The notes under the pieces are model-generated. The model saw only the letters and a list, made by a program, of their open reading frames with translations, searched no databases and was not told where the DNA came from. The position numbers were made by a program, and so were the translations under genes. A DNA stretch of 64,000 nt, from contig NZ_CP064191.1 in NCBI RefSeq assembly GCF_015353075.1, positions 248,001 through 312,000 of the forward strand, read 5' to 3'. This DNA comes from Rhizobium sp. 007 (GTDB lineage Bacteria; Pseudomonadota; Alphaproteobacteria; Rhizobiales; Rhizobiaceae). Numbering within the stretch: the first letter of the stretch is position 1; every line of letters starts with the position of its first letter. Positions 1 to 64,000 of the stretch are shown here, in pieces.

Positions 1-324
1 ACTTCGCAGCAGCCGGATATGACCCCGATTAAAGCGGACGCGCTCTAGCTGTCGGAAACCTCCTGGCATGAGCGACGACTTGGAGGGGCTGGGGAAGCGC
101 TCTGATCAAAACCGGACTGTCCGACAGCACTGGAATACCCAATTCTGTTCCCGAATTGAACCTGTGACCACGCTGGCGGTGGAGACGCACGAGAACTGGC
201 TTGAGGCCACCGTTACTTCAACACGGACGAACTGAAGGAGCACAAGAAGGATACGATCCGCGAATCCGCTTAGCGAGCCAGCTGAGCCGCCCCGTTTTGC
301 AGAGCTTGACGCACACAATCGGCC
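1..324. other. No recognised gene
   Basis: I recognise no gene here. Short open stretches exist on both strands, but none has a familiar motif or a convincing ribosome site. The segment lies just downstream of the binding-protein gene, where transporter permeases would be expected. Either they are lost or they lie beyond the window. Confidence 0.4.
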
Positions 325-1920
325 TTAGGCTTTCTTCATACTCCATAGTGCTCTGAGACCTGGAGTACTGACAAGATCCGTAAGTGTCCTGCGACGCACA
401 ATCGGCGAAACAACTCCACAGAGAAAAATGGTGCCGGCAATGTCCCACCATATTTTCTGCATTTGCCGAGCAAGTGCCTTGCGCTCCTCTAGACTGCCTA
501 CATCCATCCACCTCGCCCTTACAGCCTCAAACTCGTCGCTCTTCACCCAGCCAGAGAAGCCCGCCTCGCCAATTGGAGCAAGCCAAGACATGGCCATCGG
601 ATCACGAAAGCTAAAATCCGAAGAAGACGTGATAGTGATGCTCCAGCCGCCGCTATCAACGGAACCTTTGTTTTCCGTACGTGCTATCACGCCGCTCCAA
701 TCACTTGGTGCGAGCTCTGTATTTACTCCGATTTTTCGGAGCATTGTTGCCAATAACTGCGCGACGTCACTAAAGGCCCTAATACTCGTGGCTTGGAGGA
801 TGACAACCTTCTCCCCTGAGTACCCAGCTTCCTGAAGTAACCGCTTCGCCGCTTCGGGGTCTCCAGCCTTTTTATACCAGCTCGTATTTTCGTCGTTAGA
901 ATACACGGAACTATTTCCAAATAAAGACGTAACAGGCTCTGTGTACTTCGGGTTGGGCATGGCAACATACGCGAATGCCTCCTGATCGACGAGGTGGAGT
1001 ATGGCCTGACGCGCCTTAACGTTATCAAAGGGCTTCTGCAGACAATTCAACCGCAACAAAAAGTCGTCTCCATTGTCCATTGGCTGAAGCGCGAGGTTGG
1101 GATCGCTATCGATCATTGAAAAAAAATCGGGAGGGGCGTGTTCCATGAAGTCAATTTCGCCCGCCTGAAGGGCCGCAAATGCGGTCTGCTGGTCGCTGAT
1201 GTTATCCCAAATGACGCGGTCGACGTTGACCACCTTGCCGCCTGCATACATATCGGGCGGCTCCGCACGCGGCACATAATTTTCGTTGCGATCGTAAGTA
1301 ACGCTTGCGCCCGGCTTGGCGAGATCATGATTGAACCTGAAAGGCCCCGAGCCAATATTCGCGGTAACCTGCTCGTTTGGGGGACGAATTGCATCCTTCT
1401 CTTGCATGACAAAAATACGTTCGGCCGCCAAGATGTCTATCAGCAAGCTCAGCGGCTCCTTGAGCTCAATAATAAAGGTCTTATCGTCCCTGGTTGAAAT
1501 ATCCTTTACTCGTTCCGTTACCAGCGGTCCAACACCCGCTTTCATCTGACCCCAGCGGCGAAGCGAGGCGACACAGTCAGCCGCAGTGACTGGAGTGCCG
1601 TCATGCCACGCCAAGCCATCCCGCAGTTCGAATGTATAAATCCTCTTGTCCTCGGAAACGCCCCACTTTCCCACCATCTGTGGTTGCGGTTTCATTCTGG
1701 TGTCAAGGCCAAACAGGGTGTCATAAATTGCGAGGGCGTGATCCCAAGTTATAGTTGAATACGAATAGTACGGATCATAGGCAAGGAGGTGACTGTGCAT
1801 CGCCATGCGAACGGTACCCGGCGCCGTTGAGGCAGCATGCACGCGCGGGATCGGCGGGAAGGATAGTGCAGCTCCTGCCGCCATGCCCATCTTGATGATG
1901 TCGCGCCGAGATATATTCAT
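325..1920 (-). CDS. ABC transporter solute-binding protein, family 5 (peptide/amide type)
   Basis: This 531-residue protein has the build of family-5 (DppA/OppA-like) periplasmic binding proteins, which deliver peptides or related amides to an ABC importer. Residues 4-12 (SRRDIIKMG) form a twin-arginine motif followed by a hydrophobic alanine-rich stretch, which suggests Tat export. The mature chain shows the family pattern: AIYDTLFGLD near residue 65, YTFELRDGLAWHDGTPVTAADCV near 95-115, and a lobe with PFDNVKARQAILHLVDQE near 300. It lies 248 bases downstream of the serine hydrolase on the same strand, so the two may be cotranscribed. No permease or ATPase gene is visible beside it. The substrate is inferred only from the neighbouring amide hydrolases. 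Confidence 0.9.
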   Translation of the reverse strand: MNISRRDIIKMGMAAGAALSFPPIPRVHAASTAPGTVRMAMHSHLLAYDPYYSYSTITWDHALAIYDTLFGLDTRMKPQPQMVGKWGVSEDKRIYTFELRDGLAWHDGTPVTAADCVASLRRWGQMKAGVGPLVTERVKDISTRDDKTFIIELKEPLSLLIDILAAERIFVMQEKDAIRPPNEQVTANIGSGPFRFNHDLAKPGASVTYDRNENYVPRAEPPDMYAGGKVVNVDRVIWDNISDQQTAFAALQAGEIDFMEHAPPDFFSMIDSDPNLALQPMDNGDDFLLRLNCLQKPFDNVKARQAILHLVDQEAFAYVAMPNPKYTEPVTSLFGNSSVYSNDENTSWYKKAGDPEAAKRLLQEAGYSGEKVVILQATSIRAFSDVAQLLATMLRKIGVNTELAPSDWSGVIARTENKGSVDSGGWSITITSSSDFSFRDPMAMSWLAPIGEAGFSGWVKSDEFEAVRARWMDVGSLEERKALARQMQKIWWDIAGTIFLCGVVSPIVRRRTLTDLVSTPGLRALWSMKKA

Positions 1921-2168
1921 GATTCACCTCCCGTTTTGGACTTAGTTAACTGAGTTTTAGCAGCACCTCGCCTCGAAGCACTCCGGTACGAACCTCGAAA
2001 ACTCGCCAAGGTTTTCATCCTGCAATCCGTAGGATCTGTATTTCGCGCGACCATTGTAGTGAGCCGAGAGTTGAGGACGTTCAGACTTTAAGTTGCACGG
2101 CATGGAGGTCATTGACCCTGTTAATCGCAGAGGCGAGCGCGGAGCGTAGTAGTCGCTGGTTTAATGTG

Positions 2169-3353
2169 TCAGGTTGTGCTCAGCGCAGCGCGGATTGCAA
2201 GCAGCGCCGGCCTTTCGTCAAGGCGACGTTGGGTATAGTTTTCGTCGTTTGGGAGAGAGGAAAGTTTGACGGCTACAAACTCAGCGTCCGGGTCGATAAA
2301 GACGATCTGCCCATCCTGTCCGCGCGCCCATAAAGTGCCACGACGCGTATCTTCGATCCACCACTGGTTGTGATAGGCTCCGTTGGGAAGTGACTGGCTG
2401 CTGCTGCCTGAGAGTTCGACACCGCCGCTCCGTGTTCCTCTTATCCAGCTATGGGGAATAATTTGACGCCCGTCCCTGGAACCACCCTCAAGCAACAACA
2501 TTGCAAACCGACCCAAATCACGCAGAGTCGCACACATTCCGCCAGCCGCTGCCGCTAATCCGGCGTGGTCCACAGTAATATAAGCATCCTCGCCAGCGCC
2601 CATTGGCGCCCAGATTTCTTGGCTCATGAGATCCGCCAACGATAGCCCAGACGCCCGCTCCAAGAGACAGCCCAGTACGGTGGTTGTGATGTTGCAATAG
2701 TGGAACGAGGCACCGTGTGGCCGCGCGGCTATGTTGAGCGTGAGGATCAGGTCCCACACTGTGCGTGGCCAGTCTGGCCGGTTGTGCGGGTGCCAGCCAT
2801 TCGCGAGATAAAGTTTCTGGAGGTGGGAATCTTCATTCCGGGATTCGTCGAACAATACACCACCAGTCATGTCGAGCAGCTGCTGCACCGTCGCTCCCCG
2901 GAAGGCGGTTGCAGCGAGTTCCGGCAGATATTCTGTGACCGGCTCTTTGACATCGAGCAAACCTTTATCCTCGACAATTCCGGCGAGCGTACCTATGAAC
3001 GATTTGGTCGCCGAGTGGATAAGATGCTGCGTGTGCGGGGCGAGTTCATTCATGTAACGCTCAAATATGATCCGGCCCCGATGCAAAACGAGGAACCCGT
3101 CTGTAGAGCTCTCGTTAAGGAACTCGTCGACGGATCGTTTGCCTTCACGGAAATCGATCATAATGTCGCCAAGTGGCTGAAGGCTCTCGGGTAGCGGCTG
3201 CACGGGACCGTCGCCCCGCCAAATCGGGGCCGTTGCCGTCATCTCGCGGACATGCTGGTTGGTCCAGCGGTTCCAGGGCGGCAACTCCCACCTATCTCGC
3301 GGGATGATCAGTGCGCCGGGGCTACGGCGGTCGCGCAACCGCATGTCAGTCAT
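2169..3353 (-). CDS. Serine hydrolase of the class C beta-lactamase / NylB-like family
   Basis: This 394-residue protein is a penicillin-binding-fold serine hydrolase. The SxxK motif is S114-A-T-K117 and the second catalytic motif is Y219-C-N221. The sequence after SxxK (IGTLAGIVEDKGLLDV, then PVTEYLPELAATAF and LLDMTGGV) closely recalls 6-aminohexanoate-oligomer hydrolase NylB, which is about 392 residues with the same motif spacing. NylB-type enzymes cut amide bonds of short omega-amino-acid oligomers; relatives act as esterases or D-amino-acid amidases. There is no signal peptide, so it is probably cytoplasmic. Its neighbours are a peptide-type binding protein downstream and, about 2.6 kb away on the other strand, a NylA-like amidase. 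The family call is solid; the substrate is inference. Confidence 0.88.
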   Translation of the reverse strand: MTDMRLRDRRSPGALIIPRDRWELPPWNRWTNQHVREMTATAPIWRGDGPVQPLPESLQPLGDIMIDFREGKRSVDEFLNESSTDGFLVLHRGRIIFERYMNELAPHTQHLIHSATKSFIGTLAGIVEDKGLLDVKEPVTEYLPELAATAFRGATVQQLLDMTGGVLFDESRNEDSHLQKLYLANGWHPHNRPDWPRTVWDLILTLNIAARPHGASFHYCNITTTVLGCLLERASGLSLADLMSQEIWAPMGAGEDAYITVDHAGLAAAAGGMCATLRDLGRFAMLLLEGGSRDGRQIIPHSWIRGTRSGGVELSGSSSQSLPNGAYHNQWWIEDTRRGTLWARGQDGQIVFIDPDAEFVAVKLSSLPNDENYTQRRLDERPALLAIRAALSTT

Positions 3354-3787
3354 ACTTTCTTCCTCTTCTTTCCATCAGCGTGCTCGACACGCCGTTTTCA
3401 TTTCCGGGTTGCCGCTATGGAAATGCCTTGAACTGCAATGCGGGCGCGGTCGTGAATCAACTGCACCTAAACGGTGGCCATGCACCGTCGTGACTTAACG
3501 AGCTGCGGAATCGTCAGAATGTCCGAAACCCTAAATACTTGCGTCAACGGCATCTGTACCTCAGCTCCATTGGATTTGCAACATATGTTGTAGATGACAA
3601 CAGATAATCCATACGTTTCATAAATTGGAACCCAGGCTGCGCTGAGTTTCACGCCCGACCGGCAGTCCTCTACCTGATCGTCCTTACCGGGGATCGCGGC
3701 CTGGCCGCGACATTCTCTCCTGTCTCAAAGCCGGTGTCGCCGGCGTCAAGTGGGTATCCGGCGTCATTCCACGATCCAACAAGAGAA
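3354..3787. other. Intergenic region, no gene seen
   Basis: No protein-like open frame is recognised. This segment lies upstream of the divergent serine hydrolase and should hold its promoter, but I could not identify convincing -35/-10 elements. Confidence 0.4.
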
Positions 3788-3975
3788 CAAATGCATAATC
3801 TAGAATCTAAAACAAACGTTGCATTTTCTGGCAAAGCCTGCAACTCACTACTCCAATATGCGACATCCGGTGAATAGAGTGCCTAGGGACATTCGAGAAG
3901 AGCGAACAGTCGCGGTGAGGCTTGATGAGTATGTCAGCATGACGTCACGGTCTGGCGTCTATCAAGCAGTCGATC
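3788..3975 (+). repeat. Decayed duplicate of the amidase leader and 5' end
   Basis: From about 3888 the sequence matches the stretch starting at 5960, just before and across the start of the amidase gene. Shared blocks include GACATTCG, ACAGTCGCGGTGAGG and GATGA(G/A)TATGT. Similarity runs for about 85 bases, weaker similarity extends upstream, and the copies then diverge. The copy has no intact amidase frame, so it is a fossil of a second amidase-like gene or of a duplicated control region. Confidence 0.7.
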
Positions 3976-4184
3976 AATTGGCCTGCCGTTCATGCGCGGG
4001 GCATCCTGTCCTAGGAGGACGGCTTGCCGTGACTGCAACTTCATCCAAAGCGCGGCGGCTAGGTAAGGGAGCCCTCGCGATGGCTGCTTCCACTGATCTG
4101 GTTCCCGTCGCAAGCTCAGCAACTGCCTGTACCGAATGCTCCTCAGGCGCGCAAGCCGACGGCGGCGGCGTTATTCCTTTCCCA

Positions 4185-4520
4185 CGGCCCCGCTACGAGG
4201 TTAATGTTGAAAAGGACGCATCCAGATGAGCGATGGGATCGGTCTCTACGCCGATATCTATCGTCCGCAAGGGGTGGATAGCCGGTTGCCGGCAATCCTA
4301 ATCCGCACACCATAGAGTAAAGCGCCCTACCAAGAGCGGCATGAGTCGGCTGCACGTAGTGGCGTAGCCTACATGTTCGCCGGGCAGGGCTTTGCAGTTT
4401 TGGATTGCAACGTAAACGCTCGCGCCTACGTCATATGTATCGCAGCTATGTACGATAATAATCCAAACGTCTCACATGCGCTTGACGGCGAGGCGCCATT
4501 GAAACGCTGGCGGAATTGGC
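4185..4520 (+). pseudogene. CocE/NonD-type hydrolase, N-terminal pseudogene
   Basis: Read from 4226, the translation gives MSDGIGLYADIYRPQG, then RLPAILIRTP, a TAG stop where the family has Tyr (RTPY), then SKAPYQERHESAARSGVAYM, a short gap and GQGFAVLDCNVNAR. This is the N-terminal pattern of the CocE / X-Pro dipeptidyl-peptidase S15 hydrolases (DGVxLxADxYRP, RTPY, GYAVVxxDxRG). The preceding residues YEVNVEKDAS sit in another frame, so there is also a frameshift. The rest of the gene, including the catalytic Ser, Asp and His, is missing. It would have been another ester/amide hydrolase in this region. Confidence 0.75.
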
Positions 4521-4529
4521 TGCTGCTGG

Positions 4530-4944
4530 CGGGTTGTGATGGATGATGGAGGGATGCCTCTGGCGTGCTTGGCCATACAGTACAAGGTTCTGGGCCAACA
4601 GCGCCGTGGCCCGCCCAACACCCGCGAATACGAAGCATATGCAGGGGTAGGCGCTCCGCGTGCAAAAAATATCTGTACCAGGGGTGTTGCTTTTCACACG
4701 AAGGGGAGATTGTATCGAATGCGCCCTTCCTTTCCGCCCGGTCCCGCCACAAGCAAACAATCCGCGGTAAGCGCGCCAACTGCGGGTGGTCAATAGTGAT
4801 GGATAAACTTTTCGGCCCCGTCCTTGCCGCAGGTTTGATTTGCCGTTGATGGCGGAAGCACGGGGACGGGATGGGACTTGAGACGACGGCTGATCGACCT
4901 CTTATCCGCGGGTTGGTTACCGCACTTCCGTAATCCGTCCTGGG
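4530..4944. other. Degraded sequence, no gene recognised
   Basis: This stretch lies between the CocE fossil and the IS110 remnant. Several short frames are open on both strands, but none resembles a known protein. Confidence 0.4.
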
Positions 4945-5820
4945 CTATTCATGTCTAGAAGTCGGGCGTTGGGCTCTTACGACCAGCCACACAATACTGC
5001 CGTGAATTCCCGTGGCCACATCCCGTCTCCGTGCTGCCCGCGATTTTCGCCGCAGACCTGGCGCGGGCCGCCCTTCAATCCGGCGGCGCCGGTGCCAGGG
5101 ATGCGCTTGCTGGGATCCTGTTCCTCGATGAAGCAGCGCGCTGCATCTCAGTTGACCGATTCGACCTGGTGACCAATGGCCCACAGGAAAGCCGCCATCT
5201 CGCGTGCGATCGCCGCAACGACGATGGGTTTTTTCTGCCCGCAGCCGTCAGGCGCCGGTAGCGGCCGCGCAGCCGCGTCTGCGCCTTCCAGGCGATCTCC
5301 CAAGCCTACGCCTCGCCCAGGACGCGGCGCGAGCGGCGGTTTCCGGCAAGCGTCGGCCGCCACGCTTGACCGTCTCGCCGGTTGACCGCTCCGAAGGCAC
5401 GAGGGCCAAGCAAGGCCCTCAACTCTCGCGGATTGTCGAAGCGACGCACGTCGCCGACTTCGCTGAAGGTGACGGCGACGGTGAAGGACACGCCGCGAAG
5501 CGCTTGATACGCGGCCAACCACCGGCGTCATTGACCAGCTGGGCAGCAGTACCACAAGCGGCGCATCCAGCCGCTCCAGCCGGTTTTGTGCATCGGTGAT
5601 CACGTCGACCTGATCCTGGAACACGACCTGCTGGGCCGGATGGTAGAACTTCTGCGACGCCAGCCAGCGGGCAAGCGCACAGCTCCAATTGTTGTGGCCA
5701 GTAAACGCGGCCATGGCGCAGCAAGAACGAGAGCAATTGCTGGCGTTTCTTGCGCAGATCTTCGCTCGCTGCGGCCCGCACCCGCACCAGATCGCGCACC
5801 GTTTCATGCACCGTGTCGGG
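4945..5820 (-). mobile_element. IS110-family transposase remnant
   Basis: Translating the minus strand in three frames gives pieces of one IS110-type transposase in order: HETVRDLVRVRAAASEDLRKKRQQ, then WLASQKFYHPAQQVVFQD, LPSWSMTPVV, YQALRGVSFTVAVTF, and AAIAREMAAFLWAIG at the C-terminus. The N-terminal DEDD catalytic half is absent and several frameshifts separate the pieces, so the element is dead. It separates the CocE fossil from the amidase gene and probably took part in breaking up the older hydrolase cluster. Confidence 0.82.
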
Positions 5821-5986
5821 AACCCATAAAGCGCACCGAAGTGAACAAATTTCCTGCGGAAAACAAATGAACCAAATTAGTATTAATAAAACAGTTGTTG
5901 CAATCTATGGTGAAACCTGCGACTCATCACACTGGCCTCAGTTTAATTTGGGCATCTGAGACATTCGTAAAGAGAGGACAGTCGCG

Positions 5987-7426
5987 GTGAGGATTGATGA
6001 ATATGTGCAGCACGATGCTACCGGTTTGGCGTCTCTCGTGAAAGCGGGTGAAATCACACCGTTGGAACTAACACTCTTAGCCCGAGAAGCGCACGATGAG
6101 GTGAATCCTCGGGCAAACGCTGTCATCGAATTCTATGAAGATGCCGAGTCTGTCGTCGGTGCGAACGACGGTATTTTTGCCGGCGTGCCATTTCTTCGGA
6201 AAGACACGGGAGCAAGTGAGGCTGGTCGCCTTCAAGAAAAGGCAAGCCGTCTGTTTAAGGGCTACCGACCTAACACAGAAAGTCATTTTTTTCGCCGCGC
6301 GCGGGAGGCGGGGCTCAGAACCCTCGGAAGAACAACAATGCCTGAATTCGGGACGTCAGGCATGAGCCAATCGATTTTAAATGGAGTCACTGGCAATCCG
6401 TGGGATTTAGATCGGTCTGCAGGTGGATCGTCCTCGGGATCCGCGGCTGCTGTTGCTGCCGGCATTACACCAATCGCACACAGTAGCGACGGCGGCGGAT
6501 CAATTCGTATCCCGGCATCCTGGTGCGGTCTTGTCGGCTTGAATCCATCTCGCGGACGCGTTTCCGGCGGCCCAAACAACCAAGACGCATCATCTGGCCG
6601 TAGTCGGGAGTTTGTTCTCTGTCGGACCGTCCGTGACATGGCCGCCGCGCTCGATGTTTTTTCCGGTCACTATCCTGGTGATCCGTTCATCATCACCCAG
6701 CCGAAGCATTCCTATCGCGAAGAACTTTCACAGCCGACAGGCGTTCTAAGGGTTGGAATTGCCAGGACCAAGTGGGGTGCCGTGGATCTGGAGCCGGAAG
6801 TGCTTGAGGTCGTCGATTCTGCGGCGACTCTGCTCGAGGAAATGGGGCACAGGGTCACCGAAATGGAGCCACCTTACGAATCTGCAGAATATTCAAGAAT
6901 ATTCCTCGCAGGTTCAGCCCGCAGCGCGCATCTACTTGGTGAAACGGCCCAGGCAATGGGGCGGACCATTAGTGCGGATACCGTGGAACCCATTAATTTA
7001 AAGATTTATGAATATGGCCGAAGGGCATCACCGTTTCTGACGGGGGACGTACAAGAGCTCATGCGAAGGATGCGGGTGCGCGTAGCTGAGGCGGTCGAAC
7101 CGTACGACATACTGCTAACGCCCACCATGCCAACTGTGGCTCTACCACATGGCACCATTTACTGCACGACCAACCCAACGCTCTCCGCAGAAGAATTCAT
7201 GGAAGCGGATGCCGCGCTTTATCAATATCTTGGAGTGCTCAATGTTACGGGACATCCGGCAGTATCTTTGCCGTTGGGACAAAGTTCCAACGGCATGCCT
7301 ATCGGGCTTCAAATAGTTGCCCGTTTCGGCGACGAGGCGACGCTGGTTCGCGTCGCACGGGATCTGGAGGAGGCGAGGCCCTGGAGAGACCGGCACCCGA
7401 GAGTTTGGGCTGGCCAACAGCATTGA
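5987..7426 (+). CDS. Amidase signature family hydrolase (NylA-like)
   Basis: This 479-residue protein hydrolyses a carboxamide bond through a Ser-cisSer-Lys triad. The glycine-serine-rich signature AGGSSSGSAAAVAAG and the following DGGGSIRIPASWCGLVGL are present, and the catalytic Lys lies in GVPFLRKDTG near residue 68. The length and the run GRVSGGPNN...LCRTVRDMAAALDVFSGHYPGD resemble 6-aminohexanoate-cyclic-dimer hydrolase NylA (about 490 residues) as I remember it. GatA-type or aryl-amide specificity cannot be excluded. The start is supported by AGAGAGGA upstream. A decayed copy of its leader lies at about 3.8 kb. The racemase-like gene follows 318 bases downstream. Confidence 0.92.
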   Translation: MRIDEYVQHDATGLASLVKAGEITPLELTLLAREAHDEVNPRANAVIEFYEDAESVVGANDGIFAGVPFLRKDTGASEAGRLQEKASRLFKGYRPNTESHFFRRAREAGLRTLGRTTMPEFGTSGMSQSILNGVTGNPWDLDRSAGGSSSGSAAAVAAGITPIAHSSDGGGSIRIPASWCGLVGLNPSRGRVSGGPNNQDASSGRSREFVLCRTVRDMAAALDVFSGHYPGDPFIITQPKHSYREELSQPTGVLRVGIARTKWGAVDLEPEVLEVVDSAATLLEEMGHRVTEMEPPYESAEYSRIFLAGSARSAHLLGETAQAMGRTISADTVEPINLKIYEYGRRASPFLTGDVQELMRRMRVRVAEAVEPYDILLTPTMPTVALPHGTIYCTTNPTLSAEEFMEADAALYQYLGVLNVTGHPAVSLPLGQSSNGMPIGLQIVARFGDEATLVRVARDLEEARPWRDRHPRVWAGQQH

Positions 7427-7744
7427 TCTGCGGATGCCCCTGAATGACATCGGATCCAACGTTCGTCGAATACGACAGCTATTTTTCTTCAAGCGGGCAC
7501 TGACCTTAGAAGGGTTCCGTCCAAGGTTCGTGCGCTTCTCCACCGCCATGTGGGAAGTGCAGATTAAATCACCACGTCACTACAATGAAGCGCAGGCATT
7601 TCCACTCGAGCAAATCAACCTGGAGAAAAATGCGCAACCTCTTACAGCTAAGGCCGTAATTTCAAGGGTTAGATCGCACAAAGTCTGGTCGATGGCTGTT
7701 ATAAGAAAGCATCTTAGTCAAGAACTGCACAAAGGAAGCAACTC
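7427..7744. other. Intergenic region
   Basis: No gene is recognised. The last bases carry a good ribosome site (AAAGGAA) for the racemase-like gene. Long spacing after the amidase suggests that the downstream gene may have its own promoter. Confidence 0.4.
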
Positions 7745-8428
7745 ATGGCGACAATAGGAGTTTTGTCCCTGTCGAACGACGGCCGCTACATTGGCCAGCA
7801 TCCCGATTTTGGTTACGGCATTGGCCATCCGAGCCGCTATGCGTCTCCTCCCATCTCGAAGCAAATTCCCGGAGCTTGGGCAAACAATGTTGTCTCAGGC
7901 GATCCTGATTGCGAGAGTGAGTATGTGAAAGGCGCCAAAGAGCTTGAACGAAACGGAGCTGCTGCGATTACTTGTGATTGTGGCTTTACTGTGCGGTATC
8001 AGAAGGCTATCGCATCGGCTGTATCAATACCAGTGTCTACTTCTAGCCTACTCCTACTGCCAGCCCTTCTATCCATCGTCCCCCCGGACAAGAAGATATC
8101 AGTACTGACTGCGGATTCGCGCTGCATAGATGCGGAAATTTGGGCTGCGCTCTCTATTACTGATCCATCAAGGTTGATTTTCGAAGGGCTCGAGGACACA
8201 GCAACATACGATTACATGTGGGCCGAGAAAGGCGAAATCAATGTCGAGGACGTCTTGGCTGATACTGACGATATCATTGCTCGCGTTCAAAAACATGAGA
8301 ATGTAGCGGCGATTCTTTGCGAATGTACGGTATTCGTGCGTGTCTCGCCTCGAATCCGAAGAGCGACGGGGCTGCCGGTTTATGATGCGGCGCACAACGC
8401 AGGTCTTCTTATGGCGGGCGTAAGTTAG
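7745..8428 (+). CDS. Asp/Glu/hydantoin racemase superfamily protein
   Basis: This 227-residue protein has the two-cysteine plan of the Asp/Glu/hydantoin racemase family, whose members invert or act on the alpha carbon using two cysteines. The first is in TCDCGFTVRYQ near residue 79 and the second in LCECTVFVRV near 192. In many members the second motif is CTE/CTN; here it is C-E-C, so the exact catalytic pair is uncertain. It starts at an ATG preceded by AAAGGAA. Next to an amidase and a NylB-like hydrolase, it may interconvert D and L forms of released amino acids. Related families (maleate isomerase, arylmalonate decarboxylase) are alternatives. Confidence 0.75.
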   Translation: MATIGVLSLSNDGRYIGQHPDFGYGIGHPSRYASPPISKQIPGAWANNVVSGDPDCESEYVKGAKELERNGAAAITCDCGFTVRYQKAIASAVSIPVSTSSLLLLPALLSIVPPDKKISVLTADSRCIDAEIWAALSITDPSRLIFEGLEDTATYDYMWAEKGEINVEDVLADTDDIIARVQKHENVAAILCECTVFVRVSPRIRRATGLPVYDAAHNAGLLMAGVS

Positions 8429-8599
8429 GTGCGGGGGTCTTTCCTCGCCTCTAAAGTTATCCCAATGCGGGGTGCGTGCCCAGAGGGAAATCGATGTGCC
8501 GATTGCATCTCGAGTACTAGGTGGTTAGCTGTCGCGGTGCTAATCGGATTGGCGACGGCAGGCGCGTCAGGTCTTCTGGCGCTGCCTGCTGAACTGATC

Positions 8600-9700
8600 A
8601 CGGCCGTGCCGGCCTTTGCGGACGGGCCTATCGAACGCGCCTTTGTGCCACTGGCGATTACGACCGAGCCGAAGACGGTTACCGATGCTTTGCCGAACCC
8701 GGAGCCGGTGAGGCCGCTTCGCAGATCGTGACGGTAGAAACAGGCGCAGACCTTGTGATGAGGGTGCCCGGCGATGTGCCGGTTGATCGGGCTGTAGTCT
8801 TGGTGCGCGCGATGCGAGGGACGGCATGATCGTCGCGGGCCAACGATCACCGATCCTGATCGCGACGCGGGCGGTGGACTTCCGCTGTGGCCATCAGGAT
8901 CCCCACTGAAGGAACTGATCGAGAAGCTTGAGGGCCAGGTCCAGGACTATCGCCGCACGAAGTTTGGGCCGAAATCGGAAAAGCTCGATCCGGCACAGAT
9001 GGAACTGGCGCTGGAAGAACTTGAGACGGCGATTGCCGAAACACATGCCCAGATTGCCGTCGTCGAGGAAAAGATTGCGGGAAGCGCAGTTGACCTCGAA
9101 AAGGCCGTACCTCGCAAAGGACGGAAGGCGCGCGCGCTGCCTGAGAACCTGCCGCGGGTCGAGCGGGTGATCGAGCCCGACAGCATTGCTTGCCCATGTG
9201 GTTGCGGCGACGTGGTTCGGATCGGCGAAGATCGAACGGAACGGCTCGACTAGATTCCGGCACGCTACCAGGTGATCGTCACGATCCGCCCGAAATATGC
9301 GTGCTCCAAGGGTCGAACGGGCGTCCAAGTTGACGCCTATGGCGGCTATTCTCACCTCGCCACGCCAAAGCGCTCGGGTGGCGATCCGTTGAGGCTGGCC
9401 TTCTGCTGGGCACATGGCCGCAGAAAGCTGATCAAGGCCAAGCCAAAGAAGGATTCGCCCATCGTCGACGAGGCGTTGTTGCGCATCGCCGCCCTCTACA
9501 AGATCGAGGACAGCATCCGCGGTTGTGATCTCGATCATCGCCGGGCTGTCCGTGCCTACCTGCGCGACCTTTTCATCAGCCTCGCCAATGGCCACCTCGC
9601 CAAAGACATCGACGGCCCTCATACGCTGGGCCCATGCGCAACGGACCAGCGCCTCACAATGAGCTCGTCCGGGGTTCCCCGACGAGCTCACAGGACTTCC
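8600..9700 (+). mobile_element. IS66-family element remnant (tnpA end, tnpB start, deleted tnpC)
   Basis: Three IS66 genes appear in order but broken. About 8625-8828 encodes the tail of a TnpA (VETGADLVMRVPGDVPVDRA) after a frameshift. About 8826-8895 encodes the first residues of TnpB (ILIATRAVDFRCGH). From 8899 an open frame encodes TnpC: KFGPKSEKL, the cysteine motif CPCGCGD, a TAG stop at 9252-9254, then YQVIVTIRPKYAC. It then jumps directly to VDAYGGY and FCWAHGRRKL, so roughly 200 codons are missing. Terminal repeats were not identified. It lies between the racemase-like gene and the aminotransferase. Confidence 0.85.
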
Positions 9701-10022
9701 GATCGACATCACCGTTGCAACCACAAAATCAATGGGGCGGAGACGCCGCATACCGAGGGGGTGAACTCGGCTTGGCGAGCAAATAGGCAACCTGCAAAAC
9801 AGGAAGCGTTAGGTACGGTGAGTTTTTGGCAGTTGGCCGCGAAGAGATGCTCATTGCGATCGATGTAATAAAAGCTGAGGCAATCGCGCGCTGTCGGAGA
9901 ATTCCTGCGTTATTCGGGGGAACTACGCAGGGCCCCGCTCCTCGCGGGGGAGCAAACGCCGCAATCATTCTCGTCTTTGCTCGTATCTTTGAGAAACGAC
10001 AATCGGTTGCAGGAGTTTGCTT
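9701..10022. promoter_or_regulatory. Upstream region of the aminotransferase operon
   Basis: No gene is seen. A hairpin-forming segment (CCCCGC, five-base loop, GCGGGG) lies near 9930-9947, and the ribosome site AGGAG lies at 10011-10015. I looked for sigma-54 elements (GG and GC ten bases apart, with a TGT-N10-ACA activator site) and found none that fit. The promoter of the downstream operon must be here or within the IS66 remnant. Confidence 0.4.
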
Positions 10023-11426
10023 ATGACCATCAACATCAAAGATATCAGCGAGAAGGACCGCAACAGCGTCCTGCATCCGTTCACGCAGCTGAAGGATTTT
10101 GCCAGCGGCAAGCTTGGCGAGCCGACCATCGTCGAGACCGGAAAGGGCATCCGCATTCAGGATGCGCATGGCCATCAGTTGATCGACGGCTTTGCCGGTC
10201 TTTACTGCGTCAATGTGGGCTACGGTCGGACGGAGATCGCGGAGGCGATCTCGCGTCAGGCTTATCGTCTGGCCTACTACCATTCGTATGCGGCGCACAC
10301 GACGGACGAGCTTGCGATCCTGTCGGACCGATTGGTGAAGATGGCGCCGGGCAAGATGAGCAAGGTGTTCTACGGCATGTCCGGTTCGGACGCCAACGAG
10401 ACTCACGCCAAGCTCGTCTGGTACTACAACAACCTCCGCGGCAAGTCGACCAAGAAGAAGATCGTCTCGCGCGACCGCGGTTATCACGGCTGCAGCGTCG
10501 TCTCCGGCTCGATGACCGGCATGAGCTTCTATCACGACCACATGGACCTGCCGCTACCGCAGATCACCCATACCGGCGTGCCGCATCATTTCTGGGGCGC
10601 AAACCCTGGCGAAACCGAACGGGGATTCTCCGTCCGTCGGGCTGCCGAGCTCGATCAGTTGATCGAACAACTTGGTCCCGACAATGTCGGCGGTTTCATT
10701 GCTGAACCGGTCCTTGGCACCGGTGGCATTACGCCGCCACCGGAAGGTTATTGGGAGGCCATCCAGCCCGTTCTCAAGAAGCACGACGTGCTGTTGATTG
10801 CCGACGAAGTCATCACAGGATTTGGCCGCACCGGCTCAATGTTTGGCTCGCAGCATTATGGCATCGAACCGGACCTGATCACCGTCGCCAAGGGCCTGAC
10901 CTCTGCCTACTTCCCGCTGTCGGCCGCGATCGTCGGCGAGAAGGTTTATCAGGTGCTGGAAGACGGCGCCGACAAGGTCGGCGCGTTCTCGCACGGCTAT
11001 ACCTATTCCGGACATCCGATCGGAGCGGCCGCTGCCAACGCAGTTCTCGACATCGTCGAGCAGGAAAACCTGCCCGGCAATGCCCGCGAAGTCGGCGACT
11101 ATTTCCAGGCGCAGCTCAAGGAGAAGTTCGCCCAGCTGCCGATCGTCGGTGAAGTGCGTGGTGTCGGTCTGATGGGTGCAATCGAATTCGTCGGCAACCG
11201 TGAAGCCAAGACGCGTTTTGATCCGTCTCTGAAGGTCGGGGCACGCGTGTCCAAGGCCGCCCGAGACCTCGGCCTGATTGCCCGCGCCATGCCGCATGGC
11301 GACATCCTCGGCTTTGCTCCGCCGCTGGTCACCACAAGGGAAGAGATCGACGAGATCGTCTCGATTGCCGAGAAGGCGGTGCGCTCTGTGATGGACGAAC
11401 TGGTTCGCGACGGCCAGAAGGTCTGA
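10023..11426 (+). CDS. Class III (omega) aminotransferase, y4uB-like
   Basis: This 467-residue PLP enzyme moves an amino group from an omega-amino acid, amine or similar donor to a keto acid. The PLP-binding lysine is K290 in VAKGLTSAY; the cofactor aspartate lies in LLIADEVITGFGRTG; and GSDANETHAK is the phosphate-binding region. The start is preceded by AGGAG seven bases away. Its length and opening (LHPFTQLKDFASG) recall the symbiotic-plasmid protein Y4uB of NGR234 as I remember it. An aldehyde dehydrogenase gene follows, which fits a route from amine to aldehyde to acid. The actual donor is unknown; putrescine, GABA, beta-alanine or 6-aminohexanoate are all possible. Confidence 0.92.
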   Translation: MTINIKDISEKDRNSVLHPFTQLKDFASGKLGEPTIVETGKGIRIQDAHGHQLIDGFAGLYCVNVGYGRTEIAEAISRQAYRLAYYHSYAAHTTDELAILSDRLVKMAPGKMSKVFYGMSGSDANETHAKLVWYYNNLRGKSTKKKIVSRDRGYHGCSVVSGSMTGMSFYHDHMDLPLPQITHTGVPHHFWGANPGETERGFSVRRAAELDQLIEQLGPDNVGGFIAEPVLGTGGITPPPEGYWEAIQPVLKKHDVLLIADEVITGFGRTGSMFGSQHYGIEPDLITVAKGLTSAYFPLSAAIVGEKVYQVLEDGADKVGAFSHGYTYSGHPIGAAAANAVLDIVEQENLPGNAREVGDYFQAQLKEKFAQLPIVGEVRGVGLMGAIEFVGNREAKTRFDPSLKVGARVSKAARDLGLIARAMPHGDILGFAPPLVTTREEIDEIVSIAEKAVRSVMDELVRDGQKV

Positions 11427-11442
11427 TCGGGAAACTTAAGCC

Positions 11443-11470
11443 ATGGCGGCCGGTGATGCTGGGCCGCCAT
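11443..11470 (+). terminator. Hairpin between aminotransferase and aldehyde dehydrogenase genes
   Basis: ATGGCGGCC (11443-11451) pairs perfectly with GGCCGCCAT (11462-11470) across a ten-base loop. There is no T-tract after it. It may slow or stabilise the transcript between the two genes rather than stop transcription. Confidence 0.5.
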
Positions 11471-11588
11471 AGCTTGCCATTAACGACTGCATCAAAAAGC
11501 CGAAACGGGGCAGGAGCGTAAGCTTTGCCTTGCAGGTCAAACTCGGCCTCCAGACAGGAGGTTCATCAGGAATAGGAAAGCTGGCCAC

Positions 11589-12998
11589 ATGACTGCCGCC
11601 AAACTCCATATCACGACCAGCCTGGCGCCGATCTCTGTTCATAGCCCTTATGATGGGTCGCTGCTTGGATCGGTCGATGCAACCGATCCTTCGGAGATCA
11701 ATCGTCTCCTGGAAACCGCTCGCCGCGGCGCCGAGGTCTCACGCAATCTGGCCAGGCACGAACGCGCGAGCATCCTGGAGGGCGCCGCACGGATCGTCGA
11801 TAGCCGTCGCGACGCTTTAGCCGAGACCATCGTCCGCGAAGCCGGAAAGACGATTGTCCAGGCGCGCAAGGAAGTGCTTCGCTGCGTCAACACGCTGAAG
11901 CTTTCAGCGGAAGAAGCAAAGCGCAACGCCGGTGAGATCGTGCCCTTCGATGCCTATACCGGATCGGAACAACGCCAAGGCTGGTTCACCCGCGAACCCC
12001 TCGGCATCATCACGGCCATCACCCCATACAACGATCCGCTGAACCTTGTTGCTCATAAGCTCGGCCCGGCTATCGCTGGCGGCAATTCCGTGCTGCTCAA
12101 ACCGTCGAACCTCACTCCCTTTTCCGCGATCAAGCTGGTCGAAGCGCTGCGCGAAGCCGGCCTGCCTCAGGAGGTCATTACCGTCGTTTACGGTGACAGA
12201 GAGCTGGTGACTGCGATGGTCGCTGCACGCGAGGTGCGCATGGTCTCATTTACCGGCGGATTTGTCACCGCCGAGGCGATCAGCCGCGCGGCTGGCCTGA
12301 AGAAGCTCGCCATGGAACTCGGCGGCAATGCGCCCGTTCTCGTCATGAACGACTGCGACTTCAACAAGGCGGTCGAGGCTTCCGTCTCCGGAGCCTTCTG
12401 GGCGGCCGGCCAAAACTGCATCGGCGCGCAGCGCATCCTGATCCAGGCGGAGCTCTACGACCGCTTCCGCGATGCCCTTGTTGCCGCGACGTCCAAGCTC
12501 AAGGCCGGCGATCCGATGCAGGAGGACACCGACGTCGGCCCGATGATCTCCAAACAGGTGGCGGAACGCACCGAAGCCGCCGTCAACGAAGCTATCGAGG
12601 AAGGTGCCAGGTTGCTCTGCGGCCACCGTCGCGAGGGATCCCTGTATCACCCGACGGTACTCGAAGGCACGCCGCTGACCTGCCGGCTGTGGCATGAGGA
12701 AGTGTTCGCGCCCGTGGTCATGCTTGCGCCGTTCGACACCCTCGATGAGGCGATCGAGATGGCCAATGATCTGGATTACAGCCTGCATGCCGGCATCTTC
12801 ACCAAGGATCTCAACGTTGCGCTTGAGGCGGCTAACCGGATCGAAGCGGGTGGGGTGATGATCAACGACTCCTCCGACTATCGCTTCGACGCCATGCCGT
12901 TCGGCGGCTTCAAATACGGCAGCATGGGCCGCGAAGGCGTGCGCTTCGCCTACGAGGATATGACCCAGCCAAAGGTCATCTGCATTAATCGCGGGTGA
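11589..12998 (+). CDS. NAD(P)-dependent aldehyde dehydrogenase, y4uC-like
   Basis: This 469-residue enzyme oxidises an aldehyde to a carboxylic acid. The general base is E243 (MELGGN) and the nucleophile is C277 (AGQNCIG). The Rossmann region shows [17 protein letters not shown], and the C-terminal part has the family [14 protein letters not shown] and [15 protein letters not shown]. It belongs to the group containing lactaldehyde and phosphonoacetaldehyde dehydrogenases rather than to GabD. The gene lies 162 bases after the aminotransferase, so it most likely handles the aldehyde that enzyme produces. The pairing recalls y4uB/y4uC of NGR234. The substrate is inferred from position only. Confidence 0.92.
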
Positions 12999-13081
12999 AG
13001 CTCGGTCCGATGAGCTGGTTCGGCAGCAAATCCAGATGCGCCGGCCGACATCCCGTGAACCGCATAATTTGAGGGGAGATT

Positions 13082-13780
13082 ATGAATAAGACATACGAGA
13101 ACCCGCAGGCAGCTCTCGACGGCCTGCTGTTCGACGGGATGTTCATAGCGGCTGGTGGGTTTGGCCTCTGCGGCATTTCGGAGCTGTTGATCGATGCAAT
13201 CCGCAAGGCCGGAACCAAGGACCTGACGATTGCATCGAACAATTGCGGCGTCGACGATTTCGGTCTCGGCGTACTCCTGAAGACCAAGCAGATCAAGAAG
13301 ATGATATCTTCCTATGTCGGTGAAAACGCCGAGTTCATGCGGCAGTATCTCAGCGGCGAGTTGGAACTGGAGTTCAATCCCCAGGGGACGCTGGCCGAAC
13401 GCATGCGCGCGGGCGGCGCCGGCATTGCCGGCTTCTATACCAAGACCGGCGTTGGCACGGTCGTTGCCGAGGGCAAGGAGCAAAAGACTTTCGGCGGCGA
13501 GACTTATGTGCTTGAGACCGGCATCGTCGCGGATCTCGCGATCGTCAAAGCCTGGAAGGCGGACACCTCCGGCAATCTCGTCTTCCGCAAGACGGCCCGC
13601 AACTTCAACCCGCCAGCCGCCACCTGCGGCAAGATCTGCGTTGCCGAGGTCGAGGAGATCGTACCTGTTGGCGGCCTCGATCCTGATCAAATCCACCTGC
13701 CTGGAATCTATGTGCATCGCCTAATCCAAGGCGAACACGAGAAACGCATTGAACAGCGCACCACGCGCGCTGCAGCTTGA
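13082..13780 (+). CDS. 3-oxoacid CoA-transferase subunit A
   Basis: This 232-residue subunit carries the CoA-transferase family I alpha fold: [22 protein letters not shown] near residues 20-38 and [32 protein letters not shown] near 98-128. With subunit B it moves CoA from succinyl-CoA to acetoacetate or a related 3-oxoacid. The start is preceded by GAGGGGAG. Subunit B starts 13 bases after its stop, behind its own GGGGAGGG site. The thiolase gene downstream points to acetoacetate as substrate; 3-oxoadipate is the main alternative. Confidence 0.93.
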
Positions 13781-13793
13781 GGGGAGGGAACAA

Positions 13794-14423
13794 ATGGCTT
13801 GGGACAGAAACCAGATGGCCGCGCGGGCTGCGCGTGAACTCGACGACGGCACGTATGTCAATCTCGGCATCGGCATCCCAACACTGGTGGCCAACCACAT
13901 CCCCGAGGGTGTCCACGTGACACTGCAGTCGGAGAATGGCCTGCTCGGCATCGGCCAATTCCCGACCGAAGACGAGATCGACGCCGATCTCATCAACGCC
14001 GGCAAGCAGACGGTGACGGCACTGCCGCATTCGGCCTTCTTCGACTCTGCACAAAGCTTCGCGATGATCCGCGGCGGCAAGATCGCCATGGCGATCCTCG
14101 GCGCGATGGAGGTGGCGGAAAACGGCGACCTCGCCAATTGGATGATCCCCGGCAAGCTCGTAAAGGGTATGGGCGGGGCGATGGATCTGGTGGCCGGTGT
14201 TAAGCGGGTGGTCGTGGTCATGGACCACACCAACAAGGCAGGCGAATCCAAGGTGCTGAAGGCCTGCACGCTGCCCTTGACCGGCCAAGGCGTTGTCGAC
14301 CGGATCATCACGAACTTTGGCGTCCTCGACGTCGTCGAAGGTGGTTTGAGGCTGGTGGAACTTGCCGACGGCGTGACCGACAGCGAATTGCGCAAGGCAA
14401 CGGAAGCAACGATCGTCAATTGA
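13794..14423 (+). CDS. 3-oxoacid CoA-transferase subunit B
   Basis: This 209-residue beta subunit contains the catalytic glutamate E47 in SENGLLGIG, which forms the glutamyl-CoA thioester. Other family blocks are LGIGIPTLV near the N-terminus and [28 protein letters not shown] near 95-125. I chose the ATG at 13794 because GGGGAGGGAACAA precedes it; an upstream in-frame codon at 13749 overlaps subunit A. Subunit A lies immediately upstream and the thiolase 62 bases downstream, so the three genes form a unit for 3-oxoacid activation and cleavage. Confidence 0.94.
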
Positions 14424-14485
14424 TAGAGATTGGTCGAACACAGACCAAAGCCCACTAGATCCAAAGAACAGCGGAAGGAGCCGTT

Positions 14486-15667
14486 ATGAGCACCCCATGC
14501 ATCGTCATCGCCAGTGCCGCCCGTACCGCCGTCGGGTCCTTCAATGGCGCGTTCGCTAACACGCCGGCTCACGAGCTTGGGACCGCCGTCATCGAGGCGG
14601 TGCTCGAACGCGCCGGCGTCGAGGCGAGCGAGGTCGATGAAGTGATCCTCGGGCAGGTGCTGCAAGCAGGTGAAGGCCAGAACCCGGCGCGCCAGACCGC
14701 GATGAAGGCGGGCATTCCGCCAGAAAAGACCGCCTGGGGCATGAACCAGCTCTGCGGCTCGGGCCTGCGCGCAGTCGCGCTCGGCATGCAGCAGATCGCA
14801 TTCAGCGATGCAGAAATCATCATCGCCGGCGGCATGGAGTCGATGTCGATGGCGCCGCACTGCTCGCACCTGCGTGGCAGTGTGAAGATGGGCGACTTCA
14901 AGATGATCGACACGATGATCAAGGACGGCCTGACGGACGCCTTTTACGGCTACCACATGGGCATCACCGCCGAGAATGTCGCCCGTCAGTGGCAGCTGAC
15001 CCGCGAGGAGCAGGACCAGTTCGCGCTCGCGTCGCAGAACAAGGCCGAGGCCGCGCAGAAGGCGGGCCGTTTCACTGACGAGATCGTTCCGTTCGTCGTC
15101 AAGGGCCGCAAGGGCGACGTCATCGTCGACCAGGACGAATATATCCGCCATGGCGCAACGCTCGACCAGATGACCAAGCTGCGTCCGGCCTTTGACAAGG
15201 AAGGAACTGTGACCGCCGGCAATGCATCGGGTCTCAATGACGGTGCTGCTGCCACCCTGCTGATGACCGAGGCGCAGGCCGCCAAGCGCGGCATTCAGCC
15301 GCTCGCGCGCATCGTCTCCTGGGCAACGGCCGGCGTCGAGCCGCAGGTCATGGGCACAGGCCCGATTCCGGCATCGCGTAAGGCGCTAGCGAAAGCCAGC
15401 TGGTCTGTCAGCGATCTCGACCTCGTCGAAGCGAACGAGGCCTTTGCCGCCCAGGCCTGCGCCGTTAACAAGGATCTCGGCTGGGATCCATTCATCGTCA
15501 ACGTCAACGGCGGCGCCATCGCCATCGGTCACCCGATCGGCGCGTCGGGCGCCCGCGTTCTCAACACGCTGCTGTTCGAAATGAAGCGCTGCGGCCGTTC
15601 CAAGGGCATTGCGACGTTGTGCATCGGCGGGGGCATGGGCGTCGCCATGTGCGTGGAAGCGATGTGA
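14486..15667 (+). CDS. phbA: Acetyl-CoA C-acetyltransferase (acetoacetyl-CoA thiolase)
   Basis: This 393-residue biosynthetic-type thiolase cleaves acetoacetyl-CoA to two acetyl-CoA, or runs in reverse to start polyhydroxybutyrate synthesis. The acyl-accepting cysteine is C90 ([11 protein letters not shown]), the catalytic histidine H349 (GHPIGASG) and the second cysteine C379 ([11 protein letters not shown]). Its sequence is very close to rhizobial PhbA as I remember it, over the whole length. The ribosome site is AAGGAG. After the CoA-transferase pair it completes the path from acetoacetate to acetyl-CoA. This is probably an accessory copy additional to a chromosomal phbA, which cannot be checked from this window. 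Confidence 0.95.
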
Positions 15668-15683
15668 GGGGGAGGGCAGTGTC

Positions 15684-16181
15684 ATGACTGCCGTCGAGTT
15701 CCGCCTCTGCGAGGTTTCGCTTGACCGTTCTTTCGGTGGCCGAGACGAGCGCATTGAGCGTGAACAAGCGCTCGCGGTTGTCGACCTCCTGGAAAGCAAC
15801 ACGTTCATCCCAGTCGGACATGACGGCGGCCCTTATCGTCTTCGGATCGAAATGGTGGACGGACGCTTGGCGCTGCATATCGCCGACGATAAGGGGGCGC
15901 ATATCGTGTGTCACTATCTCTCGCTCGCACCTTTCCGCCGACTGCTCAAAGACTACACCCGCATTTGCGAAAGCTACTACGACGCTATCGGTCGTTCTGG
16001 TCCTGAAAGGCTTCAAGCAATCGACATGGGCCGGCGTGGCATCCATGACGAGGCTGCTGAGCTACTGAGAGAGCGACTCTCAGCGAAAGTGCACGTCGAC
16101 AAGGACACCGCTCGTCGGCTGTTCACGTTGATTTACGCTCTGCTTGCGCAGAATGCCACCTATCCAATGCTGTTGAGCTGA
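15684..16181 (+). CDS. UPF0262 family protein
   Basis: This 165-residue protein matches the UPF0262 family of alphaproteobacteria, whose function is unknown. Typical blocks are visible: [10 protein letters not shown] at the N-terminus, [18 protein letters not shown] near 25-37, [15 protein letters not shown] near 50-65, [13 protein letters not shown] near 105, [16 protein letters not shown] near 125, and [14 protein letters not shown] near the C-terminus. I chose the ATG at 15684 because GAGGGGGAGGG precedes it and the family starts there. It follows the thiolase stop by 16 bases, so it belongs to the operon. Why this protein travels with catabolic genes is unknown. Confidence 0.88.
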
Positions 16182-16486
16182 GACGACATGCAACTTGGCA
16201 CGCAAGAGGCGGGGAATGTGAGCGGCCGATTGAACGCAGGGCACAGGTGCAGCCATAGAAAACTCTGCGTCAGAGACATTGGCGGCAACCGCTGCACGGG
16301 CGACGATGCATCAGCAAAACACCACATCAGCACGAAGGAGGACCCAAAATTGTGTTCAGAAATACCGCGAGCGCTTCATGGTGAAGCGAATGCCCCACTG
16401 ACAGCCGAGCGCACGTTCGAAAGGCCGGACCGCGCTAATGAATGCATCCATGGAAGCAGCGCTCTCCGAGCAGCAAGAGGTGAGTG
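16182..16486. other. Intergenic region before the dehydrogenase gene
   Basis: A 99-codon frame is open here, but its composition is not protein-like and it matches nothing I know. The ribosome site AAGAGG lies near 16475. The gap suggests that the dehydrogenase gene may have its own promoter. Confidence 0.4.
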
Positions 16487-17899
16487 ATGCAGGCTAGTTC
16501 CCTAGGTTTCCTGGAAAGCGTCGACCAGAACTTCCGCCATGCCATGACCTTCCTCGATCTGCCGGAGGGCCTGACCGAGCGGATCATACAGTGCAACTCG
16601 ACCTACACGGTCCGCTTCGGCGTCAGGCTGCGCGGGCGCATGTACAGCTTTATCGGTTGGCGCTCGGTCCACAGCGAGCATTGCGAGCCGGTGAAAGGCG
16701 GGATTCGCTTTGCGCCAAATGCCGATGCTGAAGAGGTGGAAGCGCTCGCTGCCCTGATGACGCTTAAGTGCTCGCTGGTCAACGTGCCGTTCGGTGGCTC
16801 GAAAGGCGCGCTGAAGATTGATCCACGCGAATGGACAACGCAGGAGCTCGAGCGCATCACCCGGCGGTTCACGCAGGAACTCTACAAACGTGGCTTGATC
16901 GGCCCGGGTGTCAACGTTCCCGCCCCCGATATCGGCACAGGTGAACAGGAAATGGCCTGGATGATGGACGAGTTCCGTCGTGCCAATCCCACCGATTTGG
17001 TCAACGCGCGCGCTTGCGTCACCGGTAAGCCCTTGTCGAAGGGCGGCATTGCCGGACGCACGGAAGCAACAGGCCGAGGCGTGCAGTTCGCTGTCCAGAG
17101 CTATCTCCGGGATCCCCGCACTGCCGGCCTGGGCGGCCGGCGTGATCTCAAGGATGCCTCCGTCATCCTTCAGGGGTTTGGCAACGTCGGCTATCACGCC
17201 GCCAAGTTCCTCTCAGAGCAAGACGGTGCGCGCGTGACTATCGTCGCAGAACGGGACGGTTATGTCGCCCATCCGGAAGGTCTGAACATCGAAGCGCTCA
17301 AGCAGCACCAGATCTGCACGGGCAGCATTCTGGGCTTTGCCGGCGCCAAGTCATTCGCCGGCGATATGACCGGCATCGAGCAGCCCTGCGATGTCCTCAT
17401 CCCTGCGGCGATGGAGAACGCCATCCACGTGAAAAACGCGGGCCGCATCAAAGCGCATCTCATCGTGGAAGCTGCAAATGGGCCGGTCACCTTCGAGGCG
17501 GATCAGATATTGCGCTCCCGAGGTGTAATCATCCTTCCCGATCTCTACGTCAATGCCGGCGGGGTGATTGTCAGCTATTTCGAGTGGGTGAAGAACCTGA
17601 CACACATTCCCTTCGGGCTAATGGAAAGACGGCGGCGTGAACGGCGCAACCAAACCATTGCGACAGCGCTCGAGCGGATGACCGGCAAGCCATTTCCCGA
17701 GGATATCCGCGACGAATTCCTTGAAGGTGGAGCCGAGATCGATCTCGTCCGATCCGGCCTTGAGGACGTCATGCGCAGCACCTGGACACGCATTGCCGAT
17801 CTTCTTGATACGCAGCCGGAACTGGGCGACTACAGGACGGCTGCTTGCGTTGCCTCCATTCGACAAATCGCTGATGCATATGAGGCAATTGGAATCTGA
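16487..17899 (+). CDS. Glu/Leu/Phe/Val dehydrogenase (glutamate dehydrogenase type)
   Basis: This 470-residue protein is a hexameric-type amino acid dehydrogenase that interconverts glutamate with 2-oxoglutarate and ammonia. Visible motifs: VKGGIRFAP (substrate site), LMTLKCSLVNVPFGGSKGAL with the catalytic lysine region, PAPDIGTGEQEMAWMMDEF, the dinucleotide-binding VILQGFGNVG, and VEAANGPVT. I chose the ATG at 16487; a GTG lies directly before it at 16484. Located after a transaminase-led operon, it could return glutamate to 2-oxoglutarate as amino acceptor and release ammonia. Glutamate preference is inferred from overall family resemblance. Confidence 0.92.
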   Translation: MQASSLGFLESVDQNFRHAMTFLDLPEGLTERIIQCNSTYTVRFGVRLRGRMYSFIGWRSVHSEHCEPVKGGIRFAPNADAEEVEALAALMTLKCSLVNVPFGGSKGALKIDPREWTTQELERITRRFTQELYKRGLIGPGVNVPAPDIGTGEQEMAWMMDEFRRANPTDLVNARACVTGKPLSKGGIAGRTEATGRGVQFAVQSYLRDPRTAGLGGRRDLKDASVILQGFGNVGYHAAKFLSEQDGARVTIVAERDGYVAHPEGLNIEALKQHQICTGSILGFAGAKSFAGDMTGIEQPCDVLIPAAMENAIHVKNAGRIKAHLIVEAANGPVTFEADQILRSRGVIILPDLYVNAGGVIVSYFEWVKNLTHIPFGLMERRRRERRNQTIATALERMTGKPFPEDIRDEFLEGGAEIDLVRSGLEDVMRSTWTRIADLLDTQPELGDYRTAACVASIRQIADAYEAIGI

Positions 17900-18179
17900 T
17901 CACACGACAGGGTCGAAGGCTGTGGGAGGAGCCCGCTAGCCTTCGGCTTCTGCAAAATCGAAGATGGTCGAGAATGTCGGCTTGCATACGCCAGTTCACC
18001 GGCTGTGAATTTGGGAGGATGCGCCAACGCAAACCACTTCAAATCGGGCCGCGTGTCACCATGTCTCGTTGAACGGCCTCGACGAGCGCTGCCTCTGCTC
18101 GGTCAATAGTTGGCATATTAAATCCTGCATGGGCGGCATTGATTCGCAGGAGTGCCTACCACCGTGATCACGTCGGTCA
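17900..18179. other. Degraded sequence, no gene recognised
   Basis: Short frames are open on the minus strand but none is recognised. It connects the dehydrogenase gene with the IS91 remnant. Confidence 0.35.
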
Positions 18180-18601
18180 TGTTGGCCGCAGCGAACGACG
18201 TGTCATGGGCGCGATCGAAGTCTACGCCAAACCGCCTTTCGGCGGGCCGGACCAGGTGCTCGCCTATCTCGGCCGATATACGCGTCGTGTGGCCATCCAA
18301 CAGTCGTATCGTATCCGTCGATGACGAGCATGTCGACTTCCGATGGAAGGATTATCGACGCCAGGACATGACTGCGAGAAGATCTTGCGCGTTGAACCGC
18401 ACGAGTTTATCCGGCGCTTTTTTCTCCCACGTACTACCCGACGGCTTTCACCGAATGCGTCACTTCGGCTTTCTCGCCAATACCCATCGCCGGCAGCGCA
18501 CCGACCTCTGCCGAGACTTGCTTGGCCAGAGGTCGACGCCAATCAAGCAACGGCATTGCTCAACCCAAATCAAGGCCAGCCCTTCACGTCCCCCGACGGA
18601 T
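18180..18601 (+). mobile_element. IS91-family transposase remnant
   Basis: Two plus-strand frames together give the C-terminal half of an IS91/IS801-type Y2 transposase: VYAKPPFGGPDQVLAYLGRYTRRVAI, then after a frameshift RIVSVDDEHVDFRWKDYR, and then VLPDGFHRMRHFGFLANTHR. The N-terminal zinc finger and the HUH/Y2 catalytic region are missing. Its right edge meets the broken gabD gene at about 18602, so the element or a rearrangement through it removed the rest of gabD. Confidence 0.85.
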
Positions 18602-18602
18602 T

Positions 18603-18933
18603 TTGCCTCCGCGAGAGGCTTTCCCATTTCGGCGATCAAAATCGCTGCAAGATCATCGCTGTGCTCGAGGATAGACCCGTGCCATCTCCATAAGATGTCG
18701 GAGCGCTCGCGGGCGGTGAGACCGGCCCAATGCTCTTGTGCGGCATGCGCTTTGTCGATGGCTTTGGAAACGTCCTCAGGCGCCATATCCGGAACCTCCG
18801 CGAGGAGGTCACCGGTGGAAGGGTTCACGACTGAAAAACGCTTTGCAGCCGTATTCGCGCGTGACTCAGAGGTGAGATGGAGAAACCGCTCTGGATTTTT
18901 GAGATGTCTTGTTAGCGATGGCGTCAGGGTCAT
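18603..18933 (-). pseudogene. gabD: Succinate-semialdehyde dehydrogenase, N-terminal fragment
   Basis: About 110 residues of the N-terminus of a GabD-type aldehyde dehydrogenase remain: AAKRFSVVNPSTGDLLAEVPDM, VSKAIDKAHAAQEHWAGLTARERSDIL and ILIAEMGKPLAEAK. Homology stops at about 18603, where IS91 sequence begins, and the catalytic Glu and Cys are lost. The upstream region is also degraded. An intact version would have turned succinate semialdehyde to succinate, so a GABA-type branch was probably once part of this region. Confidence 0.85.
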
Positions 18934-19451
18934 CTCGAGTTCCTCAAACGTTTGTATTATGGTTTATAAACTTCGTAACGTGTATGCGGGAAAGCCGGAT
19001 CGATGCGCTGATCTTTGCTCGTTCCAATGTAGGCAACTTGCCGCTCGTGCCCGTTAGCTGACAGCGGTGACCGCCTCGAGCTCGTCTTTCGCGTGTTTCG
19101 GCAAAGCCTTCACTTCATTACAAGCGCGCGCAATATACGCAATGAAGCCGGCATAGATAGCACTGACTTCTCCACAGTTGCTGAGGTCGGTGAGAATTAC
19201 GGGTGTCGTCTCTGTCTTCGACAGCTTGCTGCCCGGCAGCATTGGCGACCGCGGCTAGATTTTGAGGCACTTTCGGCCTGCTCCACAGCATTCTTCGAAC
19301 TCACCGGTGGCAGAATAGATCGGCAATTGCGCGGACCGAAAGCAGATCGCCAACCTTAACTGGGAATGGAGGTCAACTGCACCAGGAGCATCAGTGTTGA
19401 TACTTGTCCGATCAAAGCTTAGTTCTCCATAGATGATTAACTCGTAGGGGT
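18934..19451. other. Degraded sequence with no recognised gene
   Basis: A 62-codon minus-strand frame at 19054-19242 looks somewhat protein-like (GEVSAIYAGFIAYIARA), but I cannot assign it. No other gene is seen. Confidence 0.35.
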
Positions 19452-19690
19452 TCAAGTGGAGCGGCTGATTGATGGGCCGGTGTCATTGATCTCCCGCTTG
19501 CGGCCGGAAACGAGATCGGCAAGCCCACAGGCCGGGCCGGAACTTATTGTCCAGTCAAGCGTGCCGTGCCCGGTGCTCAGAACAAGCCGGCAATCCTCGT
19601 CGAACCAGTCACCGGCGTGCCATCCAGCGTCATCGGCCTGAGGCCAGACCAGAGGGAGGTACCCCGAGGTGCAGGTCTAGAGCACTCTTC
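19452..19690 (-). pseudogene. dadA: D-amino acid dehydrogenase, C-terminal fragment
   Basis: The minus strand reads LWSGLRPMTLDGTPVTGSTR, then after one frameshift LVLSTGHGTLDWTISSGP, GLADLVSGRKREIND and a TGA stop at 19452-19454. This is the C-terminus of DadA-type FAD enzymes (WTGLRPMTPDGTP, NTGHGTLGWT, LADLISGRKPEID). Most of the protein, including the FAD-binding N-terminus, is gone. DadA oxidises D-amino acids to keto acids. The fragment therefore fits the theme of racemase and amide hydrolases in this part of the window. Confidence 0.82.
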
Positions 19691-19709
19691 ACTGGGCAGG
19701 ACACCATGA

Positions 19710-19741
19710 CGCCGTTGATTTTGGGCACAAAATCAACGGCG
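19710..19741. repeat. Perfect 32-base hairpin
   Basis: CGCCGTTGATTTTG (19710-19723) is followed by a four-base loop and its exact reverse complement CAAAATCAACGGCG (19728-19741). It lies between the dadA fragment and the end of the fusion gene, both minus strand. It could serve as a terminator for the fusion gene or be an IS/REP-like remnant. A related string (CAAAATCAATGGGGCGG) occurs near 9726 in the IS66 remnant. Confidence 0.65.
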
Positions 19742-19903
19742 CGTGCTCCATGAACAGCCATTTCATCGCTTTTAGAGGGATGCCGGGCGCGGCCCAAGAC
19801 GAGCAATAGCCGAAGGAAATTTCGCCCGCGTTTGCACGGCCCGCCTTTGCGTTAAGCACGTTCCTATTTCGATGGTCGCGATACGCCAGATTCAATGAAT
19901 GTT

Positions 19904-21868
19904 TCATATTTTCTCGAAGGCAATGACGAGGACATCACGATATGCGAACGGCATCTTAGGATTTTCGATCACAACCGACGATACATCGTGAAACCTCGTG
20001 CGGTCGTTGCAGATCAAAAAATCATTCGGCAGGTTCATCTCGACGTCGCCGAGGAACTGCTTCGAGGCATCTTTAACCGTACTCACACCGCCGGTGACAT
20101 TGACCCGCCCGATCATATAAGAAACGATGATATCCACCCCGTCCTGGTGGAGGCCCTCCGGTGCTGGTTCGCCGTTAACCCCGTCCCGCGCTACAATCCG
20201 ATAGGGATGGAGCTTGATATTCCAACGATCATGTCGAGTGGCATCCGATAGAATTCTGCAAAAGCCTGTCAGAATCTTATTTAGGACCGGATGGTCGATA
20301 AAGGATTGTTCAAGGGGTTCGAAGTACCGCTTGAAGCCGCCATTTAAGTAGTTGACTGCTTTCGATTGCTCGTAGGGGGCACGGGGAAGGAGCCTAAAAA
20401 TTCTGTCGGCTACGTCACATTCAAACGCACTATAGCGCCGGTAGCGATAGGTCCCGCCGTCACGCATATATTCATCAAGAAGAAGTCGGCTCCAGTGATC
20501 AGCAAAGTCCTTCCAGTCGGCATCAATTTCGATCCCGAAGCCAGCCTTGGTGCGATTACCTTTCGAAAACCACCATCCATTGGCCACCAGATGATCAGCG
20601 CATTCTTGCCTGTAGTAATGGGATGGGTTCTTTTTCAGCATGCGTGTCTCCAGCTTTGTTAAAGTGGCGTGGGTGATGCTTGTTTCTTTGCGCGCGACTT
20701 GCTTTTCCCAAATGTCGCGGTCCCTGATGTATTTCGGCGTGCTGGCGATGATGGACCGAGGTAAAAAGCGCCTATCGTCGATGATGTAGGTGACGCTTCC
20801 GCTGACACCATCGAGTGCTGACACTATTGCCTGTTCGCACATCTTATGAACAGTACTGCCCCATGCGCCTGAAACCGCCTCCTGAGCCCAAGCTTGTTCG
20901 AGGCTTTGCTTTAAGATGATCGATTCGACGCCAAGGGAAGCGGTTTCGAGGTGCCGTAGCGCGTCCATGACAATGGCTGCGGCAGGGGCCTCGCGGACTT
21001 CGAGAACTTTTTCACCGGTTGAGATGTGTTCAAGCCCGACAAAGCGGCCATGTCCGAATTTACCAACTGTCTTATTCAGGAGCGGGATTGCGTCGATCAG
21101 TGCGACATCACGGTCATCAATTGACACGAGATTTCCGTCGATGAACCCGAGTTTGACCTCTACCGGCTGTTCTGCCGCAATATTGCGCGTCCAATCAAAT
21201 GCCTCTTCCGGGATGGAAAAGTTCTCGGGATCATCCAAAGGGCCAGACTCGAATTCCCGGCACCAGAGGTTTTCGTCCCCGCTCCACTTGCGGTCCGTGA
21301 CAAAGGTTAGCCCGAACTTCGAGAGGGCGGCGGCCTTCTGCTGTCTGGAAATCACCGAGCGTTCGTACGGACTGCCGAAGCTACCGGAAAATCCCGAGCG
21401 CTTAATACTATTGTTAAGGCGCGGAAGACTGTTTTGCGAAAGGTTTGCTGTATGAAGAAGCAGCCGTGACCCGATTGATGTTGCATGGTCAACAATCAAC
21501 GAGGCAATGACGGGTCGGCTCAAGGAACTGCTTAAGGGGTAGTTGCCAAGGTATTTGGCGTGGGCCCGAATGGCGGGTTTCACGCCTTGTTCGACCAAAG
21601 CTTTCCGTCCTTCGCGATAGACAAAGCGCGCGCCGAACCTCGCTGCCGTCTGTTCAAGCAAAGGCTTGTCGATGGACGTTCCGACATTCGCTGCGACAGC
21701 TTCAATGTTTGCAAAGCCAAGCCTTTGCAGCATATAGAGAAGGTAAGTGCTGTCGAGGCCCCCGCTGAACATGGTCGTGACTGGTGCTTCTCGATCCGGC
21801 CAAGCGTCCAGATCTTCGAAACTCGAAATTCCGGTGGATGGTATGGTCAAAGCTGAGACGGGGCTCAT
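19904..21868 (-). CDS. Argininosuccinate-synthase-like ligase fused to an Fe(II)/2-oxoglutarate dioxygenase
   Basis: This 654-residue protein joins two enzymes. Residues about 1-395 resemble ArgG along their whole length: PP-loop S35-[22 protein letters not shown] (ArgG DRNLL...GILEDP), [27 protein letters not shown] and [13 protein letters not shown]. The ArgG aspartate/citrulline loop (GKGNDQVRFE) is replaced by [13 protein letters not shown], so it probably adenylates or joins a different substrate. Residues about 410-654 match the 2OG-Fe dioxygenase family PF10014 (BsmA / isoleucine-hydroxylase type): [12 protein letters not shown], iron ligands H574-x-D576 and H627, and 2OG-binding R644. 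The gene starts three bases after the exporter stop, behind AAGGA. I infer a role in making a hydroxylated, ArgG-ligated amino acid; the substrate is unknown. Confidence 0.88.
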
Positions 21869-21871
21869 TTG

Positions 21872-22783
21872 TCAGGTCCTTTTCTCAAAAAAGATGCCGG
21901 CAGAGGTTCCGGCGAGGATGAGGGCTGCACCTATCAAGCTTATTGCGGCCAAAGGTTCCGTCAGGAGCAGGTGAGCGAGGACCAAGCCGAAAAGCGGTTC
22001 GGTTCCCATCAGGAAGCTGGCCCGTGTCGGAGTGGATTTTCTGATCGCGGCGTTTTGGACGTAGAAAGCGACGATCGTGCAGAAGAGCGAAAGAAAGGCA
22101 ACAGCGCCCCAGAACTGCAGGTTTCCCTTCACAATAAGCCCGGAAATCCCGAACTGAGCGAACGCCACGACGAAAGTGAGTAGTGCCACCGCCGATCCCT
22201 GGATGGCCGTGAATGCTGCTGACGAAACCTGCCGACCGTCCAGAACGCGTTTGCTCAACACTATCAAAACCGCTCGCAGAACGGCAGCGCCCAGCACAAG
22301 CGCGTCACCGCGATTGAACGCGCCGATCCCCCCAGTCAAAAAGCCGACACCGATACTTGATAGGGCAGCGCTCGCCAGTACGCCCGCGGGAGGAGGCCGT
22401 CCTGACAGCCCATAGTCAAGGATGGGCGTGAAGATCAAGCTAAGCGAAATAATCAGGGCCGTGTTTGTGGCGCTTGTTGATGCGACACCGTAAGTTTCGG
22501 CAATAAAAACTGAAAACACTACCGTCCCCATTGCCAACCCGCGGAGGCGATCGCCCCATGACATCGTTGCAATCTCACGTCTTGCCACGACTGCCATGAA
22601 CACCGTTGTAATCAGGAAGCGGTAAAGAATGAGGATCAAAGCTGGCGCATAGAATAGCGCGCACTTCGCGACAGGATAGCTAGCGCCCCACACGAAAGCG
22701 ACACCCACGAGGGCCAAGTCAGCCCATGAGAAAGATGTCCATGACCTCCTGATAGGTTTTGAAGGCTTTACGAAACCATCCAC
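21872..22783 (-). CDS. EamA/DMT-family permease, likely metabolite exporter
   Basis: This protein of about 303 residues has the ten-helix, two-repeat build of the EamA drug/metabolite transporters. The first helix is ADLALVGVAFVWGASYPV, and the second repeat contains FWGAVAFLSLFCTIVAFYVQNAA and FLMGTEPLFGLVLAHLLL. Members export amino acids and small metabolites. I chose the GTG at 22783 (AAAGGA ten bases upstream) because this gives the usual family length. A longer frame upstream is not membrane-like. Three bases separate its stop from the start of the fusion enzyme. The simplest reading is that it exports the product of that enzyme. Confidence 0.88.
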   Translation of the reverse strand: MDGFVKPSKPIRRSWTSFSWADLALVGVAFVWGASYPVAKCALFYAPALILILYRFLITTVFMAVVARREIATMSWGDRLRGLAMGTVVFSVFIAETYGVASTSATNTALIISLSLIFTPILDYGLSGRPPPAGVLASAALSSIGVGFLTGGIGAFNRGDALVLGAAVLRAVLIVLSKRVLDGRQVSSAAFTAIQGSAVALLTFVVAFAQFGISGLIVKGNLQFWGAVAFLSLFCTIVAFYVQNAAIRKSTPTRASFLMGTEPLFGLVLAHLLLTEPLAAISLIGAALILAGTSAGIFFEKRT

Positions 22784-22859
22784 GATCCAGAATCCTTTGT
22801 TGATGGACGAGCTACCCCGTGCTGGTGCGAGGCGGGCCGACGCCAGGCCGTCGGGGACG

Positions 22860-23150
22860 TCACTTTTGCCAAAACGTATTGCTGTCCTTGGTTGGAGGGA
22901 GATCGGAACTGTGAGGACGGGGCAGGCGCGTGGGCGGATGCGCAAGATCGCCCGACAGACGGTGCGGGAACTCGCCGATGAACTCAGGAACCGTCCGGCC
23001 CTCGACGAAAGCAACGATGCCGCAGCCTCTGGCTTCCCAAAGCGGCGGGATAATCGAGTATCTTGTCGCAGCCACCGTGGGACCCAAGAGCGGTAAGCAT
23101 TGTCGACGAGATCCGACGGTGGCGACTGCCTTTTCAGCGAGCCTGTTCAT
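22860..23150 (-). CDS. Small ORF upstream of the exporter, unknown
   Basis: This 96-codon frame starts at an ATG preceded by AAAAAGGGAG and begins MNRLAEKAVATVG. It ends 77 bases before the exporter start on the same strand. I do not recognise the family. Its first 36 bases closely match the start of another minus-strand ORF at 63955 (MNSLAGQAVATT), which also has a good ribosome site. It may be a real small protein, a leader, or the shared 5' end of two decayed genes. Confidence 0.4.
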   Translation of the reverse strand: MNRLAEKAVATVGSRRQCLPLLGPTVAATRYSIIPPLWEARGCGIVAFVEGRTVPEFIGEFPHRLSGDLAHPPTRLPRPHSSDLPPTKDSNTFWQK

Positions 23151-23795
23151 TGAGTACTCCCTTTTTATTCGCGGCGAATGGTAGTTGTGACTAGCCAAGC
23201 AAGGGCCGGGCCAGACTGAAAGGCCCTTTAGAAACAACATGATCGTTATCCGAGAAAATTATTTCGTGTCCGACGTTGTCAGAAATCCGACAATGAGTGC
23301 GGCCGCCGCCAACGAGCCGATGGCTGCAATTATCAAAATGGTTTCCGACTGCGGCCCCGGATCGTTCATCCACCTGATTGAAACACGGCTTCGCCCTTTT
23401 TCGTTGACCGCCTTTCAGTTAAATAGCCGTTGATCATCGGATATGCCGGCGATCATTTTTCCTCAACTCTCCGACCATCCGGAAGCGCCCTTGCGGTGAA
23501 CGGCGGGGTACAACGAGAAGCCCACAGCGCCGATCCCGTCAATTCGGTGAGACAGCTTTCCGCGAGCGCATCACGCAGGCGATTGACCGCGGGTCCTCGT
23601 GATGCCCGCTTCTCGGCGGCCCGAATTTCTTTCGGGACTATGTTACCGAGCCTCGACATGTTCCTATCCGGGTTCCGGCGGGGGCAGAATCTGCTGCGCG
23701 GAATTTTTTAGGTGCGACTATGATATCTGTCCTGACATAGTCGGTTGCATGCAGAGCGACTGTTGTTTCCTATTCGAAATTAAAGGGACGCTATT
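23151..23795. promoter_or_regulatory. Divergent intergenic region between the exporter and RpiR operons
   Basis: No protein-coding gene is recognised. The segment must carry promoters for the minus-strand exporter/fusion operon and perhaps for the plus-strand RpiR gene. A small dyad, TTGTC and GACAA seven bases apart, lies near 23275-23293. A 68-codon minus-strand frame at 23453-23659 is open but unassigned. Confidence 0.4.
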
Positions 23796-24626
23796 TTGGC
23801 AATGAACATCAAGTCATCGGCACCAACAGCGGCACGGCACGAAAGCATCCTGGTTCGCTTGCAGGAGGACATCGACCTACTGCCGAATGCGCTTGCTCGC
23901 ATCGCCAAGTACATCCTGGAAAATCCTGAAAAGGTGCTGCACCACTCGGTCGCCGAGTTGGGCGAATTCGCCGGCAGCGGCGAAGCAAGCATATTGCGGC
24001 TTTGCCGGCAGATAGGCTTTTCCGGATTTCGGGATTTCAAACTGGCGCTAGCCGCAGAGATCGGCCGTCCGGGAATGCCTTCAGTTGGTTCTGAAAATGC
24101 GGACGGCGCGCTGAAAACGCTGCATGACACCATGGCGCAAAACCTCGGCATCGCACACAGCAATGCCGATCCCGAAACGCTTACGAAGGTCGCCGCCGCA
24201 CTTGCGGCAAGCCGAAGGATCGACCTCTACGGGGCGGGGATGTCGGGTGTGACGGCTGAACTGCTGGCCTACAGGCTCTTGCGGGTTGGACTTACGGCGG
24301 TGGCGTTCAGAAATTCCAATATGGCTCATGAAGTCGCCAACGGACTTGGCCCGGGATGCGTGGCGATCGGCTTCTCGATCTCCGGTCTGTCTGTTGATAC
24401 CGTGCAATTTCTCAAGGGCGCCCGCTCGGCGGGGGCCGTGACCGTTGCCATCACCAACCGCTCTCGCAGCCCGCTTGGCGAGGCGGCGAACTTTACCCTG
24501 CAGGCGTCGGGCCTTCACGACCGCCCGATCGGCGGCACGCTGACCCCGATGGTCGGCAAGATCTTCGTGATCGAAAGCGTGATGCTGGCGCTGGGAAAGG
24601 CGATGGAGGAATTGGTCGAAAAATGA
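23796..24626 (+). CDS. MurR/RpiR-family transcriptional regulator
   Basis: This 276-residue regulator has an N-terminal HTH_6 domain (LPNALARIAKYILENPEKV, SVAELGEFAGSGEASILRLCRQIGFSGFRDFK, residues about 20-90) and a C-terminal SIS sugar-phosphate-binding domain (about 115-250: IDLYGAGMSGVTAELLAYRLLRVG, AIGFSISGLSVDTVQFLKGARSAGA). The frame opens with TTG at 23796, seven bases after AAAGGGA; the ATG at 23802 is an alternative. It stands at the head of the UgpC-type transport operon, 73 bases before the ATPase, so it most likely senses a phosphorylated product of that pathway. Two further RpiR proteins occur later in the window beside copies of the same module. Confidence 0.93.
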   Translation: MAMNIKSSAPTAARHESILVRLQEDIDLLPNALARIAKYILENPEKVLHHSVAELGEFAGSGEASILRLCRQIGFSGFRDFKLALAAEIGRPGMPSVGSENADGALKTLHDTMAQNLGIAHSNADPETLTKVAAALAASRRIDLYGAGMSGVTAELLAYRLLRVGLTAVAFRNSNMAHEVANGLGPGCVAIGFSISGLSVDTVQFLKGARSAGAVTVAITNRSRSPLGEAANFTLQASGLHDRPIGGTLTPMVGKIFVIESVMLALGKAMEELVEK

Positions 24627-24671
24627 AACTAAACTCCATTTTGTCATCAATATGAAATAAAACACCACTAA
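24624..24671 (+). promoter_or_regulatory. Candidate RpiR operator before the transport operon
   Basis: The gap before the ATPase gene contains ATGAAACTAAACTCC and ATGAAATAAAACACC, two similar AT-rich half-sites. Reading the minus strand ahead of the related decayed module (38711-38755) gives ATGAAACTGAAAATAAACTCC and GGAAATAAATTCC. The shared words at the same place relative to the ATPase gene suggest a common operator. This is an inference from two sites only. Confidence 0.45.
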
Positions 24672-24699
24672 AGCTGCCGCCAACCGAAAGGATCTCGGA

Positions 24700-25848
24700 A
24701 TGGCAGCTTTGGACCTCCACATCGACAAGATCAGCAAGCGCTATGATGTGACGGATGTGCTCCGCGGCGTCTCGCTAAGGGTAGCCCCAGGGGAATTTGT
24801 GACGTTGCTTGGGCCGTCCGGCTGCGGCAAATCCACGCTTCTTCGCATCATAGCGGGATTGGAGCGCGCGGATCGCGGTCATGTGCGTGCAGGGGGTAGG
24901 GGATTGGACACCGTTGCGCCTAAGGATCGCGACTTGGCCTTCGTGTTCCAGAGCTACGCGCTTTATCCGCATCTGAGCGTCTATGAAAATATCGCAGCCC
25001 CCCTGGTCATGCGCGAACTGACTAGCTTGGAACGTCTTCCGGTTATCGGCGCTCGGATGCCCGGAGCCATCCAGCGCAAACGCTCGATCGAAGAGCGGGT
25101 CCGGCAGACCTCAGCGTTGCTCAAGCTTGACGCGCTGCTCGACCGCCGGCCGGCCGCACTCTCGGGTGGACAGCGACAGCGCGTGGCTTTGGGTCGCGCC
25201 ATGGTGCGCAAGCCGAAGATCTTCCTGATGGATGAACCGTTGGCAAACCTGGATGCAGCGCTGCGCATCCATACGCGCGGCGAGATCGCCCGGCTGCACA
25301 AGGAAATGGGAACGACGACGTTGTTCGTGACCCATGACCAGGCCGAGGCAGCAGCGCTTTCGGACCGGGTCGCCGTCATGTTCGGCGGCGAGATCCGCCA
25401 AGTGGCGGCGCCCGCCGCTCTTTATCGCGATCCCATCGATCTCGATGTTGCCCGGTTCCTGGCTCAGCCATTCCTGAACGAACTGGCGGTGACCGCACCG
25501 ATCGGGGGCGGGCTGATGATCGGCAACAGCAGGCTCATCATTCGCGATGCACTCGGGTACCGGGAACCCGGCACGCTGGCTTTCCGGCCGGAACATGCGT
25601 CCCTGGTAAGCGCGGACCAGCCGGGCGCGCTGCCGGTTCAGGTCGCACGCATCGAGTACTCTGGGACCGACGCTTACGTCTTTGCCGATGCTGAGGTGGG
25701 TGCGCAGTTCGTCGTCCGGATCGCGGCTGAACGCGCTCACTCAATGCGAGGCGGGGAGACCCTCGGACTGAGCATCGATTCGGAAAAGGCATGGTTCTTC
25801 CCCTCCAGCGGGTCGCGCCAGCGTCGCGACCGCAGCAGGGCAGCTTGA
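24700..25848 (+). CDS. ABC transporter ATP-binding protein, UgpC/MalK type
   Basis: This 382-residue ATPase powers the import system encoded just downstream. It shows Walker A GPSGCGKST near residue 38, the Q-loop in VFQSYALYPHLSVYEN, signature LSGGQRQRVALGRAM, Walker B IFLMDEPLANLDA, and the switch histidine in LFVTHDQAEA. The C-terminal part (about 250-370) is the OB-fold regulatory domain of the MalK/UgpC group (LAFRPEH). There is a slightly unusual insertion between Q-loop and signature (ERLPVIGARMPGAIQRKRSI). The ribosome site AAAGGATC precedes the ATG. The first permease gene starts one base after its stop. Confidence 0.95.
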   Translation: MAALDLHIDKISKRYDVTDVLRGVSLRVAPGEFVTLLGPSGCGKSTLLRIIAGLERADRGHVRAGGRGLDTVAPKDRDLAFVFQSYALYPHLSVYENIAAPLVMRELTSLERLPVIGARMPGAIQRKRSIEERVRQTSALLKLDALLDRRPAALSGGQRQRVALGRAMVRKPKIFLMDEPLANLDAALRIHTRGEIARLHKEMGTTTLFVTHDQAEAAALSDRVAVMFGGEIRQVAAPAALYRDPIDLDVARFLAQPFLNELAVTAPIGGGLMIGNSRLIIRDALGYREPGTLAFRPEHASLVSADQPGALPVQVARIEYSGTDAYVFADAEVGAQFVVRIAAERAHSMRGGETLGLSIDSEKAWFFPSSGSRQRRDRSRAA

Positions 25849-25849
25849 T

Positions 25850-26800
25850 ATGGCCGTGGTGAACGACATTCCGATCAGTTCCTTGGCTGACAACGCTTCA
25901 ACCAACGATCCGCTACGCGCGTGCCCGCGCGCGGGGGTCATTCTGGCCTTGCCGGCGACGTTGTTGATTGCCGCTCTTGTGATCGGCCCCGCCATTCTCG
26001 TCTTCTTTCTGTCCTTCACGGACGCGTCCCTTGGTTTGGCTGGGGCTCGGTTCGTCGGGCTCGCCAACTACACCCGCATGCTGACCGATCCCGGCTTTGC
26101 GCAGAGCCTGCGCAACACGGCGCTTTACGTGCTTGTGGTCGTGCCTTCCTCTATCGGGTGGGGGCTTTTGGTCGCTCTCCTGATCGCCCAATCGCGGTTC
26201 GCGGCGGTCTATCGGACCGCCTACTTCCTGCCCGTGGCAGCGACCCTGGTGGCTCTTGCAACCGCGTGGGAAGCGATCCTGCATCCTAGTCTCGGTTTCG
26301 CAAACTCACTGCTGCTGCTTTTGGGCGCATCTCCCGTCAGGTTCCTGTCCGATCCGGCAACGGCCATCTATGCGCTTGCGGCAATCGGCGTCTGGCAGTT
26401 GGTGGGTTTCAACATGATCCTCTTCCTGGCCGGACTTTCGACCATTCCGGAAGAGCTTTACGAAGCGGCGGCGATCGATGGGGCGGACAGGGGATTGAAA
26501 CGCTTCCTGCTCGTGACCTGGCCGATGCTGGCGCCGGTGACGCTGTTCGTCACGGTGATGACAATCATCCGCGCGTTTTCGGTGTTCGAAACGGTCGCTG
26601 TTCTCACAGGGGGCGGGCCGATGAAGTCCACGTCCGTCATTCTCTACACATTCTATGAAGAAGGCTTCCGGTTTTTCCGGGTGGGATATGCGTCGGCGAT
26701 TGCCGTTTCCTTCTTCGCCTTCGTGACCGTCCTGTCGCTCGTCCAGATGCGCGTCTCCGAGCGCCAGGCGCGCTGGAAGAACGAAGGAGGCCGGTCATGA
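25850..26800 (+). CDS. ABC transporter permease, UgpA/MalF type
   Basis: This 316-residue inner-membrane protein has six or so predicted helices, beginning with ILALPATLLIAALVIGPAIL. The EAA loop that contacts the ATPase is visible as ELYEAAAIDGADRGLKRFLL near residue 203. It pairs with the next permease to form the channel. Its stop overlaps the start of the second permease by four bases, which indicates translational coupling. The substrate is inferred from the phosphodiesterase and phosphatase in the same operon: probably a glycerophosphodiester, sn-glycerol-3-phosphate or a related sugar phosphate. Confidence 0.94.
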   Translation: MAVVNDIPISSLADNASTNDPLRACPRAGVILALPATLLIAALVIGPAILVFFLSFTDASLGLAGARFVGLANYTRMLTDPGFAQSLRNTALYVLVVVPSSIGWGLLVALLIAQSRFAAVYRTAYFLPVAATLVALATAWEAILHPSLGFANSLLLLLGASPVRFLSDPATAIYALAAIGVWQLVGFNMILFLAGLSTIPEELYEAAAIDGADRGLKRFLLVTWPMLAPVTLFVTVMTIIRAFSVFETVAVLTGGGPMKSTSVILYTFYEEGFRFFRVGYASAIAVSFFAFVTVLSLVQMRVSERQARWKNEGGRS

Positions 26801-27630
26801 TCCTGGCGCAGTCTTCCGCCTCACGCCTTGCCTCGCATGCCGTGCTTATGACCGGCGCGATCATCATGGTCTTGCCGTTTCTGTGGATGCTGCTTGCCTC
26901 GCTGACGCCGCAGAGCGAGATCTTCGGCGGCAGCCTTCTGCCGATCCCGACGGTTGACGGCGCAATCGAGAATTATGGCAACGCGCTCTCCGCCATTCCG
27001 CTTCTGCGGTTCATGGGAAACGGCATTGTTGTCTGCCTTGCAATTCTTGTGCTCCAGATCGCGGTTGCCATTCCTTGCGGCTATGCGCTTGCCAAGCTGT
27101 CTTTTCCCGGTCGCCCAATTCTACTTGGGGCCGTCCTTCTCGGACTTCTGGTGCCCGTTCAGATACCGACCATCCCGATCTACATCGCGCTCGCCAAATC
27201 CGGCCTGCTCGACAGCTATGCAGCTTTGATTCTGCCCTGGAGCATCTCGGTTTTTGCCATCTTCCTCTTCCGACAGTTCTTCGTCACCTATCCCGACGAG
27301 GTGCTCGATGCTGCGCGGCTTGATGGCTTCAGGGAGCTTTCGATCGCCTGGCGGATCATGCTGCCCGCGGCGTGGCCGGCGGTCGCCTCCTTCTCGATTT
27401 TCTCCATCGTGGCCCATTGGAATGATCTCTATTGGCCGCTGGTGGTGACGACAAACCCCGACATGATGATGCCTTCGCTCGGCATTGCCTATTTCCGGCA
27501 GGCGGGCGAGGGGACGGGAAATGTCGGTGCACTGATGGCCGGGGGCGTCCTCGTGACGGCGCCCTTGGTCGCTCTTTTTCTTCTCATGCAGAAGCACTTC
27601 ATCCGGGGCCTGGTGCTCGGCCGACACTAG
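26797..27630 (+). CDS. ABC transporter permease, UgpE/MalG type
   Basis: This 277-residue membrane protein is the second channel subunit. It starts with a hydrophobic helix (LMTGAIIMVLPFLWMLLASL) followed by TPQSEIF, typical of MalG/UgpE proteins, and carries the EAA loop DEVLDAARLDGFRELSIAW near residue 168. The ATG overlaps the stop of the first permease, and the binding-protein gene follows 40 bases later. Other carbohydrate transporters of this class have the same layout, so sequence alone does not fix the substrate. Confidence 0.94.
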   Translation: MILAQSSASRLASHAVLMTGAIIMVLPFLWMLLASLTPQSEIFGGSLLPIPTVDGAIENYGNALSAIPLLRFMGNGIVVCLAILVLQIAVAIPCGYALAKLSFPGRPILLGAVLLGLLVPVQIPTIPIYIALAKSGLLDSYAALILPWSISVFAIFLFRQFFVTYPDEVLDAARLDGFRELSIAWRIMLPAAWPAVASFSIFSIVAHWNDLYWPLVVTTNPDMMMPSLGIAYFRQAGEGTGNVGALMAGGVLVTAPLVALFLLMQKHFIRGLVLGRH

Positions 27631-27670
27631 CTCCGTTTTCCAACCCAAATCTCAACCTCAGGAGAGCAAT

Positions 27671-28927
27671 GTGAAAACACTTGCCATGATCCTTGCCGCC
27701 GGTATCACTACGGCGCTAGCAGCCACGCCGGCGCAAGCCGAGACCAAACTCGACGTCTATTACGCCTGGCCAGAACACGAAGTGATCCATAAGCCGATCG
27801 CCGATCGCTTCATGGCGGAGCACCCGGACATCAAGATCAACTTCCGCGCTGCGGCGCCGAGTTATGATGAAGCTGTCCAGACGCTAATCCGCCAGAGCAT
27901 GGCGGGCGAATTGCCGAACGTTCACTACGTCGGCTTCAACGTGCTGCGTCCGCTCGTCGCGCGTGGGCTCGTAAAGCCCATCGACGATCTGGTTGCCGCC
28001 GATCACCTGATTGATAACGGCTACACGGATCAGGTCCTGTCGCTCGCAACGATCGACGGCCATCTCTACGGTCTGCCCTTCGCCATGTCGACGCCGGTCG
28101 TTTATTACAATGCCGATCTCGTGAAGAAGGCTGGGGGCGATCCCGACAAGATCCCGGCCGACTGGGACAGCTTCGTTGCACTCGCGGGCAAGATCGGAGC
28201 GCTCGGCGACGGAACATCCGGCATGTATTACCAGCTTGGCTCGGACGACTGGGCCACGCAGAACCTGGTGCGCAACTTCGGCGGCCAAATGATGAACGAC
28301 AAGGAGAGTGATATCGCTATTGACGGTCCCGCCGGCCAGAAAGCCGTTGAGCTGTTCAAGCGCTTCCATACTGAAGGCACTCAGCCGGCGATCGACAAGT
28401 CCGCTGCCCGCCAGCTCTTTACATCCGGCAAGCTTGGCTTCTTCTTCGCCTCCGCCGGCAGTGTGAGCGGTTTCGAAGGTGAAATCGGAGACCGGTTCAC
28501 ACTCCGCACGGCCAAGCAGCCGCTCGGCGCTGAAGATGCGACGATGCCGACTGGCGGCATGGTTGCGGTGATCCTCACCGACGATCCGGCCAAGCGCGCC
28601 GCTGCCTGGGACTACGTCAAGTTCGCCACAAGTCCTGAAGGCCAGAGCATTGTCGTGCCGAATACCGGCTATATGCCGACCAATACGCTTGCGCTGGACA
28701 AGGATCATCTCGCTGGCTTCTACGACAAGCATCCGAACTGGTACACCAGCGTGCTGCAGACGCCGCGCGCGCGCCCGTGGTTCTCCTGGCCCGGTGATAA
28801 CGGCGTTCAGATCGGTCAGGTCCTCCGCGACGAGATGACGGCCATCGCGCTCGGCTCCAAGGAACCGGAAGCCGCTCTCGCAGACATGGCTTCGCAGGTT
28901 CGTGCGCTTCTGCCGAAGACCAACTGA
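27671..28927 (+). CDS. ABC transporter solute-binding protein, UgpB-like (family 1)
   Basis: This 418-residue periplasmic protein starts with a clear Sec signal peptide, KTLAMILAAGITTALAA, with cleavage expected near TPAQAE. It begins at GTG with AGGAG ten bases before. The mature chain shows family-1 patterns: VIHKPIADRFMAEHPDIKINF, then LYGLPFAMSTPVVYYNADL, and near the C-terminus TGYMPTNTLAL. These recall glycerol-3-phosphate and sugar binding proteins. It is the capture component of the preceding importer. A stem-loop with T-tract follows the gene, which would raise its transcript level relative to the downstream enzymes. Confidence 0.94.
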   Translation: MKTLAMILAAGITTALAATPAQAETKLDVYYAWPEHEVIHKPIADRFMAEHPDIKINFRAAAPSYDEAVQTLIRQSMAGELPNVHYVGFNVLRPLVARGLVKPIDDLVAADHLIDNGYTDQVLSLATIDGHLYGLPFAMSTPVVYYNADLVKKAGGDPDKIPADWDSFVALAGKIGALGDGTSGMYYQLGSDDWATQNLVRNFGGQMMNDKESDIAIDGPAGQKAVELFKRFHTEGTQPAIDKSAARQLFTSGKLGFFFASAGSVSGFEGEIGDRFTLRTAKQPLGAEDATMPTGGMVAVILTDDPAKRAAAWDYVKFATSPEGQSIVVPNTGYMPTNTLALDKDHLAGFYDKHPNWYTSVLQTPRARPWFSWPGDNGVQIGQVLRDEMTAIALGSKEPEAALADMASQVRALLPKTN

Positions 28928-28941
28928 TCCTCTCCCTCCTG

Positions 28942-28977
28942 GGGACGCGGCATGTTGTGCGGCGTCCCTTCTTTTTT
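28942..28977 (+). terminator. Stem-loop with T-tract after the binding-protein gene
   Basis: GGGACGC (28942-28948) pairs with GCGTCCC (28962-28968) and is followed by TTCTTTTTT. This is a good intrinsic terminator, probably partial, since the phosphodiesterase gene begins at 28990 in the same operon. Confidence 0.75.
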
Positions 28978-28989
28978 CGGATTTACCTC

Positions 28990-29799
28990 ATGAAACTCAT
29001 TCACCTGACCGACCTCCACCTAGTGCCGCCGGGCGCCACGCTCTTCGGTTTTGATCCTGCCGAACGCCTGCGCAAGACCATCGAGCGCATCAACCGTGAC
29101 CACACCGACGCCGAGCTTTGTGTCGTGACCGGCGATCTCACCGACGAGGGAGACTTCGCTTCCTACGAACTGCTGCGCGATGTGCTGCGGGACCTGCGCG
29201 TACCCACCCGGCTTCTGCTCGGCAACCACGACAGTCGTCAGAACTTTCTACGCGCCTTTCCAGACGAGCCGCGCGATGAGAACGGCTTTGTCCAGTCGGT
29301 CCATGAAAGCTCGGCAGGACGCCTCATCTTGCTCGACACCCTGGTGGAAGGGTTCGGTCATGGCTCCTTGAGCGATGACCGGCTCGAATGGCTGCTCGCG
29401 CGGCTGGCCGAGAAGCCGGATGTGCCGGCCTATCTCCTCGCCCATCATCCGCTGCAGCCGATCGGCCTCCCGCATTTTGAGCCCTGGAACACGGAAAACT
29501 GGCGCCAGATTATGCCGCAGATCGCAAAGGCCGGTAATGTGCGGCACATCTTCCACGGTCATGTGCATGTCGATGTCGGCGGAACTTGGAGTGGGATCCC
29601 CTTCAGCGCAAGCCGCGGCGTGGCGCATCAGATCATTCCGAATTTCAAGCGCAGGGACGCGGACTTCGTGGAGGATGCGCCGGCCTTCGACATAGCGATG
29701 ATCGATGCTGAGGGCGTCCTGGTGCATCGTTTCGAAGTCAACGACCGGCACGTGGTTGAGGTCTCCGCTGCAGGTCTGGTTCCGGAGGGCGTGCAATGA
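28990..29799 (+). CDS. Metallophosphoesterase, GpdQ/CpdA-like phosphodiesterase
   Basis: This 269-residue cytoplasmic enzyme has the dimetal calcineurin-like core in order: D8-x-H10 (TDLHLV), GDLTDEG near 44, GNHDS near 78, HHPLQP near 156, and GHVHVD near 195. Class III relatives hydrolyse cyclic nucleotides (CpdA) or glycerophosphodiesters (GpdQ). Downstream of a Ugp-type importer, a glycerophosphodiesterase role is most likely: it would release sn-glycerol-3-phosphate and an alcohol. The ATG at 28990 aligns with the start of the family core. Its stop overlaps the HAD gene start by four bases. A second, related gene is at 37470-38252. Confidence 0.9.
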   Translation: MKLIHLTDLHLVPPGATLFGFDPAERLRKTIERINRDHTDAELCVVTGDLTDEGDFASYELLRDVLRDLRVPTRLLLGNHDSRQNFLRAFPDEPRDENGFVQSVHESSAGRLILLDTLVEGFGHGSLSDDRLEWLLARLAEKPDVPAYLLAHHPLQPIGLPHFEPWNTENWRQIMPQIAKAGNVRHIFHGHVHVDVGGTWSGIPFSASRGVAHQIIPNFKRRDADFVEDAPAFDIAMIDAEGVLVHRFEVNDRHVVEVSAAGLVPEGVQ

Positions 29800-30482
29800 C
29801 CCCTTGTGAACTGGTCATCTTCGATTGCGACGGCGTCTTAATCGATAGTGAGACGCTGGCAAGTCGCATCGACGCTGAGGAACTGACCCGCATCGGCTAT
29901 CCTACGTCGTATTCTGATGTGGTTCTGCGCTTCACCGGCCTGTCGGCGGCGACCATGCGAAAAATGGTCGAGGAAGACTGGGGCCGTCCCCTGCCGAATG
30001 ACTTCGATACCATCGTGCAATCCCGCATCAAGGAAACTTACCGAACGGAACTGCAAGCCATCGAAGGGATCGACCGGCTCTTGCATCAATTGCCGCTGCC
30101 ACGCTGCGTCGCATCGAGCAGCGCCCCCGACAAGCTGAAGCTGGGTCTTGAACTGACGGGGCTGTGGCGACACTTCGATCCTCACGTGTTCAGTTCCGTC
30201 ATGGTAAAGGCCGGCAAGCCGGCTCCGGACCTGTTCCTCTTCGCCGCGGCGCAAATGGGAATCGAGGCCGCGCGCTGTGTCGTTGTGGAAGACAGCATTG
30301 CCGGCGTCCGAGCCGGCGTAGCCGCCGGGATGACGGTCATCGGCTTTACGGCGGGTGCCCACTGCTTCGATGACCACGGTCAACGACTGCTCTCAGCCGG
30401 CGCTGCGGTCGTTGCGCGGTCGGCTGAAGAGCTGGGTTCGTTCTTGACGATGAGCCAGGCTATATCCGCTGCAGAACGATAA
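29796..30482 (+). CDS. HAD-superfamily phosphatase (beta-phosphoglucomutase-like subgroup)
   Basis: This 228-residue enzyme removes phosphate from a small metabolite, or moves it. Motif I is DCDGVLIDSE near residue 10, motif II the serine run ASSSAPDKL near 107, motif III the lysine in KAGKPAPDLF, and motif IV EDSIAGVRAG near 167. The helical cap between I and II is of the subfamily-IA type. It is translationally coupled to the phosphodiesterase, so the pair may convert an imported phosphodiester to a free alcohol in two steps. Similar HAD genes are at 36727-37473 and 46643-47317. Confidence 0.9.
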   Translation: MTPCELVIFDCDGVLIDSETLASRIDAEELTRIGYPTSYSDVVLRFTGLSAATMRKMVEEDWGRPLPNDFDTIVQSRIKETYRTELQAIEGIDRLLHQLPLPRCVASSSAPDKLKLGLELTGLWRHFDPHVFSSVMVKAGKPAPDLFLFAAAQMGIEAARCVVVEDSIAGVRAGVAAGMTVIGFTAGAHCFDDHGQRLLSAGAAVVARSAEELGSFLTMSQAISAAER

Positions 30483-30689
30483 AATCCAACTGCCGCAACC
30501 ATCTTCTTCCTAAGGGGCCGGCGAACGACAACCGCTGAGCCTGATCGGTCACAACGTCAGCTTGTCATGCGTTCAAGCGAAGTGCAGAGATCCGAGGCTG
30601 ACCCTATCGATGGAGCAGGGGGCGTGAGCATTGCCGCGAAGGTCTACTTCGATGGAGCGTGCTTCATTATGAGTAAGGCGGCCGACCGC
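30483..30689. other. Intergenic sequence after the transport operon
   Basis: No gene and no clear terminator were seen between the HAD gene and the IS21 debris. Confidence 0.35.
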
Positions 30690-30862
30690 CCCAGGATATG
30701 CCGAGCCGCCCTGGGCGACAATTGCCAGTGAACTGAAGCGAAATGGCGTGACGCTGACGCTGTTGTGGCAGGAATATCGCGGGCGGCATCCTAACGGTTA
30801 CGGATACGCATGGTACTGTGAGCGTTTCGCCGCGTTCGAACAACGCGCCAGCGCCATGAATT
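30690..30862 (+). mobile_element. IS21-family istA internal fragment
   Basis: The plus strand reads PPWATIASELKRNGVTLTLL, then WQEYRGRHPNGYGYAWYCERF. This is the region around RELKRPGVTLxLLWxEYRxxHPDGYGYSRFC of IS21 IstA transposases. Sequence on both sides is unrelated, so only about 55 codons remain. Confidence 0.8.
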
Positions 30863-30979
30863 ACTGCTACTGGCGCCACGTAGCACATAGCGGCGCCGGG
30901 CGTGGATGGACGAAGCCTTTCGTGCAGGCGCTCTCAATCGAAGATCATGGACGATGGACGGACGTCAATTTCTGCCATT

Positions 30980-31230
30980 TTAGAACTATGGAACAGGCGG
31001 CGCTGCAGAATGCCACATCGTCCAGGCCAGGCGGCAACTGCCAGCCCGTCAGCCCGACCTCACCAGCGCGCAGGTAGGCCGAAATGATCGTTTTGCTGAT
31101 CTTCAGCCGTTCCGATATTGCACGAACCGAAAATCCTATTCGTGCGTCTGTCGCAATATCGATCGAATGTCCTTCACGTCACTAAGTCTCGCCTGCTTCC
31201 GTCGCTATTCATCAGCCCCTCGTTCAAATC
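30980..31230 (-). mobile_element. IS21-family istA N-terminal fragment
   Basis: The minus strand encodes the N-terminal HTH region of a second IstA: GFSVRAISERLKISKTIISAYLRAGEVGLTGW followed by LPPGLDD, with a frameshift near the start (VKDIRSILRQTHE in another frame). It points opposite to the IstA fragment at 30690. The terminal repeat region follows just beyond it. Confidence 0.78.
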
Positions 31231-31279
31231 GAGGTTCAGAATGGCAAAAACGGCGCGTACGAAAGTCGATGTTTAATGC

Positions 31280-31375
31280 CGAAAGACTGCCGGGAATTAG
31301 CGGAATGCTGTCCCGGATTTAAGTGACATCGCTGTCCGGGAATTAATGGAATCCCTGTCCTTGAATTACCGAAAC
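31280..31375. repeat. IS21-type terminal direct repeats
   Basis: Three imperfect direct copies of a unit like CCGGGAATTAxxGGAAT...CTGTC occur in about 95 bases. IS21-family ends carry such multiple repeats, and the adjacent istA start fits this. The outer end of the element was not fixed. Confidence 0.6.
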
Positions 31376-31583
31376 CCGCATCTCAACTGTGGAAACTTCA
31401 CCATGCGACGGGGCTGCGCGACATCCGCCAAACCCCTTGCGGATATTAATTGCAGAAATGCCCACGGAACCCCAATCCGGTCGTGCTCTCTGGCTAATCG
31501 TGGCATAAGGGGATCTTTGCGACAGGCCCCGCTTCTCCCCTCTGCGACATCGCGGGACGCGCAGCTAAGTGAGCTCGAATTTG

Positions 31584-31619
31584 TATAATCCGATTATTTG
31601 GCATATACAAACATATACA
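31584..31619 (+). promoter_or_regulatory. Promoter and operator-like repeats of vapBC
   Basis: A perfect -10 hexamer TATAAT lies at 31584-31589, overlapping a small palindrome ATAATCCGATTAT. Two direct CATATACA copies lie at 31602-31609 and 31612-31619. Antitoxins of this class bind such sites to repress their own operon. The ribosome site AAGGAG follows before the vapB start. Confidence 0.6.
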
Positions 31620-31632
31620 CAAGGAGAACGAC

Positions 31633-31887
31633 ATGGTTCACGCACATCAGCCGGATTCGAAGGAGGTTCGGCTATTTCGTAATAACCGCAGCCAGGCTAT
31701 TCGAATTCCGGCCGAATTCGAGCTCCCGGGCGAGCGCGTCGTTATCAGCCGTGAGGGCGATCGTCTCGTCATCGAGCCAGTGCGCACGAGCACAGGATTG
31801 CTCAACCTACTTGCGAGCTGGTCTCCCCTCGATGAGGAGTTTCCGGATATCGAGGACGCTCCGGTAAAGCCGGAGGAAATTTTTTGA
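31633..31887 (+). CDS. vapB: VapB-type antitoxin (AbrB/SpoVT fold)
   Basis: This 84-residue protein has the swapped-hairpin DNA-binding domain of VapB antitoxins at its N-terminus (EVRLFRNNRSQAIRIPAEFEL followed by VVISREGDRLVIEPV, residues about 11-50) and a short C-terminal toxin-binding tail (LLASWSPLDEEFPDIEDAP). It neutralises VapC and represses the operon. AAGGAG precedes the ATG. Its stop overlaps the toxin start by four bases, as is normal for these pairs. Confidence 0.93.
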   Translation: MVHAHQPDSKEVRLFRNNRSQAIRIPAEFELPGERVVISREGDRLVIEPVRTSTGLLNLLASWSPLDEEFPDIEDAPVKPEEIF

Positions 31888-32285
31888 CGCGCTATCTGCT
31901 CGATACGAACATCATCAGCGATCTCGTGCGCAATCCTGGTGGGCTAGCAACGAAGCATCTGCAGCGCGCCGGCGACGAGAACGTTTGCACCAGCATCATC
32001 GTCGCGGCCGAGTTGCGATACGGATGCGCAAAGAAGGGTTCGGCCAAGCTTCTGGAACGGGTAGAGGAGGTCTTGTCGGCAATTCCAGTCCTTGCACTGG
32101 AGGGTCCCGCGGACATCGTCTACGGCTCGATCCGTGCCACTCTCGAGCGGGAAGGGCGGACCGTTGGCCACAACGGCCTGCTGATCGCCGCGCATGCCTC
32201 CTCTCTCGGCACAACATTGGTGACTGCCAATGTTGGCGAGTTCAGCAGAATACCTGACCTGACAATTGAGAACTGGATCGAATGA
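31884..32285 (+). CDS. vapC: VapC-type PIN-domain protein with an altered active site
   Basis: This 133-residue protein is a PIN-domain ribonuclease of the VapC/FitB type. Conserved acids D7 (LLDTN) and E43 (AAELRYG) are present, and E119 lies in VGEFSRIP. The third acid, normally Asp in G-x-N-D-x-LIAAHA, is Gly98 here (GHNGLLIAAHA; codon GGC at 32175-32177, one base from GAC). Loss of a metal ligand should greatly weaken or abolish nuclease activity. The pair may be a defused toxin system that now only binds VapB and DNA, unless the change is a sequencing error. Confidence 0.93.
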   Translation: MTRYLLDTNIISDLVRNPGGLATKHLQRAGDENVCTSIIVAAELRYGCAKKGSAKLLERVEEVLSAIPVLALEGPADIVYGSIRATLEREGRTVGHNGLLIAAHASSLGTTLVTANVGEFSRIPDLTIENWIE

Positions 32286-32798
32286 AAGCGCCGGCACACG
32301 GCTTCGGGGCCCGTCGCAAAGATCTCCTAATGCCACGATCAGCCAGACCACCCCGGATATTCATGCTTTGTTAACTTTTTGCAGTCCGAAGATGCGCGCA
32401 AGAAGATCGTTCTGATCGTTGACGGTCCAGTCGCCTGAATCCGAAACCTTTCCGCAGCCACAGCATCACCTAGAATTGGGCGATGGTTCGACGCGCGGTG
32501 TTGAATGACTGGGAGCCGCCGATTTTCGGCGCCGTCGACATTTGTGGGGACAGTTCCTTTGGTCGCGTTCGGCGGCATGCGGTCCCGGGAAAAAGGGGTC
32601 GAGACGATGGCGCGGTCCGGTGAAACGCATCATACTGAGCGGCCAGATATTCATGCGCACCTTAATTTAGTCGCTTCTCTGCTGCCTGCATTCTCGCAAA
32701 CAGCTGCTTCAGAAAAGTATATTTGTATATATATTATCCATTTATATCAATTAGTTGGTTTCTTTTCTTCTGAATGACGTTACCTAATCCGCGTATCG
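32286..32798. other. Intergenic region, AT-rich toward the right
   Basis: No gene is recognised. The segment near 32700-32770 is markedly AT-rich (runs of TATAT and TTTCTTTTCTTC), unlike its GC-rich surroundings, and probably includes the promoter of the sulfotransferase gene. A string resembling the left part of a nod box (ATCCATTTATAT) near 32736 lacks the conserved right half. Confidence 0.4.
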
Positions 32799-33713
32799 AT
32801 GTTGGCTGCCGGCTGTTTGAGATATCAACGCTGCAAAATCGTGGATACTGTCATGCTTCACCCGCTTCCAGAAGAAGTGCGCGCTATCACAGGTCTAAAC
32901 TTCCCACTTTATCCCTGCTCAAATGGGGCTTGGTCGATCAAACCAACCGTCGGCCCCTCAAGCGCGCGGGTTATGATTTGTTCCATCCCGAAAGCGGGCA
33001 CCCACCTATATGCCCGTCTTCTTGCTCTGCTCGGGCTTGAACAGTCCGATGTGTTTTTCAATCGAGACTATCTCGGAGACTTCCGCTTTGTAAATGTCGA
33101 GAGAGCTCGCTTCACTCATTCGGAAAATATCCTACGGATACCGATTGAGATAGCGTCGCTCTTTGTTCAACCCGGTCAGTTTGGATATGGGCATCTGCCT
33201 TGCGACATCGCGATCCGTCGTTGCTTGGCGGATTTCAAAGTCATCTTTGTCACACGCGAGATGCGGGCGGCAATCGTATCGCAGATGCGGTATGTCGGTG
33301 ATAGCGATTGGTGTCCGCCCGGGAGGACCGAGATCAAGTGGCGCAATGAGCCGAACGGGCAAGACAAAATGCTAAAGTACTTCGACGAGATCGCGCCCTT
33401 CATTTTCAACGAACGTTGTCACCCAATGGCGCCGTGGGCAGATGAGATTGATGTTCTTGGATTGACCTACGAACAGATCATAGGTGACCACGGGAAGGAA
33501 GTTCAGCTCGAAACCATCCGCAAAGTTGCAGAGTTTTGCGAGATTCGACCACCGCAGCCCGAGCTAATCTTGGATCAACTGATCGGAAAGCAGACCTTCA
33601 CCTTCTCCGGCGGGAGAACGTCCTGGGACGCTTACTGGAATCCGGAGATCGAGGCGCGATTTATGACGTTCGGTGGATCAGAATTGAACGAGCGTTTCGG
33701 CTTTGGCGCATGA
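32799..33713 (+). CDS. Sulfotransferase-family protein
   Basis: This protein of up to 304 residues has the PAPS-dependent sulfotransferase plan. The 5'-phosphosulfate loop is ICSIPKAGTHLYARLL (near residue 60). The 3'-phosphate motif is VIFVTREMRAAIVSQMRYVG (near 150). The C-terminal block TFSGGRTSWDAYWNPEIEARF corresponds to the family GxxGDWKxxF region. It would move sulfate to a hydroxyl or amine of a lipid, sugar or small molecule. An internal ATG at 32853 (MLHPLPEEVRAI, after GTGGAT) is an equally likely start. Rhizobia use such enzymes on Nod factors and surface sugars (NodH, NoeE), but this one is not clearly either. It is convergent with a sulfatase. Confidence 0.8.
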   Translation: MLAAGCLRYQRCKIVDTVMLHPLPEEVRAITGLNFPLYPCSNGAWSIKPTVGPSSARVMICSIPKAGTHLYARLLALLGLEQSDVFFNRDYLGDFRFVNVERARFTHSENILRIPIEIASLFVQPGQFGYGHLPCDIAIRRCLADFKVIFVTREMRAAIVSQMRYVGDSDWCPPGRTEIKWRNEPNGQDKMLKYFDEIAPFIFNERCHPMAPWADEIDVLGLTYEQIIGDHGKEVQLETIRKVAEFCEIRPPQPELILDQLIGKQTFTFSGGRTSWDAYWNPEIEARFMTFGGSELNERFGFGA

Positions 33714-33734
33714 TAGATTTCGCTACTGTCGCAC

Positions 33735-33960
33735 CGCGCGCGTAGATGGTTTCGCGGTTTGGTTGCGCCGGCGAACGAACCGGTTGTGTCGTCTGGTTTG
33801 GGAACCGTCACGTTTCGCAATTTGCGCCCATGGCGAGCCAGTGCGGGAAACGCAGAGGACGCCGTTCAGGGCGCGCCGATATCGACGCTTGGAGGCCGCC
33901 AGGCTTGCTCGGCAGCAGTGGCGCTATGATCGACCATTCGTAGTCTGTCAGTTTGGCGTG
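33735..33960 (-). mobile_element. IS5-family transposase N-terminal remnant
   Basis: The minus strand gives YEWSIIAPLLPSKPGGLQ and, in another frame, RALNGVLCVSRTGSPWAQI and HNRFVRRR. These match the start of IS5-family (IS427 group) OrfA: YEWxxIxPLLP, VLNGIxWVLRSGAPWRDLP, YNRFVRWRR. The rest is missing. It lies between the convergent sulfotransferase and sulfatase genes. Confidence 0.75.
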
Positions 33961-34025
33961 GCGACGTCATAGTGGGGTTCCTTATTCCGGAAGCCTTCAA
34001 TCGCCGGCGCATGATACTCAAAGCT

Positions 34026-35504
34026 CTAGTAGTCCTCGATCCTTTCTGGACCTGATCCACTTCTAACCATCATTGCGGAAAAGCTGCTCTCTAAAAGGCA
34101 GGCTTTCAAGTCCCTATGATGGACGCTGTTCCAAAGATCATAGTGTTCATTGGGATCCTTCTGATGATCGAACAGCTCTCCTATTCCGACATCATGATAT
34201 ACATTTAGTTTGTAACGGCCATCATAGTACATTGATGCCCGTGTGCCTCGGCTTCCCTGGAAACGGAGGGAATTGTAATACTCACTGACCACGTAGTGCT
34301 TATGGCAATCTAGTGAGGTGTTGCCGAGCAGCATTTGATCGAGTGACAATCCCTGCATGGCCTTGGGGATCTCAAGCCCCGACAACGAAAGTAACGTGGG
34401 TGCAATATCGACCAGTTCGACAAGGGCATTCGACACCGATCCATGTACTAAGCTGCCAGGCACGGAAATTATAAGTGGTACATGCACCACACCCTCATAG
34501 AACCGGCAGCCTTTGTAGAGCAGGCCATGGTCACCCATCATATCACCATGATCGCTCATGAAGACGATGATCGTGCGATCGAGCTGTCCGGTTTCCGTCA
34601 GCACCTCGAGTACGCGGCCGACCAGATCGTCGACTTGAGCCACTTCCGCGTGGTAGGCCGCTCTCATCTCCCATATATTGAAGCTTGTGGGCGGCGTTTC
34701 ATGCGTGGGGCCTGCCGGCCCATCATTGTGTGCTTCACCCACGCCATGTGCCGCGCGCCAAGGATTGATCGCAAACTTCGCCTGCTGATCCACTTTCTCG
34801 AATTTCTTTTGGTGTTCAAGATCGATTGGCTTGAAGGCAGGGTTTGGCATGTCGGCCGAATTGAAACGCCTCAGATAGTCTTCCGGAGGATTGAGCGGCG
34901 GATGAGGTGCGTCGATGTTGATAGCAAGGTACCAACTGCGATCAGAATGCATCTTGATAAAACGCTCAGCTCGATCGCCCGCCCAACGAACCTGTCGGTA
35001 CTCAGCTGCCGGCCCCGGTCCATAGTGCTGGTGCTGATATGGTTTGAAATAGGTCTCGGGGTCCACCCCTTTATCCCATAACCAGGCATGATAGTCGTGG
35101 TCGCCCGACCACTCCGGAAATGGCTCAGGGCTCCAGTAAAACTCGGCATATCCGTCGTCAGGACGCTTTTCTATCATTTGCCGAGTGGCGGACAGATGCA
35201 GCTTTCCGATGTGACCTGTGTAGTAGCCCGCATTTGCCATCAGTTTCGGGATTAAACGCAGATGCGACGGAAAGGCACCTGCACCGTTCTGATGCACCTG
35301 GTGCGCGATCGGATACATCCCCGTCAGGAAGCTCGTCCGGCTCGGCGTGCAGATGGGGCTCTGGCTATATGCGCGAGCAAAAGCAGTGCCCCTCGCAGCT
35401 AGCCGGTCGATATTGGGAGTTTGCGTGCCCTTGAACCCCAGACATTGCAATGTGTCCCACCGTTGCTGGTCACTGCAAATCCAGACGATATTATAGTTGC
35501 TCAA
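34026..35504 (-). CDS. Sulfatase / phosphonate-monoester-hydrolase family protein
   Basis: This 492-residue protein is an alkaline-phosphatase-superfamily hydrolase. The formylglycine motif C-T-P-S-R-T-S lies near residue 53 in SQSPICTPSRTSFLTG, preceded by the metal-binding SDQQRWD. The second metal site is VFMSDHGDMMGDHG near 325. Substrates may be sulfate esters or phosphonate/phosphate esters. I prefer the TTG at 35504, seven bases after GGGGA; a TTG at 35531 gives nine more residues. A binding-protein fragment precedes it on the same strand, so it probably once belonged to a transporter operon. There is no signal peptide. Confidence 0.88.
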   Translation of the reverse strand: MSNYNIVWICSDQQRWDTLQCLGFKGTQTPNIDRLAARGTAFARAYSQSPICTPSRTSFLTGMYPIAHQVHQNGAGAFPSHLRLIPKLMANAGYYTGHIGKLHLSATRQMIEKRPDDGYAEFYWSPEPFPEWSGDHDYHAWLWDKGVDPETYFKPYQHQHYGPGPAAEYRQVRWAGDRAERFIKMHSDRSWYLAINIDAPHPPLNPPEDYLRRFNSADMPNPAFKPIDLEHQKKFEKVDQQAKFAINPWRAAHGVGEAHNDGPAGPTHETPPTSFNIWEMRAAYHAEVAQVDDLVGRVLEVLTETGQLDRTIIVFMSDHGDMMGDHGLLYKGCRFYEGVVHVPLIISVPGSLVHGSVSNALVELVDIAPTLLSLSGLEIPKAMQGLSLDQMLLGNTSLDCHKHYVVSEYYNSLRFQGSRGTRASMYYDGRYKLNVYHDVGIGELFDHQKDPNEHYDLWNSVHHRDLKACLLESSFSAMMVRSGSGPERIEDY

Positions 35505-35587
35505 CTCTCGTTCCCCACGCGTTGAATTCAAAAAATCGTGACCACCGGCACCGCATCAGCGTGCCGGTGGAGGCATTTTCGGGATTA

Positions 35588-35797
35588 CTTCAATATCCGG
35601 CGCGCTTGACGATGCCTTCGATGTCGGCCTGAGCATCATCCAGGGCAGCCTGCGGGGCTTTGCTCCCAACAACCGCCTCTCGCCGCCAGAAACACAATCC
35701 TTCGCGGCGTGCGGTTGTTAGGCGAAATTCAACACGATCTGCTGTGCGATGTGGGTGTCGGAAGCATCCATCCGATAGGTGTTGGCACCACCATCGC
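35588..35797 (-). pseudogene. Sugar-type binding protein, C-terminal fragment
   Basis: The last codons read VVGSKAPQAALDDAQADIEG then IVKRAGY and a TGA. This is the standard C-terminus of family-1 ABC binding proteins (xKSPQEALDDAxxDIExIVKRAGY). Before it, another frame gives TYRMDASDTHIAQQIVLNFA, so a frameshift is present, and homology stops near the RpiR gene. It marks a lost transporter upstream of the sulfatase. Confidence 0.72.
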
Positions 35798-36673
35798 CTA
35801 GGGTTTCCTGTTCGAGTGCGGGGTAAGACTGGAAATGTTCTTGTGCCCCTTCAGGCACTCGGCGATGCATTCACTCAAGAGCGCCATTGAAGGTATGAGC
35901 CTTGCCGATCCAGCTTCCGGCCAAGGGCCTGCGGAGCTCAACAATAAAACCTCATCGGCAACTTCGGTGATCGCGGATTTTTCACGTGTGGTGATTGCGA
36001 GCGTATCCGCACCTCTGCCGCGAGCCGTCCTCAGAAAAGCTACAGTCTCCTCGCTCATTCCCTCATAGGAAATGCCGATAGCAAAATTCGAAGCATCAAG
36101 TCCGTGTGCCAGACCGCGCGCTATATTCACGGTACCGGTTGAATGAATAGGGATCCCGAGCCAGATCAAGCGATGCGTCAATAGCTCAGCACAGATTGCA
36201 GATACGCCCATGCCAAAGGCTTCAACGCGCGTCGCACTTCGCAACCTCTTCGTTACGCCCTTGATCTGTTCATAGTCGAGAAGTCGAGCTGAGGCCGCTA
36301 CGGAATGCTGGAGAGCAGCGCTCAGGTTGGCAATTTCCGGCCTTACATGTTTATCTTCACTGCCGAGGTACTGCGTTGCTCGCCGGGCTTTGTCGCGCTC
36401 AATCTCTCCGGTGAACGCCATCCTGAACTCGCGAAATCCAGAAAAGCCGAGTGTACGGCAAAATCGCACGATCGACGCTTCCCCGCTGCTGGTCAGCCTG
36501 GCGAGTTCGGAGATTGATAGATCTCCGACGACTTCTGGGTTCTGGGCGATGTAATGCGCGATCCTTGATTGCGAGCTCGGTCCGCTGGTGACCAGGTCGT
36601 ATACTGCATTCCGCACCAAAGTTGGTGATAAGTTCGCGTTCTTCATTGTCTTGTCCGTAGGGTCCCCGTGCAT
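35798..36673 (-). CDS. MurR/RpiR-family transcriptional regulator, second copy
   Basis: This protein of up to 291 residues has the HTH_6 domain (SRIAHYIAQNPEVVGDLSISEL, GEASIVRFCRTLGFSGFREFRMAF) and a SIS domain (VEAFGMGVSAICAELLTHRLIWLG, AIGISYEGMSEETVAFLRTARG). An internal ATG at 36646 (MKNANLSP) is an alternative start. It follows the HAD and phosphodiesterase genes on the same strand, whereas in the intact operon at 23.8 kb the RpiR gene comes first. It is closer in sequence to the RpiR at 39427 than to the one at 23796 (shared LIWLG, GFSGFREF). Sensing a phosphorylated sugar or polyol is inferred from the SIS domain. Confidence 0.9.
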   Translation of the reverse strand: MHGDPTDKTMKNANLSPTLVRNAVYDLVTSGPSSQSRIAHYIAQNPEVVGDLSISELARLTSSGEASIVRFCRTLGFSGFREFRMAFTGEIERDKARRATQYLGSEDKHVRPEIANLSAALQHSVAASARLLDYEQIKGVTKRLRSATRVEAFGMGVSAICAELLTHRLIWLGIPIHSTGTVNIARGLAHGLDASNFAIGISYEGMSEETVAFLRTARGRGADTLAITTREKSAITEVADEVLLLSSAGPWPEAGSARLIPSMALLSECIAECLKGHKNISSLTPHSNRKP

Positions 36674-36726
36674 TCCAGATCTTGTCTCATCACATCACCA
36701 TTCCTGCATATCAACGATCGTATAGC

Positions 36727-37473
36727 TCAACGTTTCGCACGGCAGAGCGCCAAGCCTTCAAGATCCAGCCAACCTTCCTGCTGTGGGTGAAGAAAGGCTT
36801 TGAGCTCCTCCAAGTTCAGGAGCAGTGCCTCGGGCTCAAAGGTCCGCAGAATATCCCTCAACTGAACGGAATGGTGGCGGGCGCCACCGAATGCGCAATA
36901 GCGCATGTTTGCGTTCCGCGCAGCATTGAGGCCGTTGACGCTGTCCTCGATGACGAGACATTCGCTCGGGCATACGCCCATCACTTCCGCTGCCAAAAGC
37001 AGCACGGAAGGGTCGGGCTTGCGGACGCCGATGTCATCGGAGGAGAAGAACCGCGGCCCAACGAGCCCCAGGAGATTAGCGGCCCTCATACGCCGGATGA
37101 GATCGAAGCGAGATGTATTTGATGCGACACAAAAGGGAATGCTAAGCCATTCAAGCACCTCTATCGCGCCAGGTGTTGCCGGTAGCCTCGTAGAAGCGGC
37201 ATGCTGGATTTCCATTTCGACCGCTTCCATGAAATTTGTTGGCAAGTTGACACCGAAATAGCTTTCTAGACGAGGCTGTAGATCGTCCCGCTTAATTCCG
37301 GAGAGCACGCTCGTAATTTCATCCGGATGCGCATCGATGCCTTGCGCGGCGAGCTTTTTCGCGGTTACCTCAGACGCTATGATTTCCGTTTCTGCAAGGG
37401 TTCCGTCAAAATCAAAGATGATCAGTCGAGGCCGAGGTCGAGTGAAAGCTGTGATTGAGGGTGTAGCGGTCAT
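36727..37473 (-). CDS. HAD-superfamily phosphatase, second copy
   Basis: This 248-residue enzyme shows motif I IFDFDGTLAETE near residue 18, motif II ASNTSRFDLI near 116, the lysine in DIGVRKPDPSVLL, and EDSVNGLNAARNA near 170. It has the same cap type and operon position as the HAD gene at 29796, and its start overlaps the phosphodiesterase stop by four bases. It is probably a small-molecule phosphatase acting after the phosphodiesterase. Confidence 0.9.
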   Translation of the reverse strand: MTATPSITAFTRPRPRLIIFDFDGTLAETEIIASEVTAKKLAAQGIDAHPDEITSVLSGIKRDDLQPRLESYFGVNLPTNFMEAVEMEIQHAASTRLPATPGAIEVLEWLSIPFCVASNTSRFDLIRRMRAANLLGLVGPRFFSSDDIGVRKPDPSVLLLAAEVMGVCPSECLVIEDSVNGLNAARNANMRYCAFGGARHHSVQLRDILRTFEPEALLLNLEELKAFLHPQQEGWLDLEGLALCRAKR

Positions 37474-38252
37474 TTCGGGTCACCGGGGCGAATGACGGGC
37501 AACAGCTCAAGGCCCTCGTGACGATGGACGACGACATCGATCCCATCCAACATGACGACATCGTATGAGGGCGTGGCAGCAACAAATATCGGCTTACTAT
37601 ACTGTTCCCAGTCGAGGACGATATGCTGCGCCGTACCTCGGCTGGCCGTGAAAGGTATCCCCGACAAACTCCCCGCCGCTGCGACATGCCGATGACCGCA
37701 AAGCATGTGTCGAACCGACCCCTGCCGCCTAGCGATGGAGAAGAACCGATCGATCTCCTTCATACCGCCCATTCGGAAGCAAGGCACATGCAGGTCCCCA
37801 GGCGTATGATGCATAGCGACCACGACTGGGCGACCGGCGGCGTGAACAAGCTGCTCTTCGAGCCATTCAAACCGGCCGCCGTCGAGACAACCGAAATGGC
37901 TTATGTCGTCCTTCGTGTCGAGCAGGACCACGCGCCAATCGTCGAGATCGATTGCCGCCTGCACGAAGCCTTCTCCACCGAAAACGCCTCGAAACGCACT
38001 GCGATCATCATGATTGCCCATCGTCAAATAAACAGGCAGCCGAACCTCCGACAAAATTTCGCGTAAGAGGGCGTACGCGGCCGGATCGCCCGTATCGGCA
38101 AGATCGCCGGTTACCAGGATGAGCTTCGCATCTGAGTGTATGCTTGAGACATGCGCCAAGGTGTCACGCAATCTCTGCGCCGGATCGATGCCGTAAAGCA
38201 TCTTGTCAGCTGCGACTAAATGGGGGTCGGTTATGTGAATGATTTTTTGCAT
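37470..38252 (-). CDS. Metallophosphoesterase, GpdQ/CpdA-like, second copy
   Basis: This 260-residue enzyme keeps all dimetal motifs: DPHLV near residue 9, GDLADTG near 45, GNHDD near 79, HHTPGDL near 155 and GHRHVA near 190, followed by GSLSGIPFTASRGTAQH. It is clearly homologous to the product of 28990-29799 and holds the same place before a HAD gene. I chose the ATG at 38252 because it aligns with the first copy; upstream codons belong to the neighbouring broken gene. With no transporter left beside it, its substrate must arrive by another importer or from inside the cell. Confidence 0.9.
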   Translation of the reverse strand: MQKIIHITDPHLVAADKMLYGIDPAQRLRDTLAHVSSIHSDAKLILVTGDLADTGDPAAYALLREILSEVRLPVYLTMGNHDDRSAFRGVFGGEGFVQAAIDLDDWRVVLLDTKDDISHFGCLDGGRFEWLEEQLVHAAGRPVVVAMHHTPGDLHVPCFRMGGMKEIDRFFSIARRQGSVRHMLCGHRHVAAAGSLSGIPFTASRGTAQHIVLDWEQYSKPIFVAATPSYDVVMLDGIDVVVHRHEGLELLPVIRPGDPK

Positions 38253-38262
38253 TGCTCGACAC

Positions 38263-38669
38263 TTACGAGGACCAGACTCCTGCACGGAGCTGGGCAAGGG
38301 AAAGATTGCGAAACGGTCGATTGATGAGGCTGTTTGTCGTTGTGACCATCTCTTTCAGGCCTTCATCCGGGGACAGAGTTCCGCGCTGGACCTGATCGAT
38401 GATTTCACGCTGCGCACGCCTCTGGAAAACCATCGCCAGGTCGCGCGCCCTTGGAGCGAGATGGTCCACGGCCAGCCCGTCAAGCGAAACCGTGCCGCGG
38501 TCCTGCGCCTCGAAGCCCGCAACAATCCGCAAGAGGGTTGATTTTCCACATCCCGACGGGCCGAGAAGAGACATGAATGCTCCTGCCTGAAAATCGATAG
38601 CAATCTGTTTAAGCACTTCGGTCGAACCGAATGCTTTCGAAACCCCATCAATTGAAGCGTCGCCCCCAT
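38263..38669 (-). pseudogene. UgpC-type ATPase start joined to a binding-protein end by deletion
   Basis: The ATG at 38669 begins MGATLQLMGFRKH. A missing T shifts the frame; the next frame reads VLKQIAIDFQAGAFMSLLGPSGCGKSTLLR with Walker A and continues to RDLAMVFQ. It then switches directly to REIIDQVQRGTLSPDEGLKEMV and ends NLSLAQLRAGVWSS. The second part resembles the C-terminus of a family-1 binding protein. In the intact operon at 24.7-28.9 kb these two points are separated by most of the ATPase, two permeases and most of the binding protein. A single deletion of about 3.5 kb explains the structure, and it happens to keep an open frame. Confidence 0.78.
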
Positions 38670-38710
38670 ATCATCACCGCTTGTCAAACTTCGTCGAATA
38701 GCAACATAAC

Positions 38711-38755
38711 GGAGTTTATTTTCAGTTTCATGTCAACTGGAATTTATTTCCATTG
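38711..38755 (-). promoter_or_regulatory. Candidate RpiR operator before the decayed operon
   Basis: On the minus strand this region reads GGAAATAAATTCC, a small dyad, and then ATGAAACTGAAAATAAACTCC. The words match those before the intact ATPase gene (24624-24671). It lies 40-90 bases upstream of the pseudogene start. Confidence 0.45.
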
Positions 38756-38974
38756 TCGCGGCAGTTGGGTTTGGGGTTGCCAGCTCACGGGCGCCGCCCT
38801 CCGTGGATGCAGCGTTTCCAACAAAAGCCTCGTCAGCCGGGATATTTTTTCTTCACTTGATGCGGCTGGAGGCTGCCACGGGCCAAAAGTTGACTTTTTA
38901 TCGGAAACCAATGCATGGCGATGGGCTTCAAACGAATCTGGAAGTTGCGTCGAGCGCTAACCGCGCCGGGTTAC

Positions 38975-39065
38975 TGCGCATTTCCACAGTCATATGCATG
39001 CGATGTCAGCGGCACCTGGCGCGGCATTCCGTTGAGCGCCAATCGCGGCATGGCCAGGACCAATA
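38975..39065 (+). pseudogene. Phosphodiesterase fossil (third copy)
   Basis: At the base level this segment aligns with 29545-29630 of the intact phosphodiesterase gene (the GHVHVDVGGTWSGIPFSASRG region). In translation it reads ACDVSGTWRGIPLSANRGMA after a one-base deletion. Only about 30 codons remain. It precedes a third RpiR gene on the same strand, so it probably belongs to a third copy of the module. Confidence 0.72.
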
Positions 39066-39426
39066 CTGGCGACCCTTCCTCACGCCTGCTGCCGCTATGG
39101 GCACTACTTGCGGAGGAAAGGATGAGGCAGCCTCACATGTCAGGAAACCTGCTGTAAGCACCCACCGGGGATGCGGTAGGAGCTTTCACCCGCAAACGCC
39201 TGAGCCTGAACGATTGCTTGCAATTTGACCGAGACGGCGAATCTGCTCGGTATGCTGATCCGACCGCACCTGCGCCAGGAGGTGTTGCGTGTAACTGCGC
39301 GCGAAACCGTACATCAGCCTCGTCATTGATCTGGGTCAATGAAAGCATCAGCAGCAGTTCAGATATTCATAACTTCGCTACTTGCTTTCAGTGGCCAACT
39401 TTCGATTCAAGCGGACAGTTTAAAAT

Positions 39427-40269
39427 ATGCAAGAGCCACGACAGGCACGCCGACTGCTGCTAGACATGATCAGTGATGCGATCAATACCGCTCCGAATGC
39501 GCTTGCGCGTATAGCATTTTCTATCTTTAAGGACCCCGAGGCTGTGCTAGCGCTGTCCATAGCTGATCTTGCACGCAACACCGGGAGCGGTTCTGCCTCG
39601 ATAATACGATTTTGCCGAATGCTCGGATTCTCTGGATTTCGCGAGTTTAAGATTGCACTTAGCGGTGAAATTGAGCGGCGGAAGGCATTTGGATTGGCCA
39701 GACCCGTCGCACCGGAAGATGTAAGCCTTGCGCCGCGGGTCGCCGCTCTCAGTACTGCGATACAGAACTCGATCGCTGCGTCCGCTCAAGGTTTTGACGA
39801 GCTTCAAATATGTGATCTTGCCAATCGTGTCCGAGCGGCCCGACGCGTCGAAGTGTTCGGTACGGGGTCGTCGTCCATCTGCGCCGACATTTTGGCGATG
39901 CGGCTGATTTGGCTGGGACTCCCCGTGCATTCCTCGGGTTCCGCAAGCATGACCCATGGTCTGGCGCGAGCGCTTGACCCATCGAGTCTTGCAATTGGCG
40001 TCTCCTCGTCGGGCCACACCGCGGAAACCAAGAACTTTCTGGATATCGCGCGCAAAGCCGGAGCATACACGATTGCCATTACAACCCTTGCATGCGGCGC
40101 GGTGGCTGGGGCCGCAGACGAGGTAATCCTATTTACTCCGATCGGCGCTTGGCCGGTACCTGGGTCAGTCATGCATGTGCCGTCCGTAGTACTACTGAGT
40201 GAATATCTCGGCCAGTGTGTGGAGGAGGCGGAAGCTGTATCAACCGGCGCGGGGAATCCGGATAAGTAG
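39427..40269 (+). CDS. MurR/RpiR-family transcriptional regulator, third copy
   Basis: This 280-residue regulator has the HTH_6 domain (APNALARIAFSIFKDPEAV, GSASIIRFCRMLGFSGFREFKIAL) and a SIS domain (VEVFGTGSSSICADILAMRLIWLG, AIGVSSSGHTAETKNFLDIARKAG). The ATG follows AAGCGGACAG. No intact partner operon is present; only a phosphodiesterase fossil lies upstream, so it may be an orphan acting on the other copies. It is closer to the 35798 protein than to the 23796 one. Confidence 0.9.
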   Translation: MQEPRQARRLLLDMISDAINTAPNALARIAFSIFKDPEAVLALSIADLARNTGSGSASIIRFCRMLGFSGFREFKIALSGEIERRKAFGLARPVAPEDVSLAPRVAALSTAIQNSIAASAQGFDELQICDLANRVRAARRVEVFGTGSSSICADILAMRLIWLGLPVHSSGSASMTHGLARALDPSSLAIGVSSSGHTAETKNFLDIARKAGAYTIAITTLACGAVAGAADEVILFTPIGAWPVPGSVMHVPSVVLLSEYLGQCVEEAEAVSTGAGNPDK

Positions 40270-40566
40270 TACAACCGAGGGACAGGCACAGAGCGGCAGA
40301 TGCGGTGTCGGAGCGGGCGGGGAAGCGGACCAAAGGAAAAAGGAGAAGCCAACCGCCTGCACCGGTAGAAATGCGAGAGGTATCTTGTAGCGTTCTCCTC
40401 TTTGCAAGCGAGGTATGCTGGTGTCATCGCGTGTCGTGGACGCTCACGTCGAAGGCTAAAGCCAGGCCCGCCGACGTCGTGAGACAAATGCAACTCCAAC
40501 CCATAGAGCAATCCAATAGACATTCCGCCGCAGTCGGCTACTACTGGATCGAGAGCTCGCATATCT
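40270..40566. other. Convergent intergenic region
   Basis: No gene is recognised between the third RpiR gene and the end of the nucleotidyltransferase-like gene. Confidence 0.4.
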
Positions 40567-41112
40567 CTAGTTGATGCGGGCCGGACCGGTTGGGTATGTT
40601 GATGAAGATACTGCAAGTCCGACCGCGGAGAGGTCAGCGGCGAGCTTATCCGGGCTGATCTCGGCTGCCATTGAGGCGGAGTGTTCCAAAAGAGCTAGGA
40701 GATCATTCCTATGCTTCGAATGAAGGTTCTCTGAGTACATTTCGATCTTTTGCGCGATGACGTCCGAAAAGCTTGCCCGGGTCCCCAGGTGCGGATCTTC
40801 TATTATTGCCCTTGGCCGTTCCTGTACAAGAACCCAATTCATTGCCAAGACCCCTTCCAATCCAGAGAACACAATTTCCAGCTCCGAGACAGTAGACTGC
40901 CCTGACACTATCAGGAAGCCCAGATCCGCAAGGGACCTGCAATCCTTGTCCACAGCGTCTGTAAATGCGGCAGGATCGACATGATGAATGTCAACATCGT
41001 TTGGCACACGCTGGATGAATTGCGAAAGGACGCTGCTTCCAGCGAGCCAGCTATCTTGTGATCGATTGGACGAAATGGCGGCTAGAGCAGTCCGGAGAAG
41101 GTCGGAAATCAT
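40567..41112 (-). CDS. Nucleotidyltransferase-fold protein (AbiEii/MNT-like)
   Basis: This 181-residue protein looks like a small DNA-polymerase-beta-type nucleotidyltransferase. Residues 23-45 contain WLAGSSVLSQF followed by NDVDIHH, the GS...DxD pattern that binds metal and nucleotide. SELEIVFSGLEG near 77-88 could supply the third acid, and a later DVIAQKIEMY...RNDLLALLEH matches the helical region of AbiEii-type proteins. Such proteins modify tRNA, proteins or small molecules with NMP. Its ATG overlaps the preceding ORF stop, so it is the last gene of a coupled operon with two kinases. That setting suggests a small-molecule rather than a toxin role. No antitoxin-like gene is adjacent. Confidence 0.6.
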   Translation of the reverse strand: MISDLLRTALAAISSNRSQDSWLAGSSVLSQFIQRVPNDVDIHHVDPAAFTDAVDKDCRSLADLGFLIVSGQSTVSELEIVFSGLEGVLAMNWVLVQERPRAIIEDPHLGTRASFSDVIAQKIEMYSENLHSKHRNDLLALLEHSASMAAEISPDKLAADLSAVGLAVSSSTYPTGPARIN

Positions 41113-41414
41113 AGGCTCGTCGCCTTCCGGAATAATGAGAACAGCCTATATATTACGTCCACTTTGAGATACGTCCCGGACCCCAGCATCAACGAAGTGA
41201 TCGTTCTCAGCTGTGATTTGTTCGAGAAGGTCGTCACGGGCGTTAGTGCCGGCGAACGGGGGAAAGTTCTCGCTAATCCAACGCCAACTCTGGAAATCTT
41301 CGGAGGAAAACACCCTCTCGTAAGATCAGGTCCAACTCGAACTCTCCATCTGCCGCGGGAGGTTTGCTGTTGGCTTGCCGTGAGTTTTGTCCTGATTCCA
41401 TTCAGTTCATTCAT
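41109..41414 (-). CDS. Small coupled ORF, frame uncertain
   Basis: The region between the NDK-like and nucleotidyltransferase genes has an open frame of 101 codons whose ATG overlaps the upstream TGA (ATGA) and whose TGA overlaps the downstream ATG, the pattern of a coupled gene. However, the neighbouring frames look more protein-like. One gives PPAADGEFELDLILREGVF and, after a shift at a TTTT run near 41304, the other gives SSEDFQSWRWISENFPPFAG then ARDDLLEQITAEN, an acidic sequence ending at TAG. So this is either an unknown basic protein or a frameshifted acidic one. I do not recognise either. Confidence 0.45.
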   Translation of the reverse strand: MNELNGIRTKLTASQQQTSRGRWRVRVGPDLTRGCFPPKISRVGVGLARTFPRSPALTPVTTFSNKSQLRTITSLMLGSGTYLKVDVIYRLFSLFRKATSL

Positions 41415-42232
41415 ATGTTCTCGCCGATGTGGACGCGATAATCGTCGCTGACTGGCCCCACAGTTCGACGTCTTTGACCGAGAAGGCAATTCCAGAGAGG
41501 CATCGAATACAGACCGGCCTCGAGGATAAGGCGGTCCCAAGACGAGAGGAGAGATGCGTGCCGGATGAGGCCTTCTAAGCCGGCGCGATCGCCACGAAGG
41601 TAATCTTGGACCGTCGATGTCAGCCCCGACTTCAGTGCGAGCAGGACTGCTCTCCTGTAACAGAAGCGCGCGTGAGCAACGGCGCTACCGTCACTCCAAT
41701 TGTCCAGCCTCCGTGTACCGCCCCTGCCGCTGAGAACTTTTAGCAACATTTGGAAAGATGAATGGGCGATGCAGCCCGAGTTGAGAGAATTCCAAGCGGC
41801 CACTTCGTCACCCATGAAACGTGTCCGAAGTATTCCCAGCTCGGCCTTCATTATTTCATCACTGTCGCTCACATGGACGAGGTTCGTCACCGGGTTGTCG
41901 CAGAAAAAAAGACTGCGTACGGTGCCACTCCTAGCCTGGGCTGGCTGACTGTTACCCTTAAGTTCTTGCGAGAGTGGCAGCGCATTTGGTCCGCTCCAGA
42001 TTGTGACGCAAACCGGACGCATGTCAAATAAGTCCAGCACGAGTGGCCAGTGCCTCCCTCCGGTCGAACCTGTCAACGAATAGAATGCGTCAATCGATCC
42101 ACGACTATGAAGTGAGAAGAACCGTTCCGCGAGTTCAAGACCGGTTCGCTGGCGAATAAAGTCGTCGAGCAGGCAGGTAAGATCAGATCGTGCGACCTCT
42201 GGGCCATAGACTATCAGCGCACTAGAGGCCAT
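41411..42232 (-). CDS. NDK-domain protein with C-terminal extension
   Basis: This 273-residue protein has a nucleoside-diphosphate-kinase-like domain in residues about 4-140. SALIVYGPEVARSDL matches the IIKPDAVxRG strand, with the usual Lys replaced by Gly. RPVCVTIWSGPNALPLSQEL matches GPVVAMVLEGENAI. SGTVR (R106) keeps the GTIR arginine. NLVHVSDSDEIMKAELGIL keeps the phosphorylated histidine as H120. About 130 further residues have no parallel I know. It starts 11 bases inside the kinase gene upstream. Its role may be phosphate transfer to a phosphorylated intermediate made by that kinase. Loss of the lysine may change nucleotide handling. Confidence 0.72.
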   Translation of the reverse strand: MASSALIVYGPEVARSDLTCLLDDFIRQRTGLELAERFFSLHSRGSIDAFYSLTGSTGGRHWPLVLDLFDMRPVCVTIWSGPNALPLSQELKGNSQPAQARSGTVRSLFFCDNPVTNLVHVSDSDEIMKAELGILRTRFMGDEVAAWNSLNSGCIAHSSFQMLLKVLSGRGGTRRLDNWSDGSAVAHARFCYRRAVLLALKSGLTSTVQDYLRGDRAGLEGLIRHASLLSSWDRLILEAGLYSMPLWNCLLGQRRRTVGPVSDDYRVHIGENI

Positions 42233-42986
42233 TATGTATCCCCATGATTTGAGAGTCGATACGCGCTTCTTCGCTTCGATTCACCGTAATGTTGGTGGCT
42301 TTGACGGGCCTCCCTGCGAGCCAGTCGGCGAGACGTGCTGGATACCGAGCGTTAATTACGGCGCCGGGGAGATGCTTCTGCGCCATGAAATCGACGGCAC
42401 ATGCATCAATCGATGTGTGGCCGAAACGGACAAGGTCTTGGGCGGTAATCTGTTCTACGAGTGCGGCAGGATCATCTATCGCGCCACCGCGATGCACGCC
42501 ATCCACACTCGTCCAAATCACCAGCCTCGGCGTGCTAGTAAGCCAAGCTATCCACGCGGCCACGGCGTCGGATGTGATGTGCCAGGTCCATTCCACTGGG
42601 TCAGCCGCAAATAGCAAGCGGGAAGGCAGTAGGACTGGGACTTTCCCGTCTTTCGCGACAGCTCGGCATTCGCCCAGGCTCGCCGATGGGACCAGCTTGG
42701 AAGAGAAGGCAGGGTCAGCAAGCATGTATCCGGTTTGGTCCTGCGCCAGAGCGCACGCATGATGCGCGGTTGATGGAGTTAATGAAGCTGCCGCATCGAT
42801 CGCCTCTATTGCTTTGTCCGGGATGCCGCCGCCGGGAACAACCAGAATTCTATGACCATGATCGGCAAGACGCTCGAGTTCGGCTACAGCGTGCTTGCAT
42901 ACTGCAAGATCGCGCATGATGCTCCCGCCGAACTTTACAACAGCCGAAAAGCCGTATGGCGGAAATCCTGTAATTGCGCCGTCCAT
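42222..42986 (-). CDS. Amino-acid-kinase-superfamily kinase (MfnE/FomA-like group)
   Basis: This 254-residue protein has the AAK fold: VVKFGGSIM near residue 16 (nucleotide site), ILVVPGGGIPDKAIEAID near 48, AHHACALAQDQTGYMLAD near 75, and RLVIWTSVDGV near 154. The pattern around PGGG...AHxxAxxxQxxGYMLA resembles the MfnE-type kinases of methanofuran synthesis; FomA, the fosfomycin kinase, is in the same superfamily. These enzymes phosphorylate a phosphate, phosphonate or carboxylate. The ATG follows GGGGGGCTAGGAA. The next gene overlaps its end. With a PEP-mutase-like gene upstream, a phosphonate substrate is an attractive guess, no more. Confidence 0.78.
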   Translation of the reverse strand: MDGAITGFPPYGFSAVVKFGGSIMRDLAVCKHAVAELERLADHGHRILVVPGGGIPDKAIEAIDAAASLTPSTAHHACALAQDQTGYMLADPAFSSKLVPSASLGECRAVAKDGKVPVLLPSRLLFAADPVEWTWHITSDAVAAWIAWLTSTPRLVIWTSVDGVHRGGAIDDPAALVEQITAQDLVRFGHTSIDACAVDFMAQKHLPGAVINARYPARLADWLAGRPVKATNITVNRSEEARIDSQIMGIHNGL

Positions 42987-43369
42987 TTCCTAGCCCCCCC
43001 AATCCGAAGCAACAAGCACGATCCTGGGATTTCTCGAAGTATGGCTTAAAGCCGCCGCCCGCACCTTTTTTGGGCGATCTGCGGCACACAGAAAAGCCAC
43101 CCTTCCTATTCTCATAATGTTTGGAGGACACCATTCTGACCACTTCCGCGGACGTCCGGCAGATACTTAGAAACTAGATGAGCTTGTTCATTGCGCAAGC
43201 TTATGCGATCTCCGGATCCTAATCGGACGATTCTTACGATGATGTCCTAAGAACCGTGCCCTCAGCGGTCGCAGGTAGCGCTCCTCGGCCAACCTTTGCT
43301 CGTCGCGACGATTAGTTGAACAGCTCGCTGGCCGGCAACTTGGTCGTTGATGGCTGCAATGCTTCCTTC
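42987..43369. other. Gap between PEP-mutase-like and kinase genes
   Basis: A minus-strand frame of about 58 codons beginning MRIGRVAFLCAADRPKK at 43118 overlaps the kinase start. Its ribosome site is poor and it is not recognised. Otherwise nothing is seen. The gap suggests either a separate promoter for the kinase operon or a lost gene. Confidence 0.35.
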
Positions 43370-44167
43370 CTATTGAATGCAGCCGGAGATCTCGCGCATC
43401 CCGACAACCATTGCCCGCATGGAATGGTCAGCCCAGATCACGGTCGAGATACCGGCGTCGCGGTAAACTGAGACGGGTGCCCTGTAATATCCCGTCGGGA
43501 CGATGACGACCGGCAACCTGTTGTTCCACTCTCTGGCAAAGTCCAGAATATCATCCGGGACAACTTTGCGGGAATGGATCAGGATGGCGTCGGCGCCGGC
43601 CTCCGCACAGGCATCGGCGCAAGCCATCGTTGCGTCCAATCCATGGCAAGCGATTTGGGTTTCGACGCGGGCAACGAGGACGAAGTCCGGTCCAGTCGTA
43701 TTCTTAACAGCCTTCAGATGACCGGAAAAATCCTCGATAGCGGCCAAGGGGTAACTGTCCCCGTCAAAAGAGTTCATCTTCGGAAAGCGTTTTCCATCAA
43801 GGCAGATTCCGGCGGCACCGCATTCCTCAAGCTTGCGTGCCACAAAACAGGCGTCTTCGAAAAGACCGCTGTCGCAATCGACAAGGACAGGGATATTGAT
43901 TGCGTCGCACATGCGGCCGACGATGTTGACGATCTGGGTCCAGTGCACTTCGCGGGCATCCCGATAGCCGAGAGCTGAATAGATCGAACGCCCGGACGCC
44001 CAAAGGCCCTTGAACTCGGCACTTTCGGCGATCACCGCCGAAAGGCAGTCATGGGCTTCCGTCAAAAATGTGAGGCCGCTTGAAAGAATGAGGTTACGAA
44101 AGATCATCGATGAGCTGTTGGCCGATAACAATTCGGCGTTCGCCGAAGATGTAGACGCCTGGTTCAT
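43370..44167 (-). CDS. PEP-mutase / isocitrate-lyase superfamily protein
   Basis: This 265-residue protein aligns along its length with PEP phosphomutase and phosphonopyruvate hydrolase: LTEAHDCLSA, WASGRSIYSALGYRD70, WTQIVNIVGRMCDA, VDCDSG (D97, D99), FPK130-M-N132-S, VAR168-VE, IH198-SRK, and VIVPTGYYRAPV. PEP mutase makes the C-P bond of phosphonopyruvate. The usual EDK triplet of the mutase is L-D124-G125-K here, so one acid is shifted and one lost. The C-terminus is about 20 residues shorter than the mutase. I chose the ATG at 44167 because AAGGAG lies eight bases before it. Phosphonopyruvate hydrolase or a C-C lyase are alternatives. Confidence 0.85.
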   Translation of the reverse strand: MNQASTSSANAELLSANSSSMIFRNLILSSGLTFLTEAHDCLSAVIAESAEFKGLWASGRSIYSALGYRDAREVHWTQIVNIVGRMCDAINIPVLVDCDSGLFEDACFVARKLEECGAAGICLDGKRFPKMNSFDGDSYPLAAIEDFSGHLKAVKNTTGPDFVLVARVETQIACHGLDATMACADACAEAGADAILIHSRKVVPDDILDFAREWNNRLPVVIVPTGYYRAPVSVYRDAGISTVIWADHSMRAMVVGMREISGCIQ

Positions 44168-44427
44168 TGTGATGGCTCCTTCTTTGAACTGAAGGTGAGC
44201 CTCCTTCCCAGAAAAAGCAACTAACATACTGAACATAAATACAAATATATCAAAAAATATATCCGCAATGACGAACTGACTTGGCAAGTGATGGTCTGTC
44301 GACGCGGTTGGGCCACGCCTGAGTCGTCAATCGAGACCTGAGATTTCGTTCCAGTCGCCGACGGAAACACAGCCTTAGGGCGGCCAGTCGAATTGCCGTC
44401 TTAAGCGCGTCAAATTCGCCCGTTAAA

Positions 44428-44763
44428 ATGGCGATTCAGGAGCCTGAGATGGAGATGGAGATGGAGATGGCCCGTACCCTGTTTGATCGCGCAGTCTACG
44501 TTCAGCGTAAGTATTTCATTGACGAGATCACCAGCCTTGACGAGGTCTTCACTTTTCTCGAAGCTTGGCCGGAGGCAAAGAGAGACCTCGCCTACGACAC
44601 GCTGTTGAAGGCGTGCCGAGAAGCGGCCAACGGTCGATTTCCAATTGGCGCCGCGCGTGAGAATGTCCGGCGTTTTCTGAAGAAGGCAGGCATGTTGGCC
44701 GAGATCGACGATGTGCCGAATTTAGGCCAGCGGATGGCCGACCGAAATATTGGGAACGCCTAA
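44428..44763 (+). CDS. DUF982 family protein
   Basis: This protein of up to 111 residues matches the DUF982 family, which is common and multi-copy in rhizobia and of unknown function. The pattern is FDRAVYVQ, then ITSLDEVFTFLEAWPEAKRDLAYDTLLKACREAANG and a lysine-arginine-rich C-terminal helix. The first 14 residues include EMEMEMEM, encoded by GAGATG repeats (44447-44470). The ATG at 44470 (MARTLF) or one of the repeat ATGs may be the true start. Confidence 0.8.
   Translation: MAIQEPEMEMEMEMARTLFDRAVYVQRKYFIDEITSLDEVFTFLEAWPEAKRDLAYDTLLKACREAANGRFPIGAARENVRRFLKKAGMLAEIDDVPNLGQRMADRNIGNA
44447..44470 (+). repeat. GAGATG hexanucleotide repeat
   Basis: Four tandem GAGATG units lie at the start of the DUF982 gene, each containing a possible ATG start in the same frame. 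Copy number change would add or remove Glu-Met pairs without a frameshift. Confidence 0.7.
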
Positions 44764-45081
44764 GCCAAGGCGATCGCGAGCCGGCATCGAGCCCACGCAA
44801 TTGCCATATAGCGTTGGGTCCAGTCGCCAGAAGCAGGAGCCGATGGGTGCGGCATTCGCTTCTCCGCCGGCAATCGCAGCCTTGTAAAAGTTCATTGGCA
44901 GGTCACCCTCGAGACAGCTTCCTCTTCGATATTAAGGCGGCGCACCAATAAGGATTTCACCGCCTCGGTGCCTCGCAATTGTGAGTGATCCTGTCCTTGC
45001 AAGGCTTCTTGCGAAAGCACCAAAAATCGCGGGGGTGGTTATATCCAAGCCCTGGATGGGAACAAAAGACGAGAGGGATGC
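44764..45081. other. Intergenic region, no gene seen
   Basis: It lies between the convergent DUF982 and GntR genes. A 57-codon minus-strand frame starting near 44893 is open but unassigned. Confidence 0.35.
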
Positions 45082-45804
45082 TCAAAAGCTTCTCGCGACA
45101 CGAGGAAATTCTGTTAGCCGTCCTTTGTTCACCCATTGGACCACGCGCGCGATAGCTCGCTGTTCTACATCGAGGTGATTCATGAGTGCGGATTCCACAA
45201 GAGTCGTTGCCTTGCCGCATTGAGACATCGCGTCCGTTAGCCTTGACAGGCTCTCTCTGAAAGCAGCGTGGAGTTCCGACGCGATTATTTTCATCCGGAG
45301 AGGATGAGAGCAAAAGCAGAACTTGTCGATGATCTTGCAAACCTCGCAATTTGAAGATCCCTCGGCGATTCCGGCGAAGATCATTTCCGCGCGGACTGTC
45401 AGTTCGCCGGGAGACAGGTCATCACAAGAGGTGCCGGTGAATGGAAATTGTGGCCGTCTACGTGTTAGTGCGAACCCCAGAACTTCGCGCGCCACGGCAT
45501 AAGAGTCTAATAAAGCGCCTTCGACCAGTGGCCGCGTGAAGTAACCCCTTTGAGGAGCGGATAGAATTTTACCCTCGGCTGCGAGCCGGATAAGCGCTTC
45601 GCGTACCGGAGTTCGGCCAATGTTGAGTTTACAGGCAAGCTCTTGGTCGCTGAGATGCTGTCCCGGCACTAGGGAGTAGCTGTAGAGCAGTTGAAGAACG
45701 GCATCGTAGGCAGTGTCAGCCTTCGCGGGCATCGATTCATTAGCTGGTTTCGGAATGCTGATTCCACGACACTGAGGCGCTTTTTCACAGAGCCACATTT
45801 TCAT
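45082..45804 (-). CDS. GntR-family transcriptional regulator
   Basis: This 240-residue protein has the winged-helix GntR domain at residues about 28-95 (AYDAVLQLLYSYSLVPGQHLSDQELACKLNIGRTPVREALIRLAAEGKI). An all-helical C-terminal ligand domain of FadR/FCD type follows (AREVLGFALTRR, SRLTDAMSQC). AAAGGAG precedes two alternative ATG codons. The nearest metabolic genes are the PEP-mutase-like gene and the acetyltransferase, HAD and aminotransferase genes, any of which it could control. Confidence 0.88.
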   Translation of the reverse strand: MKMWLCEKAPQCRGISIPKPANESMPAKADTAYDAVLQLLYSYSLVPGQHLSDQELACKLNIGRTPVREALIRLAAEGKILSAPQRGYFTRPLVEGALLDSYAVAREVLGFALTRRRPQFPFTGTSCDDLSPGELTVRAEMIFAGIAEGSSNCEVCKIIDKFCFCSHPLRMKIIASELHAAFRESLSRLTDAMSQCGKATTLVESALMNHLDVEQRAIARVVQWVNKGRLTEFPRVARSF

Positions 45805-45920
45805 CGTCTCCTTTATCGACGTCGTTGTTTAATGCATTTCAATGTGGAGACCTGCAAGACAAATTGAGACCCGGACGAGAATCCGCCTCGCAATCGCGTG
45901 ACGGTTCTTGGCTGCAATAC

Positions 45921-46424
45921 TTAGGCGAGAGCGATTGTCGGCAGAACCTTTTTCATCAAAGCTGCTTCGCCATACGGTGTTCGTATACGATCAATTTCCT
46001 TCCAGCCGCTCTTTTCGTAAAGGTATTTCGCGTCCTCTGTTGTGAGGTAAAGGCTTTTGCAGCCGAGGCGCATCGCTTCGTGCTCCAGGCTCTCGATTAA
46101 CAACGAGGCTATTCCTTTATTGCGGTGAAATGGATGGATGTAGAGCGACTTCAGCCACGGGGAAAGATCGGGTCTTCCCTCGAAATCACGCTCACCCAGG
46201 GTGATCATTCCTACAGGTTTGCCGTCTTGGGTGGCGATCAATGTTACCGGCATGGAACTTTTCGTTGCTGCTTCAAATTCGCGTGTTGTCTGCTCGTACG
46301 AGCCATCCGATTGACAACCCCATTGTCCGAAAGTCCAGCTCGCGCAAACGGGTATTAAATTCGGATATGTTTCCAGATACTCGATCGCTACTGGAGCTCC
46401 GGATTGGATTGGTCTAGCAGTCAT
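45921..46424 (-). CDS. GNAT-family N-acetyltransferase
   Basis: This 167-residue protein shows the GNAT core: VTLIATQDGKPVGMITLGE near residue 60-80, SLYIHPFHRNKGIASLLIESL near 93-113 (acetyl-CoA pyrophosphate loop HRNKGIA), and LYLTTEDAKYLYEKSGWKEI near 124-143. It moves an acetyl group from acetyl-CoA to an amine. GGAG precedes the ATG. The gene is alone on its strand segment between the GntR and HAD genes. The substrate is unknown; self-protection by acetylating an amino product is one possibility. Confidence 0.88.
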   Translation of the reverse strand: MTARPIQSGAPVAIEYLETYPNLIPVCASWTFGQWGCQSDGSYEQTTREFEAATKSSMPVTLIATQDGKPVGMITLGERDFEGRPDLSPWLKSLYIHPFHRNKGIASLLIESLEHEAMRLGCKSLYLTTEDAKYLYEKSGWKEIDRIRTPYGEAALMKKVLPTIALA

Positions 46425-46642
46425 AGTGTCTCCATTTTTTCTTGATGTGCGCCGACGTATCGGGTGTGAAACTACGGAGTTCGAGTGAGCTTAACGAGGT
46501 GAATGACTAACATAAAGGGTACTCCATAGCCATAAATCACAGCCGCTCTCAGCGCCCGTGGGACGTCACCTGCAAAACGACGCCCTTTGCGATTCAAGGG
46601 ATCGGCTTCCTGAACGATTTTCGACAGTGCGTAACTGTTCGA

Positions 46643-47317
46643 CTACAAACCTGCTAAGGTCCCTGGCAACGCTGTCATACGGTTGAATATCCTCATAGCA
46701 CCTGCTTCCATCAATTTCTCCGCATGGCCGGGAGGGCAATGAGAGCCCCCAACGAAGCCAATTACCTTCATCCCGGCCGCCACCGCCGCCTGAATTCCAG
46801 CAACGCTATCTTCAATAACGACGCTACTGCCAGCCGGTGTGTTCATTTCCTCCGCTGCAAACAGAAAGAGATCCGGGGCTGGCTTCCCACGCGCAACTTG
46901 CGAAGCGCTGAAGACATGGGGCGTAAAACTATCGTGCAGGTCTGTGATCTCAAGTGTCAACCGCAACTTTTCAACATCGCTGCTCGATGCCACGCATTTC
47001 GCCGCCCAGCTGATAGCTTCCAAAGCTTGATGAATGCCCGCGACGGCTTTGAGATTGCCCGTATATCGCTTGGCGATCTCCGCCGTCACACATTCATGAT
47101 GGTCCTTCGGCAGACGGAAGCCGGCCTCAGCTTCTATGATGGAGTAACTCTGCTGATCAGTCATCCCTATGAAGCGACTATTATAAGCATCAGCGGATAT
47201 AACATACCCACATTTAGCCAAAGCATCGATGTGCACAGCCGTCGCGATGATCTCGCTATCGACTAGAACCCCGTCGCAGTCGAAGATCAGGAGTTCTGGG
47301 TTTGTCGAAAAGGCCAT
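46643..47317 (-). CDS. HAD-superfamily phosphatase, third copy
   Basis: This 224-residue enzyme has motif I IFDCDGVLVDSE near residue 12, motif II ASSSDVEKL near 112, the lysine region ARGKPAPDLFLFAAEE and motif IV EDSVAGIQAAVAAGMKVIGF near 168. It is much closer to the 29796 protein than to the 36727 one (FDCDGVLxDSE, KPAPDLFLFAA, AGVxAGMxVIGF). AAGGA lies eight bases before the ATG. It may belong to the phosphometabolite genes in this region or be a leftover of the repeated phosphodiesterase module. Confidence 0.9.
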   Translation of the reverse strand: MAFSTNPELLIFDCDGVLVDSEIIATAVHIDALAKCGYVISADAYNSRFIGMTDQQSYSIIEAEAGFRLPKDHHECVTAEIAKRYTGNLKAVAGIHQALEAISWAAKCVASSSDVEKLRLTLEITDLHDSFTPHVFSASQVARGKPAPDLFLFAAEEMNTPAGSSVVIEDSVAGIQAAVAAGMKVIGFVGGSHCPPGHAEKLMEAGAMRIFNRMTALPGTLAGL

Positions 47318-47674
47318 GCGAGTAATCCTTGTTTAGTAAACGTTCAGGTTCGGCGGGTTGCAGCGCTCGACACATTGTAATCGACGGAAGATTATACGCG
47401 TCGAACCGGAAGAAAGTCTGAGCGCTTTTCGACATGGTGACTAGGCAGGGTTGTTTGCCGCCCCGGACGGAGGAAGGTCACTGGTCCCAACATTTGAACT
47501 TACGCACCGCGGAGTATGACGCTGGCCGGGTTGGCTGCTGTCGAACACTACAGGCGCTGCCGGCATCAACGATTGGTCGCTCTTTGGCGCTCGCCATAGG
47601 TACTCTTCCTCGGGCCATGCGGTCACCAAAATGTAGGGCGAAAAGCGTGGGCTTACCTGGATTTCGCCTTTCTC
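47318..47674. other. Intergenic region, no gene seen
   Basis: Short frames are open on both strands but none is recognised. It should contain the promoter of the HAD gene. Confidence 0.35.
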
Positions 47675-48973
47675 TCACCCCGCCCGTTGGATGGATGTTG
47701 CGATACCGGCTATCTTCGGACCCAGCTTATAAAGAGCCTTCCAAACCTTGTGAAACGCCTCTGCGTAAAGCTTCATCACTTCAGCATCATTGGGCGGCGC
47801 GATCTCGGAAACGTAAAACATCGTATCCAAGAGTTGTGCCGTGTTTGGAAAATCGGCGGCTCTCCAATCGTCGCGGATGTCTGGGAGATATTCGAAGACG
47901 GGCTTCGTAAGCCAAACCCAGATGGGCACGCCTTCGGCCTGCAGCGATTTGACCACAAAGTCCCTTGCAGCCGCGCCTGGCCCGAAGCCGAGTGCCTCAG
48001 GTTCGATACGTAGGGGGAAGTTGAGCATTGATTGATTGCAGTCAGACGGATTGAAAAGCGGAAATATACCTGCAAGCTCCCGAATCATCTCCCACAAAAT
48101 CCTTCCATTGTCTCTTCGGATTTGGAGTTGCGCGTCCAGCCTTTCGACCCGAAGCTTCGCTATTGAAGAGGAGAATACGTTGGGTCTGTAGTTATATCCC
48201 TGGGAATAGGGTGAGAATATTCGCTCGCCATTTCGCGATGAGCTCGTCAGCGATACGCGATCCACGTGTGCAATGAGGTTGGAGTCATCGGTAATGACAA
48301 ACCCTAGTTCGCCGGCACCAAGGTGCTTGGCGCCGTTTCCGGAAAGAGCGAGTGCGTCGGCATCAACATGGGCCCCGTTGACGATCGCTTTGGTGGCTCC
48401 GATCGATTGACAGACGTCGTCGATCACCGCAATGCCTTGAGCACGCGCGGCAGATCTCGCATCGGGAACAAGAACATTATTGCCGAAGAGGTGGGTGATG
48501 AGAACCGCAGCGACGTCTGGTCCGAACTTTTCGGTGGCCGCCCCTTGATCGATCCCAGCTAAGTTCATGTCGACATCAACGAAGACCGGCTTGAGACCAC
48601 TGATTGTAATTGGCCCGACCGCTCCAGGCCAATTCAGCGCCGCGGTAACCACGCGCTCCCCTCGCTTCTTGACGTAGTCGAGTTCGATGTGGATGGCCGC
48701 CGTACCACTGCCCACGGCGCGCACCTGCCACTTCCCGGTCCAGCTTGCAAGATTTTGCTCCAGCTCGCTCACAATCGGATGGTTAACCCGGTGATATCGT
48801 CCACCATCTACAACTCCGCGAAGAGCATCCAAATGCTTCTTTTCTGCGGCTGGCCAAGGTGTGATACGCCCCTGGGGGACAACAGGCTCTCCACCGAAGA
48901 TGGCGAGCTTCACGTCGGAGAAAAGACCTCTTGTATTGCTGGCCTCGAGACCTGGTGCGGTATGTCCGTTCAT
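47675..48973 (-). CDS. DegT/DnrJ/EryC1/StrS-family aminotransferase
   Basis: This 432-residue PLP enzyme belongs to the sugar-aminotransferase fold. RAVGSGTAAIHIELDYVKKRG near residue 85 is the phosphate-binding region. IAVIDDVCQSIGA near 192 holds the cofactor aspartate. SGNGAKHLGAGELGFV near 222 supplies the PLP lysine (K in GAKHL). It normally aminates a keto-sugar nucleotide or a cyclitol, as in amino-sugar and natural-product pathways. GGAGC precedes the ATG. It shares a strand with the HAD gene downstream. A ROK regulator starts divergently about 470 bases upstream and may control it. Confidence 0.9.
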   Translation of the reverse strand: MNGHTAPGLEASNTRGLFSDVKLAIFGGEPVVPQGRITPWPAAEKKHLDALRGVVDGGRYHRVNHPIVSELEQNLASWTGKWQVRAVGSGTAAIHIELDYVKKRGERVVTAALNWPGAVGPITISGLKPVFVDVDMNLAGIDQGAATEKFGPDVAAVLITHLFGNNVLVPDARSAARAQGIAVIDDVCQSIGATKAIVNGAHVDADALALSGNGAKHLGAGELGFVITDDSNLIAHVDRVSLTSSSRNGERIFSPYSQGYNYRPNVFSSSIAKLRVERLDAQLQIRRDNGRILWEMIRELAGIFPLFNPSDCNQSMLNFPLRIEPEALGFGPGAAARDFVVKSLQAEGVPIWVWLTKPVFEYLPDIRDDWRAADFPNTAQLLDTMFYVSEIAPPNDAEVMKLYAEAFHKVWKALYKLGPKIAGIATSIQRAG

Positions 48974-49445
48974 TTACTGCTCCGATCATTAATCATTGAA
49001 TTGCTATCACCGTGTATGAGATTTGGAATACTCTAGTGTGCTTTGCTTGACGTTCACGGCTGTAATGAAGTATATTATAAAATATATTTTCAGATCCCCC
49101 GCGGTTCTCTGTATATTTGCGTGTCGGCTTATGTATATCAAGGATGCGCCCGTTGCGAGAAAGTCCGACATCCAGGCGGCGTCCGGATCACGGCCTGTAG
49201 GAAGCTTCAACTGTTTTTTATTGGTTACCCACACCAATTGGGGACATTGGATCGAAGGAGGTTTGAACCGCGAGGCCACAGATTTCCTTTGGCGGCCTTA
49301 TGCCGATAAAATGGTCTGGAAAGAATGGCGCATATTGCCAGTTACAATCCCATGGTTCTTCAAAGCGCCCCGAGCGACGGTTGAACCTCAGCTAGTCAAT
49401 AGACGGTGCGAGCAACCGAATTTCGACGAAAGTGGATTTGATGCA

Positions 49446-50720
49446 ATGGATTCGATGATTAAAAGACTGGAAAGTCAACGGATTGGAGAAAGTGCAGGCA
49501 CTTCTAACGATTTTAATAAGAGCGACGGCATCAAGCGTATGCCGGCCCAAAGGCTGATTTCAACCGGGACCTTGGGGCCTGCAAATCGGGGCCGGTTGCT
49601 CCAGGCATTGTACGACATGGGAGCATCTAGCAGGGCGGATCTGGCACGCTTTACCGGTGTAAATCGAGGAACTATCGGCGGGATTGTGCAGCCCTTGATC
49701 AATCAGGGCATCCTTGCGGAAGGAGAGGTGGTACCTCCTAGTGAGGCTGGCGGAAAACCGGCTACCAAGTTGTGGTTCTCAAAGAATGCAAGGCCGATCT
49801 GCGCGGTCCTCCTGATGCACAATCGTGTGCGTACGTGCTTGGTGTCTCTCGATGGCGAGATTTATGCACAGCATGCCACCGATTTCCCCAAAGGTCTAAC
49901 AGACGCCTCCGACGCATTTCGGATTGTCAGCACCTGTGTCGAAGAGACCATCGCATCTGTTAACTTACCGATTTTAGGGATCGGTGTTGCGGTTGCAGGA
50001 ATGATCGATACGGAGACAGGTTCAATTGTGACTGTCAGTCTCGCTCCATATCTTAATGGATTTCCGGTGGGAACAGAGTTGGCCAAAAGATTCGGAGTTA
50101 ATGCGTGTGTCGACCAGGATACCAGAGCTTTGCTCGTTGGCGACCGTTGGTTTGGGCAAGGACGTGGCCGCAGGACCTTCGCGGTGGTCTATATTGACGA
50201 GGCTTTGGGTGGGGCGCTGTACCTTGATGGGCATCTTTATCGGGGACCTGCGGGTGCAGGCGGCGAAATTGGCCATACCATCGTGCAACTCAATGGCCAT
50301 GTGTGCCAATGCGGCCGACGCGGATGTTGGGAAACAATCGCCAGCTTGAAGTGGTTAAGGGACGAGGCAAAAGCCAGGGGGTTGCCGCAACCTCACTTGT
50401 TGAATGCGGGCCGATTGGTGACTTTGGCCGGTGGCGGCGTCAAGGGCGCAAAGGAACTACTTCAAGAGTATGCGTTCAACATTTCGGTTGGATTGGCGAA
50501 TCTTCAGCACTTAATGGCGCTCAATTGCATTATTCTTCATGGGGATGTCGTACGCGGGGGAAAAACGATGCTCAATCTCATTGAAGAAAGCTTCCGAGAA
50601 TTGGTATTCCATCGCCCGGATGAAGCGATTACGCTCGCCTTTGGCGATAGCGAAGACGTGGCAGCCCTGCGCGGCGCCGCCAGTCTCTTTCTTTCTGAAT
50701 TGCTCAATTTCGTCATCTGA
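49446..50720 (+). CDS. ROK-family transcriptional regulator
   Basis: This protein of about 424 residues has an N-terminal winged helix (LLQALYDMGASSRADLARFTGVNRGTIGGIVQPLINQGIL, residues about 45-90) and a C-terminal ROK sugar-kinase-like domain. The ROK zinc motif GEIGHTIVQLNGHVCQCGRRGCWE is intact near residue 280-305. I chose the ATG at 49446 because the 140 codons upstream are open but not protein-like. The region before it is very AT-rich (49070-49100), as expected for a promoter. Such regulators bind sugars, so the divergent DegT-type aminotransferase is a likely target. Confidence 0.88.
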   Translation: MDSMIKRLESQRIGESAGTSNDFNKSDGIKRMPAQRLISTGTLGPANRGRLLQALYDMGASSRADLARFTGVNRGTIGGIVQPLINQGILAEGEVVPPSEAGGKPATKLWFSKNARPICAVLLMHNRVRTCLVSLDGEIYAQHATDFPKGLTDASDAFRIVSTCVEETIASVNLPILGIGVAVAGMIDTETGSIVTVSLAPYLNGFPVGTELAKRFGVNACVDQDTRALLVGDRWFGQGRGRRTFAVVYIDEALGGALYLDGHLYRGPAGAGGEIGHTIVQLNGHVCQCGRRGCWETIASLKWLRDEAKARGLPQPHLLNAGRLVTLAGGGVKGAKELLQEYAFNISVGLANLQHLMALNCIILHGDVVRGGKTMLNLIEESFRELVFHRPDEAITLAFGDSEDVAALRGAASLFLSELLNFVI

Positions 50721-50869
50721 CCGATGAATGGTCAGATGCGTCGACCGACATTTGGTGCGGCTAGGTCGAGTGTCTCGTGCACAAGAAAGACGGATGACGT
50801 GTCTATTTCGGATCCACTCTCGCCAACCTAGAGCTTGCTCAAAGCTCAGGTCCGTTGCCTCAGTCGCTC

Positions 50870-51200
50870 GCTGCAGACGTCGTAGGCCATCGTCCGCTTT
50901 GGCTAGTTTCAGTCCTTGGAGCCGCACGACGGGTACCTCTTTCCTATAGCTTGTTCGATCTCGCGATTTTTGACGAGGCGAGCCAGTGCGACATAGCATC
51001 TGCCCTACCGATTTTTGCTCGCGCCAAATGCGCTGTTGTCGTCGGCGATAATCGCCAGCTGTCCTTCATCAGCCAACTGGGGATCGCCCACAACCGAAAC
51101 CTGATGCAGGCGCAAGACTTGCCTATATCGAAAATGGGTCGTTTCGCTCAGAGTCGCCGATCGCTCTTCGATCTCGCGGACCTTATCCCAGTCCTCGATG
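50870..51200 (+). pseudogene. Superfamily I helicase (Dna2/Upf1-like) internal fragment
   Basis: The frame reads SLFDLAIFDEASQCDIASAL and CAVVVGDNRQLSFISQL, which are helicase motifs II (DEAS) and III, ending SRRSLFDLA. Walker A and motifs IV-VI are missing. From 51200 the same frame continues to 51454 into unrelated sequence (ARFAPLETVAIKPNIALAAV) that I cannot assign. It is a fossil of a larger DNA or RNA helicase, perhaps of a defence island. Confidence 0.75.
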
Positions 51201-51532
51201 TGTTCTACAAGCGCAACCTCACCCCGATCCCGGAAAAGCAGTCTGATGGCAGCGAATCCGTCAAAGCCCGGTTCGCGCCGCTCGAAACCGTGGCCATCAA
51301 ACCCAACATCGCTTTGGCTGCCGTCGCCGAGTTGATGGACCTGGCGTGGGCCATCACTATGAAAGGAAGCGTTCTCATACCAAATCCCCCGCAAAGAAAG
51401 CACCGGTCAAAAAGAGCCCGACAGTTACAAAGCGCAAACACTAAGAGGGCTTAAAGCGATCAGGGGAAGAGTCGTTTATGAATGAATCGAGTTAGCAATT
51501 GCACGTCCGATTGTTCGGAAAAGGAGTGTTCA

Positions 51533-52748
51533 ATGACTGACCACAACCTCTTTTACTATCCCTACGCGTCCTTCACCGACGCACAGCTTCCGCTGCTGAA
51601 AGTGCCGGCGCTGTGGTTCGACAAGCTCGTCATCCTCGACCCGGTCGGTGCGAGCTGGGACACCATCGGCGCAGACCACATCGCTCGCGACGCCGTACTG
51701 CAGCTCAAGGATGCAGGCATTCTCGAGATCGTGACGCCGGCGGCCGTGCTTGCGAAGTACAAGCGGCCCATTGAAGATGCCATCCGCCGCGACATGGCGG
51801 ACCGCGAGTTCTTGGGCCTGTGTGACACCCAGAGCCAGGCCACAGGTAAGCAACGCTGGACCCTCTCCCTAGCCAAAGTGCCACAGGACCTGCAGAGCGA
51901 CCAGACCATGCGGCACCTGATGGGCGACTTCGTGCGCGAGGTCGCGCGGGAGTCTGGTCAGTACCGCGAGAGAGCGGGCGGGAATCCGAGCGAGTACTAC
52001 GAGTACGCCGAGACCGGCCAGGTCTACGACGAGTACCGCGAGGGTTACGGTGGCGACGTCGAATACCGCTACGCCGACTTTCCGCTGGCGCTGGGCGAAG
52101 CGATCATGATGAACCACGCGCTTTTCGCAGGGCTGTTGCACGCTGGAGCGACGCCGATCACCGACGACCTATTCCACAACCGCGCACTGTCCCTGAAGCT
52201 GCGTCGAGCATCTCGCGATCCAGCGGTGCAGCCGGCCCGCGCCGAGCGCGCACGGCAGCTCAAGCTCGATCTGGTGGCGGCCACCGCTCTGATGGACTCG
52301 CAGCTGAATTTGCCGGTGCTGAGTCACGAGCTGCCGCTGGCAGAAGTGCTAGAGTACCGCCGGCAGCACGACGGCGACCTGCGTCAGGCGCGCAACAAAC
52401 TTGGATGGATGGCGCGCCGCATCGAGGCGGAGCCGTGGACCAGGGAGTTCGCGGAGGAACTCGAACACAAGACCATTCCCGACCTCGCCAACGACTTGGA
52501 CGAAGCACGCAAGGCGCGCGACAGCTGGCTCGGCAGCAACCGCGGTCGGCTCGCGCTGAGCACAACGGGCATCGCGGTAGGAGCGGCGGCTGCCGTGCTG
52601 TCGGTCTTCGCCGCGCCTCTCACGCCCGTCGCGCTTGCCACGGCTGGCCTGGGCCTCGTCTCGGCCGGGCGCCGAATGGCTGCTCGATTGGCGCGACGGG
52701 AAGAAGAGCATTCAGGAAAACGGATTGCACTACTTGCTGAACGCATAA
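51533..52748 (+). pseudogene. Large protein of unknown function, frameshifted near its end
   Basis: From the ATG at 51533 (AAAAGGAG before it) about 380 codons read as one protein. They begin NLFYYPYASFTDAQLPLLKV and run through LVILDPVGASWDTIGADHI, MRHLMGDFVREVA, PLALGEAIMMNHALFAGLLH and a hydrophobic segment AAAVLSVFAAPLTPVALATA. Near 52668 the frame should shift: the other frame gives GAEWLLDWRDGKKSIQENGL and ends at TAA 52746-52748, a natural C-terminus. In the present frame translation runs on to 52981 and falsely fuses with the next gene. It appears to be a known uncharacterised family (DUF6236-like by my recollection), possibly with a membrane-associated C-terminus. Its function is unknown. 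Confidence 0.65.
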
Positions 52749-52786
52749 ACAAGCAGACGAAGAGGCAGGTCCGACGGAGGACGACT

Positions 52787-52935
52787 ATGGGCACACAAGG
52801 GACGAATCAGTCCCAGGAGCCTCGCACTTTCGTGGTGACCGGTCACGTCCGCTTCGTCGACGACATTCCGGCGTTCCGGACCATGGTCGTCGCCTTCGAT
52901 CGGGATCTGCGGAGGGAGCAGCCGCTGGGGAGGCG
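52787..52935 (+). pseudogene. Truncated N-terminus with a carboxypeptidase-regulatory-like domain
   Basis: An ATG at 52787, preceded by GGAGG, begins MGTQGTNQSQEPRTFVVTGH and continues VRFVDDIPAFRTMVVAFDRD then LRREQPLG. This is the opening of a Cna-B/transthyretin-like domain (VxGxVRxADGTPxxGxxVRAFDxDLRxExxLG), often found at the N-terminus of large Tc-toxin-like or secreted proteins. Homology stops at about 52935, where ISL3 sequence begins. It would have been translated just after the DUF gene. Confidence 0.6.
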
Positions 52936-52949
52936 CAAACGGACCGGAA

Positions 52950-53533
52950 TGGTGCCTTCAATCACAACTCCAATGATTTGAGAATCCTGAATCACAAAAT
53001 GCGAAACGCTTGAGGTCATTGATTTTGTGAGAAAAAGATGATCTTGGGCAGGGTTCCGATCGGCGCGGATCGGGACCCCGTAAGGGATGAAATTCGCTAA
53101 ACATCTGAATCGGCACCGAAGGTTGGCTCTGACGCAAAGTTGGTGCACCTTGCTCGTGTGGCACCTTATCCGGGCTTGAAGATCGTCGAGCGTTCCGCCG
53201 CCACTGACGCTTCACGAGCTTGAGCTTTGTGATCGGTCCTTCGGTCTGTCCACTCGACCACGATGAGACGATCGCTGCTCGATCCGCCTGCATGTCTTTC
53301 GCTACCCCGTTGCCGAATGAAGCAACCAGACTATCGCGGGCGCGGTCGATCCATGGGTTAAGCTGACACTCTGCTTTGCGCCGGATCATGATGTGGAAGT
53401 CGGCGATGATATCGCGAGCGACAACAAGCCGTGGCACACCACTTTCGATGGCGGCGATCGTGACGGTTTCCGATTTGGTCAGGCTATCTCTGCTTGTCGT
53501 TAGCAAACGGGCAATAGTCCGGGCGGATGGAAT
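52950..53533 (-). mobile_element. ISL3-family element, part containing the transposase C-terminus
   Basis: The minus strand encodes SLTKSETVTIAAIESGVPRLVVARDIIADFH, WIDRARDSLVASFGNGVAKD and TEGPITKLKLVKRQ, the C-terminal half of ISL3-type transposases. The last part is frameshifted. The sequence toward 52950 matches the non-coding end of such elements. At 53534 the element is interrupted by IS66. Confidence 0.82.
53526..53533. repeat. IS66 target-site duplication, left copy
   Basis: GATGGAAT lies directly before the IS66 end. The identical octamer at 56040-56047 follows the other end. Eight bases is the usual duplication for IS66 elements. Confidence 0.9.
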
Positions 53534-53610
53534 GTAAGCGCGTAGGCTACCCCACGTAGCTTTAGGGCCGCAGAGCGCGCATTTTCTGCATGAGTCATGC
53601 GGAGAATCCT

Positions 53611-53997
53611 ATGAGCGACAGTGTGAATCAGCATCGAACATTCGAGGTTTTGACAGCGGAGCCGGTGCAGTCTCGACGCAAGCCGCGTCATTGGTCGGAT
53701 GAAGATAAGGCACGGCTTGTGGCGGAGGCGCTCTCGCCGGGGGCCAATATCTCGGCGATTGCGCGTTCTCAGGGACTAGACCCATCGCAGCTCTACGCGT
53801 GGCGTCGTAAGGCGCTTTCGTCGGGAATGGTTGCCCCATTGACGGAGAGACCGAGGGCGCCAGTCAAGTTCACGCGCTTTGAAGCGGTGGGCAGTTCCAT
53901 GGTGGAAATCGTCGTAGGCGATGTCGTGGTGCGCGCCGGCGGCGATGTTGACCCCGATCACCTGGCGAAGATTCTCTGGGCGGTGCGCAAGACATGA
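53611..53997 (+). CDS. tnpA: IS66 TnpA
   Basis: This 128-residue protein has the TnpA helix-turn-helix (RHWSDEDKARLVAEALSPGANISAIARSQGLDPSQLYAWRRKAL) and the usual C-terminal strand region (VEIVVGDVVVRAGGDVDPDHLAKILWAVR). I chose the ATG at 53611 because GGAG lies six bases before it; an ATG at 53590 is the alternative. Its stop overlaps the tnpB start. Confidence 0.88.
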   Translation: MSDSVNQHRTFEVLTAEPVQSRRKPRHWSDEDKARLVAEALSPGANISAIARSQGLDPSQLYAWRRKALSSGMVAPLTERPRAPVKFTRFEAVGSSMVEIVVGDVVVRAGGDVDPDHLAKILWAVRKT

Positions 53998-54338
53998 TCG
54001 CCTCCGGTGTGGTGGTTTACGTGTCGTGCCAGCCGGTCGACTTCCGCAAGGGAGCCGCGTCTTTGATGGCGCTGGTGAGGGATGGCGGCCTCGACCCGTT
54101 CAATGGTTCGCTTTACGTGTTCCGGTCGAAGCGGGCGGACCGTGTTCGGATCGTCTGGTGGGACGGCAGCGGGGTCTGCCTCTATTCGAAAATTTTGGAA
54201 GAGCAGAGCTTTTGCTGGCCGGGCATATCGGCGGCGCGAATGCGTCTGGACCATTCGCAACTGATGGCGCTTCTGGCTGGGCTTGATTGGAAAAGGATCC
54301 GCCCGGCCAAGATCAGGCGGCCGTTGTTGACGGGCTGA
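53994..54338 (+). CDS. tnpB: IS66 TnpB
   Basis: This 114-residue protein is the conserved IS66 accessory protein: VYVSCQPVDFRKGAASLMAL, then GSLYVFRSKRADRVRIVWWD, GVCLYSKILEEQSFCWP and a C-terminal LLAGLDWKRIRP. It appears complete and overlaps tnpA by four bases. Confidence 0.9.
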   Translation: MIASGVVVYVSCQPVDFRKGAASLMALVRDGGLDPFNGSLYVFRSKRADRVRIVWWDGSGVCLYSKILEEQSFCWPGISAARMRLDHSQLMALLAGLDWKRIRPAKIRRPLLTG

Positions 54339-54412
54339 AACCGACCTGCGACAAGATGAATCATGCGGCTGTAATGGTTGGGAACGGCTGTTTTTGTGCT
54401 CTATTACCTCTC

Positions 54413-56031
54413 ATGGTTTTACCCGCTTCCGACCTGCCGGACGACGTCGATACGCTGAAGGCGATGATCCTGGCGATGGTCCGCGAGCAGGCTGCGAACG
54501 AGACGCGGCTTGCCACCGCGGCTGCGGAGATCGCCCGGCTGGAGGCCGTCGAGAAGAGCGCCAACGAGCGGATCGCCAATCTCACATCGATCCTGAAAGT
54601 TTTGCAGCGCACGCAACATGGCAAGCGTTCCGAGCGGCTGCGCCTGGGTATCAACGACGAACAGGTATCCTTTGCTTTCGAGGAGGTCGAGACCGGCCTT
54701 TCGGAAATCCAGAGCGAACTCGACCGCGCGGCCAAGGACAAGCCGAAGCGTGCCCCACGTCCGCGCAAAGGCTTTGCCGCTCACCTCGAACGCATCGAGG
54801 AAGTTATCGAGCCGGAAATCCCGGCCCACTGCGCGGGTCTTGAAAAGGGTTTGATCGGCGAAGACCGCTCCGAGCGGCTGGACGTCGTGCCACCGAAGTT
54901 CCGGGTCATCGTGACGCGCCGCCCCAAATACGCCTTCCGGGGTCGTGACGGCGTGGCTCAGGCCTTGGTGCCAGCACACATCATCGAAAGCGGCCTACCG
55001 ACGGAACGGCTGCTTGCCTATATCGCTGTCTCGAAATACGCCGACGGTCTTCCGCTTTACCGGCAGGAGGCGATCTATCTACGCGATGGCGTCGAGGTCA
55101 GCCCGTCGTTGATGGCGCAGTAAATGGGGCATCTGGGCTTCGAATTGCAGATGCTCGCCGATTATATCCTGAAACGCGTCAAGGAGGGCGAAAGGATCTT
55201 CGCCGACGAGACGACCTTGCCCGCTCTTGCCCCTGGGTCCGGGAAACCACCAAGGCCTGGCTATGGGCCTACGCACGCGATGATCGACCATATGGTGGAA
55301 CCAGTCCGCCGATGGTTGCCTATCGCTTTGAAGACAGCAGAGGCGCCGATTGCGTGGCGCGTCATCTCGCCGGATTCAGCGGCATCCTGCAGGTTGATGG
55401 CTACTCGGCCTATACCAACCTGGCCAAGACGCGGGCCAAAACCGGCAGCAGTGAAACGATCCAGCTCGCAGGGTGCTGGGCGCACCTGCGCCGCAAGTTT
55501 TACGATCTGCACATCAGCGGTGTCTCACAGGCCGCGACGGACTCGATCTTCGCCATGACCGAGTTGTGGAGGATCGGGGATGAGGTTCGGGGCAAGGATG
55601 CCGGGAGCCGCGCGGCGTGGCGCCAGGAAAAATCCGCGGCCATCGTCTCCAGCCTGTTTGACCTTTGGGAAAAGGAGCTGGGTAAGGCCTCGGGAAAATC
55701 CAAAACCGCCGAGGTGATCCGCTACGCGCTCACCCGGCGCGAGGCGCTGGAACGCTTTATAACGGACGGCCGCATCGAAATCGACTCCAACATCGTCGAA
55801 CGGGCGATCAGGCTCCAAACAGTTACGAGAAGAAATAGTCTTTTTGCCGGCAGCGAGGGTGGCGGACGAACCTGGGCGACGGTGGCCACCTTGCTGCAAA
55901 CGGCCAAAATGAATAGCGTCGATCCCCTCGACTGGCTCTCCCAAACATTGACCCGCATTGCTCAAGGCTGGCCAGCATCCGAAATCGAAGCGCTCATGCC
56001 CTGGAGCTTCAAGCCTGACGTTATCGGCTGA
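54413..56031 (+). pseudogene. tnpC: IS66 TnpC transposase, disrupted
   Basis: Reading starts at ATG 54413 with the leucine-zipper-like N-terminus and KRSERLRLGINDEQ. A TAA at 55121-55123 replaces the Trp of the family LMAQWMG block. A frameshift near 55240 follows, and the catalytic core resumes as PPMVAYRFEDSRGADCVA, LQVDGYSAYTNL, CWAHLRRKFYDL, and DSNIVERAIR with SLFAGSEGGGRTWA. Both lesions must be repaired to give a functional DDE transposase of about 538 residues. The C-terminal motif EALMPW is present. Confidence 0.88.
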
Positions 56032-56039
56032 CCGCTTAC

Positions 56040-56340
56040 GATGGAATGCGACTTAGGCATTCCGCATCGGCCTATCCGCCCGTCGGCGTCGCGTGGCCCA
56101 TTCGCTGACCACCCGCCGCGAGCCGCGGAAGCCTGGCGTTTTTAGACGTCGCCATAGCTCGGTGGCGTTCCGCTTGCCGGCCGTCCACTGCGCGTCGAGC
56201 CATTCCAGGTAGAGTTCCAGTGAGCTCTCGTGAGCGGAATACATCGCTACGTTGACCTCTGAGAACCTACCTGACAAGTCCTCGGCTATGACCGGTGCAG
56301 CGCACGATTTCCTTGATCGTTGTGCCATCCGTCAGCTTGG
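56040..56340 (-). mobile_element. ISL3-family element, second part
   Basis: This is the continuation of the ISL3 transposase on the other side of IS66: TIKEIVRCTGHSRG, a TAG stop, VLRGQRSDVFRSRESSLELY, LEWLDAQWTAGKRNATELWRR and GFRGSRRVVSEWATRRRR. It begins with the right copy of the target duplication. The N-terminal zinc-binding part is missing. Confidence 0.82.
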
Positions 56341-56545
56341 CGTTCTTCTATCCAGTTGGCGCAGCCGCTTCATCTTCGAGGGCATCAGATCGGCATATTT
56401 TTGCGCCAATTGTAAAAGGTCGCGTCCGAAATGCCTGCCTTGCGGCAGACCTCGCCGACCGCCGTTCCGTCCTCCGCCTGCTTCAGCACGAACGCGATCT
56501 ACGCTTCCGAAAACCTCGAGGCCTTCATCGAATTCTCCTCCTCTT
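56341..56545 (-). mobile_element. IS3-family orfA remnant
   Basis: The minus strand reads MKASRFSEA, a stop, IAFVLKQAEDGTAVGEVCRK and AGISDATFYNWR, the HTH start of IS3-family OrfA. Stops and loss of the rest make it a fossil. Confidence 0.75.
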
Positions 56546-56621
56546 CCCCATGGGGGATCATAAGTGGAAAATTCCAGTTCCAATTGGCCTAAATTAACGG
56601 GGGGGCATGTCAAGTGTAAGG

Positions 56622-56671
56622 CATCCATACTGTGAATGGGCTACATCCAAACAATCACTTTGGGGGACCTC
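56622..56671 (+). promoter_or_regulatory. Nod box (NodD binding site), left two thirds
   Basis: CATCCAT at 56622-56628 is followed at nod-box spacing by TGTGAATG and then by ATCCAAACAATCA (56644-56656). The consensus is YATCCAY-N2-YRYRGATG-N6-ATC-N-AAACAATCR followed by ATTTTACCAATCY. All but two or so of the specified positions match up to the R, after which the right end diverges. NodD bound here would activate transcription rightward, toward the glycosyltransferase fragment about 90 bases downstream. Confidence 0.72.
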
Positions 56672-56761
56672 AAAAAACTCACTATGGTCCAAACGCTACC
56701 AGCATGCGGTTAGGATCCGGTGCGCATGAGTAGCACGGAATTAAGAAGGCGAGGGTGACAA

Positions 56762-56893
56762 TTGGCCACGTTCACAGTAGTTATTCCATTCTACCAGAAG
56801 GAGGCCGGCATTCTGCGCCGGGCGTTAGCGTATTTAGTCAAACCTACACTAGCACAACTAGCAAAAGGTAAGTTGACGGGTGCCCAATGGTGA
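56762..56893 (+). pseudogene. Family 2 glycosyltransferase, truncated N-terminus
   Basis: A TTG start with GAGGGTG upstream begins LATFTVVIPFYQKEAGILRR then ALA, the first strand and helix of GT-A family 2 transferases (xVTVVIPxYQxxxGILRRALAS). This form is typical of rhizobial exopolysaccharide enzymes such as ExoW/ExoU. After about 23 codons homology ends and the frame closes at 56893. It lies just downstream of the nod box, so it was probably a flavonoid-inducible glycosyltransferase gene. Confidence 0.68.
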
Positions 56894-57146
56894 GAAATGC
56901 CCCTCATTTTCTCGCATCCTGCGGAGGCAATGAGACCATCTCACTGAGAATATCATCAGGACAATCTTCGCGCTTCTAGGAAGTCGATATATTCCTCCGC
57001 GTCACGGCGCTCGGACAAACCCGGCGTGTTCAGACGCGACGCAGCGATGGATTTGTCAAAAAACCTGTCATTGCACTGCTTCACCTCTACCGCGCTGGAG
57101 GTGGCCTTGATGCGTGCATAACGAACATGGATGGGAGAAAGAAAAC
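56894..57146. other. Intergenic sequence, no gene seen
   Basis: No gene is recognised. GGGAGAAAG near 57133 could be the ribosome site of the small ORF that follows. Confidence 0.35.
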
Positions 57147-57428
57147 ATGCGTCGGTTATGGCGGGCCCGAGACCTTCGTCCGGAGATCGCGAATGTTGAC
57201 GATGTCTTGTGCCTGATTGCACGACACGGAGGCGTCTATAAAGTTAGGAGAGGCAGTGCGCTGTTCAAGGATCCGCTTGTCATTCAAGCGAGGCGCCACG
57301 GTCTGATTGATATGACTTCGGCCGCCTTTGGTCGCGTCGCTCTCACATTCACTGAGCGGGGGGCAATCCTGGCCCTTGCTACCGAAGCGCGGCGGCAAAG
57401 CAAAACACAGTCTGTCAGTCAGATGTGA
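57147..57428 (+). CDS. Small hypothetical protein
   Basis: A 93-codon frame starts at an ATG preceded by GGGAGAAAG. It begins MRRLWRARDLRPEIANVDDV, and the second half (RRHGLIDMTSAAFGRVALTF followed by TERGAILA) looks like the end of a winged-helix domain with the usual LTxxG turn. The first half is not recognised. It lies among IS fragments and could be a remnant, but the composition is protein-like. Confidence 0.4.
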   Translation: MRRLWRARDLRPEIANVDDVLCLIARHGGVYKVRRGSALFKDPLVIQARRHGLIDMTSAAFGRVALTFTERGAILALATEARRQSKTQSVSQM

Positions 57429-57439
57429 AAGGCTTGCGA

Positions 57440-57690
57440 TCTTCTTCACGCAGTCGCTAGGCCCGTTTCGCAACCCTGAAGATCGTCGGCGATGAAGCCA
57501 AGACGGAACCGGCAGGTCCGACCGTCGATGTCAAAACGCTCCATGCCAAGATCGGAGAACTGACGTTAGAGAATGATTTTTTATCCGGTGCGCTCGGCAA
57601 AGCCGGATTGCTGAGCGGAAAGAAATGATCAATCGCGTGCACAAACTATCCATCGTGCGTCAGGCGAGGCTTCTCGGCCTCAGCCGTGGC
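57440..57690 (+). mobile_element. IS3-family orfA end and orfB start
   Basis: The plus strand reads VDVKTLHAKIGELTLENDFL then GALGKAGLL and a stop (IS3 OrfA C-terminus). Overlapping by ATGA at 57625 it continues MINRVHKLSIVRQARLLGLS then RG (OrfB N-terminus). Homology stops by about 57690. Confidence 0.82.
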
Positions 57691-58711
57691 AAACACTCTC
57701 GGCATAATTCCAGGAATCTTCGCCCGAAGTGATCATGCTAGAATTTTTAAGCAACTATCCCATTTCTCGCGGCGACAGGTTTCATCGATCTTGTCGATTT
57801 CCCGCGGCATGCAGCAGCAGGATCGACGTCCACTCTATTCGTCAGCCCCTAACCCATTGGACGCGGCGATAAAGCGGAACGCCGCCATCGCGCAAGAGAG
57901 GGCGGCCTCGGATGAGCGTTGCGATTGTCCGAATACCAGGGTTTCATGCTCCCGTGACCTGCGCTGTCGGCATGTGAAGACTGGCGCGGCTACTAACGCA
58001 AAGAGGAGCTTGAGCTCGCTCCGGCGAGCGTACCGGACGTGTTCGGCGTCGATCCCACCACTTTGTGCTTGATTCATGCCGCAGCGCATGGTGCAAAGGT
58101 CCCAAGTCTAGTGTGCATCCATCGAAATCGCCAGCTGCACGTTGCTTTCCTGGCTTCCCGGCAGTGGGGTGTCGTCGAGGCGCGCCGGATTGGCATCGAC
58201 CTCGAGAAAACAGCCGAAACCATGATCGACCCGAAATGATGCGGATCCATGTCCACCACATTTCCCCGCCATCATACCCGCCGGATTACGCCCGGGTATT
58301 CTCTCGGCCGCAACCCCGCGAGGCGCAAATGGCCACGCGGGATCGTTCACGCTCAGTGTCCGGGATGCCATCGACGCTTCTGTCGGGTTACACAAACCGC
58401 GCCGGCGCAAAGTTAAAAATGTGACTGTCTGCTGCCTATTTCGTCGCTCCAATCGGGTTGGCCGGGCAGGGCGGAGACCCCCGTATCGCAGCCTGACCGG
58501 CCACCTGAGGGCCGCCACACGGCATTTCTCGACGGCCGGGTCGTCTGGGCCTTCGGTGATAATCGATCTTCGCGGCTCTTCGGATTCTCGGGGCCGTTGA
58601 GGAGATCGAGAGAATGACAAAGCATGTTGGCGCATCAGTCGGTGGGGTGGACGCCAGCATCGGCTGTGTACCACAGTTGACAAACTATGCAATCTGCGTA
58701 CTGTAATACAC
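57691..58711. other. About 1 kb of degraded sequence
   Basis: No gene is recognised with confidence. Frames open on both strands lack familiar motifs. AAGTTAAAAATGTGAC near 58411 resembles repeats found at 59385-59460 beside the ISNCY remnant, so an old IS end may be here. The last bases before the toxin gene contain TTGACA (58677-58682) and TACTGTAAT (58698-58706), a plausible promoter for the toxin-antitoxin pair. Confidence 0.4.
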
Positions 58712-59002
58712 ATGATTGAAGTTCGACTGACAGTCGTTTTTTCCCGATGGCTGGAAGATCTCAAAGACCGGCGCGCGCGTGACAGAGTTCTCGCCAGATT
58801 GCGCCGTTTCGAATTAGAAAATTTCGGAGACGCAAAGCCCGTGGGGAGCGGGGTGAGCGAGGCACGAATAGATTATGGGCCGGGGTATCGCCTATATTTT
58901 GTGAGGCAGGCTGATGTTGTCGTGGTGATGCTGTGTGGTGGCGACAAAGCAAGCCAGAAACGCGACATAGCGACGGCGAAGGCAATGGCGAAGGAGCTAT
59001 AA
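58712..59002 (+). CDS. higB: RelE/ParE-superfamily toxin, HigB-like (HI1419 type)
   Basis: This 96-residue protein matches the phage-derived Gp49/HigB-like group: FSRWLEDLKDRRARDRVLARLRRF near residue 10-33, VSEARIDYGPGYRLYFVRQ near 48-66, and VVVMLCGGDKASQKRDIATA near 68-88. Such toxins cleave mRNA at the ribosome. The toxin gene comes first, as is usual for HigBA-type modules, and the antitoxin starts one base after its stop. All typical arginine, lysine and tyrosine positions appear present, so it is probably active. Confidence 0.9.
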   Translation: MIEVRLTVVFSRWLEDLKDRRARDRVLARLRRFELENFGDAKPVGSGVSEARIDYGPGYRLYFVRQADVVVVMLCGGDKASQKRDIATAKAMAKEL

Positions 59003-59003
59003 G

Positions 59004-59312
59004 ATGGCATTGGAAACAACGCGCTTCGATATTCAGAACTACATCAAAAGTCACGAGGATCAGACTGGCTATCTCGACGCTGTTCTGGAGGATGGAGATC
59101 CTGCTCTTATTGCAGCGGCCATCGGCGATATTGCCCGCGCACGCGGCGCATCACAATTCGCGAAAGACAGCGGACTCAGTCGTGAAACCATCTATAAGGT
59201 TTTTCGCCCAGGGGGAAACCCGACGCTCGATACGATCGCCAAAGCGGTGAAAGTGCTTGGCCTGCGGCTGTCGCTGGTACCGGCATCCAACTCCACCAAA
59301 GGCCCGATCTGA
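59004..59312 (+). CDS. higA: HigA-like antitoxin (HI1420 type, HTH)
   Basis: This 102-residue antitoxin has the pattern of addiction-module antidotes of the HI1420 group. The N-terminal part has FDIQNYIKS and LDAVLEDGDPALIAAAIGDIARARG. The Xre-type HTH has SQFAKDSGLSRETIYKVFRPGGNPTLDTIAKAVKVLGLRL. It binds the toxin and represses the pair. The pair sits between IS fragments, as is common for such modules on plasmids. Confidence 0.92.
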   Translation: MALETTRFDIQNYIKSHEDQTGYLDAVLEDGDPALIAAAIGDIARARGASQFAKDSGLSRETIYKVFRPGGNPTLDTIAKAVKVLGLRLSLVPASNSTKGPI

Positions 59313-59384
59313 CAGATTGGTATCTCCCGCAAGTCGCACTTCATCCTTTGAACCCACCCCCGTTACACACAAAATGTGGCGGGG

Positions 59385-60572
59385 AAGTTGGAATGTCCGT
59401 TTATTCGCAAAGTTAAAATGTCACTTTGGGCGCGTCGGCAGCCAGTTAGAAATGCGACACTCAGCATCTCCGCTGGCGCTGACGGCAGCCCCCGATCCGA
59501 GCAGGTGAGACGCACCCCTTCGGCTTTAGCTTTGAGACGGTGTGCTGACGGATCATTCCGCAGCATCAAGCCGGGAAAGCGCTGCCTCTCGCCGCGCAAG
59601 TACCACCGGATCGTCCATGAAATCCTTCCGCCGTCCCGGGCCGCGAGCACGTCGCACATAGCCGTTCTTCTCGCTGTTGGTCTTCACCACCGGCTCCGAT
59701 TGCTGCTCCTGACGCTCCTTGATATAGGCCAGGACATCGCCGAGCCGCTTGTTCTCGGTGATCGCCGCATGCGTCACCCGCTGGTCCTTGTCGAACGTCC
59801 TGTGGGGCAGGGCCCCTTCCACCGCACATCCAATCGACCATCCGCATAGGCATAGGTCTCAACATAGCGACCAGCCAATCCGCAGCGTCACCTCGGTCTC
59901 CTCCAGCATGATCCGCTGGCGCTCAAACGAAAACGTCAGCTGCGCTCCGACATAACGCTGCTCACGCTTGCACAGGATCTCCTGCAGTCGATCCGGTGCC
60001 AGATTCATCAGCCGGTGCAGGTCTTCGGACCGGGCAGGGACAATCGCAAACCGCGCATTGTAGTGCTCCATGAAGCCAGGCAAAAACGCATTGCCAGTCT
60101 CCATGGTGTCGATGCCGGCCAGCCGTAGCTCCTTGACCAATCGGTCCTGCAGCGTCCGGTTCATCCGCTCGACACGACCTTTGGCCTGGCTCGAATTTGC
60201 ACAAAGAATCTCGATGTTTAGCTCGCACAGCGCCCGCCCGAACTGGGTCATGCCCTGGCCACCCTTGGCGTCCTTCTTCGCCACCCGGAACACCGAATGC
60301 TTGTCGGAGTAAAAGGCCACAGGCGCGCCGTGATGCTTCAGATAAAGCGCCAGCGCCTCGAAATAGCTGAAGGCGCTTTCCGAGCGCACGAAACGCAGCT
60401 GCATCAACTTGCCCGTCGCATCCTCGACGAACACCAGCAGCGAGCACGGTTCACCACGATCCTCGAACCAACTATGCTCGGAGCCGTCGATCTGCACCAG
60501 TTCGCCATAGGCCTCGCGCCGCGAGCGTGGCTGATGAAACGTCCGCCGCTGCTGGCGCGATCGCCAGATGCC
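59385..60572 (-). mobile_element. ISNCY-family (IS1202 type) transposase remnant
   Basis: From about 60570 the minus strand reads RRTFHQPRSRREAYGELVQI, DGSEHSWFEDRGEPCSLLVF, SDKHSVFRVAKKDAKGGQGM, EILCANSSQAKGRVERMNRT and REQRYVGAQLTF. After frameshifts near 59840 it gives PHRTFDKDQRVTHAAITENK and KNGYVRRARGPGRRKDF. This covers the DDE core and C-terminus of the ISNCY transposase. The N-terminal HTH part is lost at the junction with an IS3 fragment. Three imperfect repeats (AGTTGGAATGTCC, AAGTTAAAATGTCAC, AGTTAGAAATGCGACAC) at 59390-59460 mark its end. Confidence 0.85.
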
Positions 60573-60574
60573 GG

Positions 60575-61260
60575 CCGCCGGTCCAGCACGTTCGGCATGA
60601 TGACCGAGCGCTCACCGCCATCTTTCGGCAGCCCACGTCGCCTCGGCCTCGCCCTCAGCGCATTTTCGCGCATCAAGCGTTCGACGCGATGAAGGCCGCA
60701 GAAGAAGCCTTCGGCAAGGAGGTCGTGCCAGACACGCCGGGCACCATAGGGACGGTCGCTGGATTTGAAGCTTTCCCGGACCTCTCCAGAAGAACTTCGT
60801 CATGGCGGGCACGTTGGATCGGTGAGCGATTGAGCCAGGGATGGAAGCCGGAACGAGAGACACCCAGCGCTGAGCAGAGCCATGCCACCGGCCAGATCGA
60901 ACGGCGCTTTGCAATGAAGGCGAACTTCATATCGCGTCCTTTGCAAAGTGGGCCGCCGCGTTTTTTTAGGATATCGCGCTCCGCCTTCAGCTTCGCGATC
61001 TCACGGCGCGCCTCTCAATCTCAAGCTGCTCCGGCTTCATCTGCCCATGGCCGGGAAAGGCCTGCGTCGGATCAGCCACCATATTCCTTGACCCATGTGC
61101 GCAGGACATTCTCATGAACATCCAGATCGCGGGCCGTCTCCGCTACGCTGACGCCGCGACGCTCCCTAACCAACTTCACCGCTTTAAGCTTGCATTCGCG
61201 GCTGAACTTCCGTCTCTGCATCCACACTCTCCGGTTTCGGAGGAGCACCTTATCTCGGTG
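60575..61260 (-). mobile_element. IS3-family element remnant (orfA plus start of orfB)
   Basis: orfA starts at ATG 61221: MQRRKFSRECKLKAVKLVRE, then RRGVSVAETARDLDVHENVL and RTWVKEYGG; frameshifts follow, with EIAKLKAERDILKK still visible. orfB starts near 60930: MKFAFIAKRRSIWPVAWLCS, ALGVSRSGFHPWLNRSP, then frameshifts, RPRRRGLPKDGGERSVI and NVLDR. It is cut off at about 60573 where ISNCY sequence begins. The DDE core is missing. Confidence 0.85.
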
Positions 61261-61384
61261 TCCATGAAACCGGCAGCAGGCCAGCCCTTTACGGTCGGCG
61301 CCGAAGTGGGAAGCACCAAGCAGGAGCTGGATCTGGCCGAAGATGCCAGATTTCCGGCTTGATTCGAAGAGAGTTAAAGCAGTG

Positions 61385-62190
61385 ATGCCAGCATCTATAA
61401 GTGGAAAGCCAAGTTCGGCGGCATGGAGGTGTCCGAAGCGAAGCGGCTGAAGGCGCTGGAGGACGAAAACACGAAGCTGAAGCGGCTTCTGGCGGATGCC
61501 ATGCTCGATAATGCAGCTTTGAAGGACCTTTTGGGAAAGAAGTGGTGACGCCGCAGCAAAGCGGAACGCTGTCGCGCATCTGATGAGCCCACATGGGATG
61601 AGCGAACGGCGGGCGTGTAAAGCCATCGGCTTTTGCCGGATGACGATTCGTTATGAAACCAGACGCAGCGACGACCTTGGCCTTCGCGAGCGAATGAAGG
61701 CGCTGGCCCATGAACGCCGCCGCTACGGATATCGACGCGTTCATGTGCTGCTCACACGCTTGTGAACCACAAGAAGCTCTTCCGGCTCTATCGGGAGGAG
61801 AAGCTGACCGTGGCAAGCGCGGCGGGCGTAAGCGAGCGATCGGCACTCGAGCGCCGATGTGATCCCGATGGCTGCCAATGATCGTTGGTGGCTGGACTTC
61901 GTGTCGGATCAACTCACGGATGGCCGCAGGTTCCGGGTTCTGACGGTCTGGATGACTGCACTAGGGAATGCCTGGCTCTCGTCGCCGATACATCGCTTTC
62001 GGGCCTGCGGGTCGCCCGTGAGCTGGATCGGATTACAGAGGAACGTGGCAAGCCCAGGATGATCGTCAGCGATAACGGCAGCGAATTCACCGGCAACGCC
62101 ATCCTGCAATGGACGGATCGGGGCAAGGTGGATTGGCATTACATTGGCCAGGCAAGCCTTCATTGAAAGCTTCATGTATGGACGTATATG
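61385..62190 (+). mobile_element. Second IS3-family element remnant (orfA/orfB)
   Basis: Plus-strand pieces in several frames give OrfA DASIYKWKAKFGGMEVSEAK then LDNAALKDLLGKKW, and OrfB AVAHLMSPHGMSERRACKAI, RYETRRSDDLGLRERMKALA, HERRRYGYRRVHVLL, NHKKLFRLYREEKLTV, MAANDRWWLDFVSDQLTDGR and MIVSDNGSEFTGNAILQW. DFV and DNG supply the first two DDE acids; the final E region is lost. At least four frameshifts or small deletions are present. Confidence 0.85.
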
Positions 62191-62229
62191 GACCCGCCCG
62201 ATTGCAACAGTCGGCTGGATCAGGATCGA

Positions 62230-62505
62230 TGGTCACAACTGCTGACGTATATCCGGCTTCGTGATGCGGCTGGACAACGTCTTTGCCGCGAGCCTCGATG
62301 GGTTTTCGCCCGCTTCCAATGCCATGCTCGGACAGAAGACCGCGTATTTGATTGACGAGCCTGACCCTGTCGGCGACCAGAATGATCCTCGCAAGTTTGT
62401 TGGCCACTGCGACTGCCACAATCATTGGGCGTCGTCGCTGCAATAGGGAATCGATCCAGTGTCCTGCCATATTGGCTCGTCTTCGATGAATGCAGGCTCC
62501 TACGC
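62230..62505 (-). mobile_element. Probable IS110-family remnant
   Basis: The minus strand encodes WIDSLLQRRRPMIVAVAVAN then KLARIILVADRVRLVNQIRG and LLSEHGI. The second part resembles the IS110 N-terminal region (LVxxRTxLVNxIRGxLxEFGI) and the first its C-terminal ANKxARIxWA block, so two parts appear joined by deletion. The assignment is tentative. Confidence 0.5.
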
Positions 62506-62507
62506 CG

Positions 62508-63482
62508 TCAAAACCTACTTTTGAGCCCGAAGGAGATTGACGTCCTTTGGAATGTGGCGCCGGCGCCATCCTTGTAGAATTCATTTTTGCGCGTCTTCCC
62601 GTCGTACTTTTTCGTGTCGCCGCGGCTGCCAAACACCCGGTCGAAGGACCCGGACAGATAGAGCGAGGTGGCCGGCGTCAACGCGTAGTTGACCGCGACA
62701 GTGGCGCCGATCGCCGGCGCCGGATCCATGTAGTCATGATACCGGTCATTTAACAACCAGTGGTCGTCGATGTCCTTTATGCCGAAGCTCAAGCCCGTCT
62801 GAAGGGCGCCGCTGATCGTGAGATCGCCCAGGACGTGCTCGCCGCTCAGGCTGAGGAAGCCAACCCCAATCTTTTGCCGGTAGCTGCTTAATCTTGCCCC
62901 GTCTGGGACCTTCCAGGGGGCGTCTCGGAATTTTCCCTCGCTCGAATAGATGCCCGATCCGCCATACGCATTCCACTTGACGTCGGTATAGCGATAACCG
63001 GCGCCGACCGCGATACTGCTGGTATCATCGCCGTAGATGATCCGGTCCAACTCGATCGCTCCGGCGACATAGTGATCGAGTTCGGTCTTGGGGTGGATGG
63101 AGCGGTTGCTCCAGTCGTCCCGGCTATAATACATCCAATCGAGGTCGACCATGTGACCGTTGCCGCCGGTGCCGACGTTGACGCTGCCCTGCAAGCTCCA
63201 GTCGTTATCAATCTGCGCGTCGACGCCACCGGTGAAAAGGGTCACCCCCTTGCTCTTCCAGTTCAGCTGGCTGTTCTTGTGGTCGCCGTCATAGACAAAC
63301 TCCTGGGCCTTGATGTTAGCAACGCCGATTCCGCCGAAAAGGATGAAATTGCCGCCGTCGGAGGAAAACAGAACGTCGTCCGCGGCGGCGAATGACGGGG
63401 TGGCCATCAGGAAACACGAAGTGACTACTGACCCGACAATGACGCGATTTATAAGCTGACCGCGTGCTTCGTCGTCCAGCAC
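62508..63482 (-). CDS. Omptin-family outer-membrane protease
   Basis: This protein of about 324 residues is homologous to OmpT/Pla over its length, a ten-strand beta-barrel protease facing the outside of the cell. Catalytic features are kept: VDLDW corresponds to OmpT Asp83/Asp85, and DDHW to Asp210/His212. Other shared blocks are DVKWNAYGGSGIYSSEGKFR (OmpT FTARGGSYIYSSEEGFR), SYRQKIGVGFLSLSGEH, and the end AGATFQRTSISFGLKSRF (last residue aromatic, as in outer-membrane barrels). I chose GTG at 63482, which gives a signal peptide with INRVIVGSVVTSCFLMATPSFAA. The frame is open further upstream but is not protein-like there. Omptins usually cut between basic residues; rhizobial substrates are unknown. 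Confidence 0.87.
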   Translation of the reverse strand: MLDDEARGQLINRVIVGSVVTSCFLMATPSFAAADDVLFSSDGGNFILFGGIGVANIKAQEFVYDGDHKNSQLNWKSKGVTLFTGGVDAQIDNDWSLQGSVNVGTGGNGHMVDLDWMYYSRDDWSNRSIHPKTELDHYVAGAIELDRIIYGDDTSSIAVGAGYRYTDVKWNAYGGSGIYSSEGKFRDAPWKVPDGARLSSYRQKIGVGFLSLSGEHVLGDLTISGALQTGLSFGIKDIDDHWLLNDRYHDYMDPAPAIGATVAVNYALTPATSLYLSGSFDRVFGSRGDTKKYDGKTRKNEFYKDGAGATFQRTSISFGLKSRF

Positions 63483-63808
63483 CTCCGTGTTGGCCCTGAG
63501 CTTCTCCGCCTCGCATACTCCTTGTCCAGACTTGCCCACGGCGCGAGCCGCTGCTGTTGATGGACCGGTTTCGCCGTGCTGTTGCGAGGCAGGCCGCGTG
63601 AGCCGCTTAAGTGAAGGGAAGTATTCGCAGAACATTAGTCTTCCTTTGCTGGAGAGCGATGGAATTGTCAGGACTGGGTAGGAGCGCGGCGTACGCCTAG
63701 CGATCCGCGGCGCCGATGTGGAAACTGCCGGGCGCGTTCAGACGAGGCGCTCTACAGTGTCGCTCCGCCGGGTTTCATCAGGCGGCGGGACGAGCGAGCG
63801 CCTTGTTG
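63483..63808. other. Region upstream of the omptin gene
   Basis: The omptin frame stays open to 63635, but the extra residues are not recognised. No other gene is seen. The omptin promoter is probably here. Confidence 0.35.
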
Positions 63809-63955
63809 TCAGGCGTCGACCGCGTCGTGAGATCTTGGCTTCCCCACATGCGGCGGGAGATTGACGGTTGCAGACTTGGCCACATGGCGACCGGTGGGTG
63901 GCTTCGCTTGCATTAATCTCGTCGTGGCGACTGCCTGGCCGGCGAGGCTGTTCAT
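63809..63955 (-). CDS. Small ORF with a start shared with the ORF at 22860-23150
   Basis: A 48-codon frame starts at 63955 with CAGGAG upstream and begins MNSLAGQAVATTRLMQAKPP. Its first 36 bases match the start of the ORF at 23150 with only a few substitutions; the rest differs. It precedes the omptin gene by about 325 bases on the same strand. It may be a real small protein, a leader peptide, or the 5' end of a decayed gene. Confidence 0.35.
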   Translation of the reverse strand: MNSLAGQAVATTRLMQAKPPTGRHVAKSATVNLPPHVGKPRSHDAVDA

Positions 63956-64000
63956 GGCGGAACTCCTGTTGGCTGTGTTAAGTGTAGCTCTCTTTATCGA
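63956..64000. other. Window edge, no gene seen
   Basis: The sequence contains CAGGAG, the ribosome site of the small ORF, and otherwise nothing that can be assigned. Confidence 0.3.

Follow-up and report, generated by a model that had tools for sequence, protein, structure and literature searches.

This locus raises the question of what an AAK-superfamily kinase, a nucleoside diphosphate kinase (NDK)-like protein and a nucleotidyltransferase (NTase) do together, and whether the PEP-mutase-like gene directly upstream points to a phosphonate. The window (the whole stretch of DNA analysed, 64,000 nucleotides) was first read as holding an operon for the stepwise activation of such a compound. The set forms a cassette on the symbiosis plasmids of nitrogen-fixing bacteria, often beside an uptake-and-breakdown operon, and looks like an undescribed route for loading a small molecule with phosphates and coupling it to a partner. 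A literature search, with subscription papers mostly outside its reach, returned no recognised description of the AAK-NDK-NTase gene set. In the available part of a study of root-exudate induction in R. mesoamericanum (PMC5789663), there is no mention of nucleoside diphosphate, phosphonate, aspartate kinase, uridylate kinase or phosphodiesterase.

Kinase, NDK-like protein and nucleotidyltransferase

42222..42986, minus strand: AAK-superfamily small-molecule kinase, 254 aa (Pfam AA_kinase, 2.8e-21)
41411..42232, minus strand: NDK-like protein, 273 aa (NDK fold in residues 1-137, plus a C-terminal helical region)
41109..41414, minus strand: class I SAM-dependent methyltransferase remnant (matched to T136 WP_024318373 piecewise, in more than one frame)
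40567..41112, minus strand: pol-beta-type NTase, 181 aa

Three members of the four-ORF operon proposed in the initial annotation stand, namely the kinase, the NDK-like protein and the NTase, all with open reading frames in the window. The fourth, a "small ORF", was rejected as a gene because it runs through a frame-broken methyltransferase remnant from which the SAM-binding core is missing. Judged by its sequence, the operon in the window is partly eroded, the remnant being the sign of this.

MfnE, isopentenyl phosphate kinase and FomA are AAK kinases that act on phosphate or phosphonate groups. The cassette kinase belongs to the same fold family, but it has other neighbours and its top NCBIfam match, to MfnE, reaches 90.9 bits, far below the 300-bit membership cut-off. 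When its profile was compared with the PDB, 7qrh ranked first (4e-32) and UMP kinases second. The kinase has dN/dS values of 0.06-0.24 against four relatives (R. mongolense 0.06, T136 0.19).

The NDK-like protein has the NDK fold, and H118, N115 and R105 are kept in all 14 in-frame rows of a 15-row family alignment (the fifteenth, L038, is out of frame). The catalytic His, Asn115 and Arg105 are also invariant across the 30 rows of a second alignment (A4). Lys12 of the KPD motif, which is required in ordinary NDKs, is absent: ten of the 14 in-frame rows have Gly there and the other four Ser, and the protein may therefore not be a kinase. It differs from NDKs further in a new invariant Lys before GxTxP and in its extra C-terminal region. 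Its dN/dS is 0.56 against R. mongolense. An ordinary NDK is encoded on contig C1 of the same genome.

The NTase has the pol-beta nucleotidyltransferase superfamily fold and lies near ANT(2'')-Ia and LnuA, enzymes which adenylylate antibiotics, and also near the MenT3/TglT toxins. Two of its carboxylates are invariant Asp residues and E77 is nearly invariant; the third carboxylate position is Asn in nearly all members (Asp in L023). This Asn, together with an identity of 10-15% and the lack of a profile match, sets it apart from the ANT(2'')-Ia/JHP933-type minimal nucleotidyltransferases. Its dN/dS is 0.29 against R. mongolense and 0.25 against T136.

AAK and NDK are fused in one 514-aa Sinorhizobium protein, and Acinetobacter-type NDK proteins carry a C-terminal NTase-like GS...D.D motif, a likeness at motif level only (hhalign Prob 7.3, not significant). 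Predicted sigma-70 promoters numbered 9 against 5.3 (sd 2.1) in shuffles, and terminators 9 against 9.3 (sd 3.3); neither count is informative. No repeat of at least 40 bp was found around the operon at 34000-50800. A phage origin was considered and rejected, as a profile search of viral contigs gave no encoded relative of AAK or NDK.

Recurrence of the cassette and its partners

Loci with both AAK and NDK span Rhizobium to Roseibium, Inquilinus, Kiloniellales and Acinetobacter. NTase lies within 4 kb of AAK in 29 of these 31 loci (19 of 21 once near-copies are removed), and a DegT aminotransferase within 7 kb in 26 (17 of 21), the Acinetobacter DegT having been found separately. NDK (r 0.89), NTase (0.84) and DegT (0.65) diverge in step with AAK; distances for the methyltransferase, GntR and MurR showed no significant correlation with those of AAK. 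This co-occurrence, with the AAK-NDK fusion, bears out the earlier view of the three genes as a unit, and stepwise phosphorylation and activation is still the best reading of them, the Acinetobacter motif adding to it at motif level only. The earlier gene set was incomplete, however: DegT and a transporter/phosphodiesterase operon had been overlooked, and both recur far more often than the PEP-mutase-like gene.

47675..48973, minus strand: DegT/DnrJ/EryC1/StrS aminotransferase, core partner (Pfam, 1.4e-41)
46643..47317, minus strand: HAD phosphatase (Pfam HAD_2, 1.7e-20)
45921..46424, minus strand: GNAT acetyltransferase (Pfam Acetyltransf_1, 3.7e-15)
45082..45804, minus strand: GntR-family regulator (Pfam GntR, 5.3e-15)

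The window DegT shares 47% identity over 400 aa with the DegT beside the Acinetobacter AAK and NDK genes, and its dN/dS is 0.15 against T136. Among PDB sequences 8gyh was its best match (3.4e-27), with inosose aminotransferases only at about 1e-12 to 1e-13. DegT is incomplete in some loci: L002 holds no more than a 147-aa fragment, and in L006 the gene is in two pieces. GntR relatives also occur upstream of DegT in Mesorhizobium loci. Paired NifA-UAS and sigma-54-like sites lie upstream of DegT in L008, L022, L026 and the L023/L025 pair (near-copies); the window DegT has no such pair upstream. The window's contig also carries nifH. For hyp2 as a candidate small subunit of the FAD dehydrogenase, the Pfam FAD-SLDH match reached only E 0.068 in L008 and was absent from the Roseibium copy, and the best PDB match, at E 0.098, was too weak to help.

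23796..24626, plus strand: MurR/RpiR regulator of the uptake operon (Pfam HTH_6 and SIS)
24700..27630, plus strand: sugar-type ABC transporter (ORFs: ATPase 24700-25848, permeases 25850-26800 and 26797-27630)
27671..28927, plus strand: UgpB-type ABC substrate-binding protein (top PDB sequence matches UgpB, 4.5e-22)
28957..29799, plus strand: calcineurin-like phosphodiesterase, GpdQ/Rv0805 type (Pfam Metallophos, 1.1e-16)
29796..30482, plus strand: HAD phosphatase of the uptake operon (Pfam HAD_2, 1.4e-20)
35798..38616, minus strand: second, incomplete uptake set (MurR 35798-36673, HAD 36727-37473, phosphodiesterase 37470-38297, ABC ATPase fragment 38263-38616)

The transporter gene order is the same in L002, L020 and L087, and the phosphodiesterase matches 2dxl (9.1e-24) and Rv0805 (8.1e-22) in the PDB. 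A phosphodiesterase gene lies near 21 of the 31 cassette loci. L001 and L005 have one at a greater distance along their plasmid, and another lies on a contig assigned to L027 by its length. Ten loci have none in the available DNA, although a contig end truncates four of them (L015, L023, L025 and L038). In a phosphodiesterase tree of 28 rows, all 15 linked rows and 5 unlinked ones fall on one side of a 99/99 split, with 8 unlinked rows outside. The seven-gene uptake operon stands beside DegT-AAK-NDK-NTase in Inquilinus (L037) and Kiloniellales (L040). It is often found without the cassette, AAK being absent from 9 of 10 phosphodiesterase-bearing genomes or records (own genome excluded).

A candidate phosphodiester route and its alternatives

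Our proposal is built on what was observed: which genes occur together and how well they are conserved, the protein folds, a single fusion and the genomic pairing. From these we infer substrates, reaction order, product and a role in exchange. We tentatively favour, at a little under an even chance, a mobile biosynthetic cassette for a phosphodiester-type compound that is exported, re-imported, cut by the phosphodiesterase and dephosphorylated by HAD. DegT would place an amino group on a small oxo compound, perhaps sugar- or cyclitol-like, AAK would add phosphate to the (phosphorylated) product X, and the NDK-like protein would add a further phosphate via its conserved histidine. The NTase would then use charged X (X-PPP, or another NTP plus X) to link X through phosphate to a partner that offers a hydroxyl or an amine, so that the product is of phosphodiester type. 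After leaving the cell, this product would re-enter through the UgpB-type ABC transporter; the GpdQ-type phosphodiesterase would cleave it and the HAD enzyme would remove the phosphate. An optional methyltransferase, class III aminotransferase, FAD dehydrogenase, GNAT or MFS protein could vary the product between lineages. A narrower version, rather unlikely as it stands, has the three enzymes build a complete non-nucleotide NTP series, from X-P through X-PP up to X-PPP, followed by transfer of X-P to an acceptor in the way a polymerase transfers NMP.

In rhizobia the role may be opine- or rhizopine-like. The rhizopine of S. meliloti L5-30 is made in nodules under NifA by mos genes and catabolised by moc genes (PMC6668481). 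The likeness lies in an aminotransferase, a FAD (GMC) dehydrogenase in 11 of 31 cassette loci, the symbiosis plasmid and, at five loci (two of them near-copies), NifA/sigma-54-like sites upstream of DegT; the difference is that the mos genes named in the consulted part of PMC6668481 include no kinase, NDK or NTase. DegT is present in the window and no GMC dehydrogenase match was found there. In T136 and T1473 the dehydrogenase was followed in search of a mos locus, and this idea was discarded, as the two regions inspected hold other genes. Agrocinopine (acc) systems of Ti plasmids likewise combine plasmid-borne uptake with a phosphodiesterase for a small phosphodiester (PMC5994717; PMC6546132). 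There, however, synthesis falls to Acs, which is considered to have a common origin with the phosphodiesterase AccF (PMC6546132), whereas the candidate makers here are AAK, NDK-like and NTase.

If the proposal holds, this would be a phosphodiester-forming route beyond the lipid, nucleotide-sugar and Acs routes known to us, and there would be a second, phosphate-based rhizopine/opine economy on symbiosis plasmids. The non-nucleotide NTP series, if real, would represent a novel enzymatic principle for building phosphodiesters, with the NDK catalytic lysine moved to another loop and a phosphodiester, opine-like nutrient both produced and reclaimed by root-nodule bacteria. The proposal lends itself to direct testing, since sequenced isolates such as Rhizobium sp. 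T136, S. americanum CCGM7 and S. garamanticum carry open copies.

An unlikely alternative is a nucleotide-type product: AAK and the NDK-like protein would produce an unusual NTP, from which the NTase would pass the nucleotide to an acceptor such as an amino sugar, as ANT(2'') does. This would yield an agrocin- or nucleotide-antibiotic-like compound, with the phosphodiesterase and HAD serving immunity or salvage. The NTase fold and the UMP kinases in the AAK ranking fit it, as does the Acinetobacter locus, which resembles a natural-product cluster (AMP-binding, acyl carrier protein and D-Ala-D-Ala-ligase genes, with a thymidylate-kinase-like protein beside AAK). However, UMP kinase is less close to AAK than 7qrh and MfnE are, the neighbour that keeps recurring is an importer operon, and no nucleoside-making gene was noticed among the annotated genes of nine plasmid loci.

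We consider it quite unlikely that the operon in the present strain is a decaying, functionless leftover, whatever its role elsewhere. The methyltransferase remnant, the incomplete second uptake set, the weakly constrained PEP-mutase-like gene and the higher NDK dN/dS would suit decay, but the three open frames and the low dN/dS of AAK, NTase and DegT argue otherwise. A separate methyltransferase is, by best match, also absent from 13 of the 31 NDK loci (the L008 copy is fused to a class III aminotransferase). It is more doubtful again that the NDK-like protein and the NTase are a regulatory or scaffold pair, the one a His-phosphate sensor and the other a modifier of protein, so that metabolism would be confined to AAK and DegT; loss of Lys12, the Asn and the toxin-like fold agree with this, while the catalytic His and its neighbours, the GS...D.D core kept in aligned members and the AAK-NDK fusion speak against it.

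The PEP-mutase-like gene

43370..44167, minus strand: PEP-mutase-like protein without EDK motif (239.2 bits against the TIGR02320 cut-off of 319.55)

EDKxxPKxNS is an important active-site motif of PEP mutase. The window protein, which scores below the curated PEP mutase (PepM/AepX) cut-off, reads DGKRFPKMNS at this site, and the other members of its clade show EGR and EGN. The EDK signature is thus lost in all four clade members read; seven further rows were aligned, of which six keep EDK and one has DDK. Its dN/dS is 0.90 against R. mongolense, its nearest relative, with few changes, and 0.36 against T136. Among the 31 loci with AAK and NDK, the PEP-mutase-like gene adjoins the pair in 3; it lies directly upstream in the window, T136 and R. 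mongolense. A PEP-mutase-family gene is near 8 of 9 AAK-only loci, the ninth (L039, EDK-less type) being cut inside AAK. At E 1e-10 no relative was found on the cassette-bearing Roseibium and Acinetobacter plasmids (plasmids only) or in the incomplete NORP147 MAG.

A neighbouring PEP-mutase-like gene is no proof of phosphonate metabolism, and this one is probably a bystander, outside the cassette and a non-working part in the window. That PEP mutase forms a C-P bond and AAK, NDK and NTase charge the phosphonate is very unlikely, and a phosphonate pathway was rejected as the main reading of the window given the rare neighbour, the lost EDK and the weak constraint. On its side are the three adjoining genes, the AAK-only loci and a relative elsewhere in the Inquilinus genome (49% identity, 234 bits). 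Contig C4 of the window's own genome also encodes an above-cut-off PEP mutase, with aminotransferase and cytidylyltransferase relatives, which could in principle supply a phosphonate.

Conservation of the cassette

The cassette and the genes lying among it in the window are as follows:

40567..41112, minus strand, pol-beta-type nucleotidyltransferase (NTase)
41109..41414, minus strand, methyltransferase remnant
41411..42232, minus strand, NDK-like protein (NDK)
42222..42986, minus strand, AAK-superfamily kinase (AAK)
43370..44167, minus strand, PEP-mutase-like gene
47675..48973, minus strand, DegT aminotransferase (DegT)

The AAK alignment, run once over genome_contigs, brought up 34 loci; nine loci from plasmids and the window itself raised this to 44 stretches, which were mapped using 37 reference proteins. 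AAK exceeds 150 bits in 40 of these, 31 of which also carry NDK; the remaining four are the archaeal L042-L044 (AAK at 70-80 bits) and L045, with no match. The co-occurrence of AAK, NDK and NTase in other genomes, expected if they act in one pathway as the initial annotation had proposed, is borne out: NTase lies within 4 kb of AAK in 29 of the 31 AAK+NDK loci, is about 5 kb off in L029, and in Acinetobacter L007 is seen merely as a motif at the NDK C-terminus. DegT is found within 7 kb of AAK in 26/31; in L002 and L006 it is present only as pieces, and the L007 DegT, mapped under another label, has 47% identity over 400 aa. Counted by best match, these 31 loci also hold the phosphodiesterase (21) and binding protein (18) of the uptake operon described below, a HAD phosphatase (13), a separate methyltransferase (18, including the window remnant; the L008 copy is fused to an aminotransferase), an FAD dehydrogenase (11) and a class III aminotransferase (10, with L037 at merely 63 bits). 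Near-copies are frequent among the Mesorhizobium loci, and in a reduced set of 21 chosen loci the counts are 17 for DegT, 19 for NTase, 14 for the phosphodiesterase and three for the PEP-mutase-like gene. The distribution of the cassette is patchy: counting the window's own genome in both samples, NDK occurs in at least 4 of the 394 genomes sampled from the family and AAK in at least 1 of the 397 sampled from the order, both lower bounds because scoring covered part of the first-look candidates.

Protein distances correlate with those of AAK most strongly for NDK (r 0.89, 18 loci) and NTase (0.84, 18), followed by the class III aminotransferase (0.72, 8), DegT (0.65, 15), the binding protein (0.50, 11), one permease (0.46, 9) and the phosphodiesterase (0.42, 13). 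The FAD dehydrogenase tracks AAK marginally (p 0.046), and tracking was not significant for the methyltransferase (p 0.10), GntR (0.056) or MurR (0.14).

Gene fusions are also seen. AAK and NDK form a single chain in a 514-aa Sinorhizobium protein (P0012), as do the methyltransferase and class III aminotransferase in S. garamanticum. Acinetobacter-type NDK proteins (429-439 aa) end in an NTase-like GS...DLDIR motif, for which pairwise and profile comparison with NTase was not significant (Pfam ANT(2'') E 0.18). Compared with the ordinary NDK encoded in the window's own genome, across 14 in-frame rows (L038, out of frame, is uncounted), the NDK-like family keeps R105, N115 and H118. The K12 position is Gly in 10 rows and Ser in 4, and an invariant Lys immediately precedes GxTxP, so the catalytic lysine may possibly have moved to this site. 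NTase retains AGS...D.D, mostly with Asn at the third carboxylate position.

The operon of Neorhizobium galegae VafX2 (L006, 10644-14057) may be broken: its DegT and NTase matches are each split over two frames and its NDK frame is short. L038, an alphaproteobacterial-type operon, lies on a contig named Mycobacterium sp. KBS0706, a label that may be wrong. The Acinetobacter plasmid cluster L007 contains DegT, NDK, AAK and a thymidylate-kinase-like protein, alongside a pair of D-Ala-D-Ala-ligase-like enzymes and transketolase-like genes that are split. Plasmids of R. leguminosarum and R. gallicum (L086 8267-17445 and L089) carry a ROK-DegT-HAD-GNAT module with GntR and a close DegT (84% and 81% identical), followed in L086 by a glycerophosphodiester phosphodiesterase; AAK and NDK were absent from both stretches examined.

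The PEP-mutase-like gene

The initial annotation had placed a PEP-mutase-like gene beside AAK, NDK and NTase in a possible phosphonate-activation pathway, an arrangement that most mapped loci do not share: counted by best match, a PEP-mutase-like gene is present at 3/31 AAK+NDK loci. The window protein scores under the curated cut-off. In place of the EDK motif the window has DGK, R. mongolense has EGR, and both T136 and R. tibeticum have EGN. With frames taken from stop to stop, thus counting a few pre-start codons, its dN/dS is 0.90 against R. mongolense (dN 0.053, dS 0.059; few changes) and 0.36 against T136, compared with 0.06 and 0.19 for AAK.

Contig C4 of the same genome carries a PEP mutase of 345 bits (L094, G000:C4:57500-75500), clustered with aminotransferase (class I/II), cytidylyltransferase and CDP-alcohol transferase relatives, two each of the aminotransferase and cytidylyltransferase kinds. 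PEP-mutase relatives occur at E 1e-30 in 90 plasmid records, and aminotransferase and cytidylyltransferase genes follow in 4/5 aepX loci examined (L082, L084, L085 and L088; not L083). The best remaining hints of a phosphonate link are the R. tropici group, which has AAK without NDK and where a PEP-mutase-family gene lies nearby in 8/9 AAK-only loci, and the Inquilinus genome, with a PEP-mutase relative elsewhere than at its cassette locus. LLM, SDR and NTF2-like genes are also near AAK in the R. tropici-group loci (L004, L009, L031-L036). Another PEP-mutase fragment lies on the same contig as the window (G000:C5:190128-190394).

The uptake operon

Two uptake gene sets lie in the window:

23796-30482, MurR, ABC ATPase, two permeases, UgpB-type binding protein, GpdQ/Rv0805-type phosphodiesterase and HAD phosphatase
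35798-38616, a second, incomplete uptake set

Entries 2dxl and 2zo9, listed as phosphohydrolase, we take to be GpdQ. The seven-gene operon adjoins DegT-AAK-NDK-NTase in Inquilinus (L037, with extra weak ABC and aminotransferase matches) and Kiloniellales (L040, MurR at only 30 bits). Of the ten cassette loci whose mapped stretch shows no phosphodiesterase, T136 and CB782 have it elsewhere on the same plasmid, and on contig C7 of G771, taken as that of R. mesoamericanum L027, it and AAK are about 290 kb apart. The operon is not exclusive to the cassette, since AAK occurs in 1/10 genomes or records with the phosphodiesterase (own genome uncounted), neither AAK nor NDK was found in 12 stretches examined around phosphodiesterase genes, and a Phyllobacterium zundukense plasmid has a close copy of the operon without AAK. 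In a midpoint-rooted phosphodiesterase tree of 28 rows, with near-copies dropped, a branch with 99/99 support sets apart all 15 cassette-linked rows together with five unlinked ones. The linked/unlinked label requires 6 changes, compared with 9.6 in shuffles (as low in 9/500).

Between the two sets lie sulfatase (34026-35531, minus strand) and sulfotransferase-domain (32799-33713, plus strand) genes; sulfotransferase matches are found downstream of the cassette in 8/10 loci (L013-L021 and L041).

Proposed function and symbiotic setting

In the MfnE/IPK/FomA branch of AAK kinases the group that is phosphorylated is a phosphate or phosphonate, NDKs phosphorylate diphosphates, and pol-beta NTases use triphosphates. 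In the route that we propose, DegT would supply an amino group, AAK, NDK and NTase in that order would charge and then transfer one compound, and the UgpB/GpdQ/HAD operon would carry a phosphodiester back in and hydrolyse it. The fusion of AAK with NDK is consistent with the first of these hand-overs. We put this whole model forward tentatively, at somewhat less than an even chance, and consider its strict version, with X-PPP formed from the small molecule X, unlikely. Among solved structures DegT is nearest in sequence to 8gyh (3.4e-27); sugar and inosose aminotransferases are more distant. The dehydrogenase of cassette relatives is closest to FAD glucose and fructose dehydrogenases. Within rhizobia the closest logic is the rhizopine pathway, where an FAD dehydrogenase is followed by an aminotransferase under NifA control (PMC6668481); agrocinopine is the closest phosphodiester opine (PMC5994717, PMC6546132).

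In L008 (without mismatch), L022, L026 and the L023/L025 pair, DegT has upstream of it a NifA UAS-like site 50-200 bp before a sigma-54-like promoter. The whole scan, over 1.86 million strand-bases, returned 30 pairs of this kind, some counted twice, and none before DegT in the window. A sigma-54 gene follows the cassette operon in R. mesoamericanum, and rpoN, nifQ and nifA are near AAK in R. tropici. Relatives are carried by Roseibium, Inquilinus and Acinetobacter, presumably without an obvious nodule life, which suggests that the root function of the cassette is other than symbiosis.

The window, G000:C5:248001-312000, lies on a 441-kb contig (C5) that also bears nifH, at 157665. The AAK of the window is 99% identical to that of R. 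mongolense USDA 1844, and the nearest plasmid DNA relatives are Rhizobium sp. T136, T1470 and T1473 (97% of 40300-45900 matched, 83% identity). Frames at 54287-56031 seem to be fragments of a transposase, presumably IS66-type. At 19904-23014 (minus strand) the window has an EamA-type transporter gene, upstream of which a NifA-UAS/sigma-54-like pair lies at 23214, followed by the gene of a 654-aa protein that joins the N and C domains of argininosuccinate synthase to a C-terminal 2OG-Fe dioxygenase domain.
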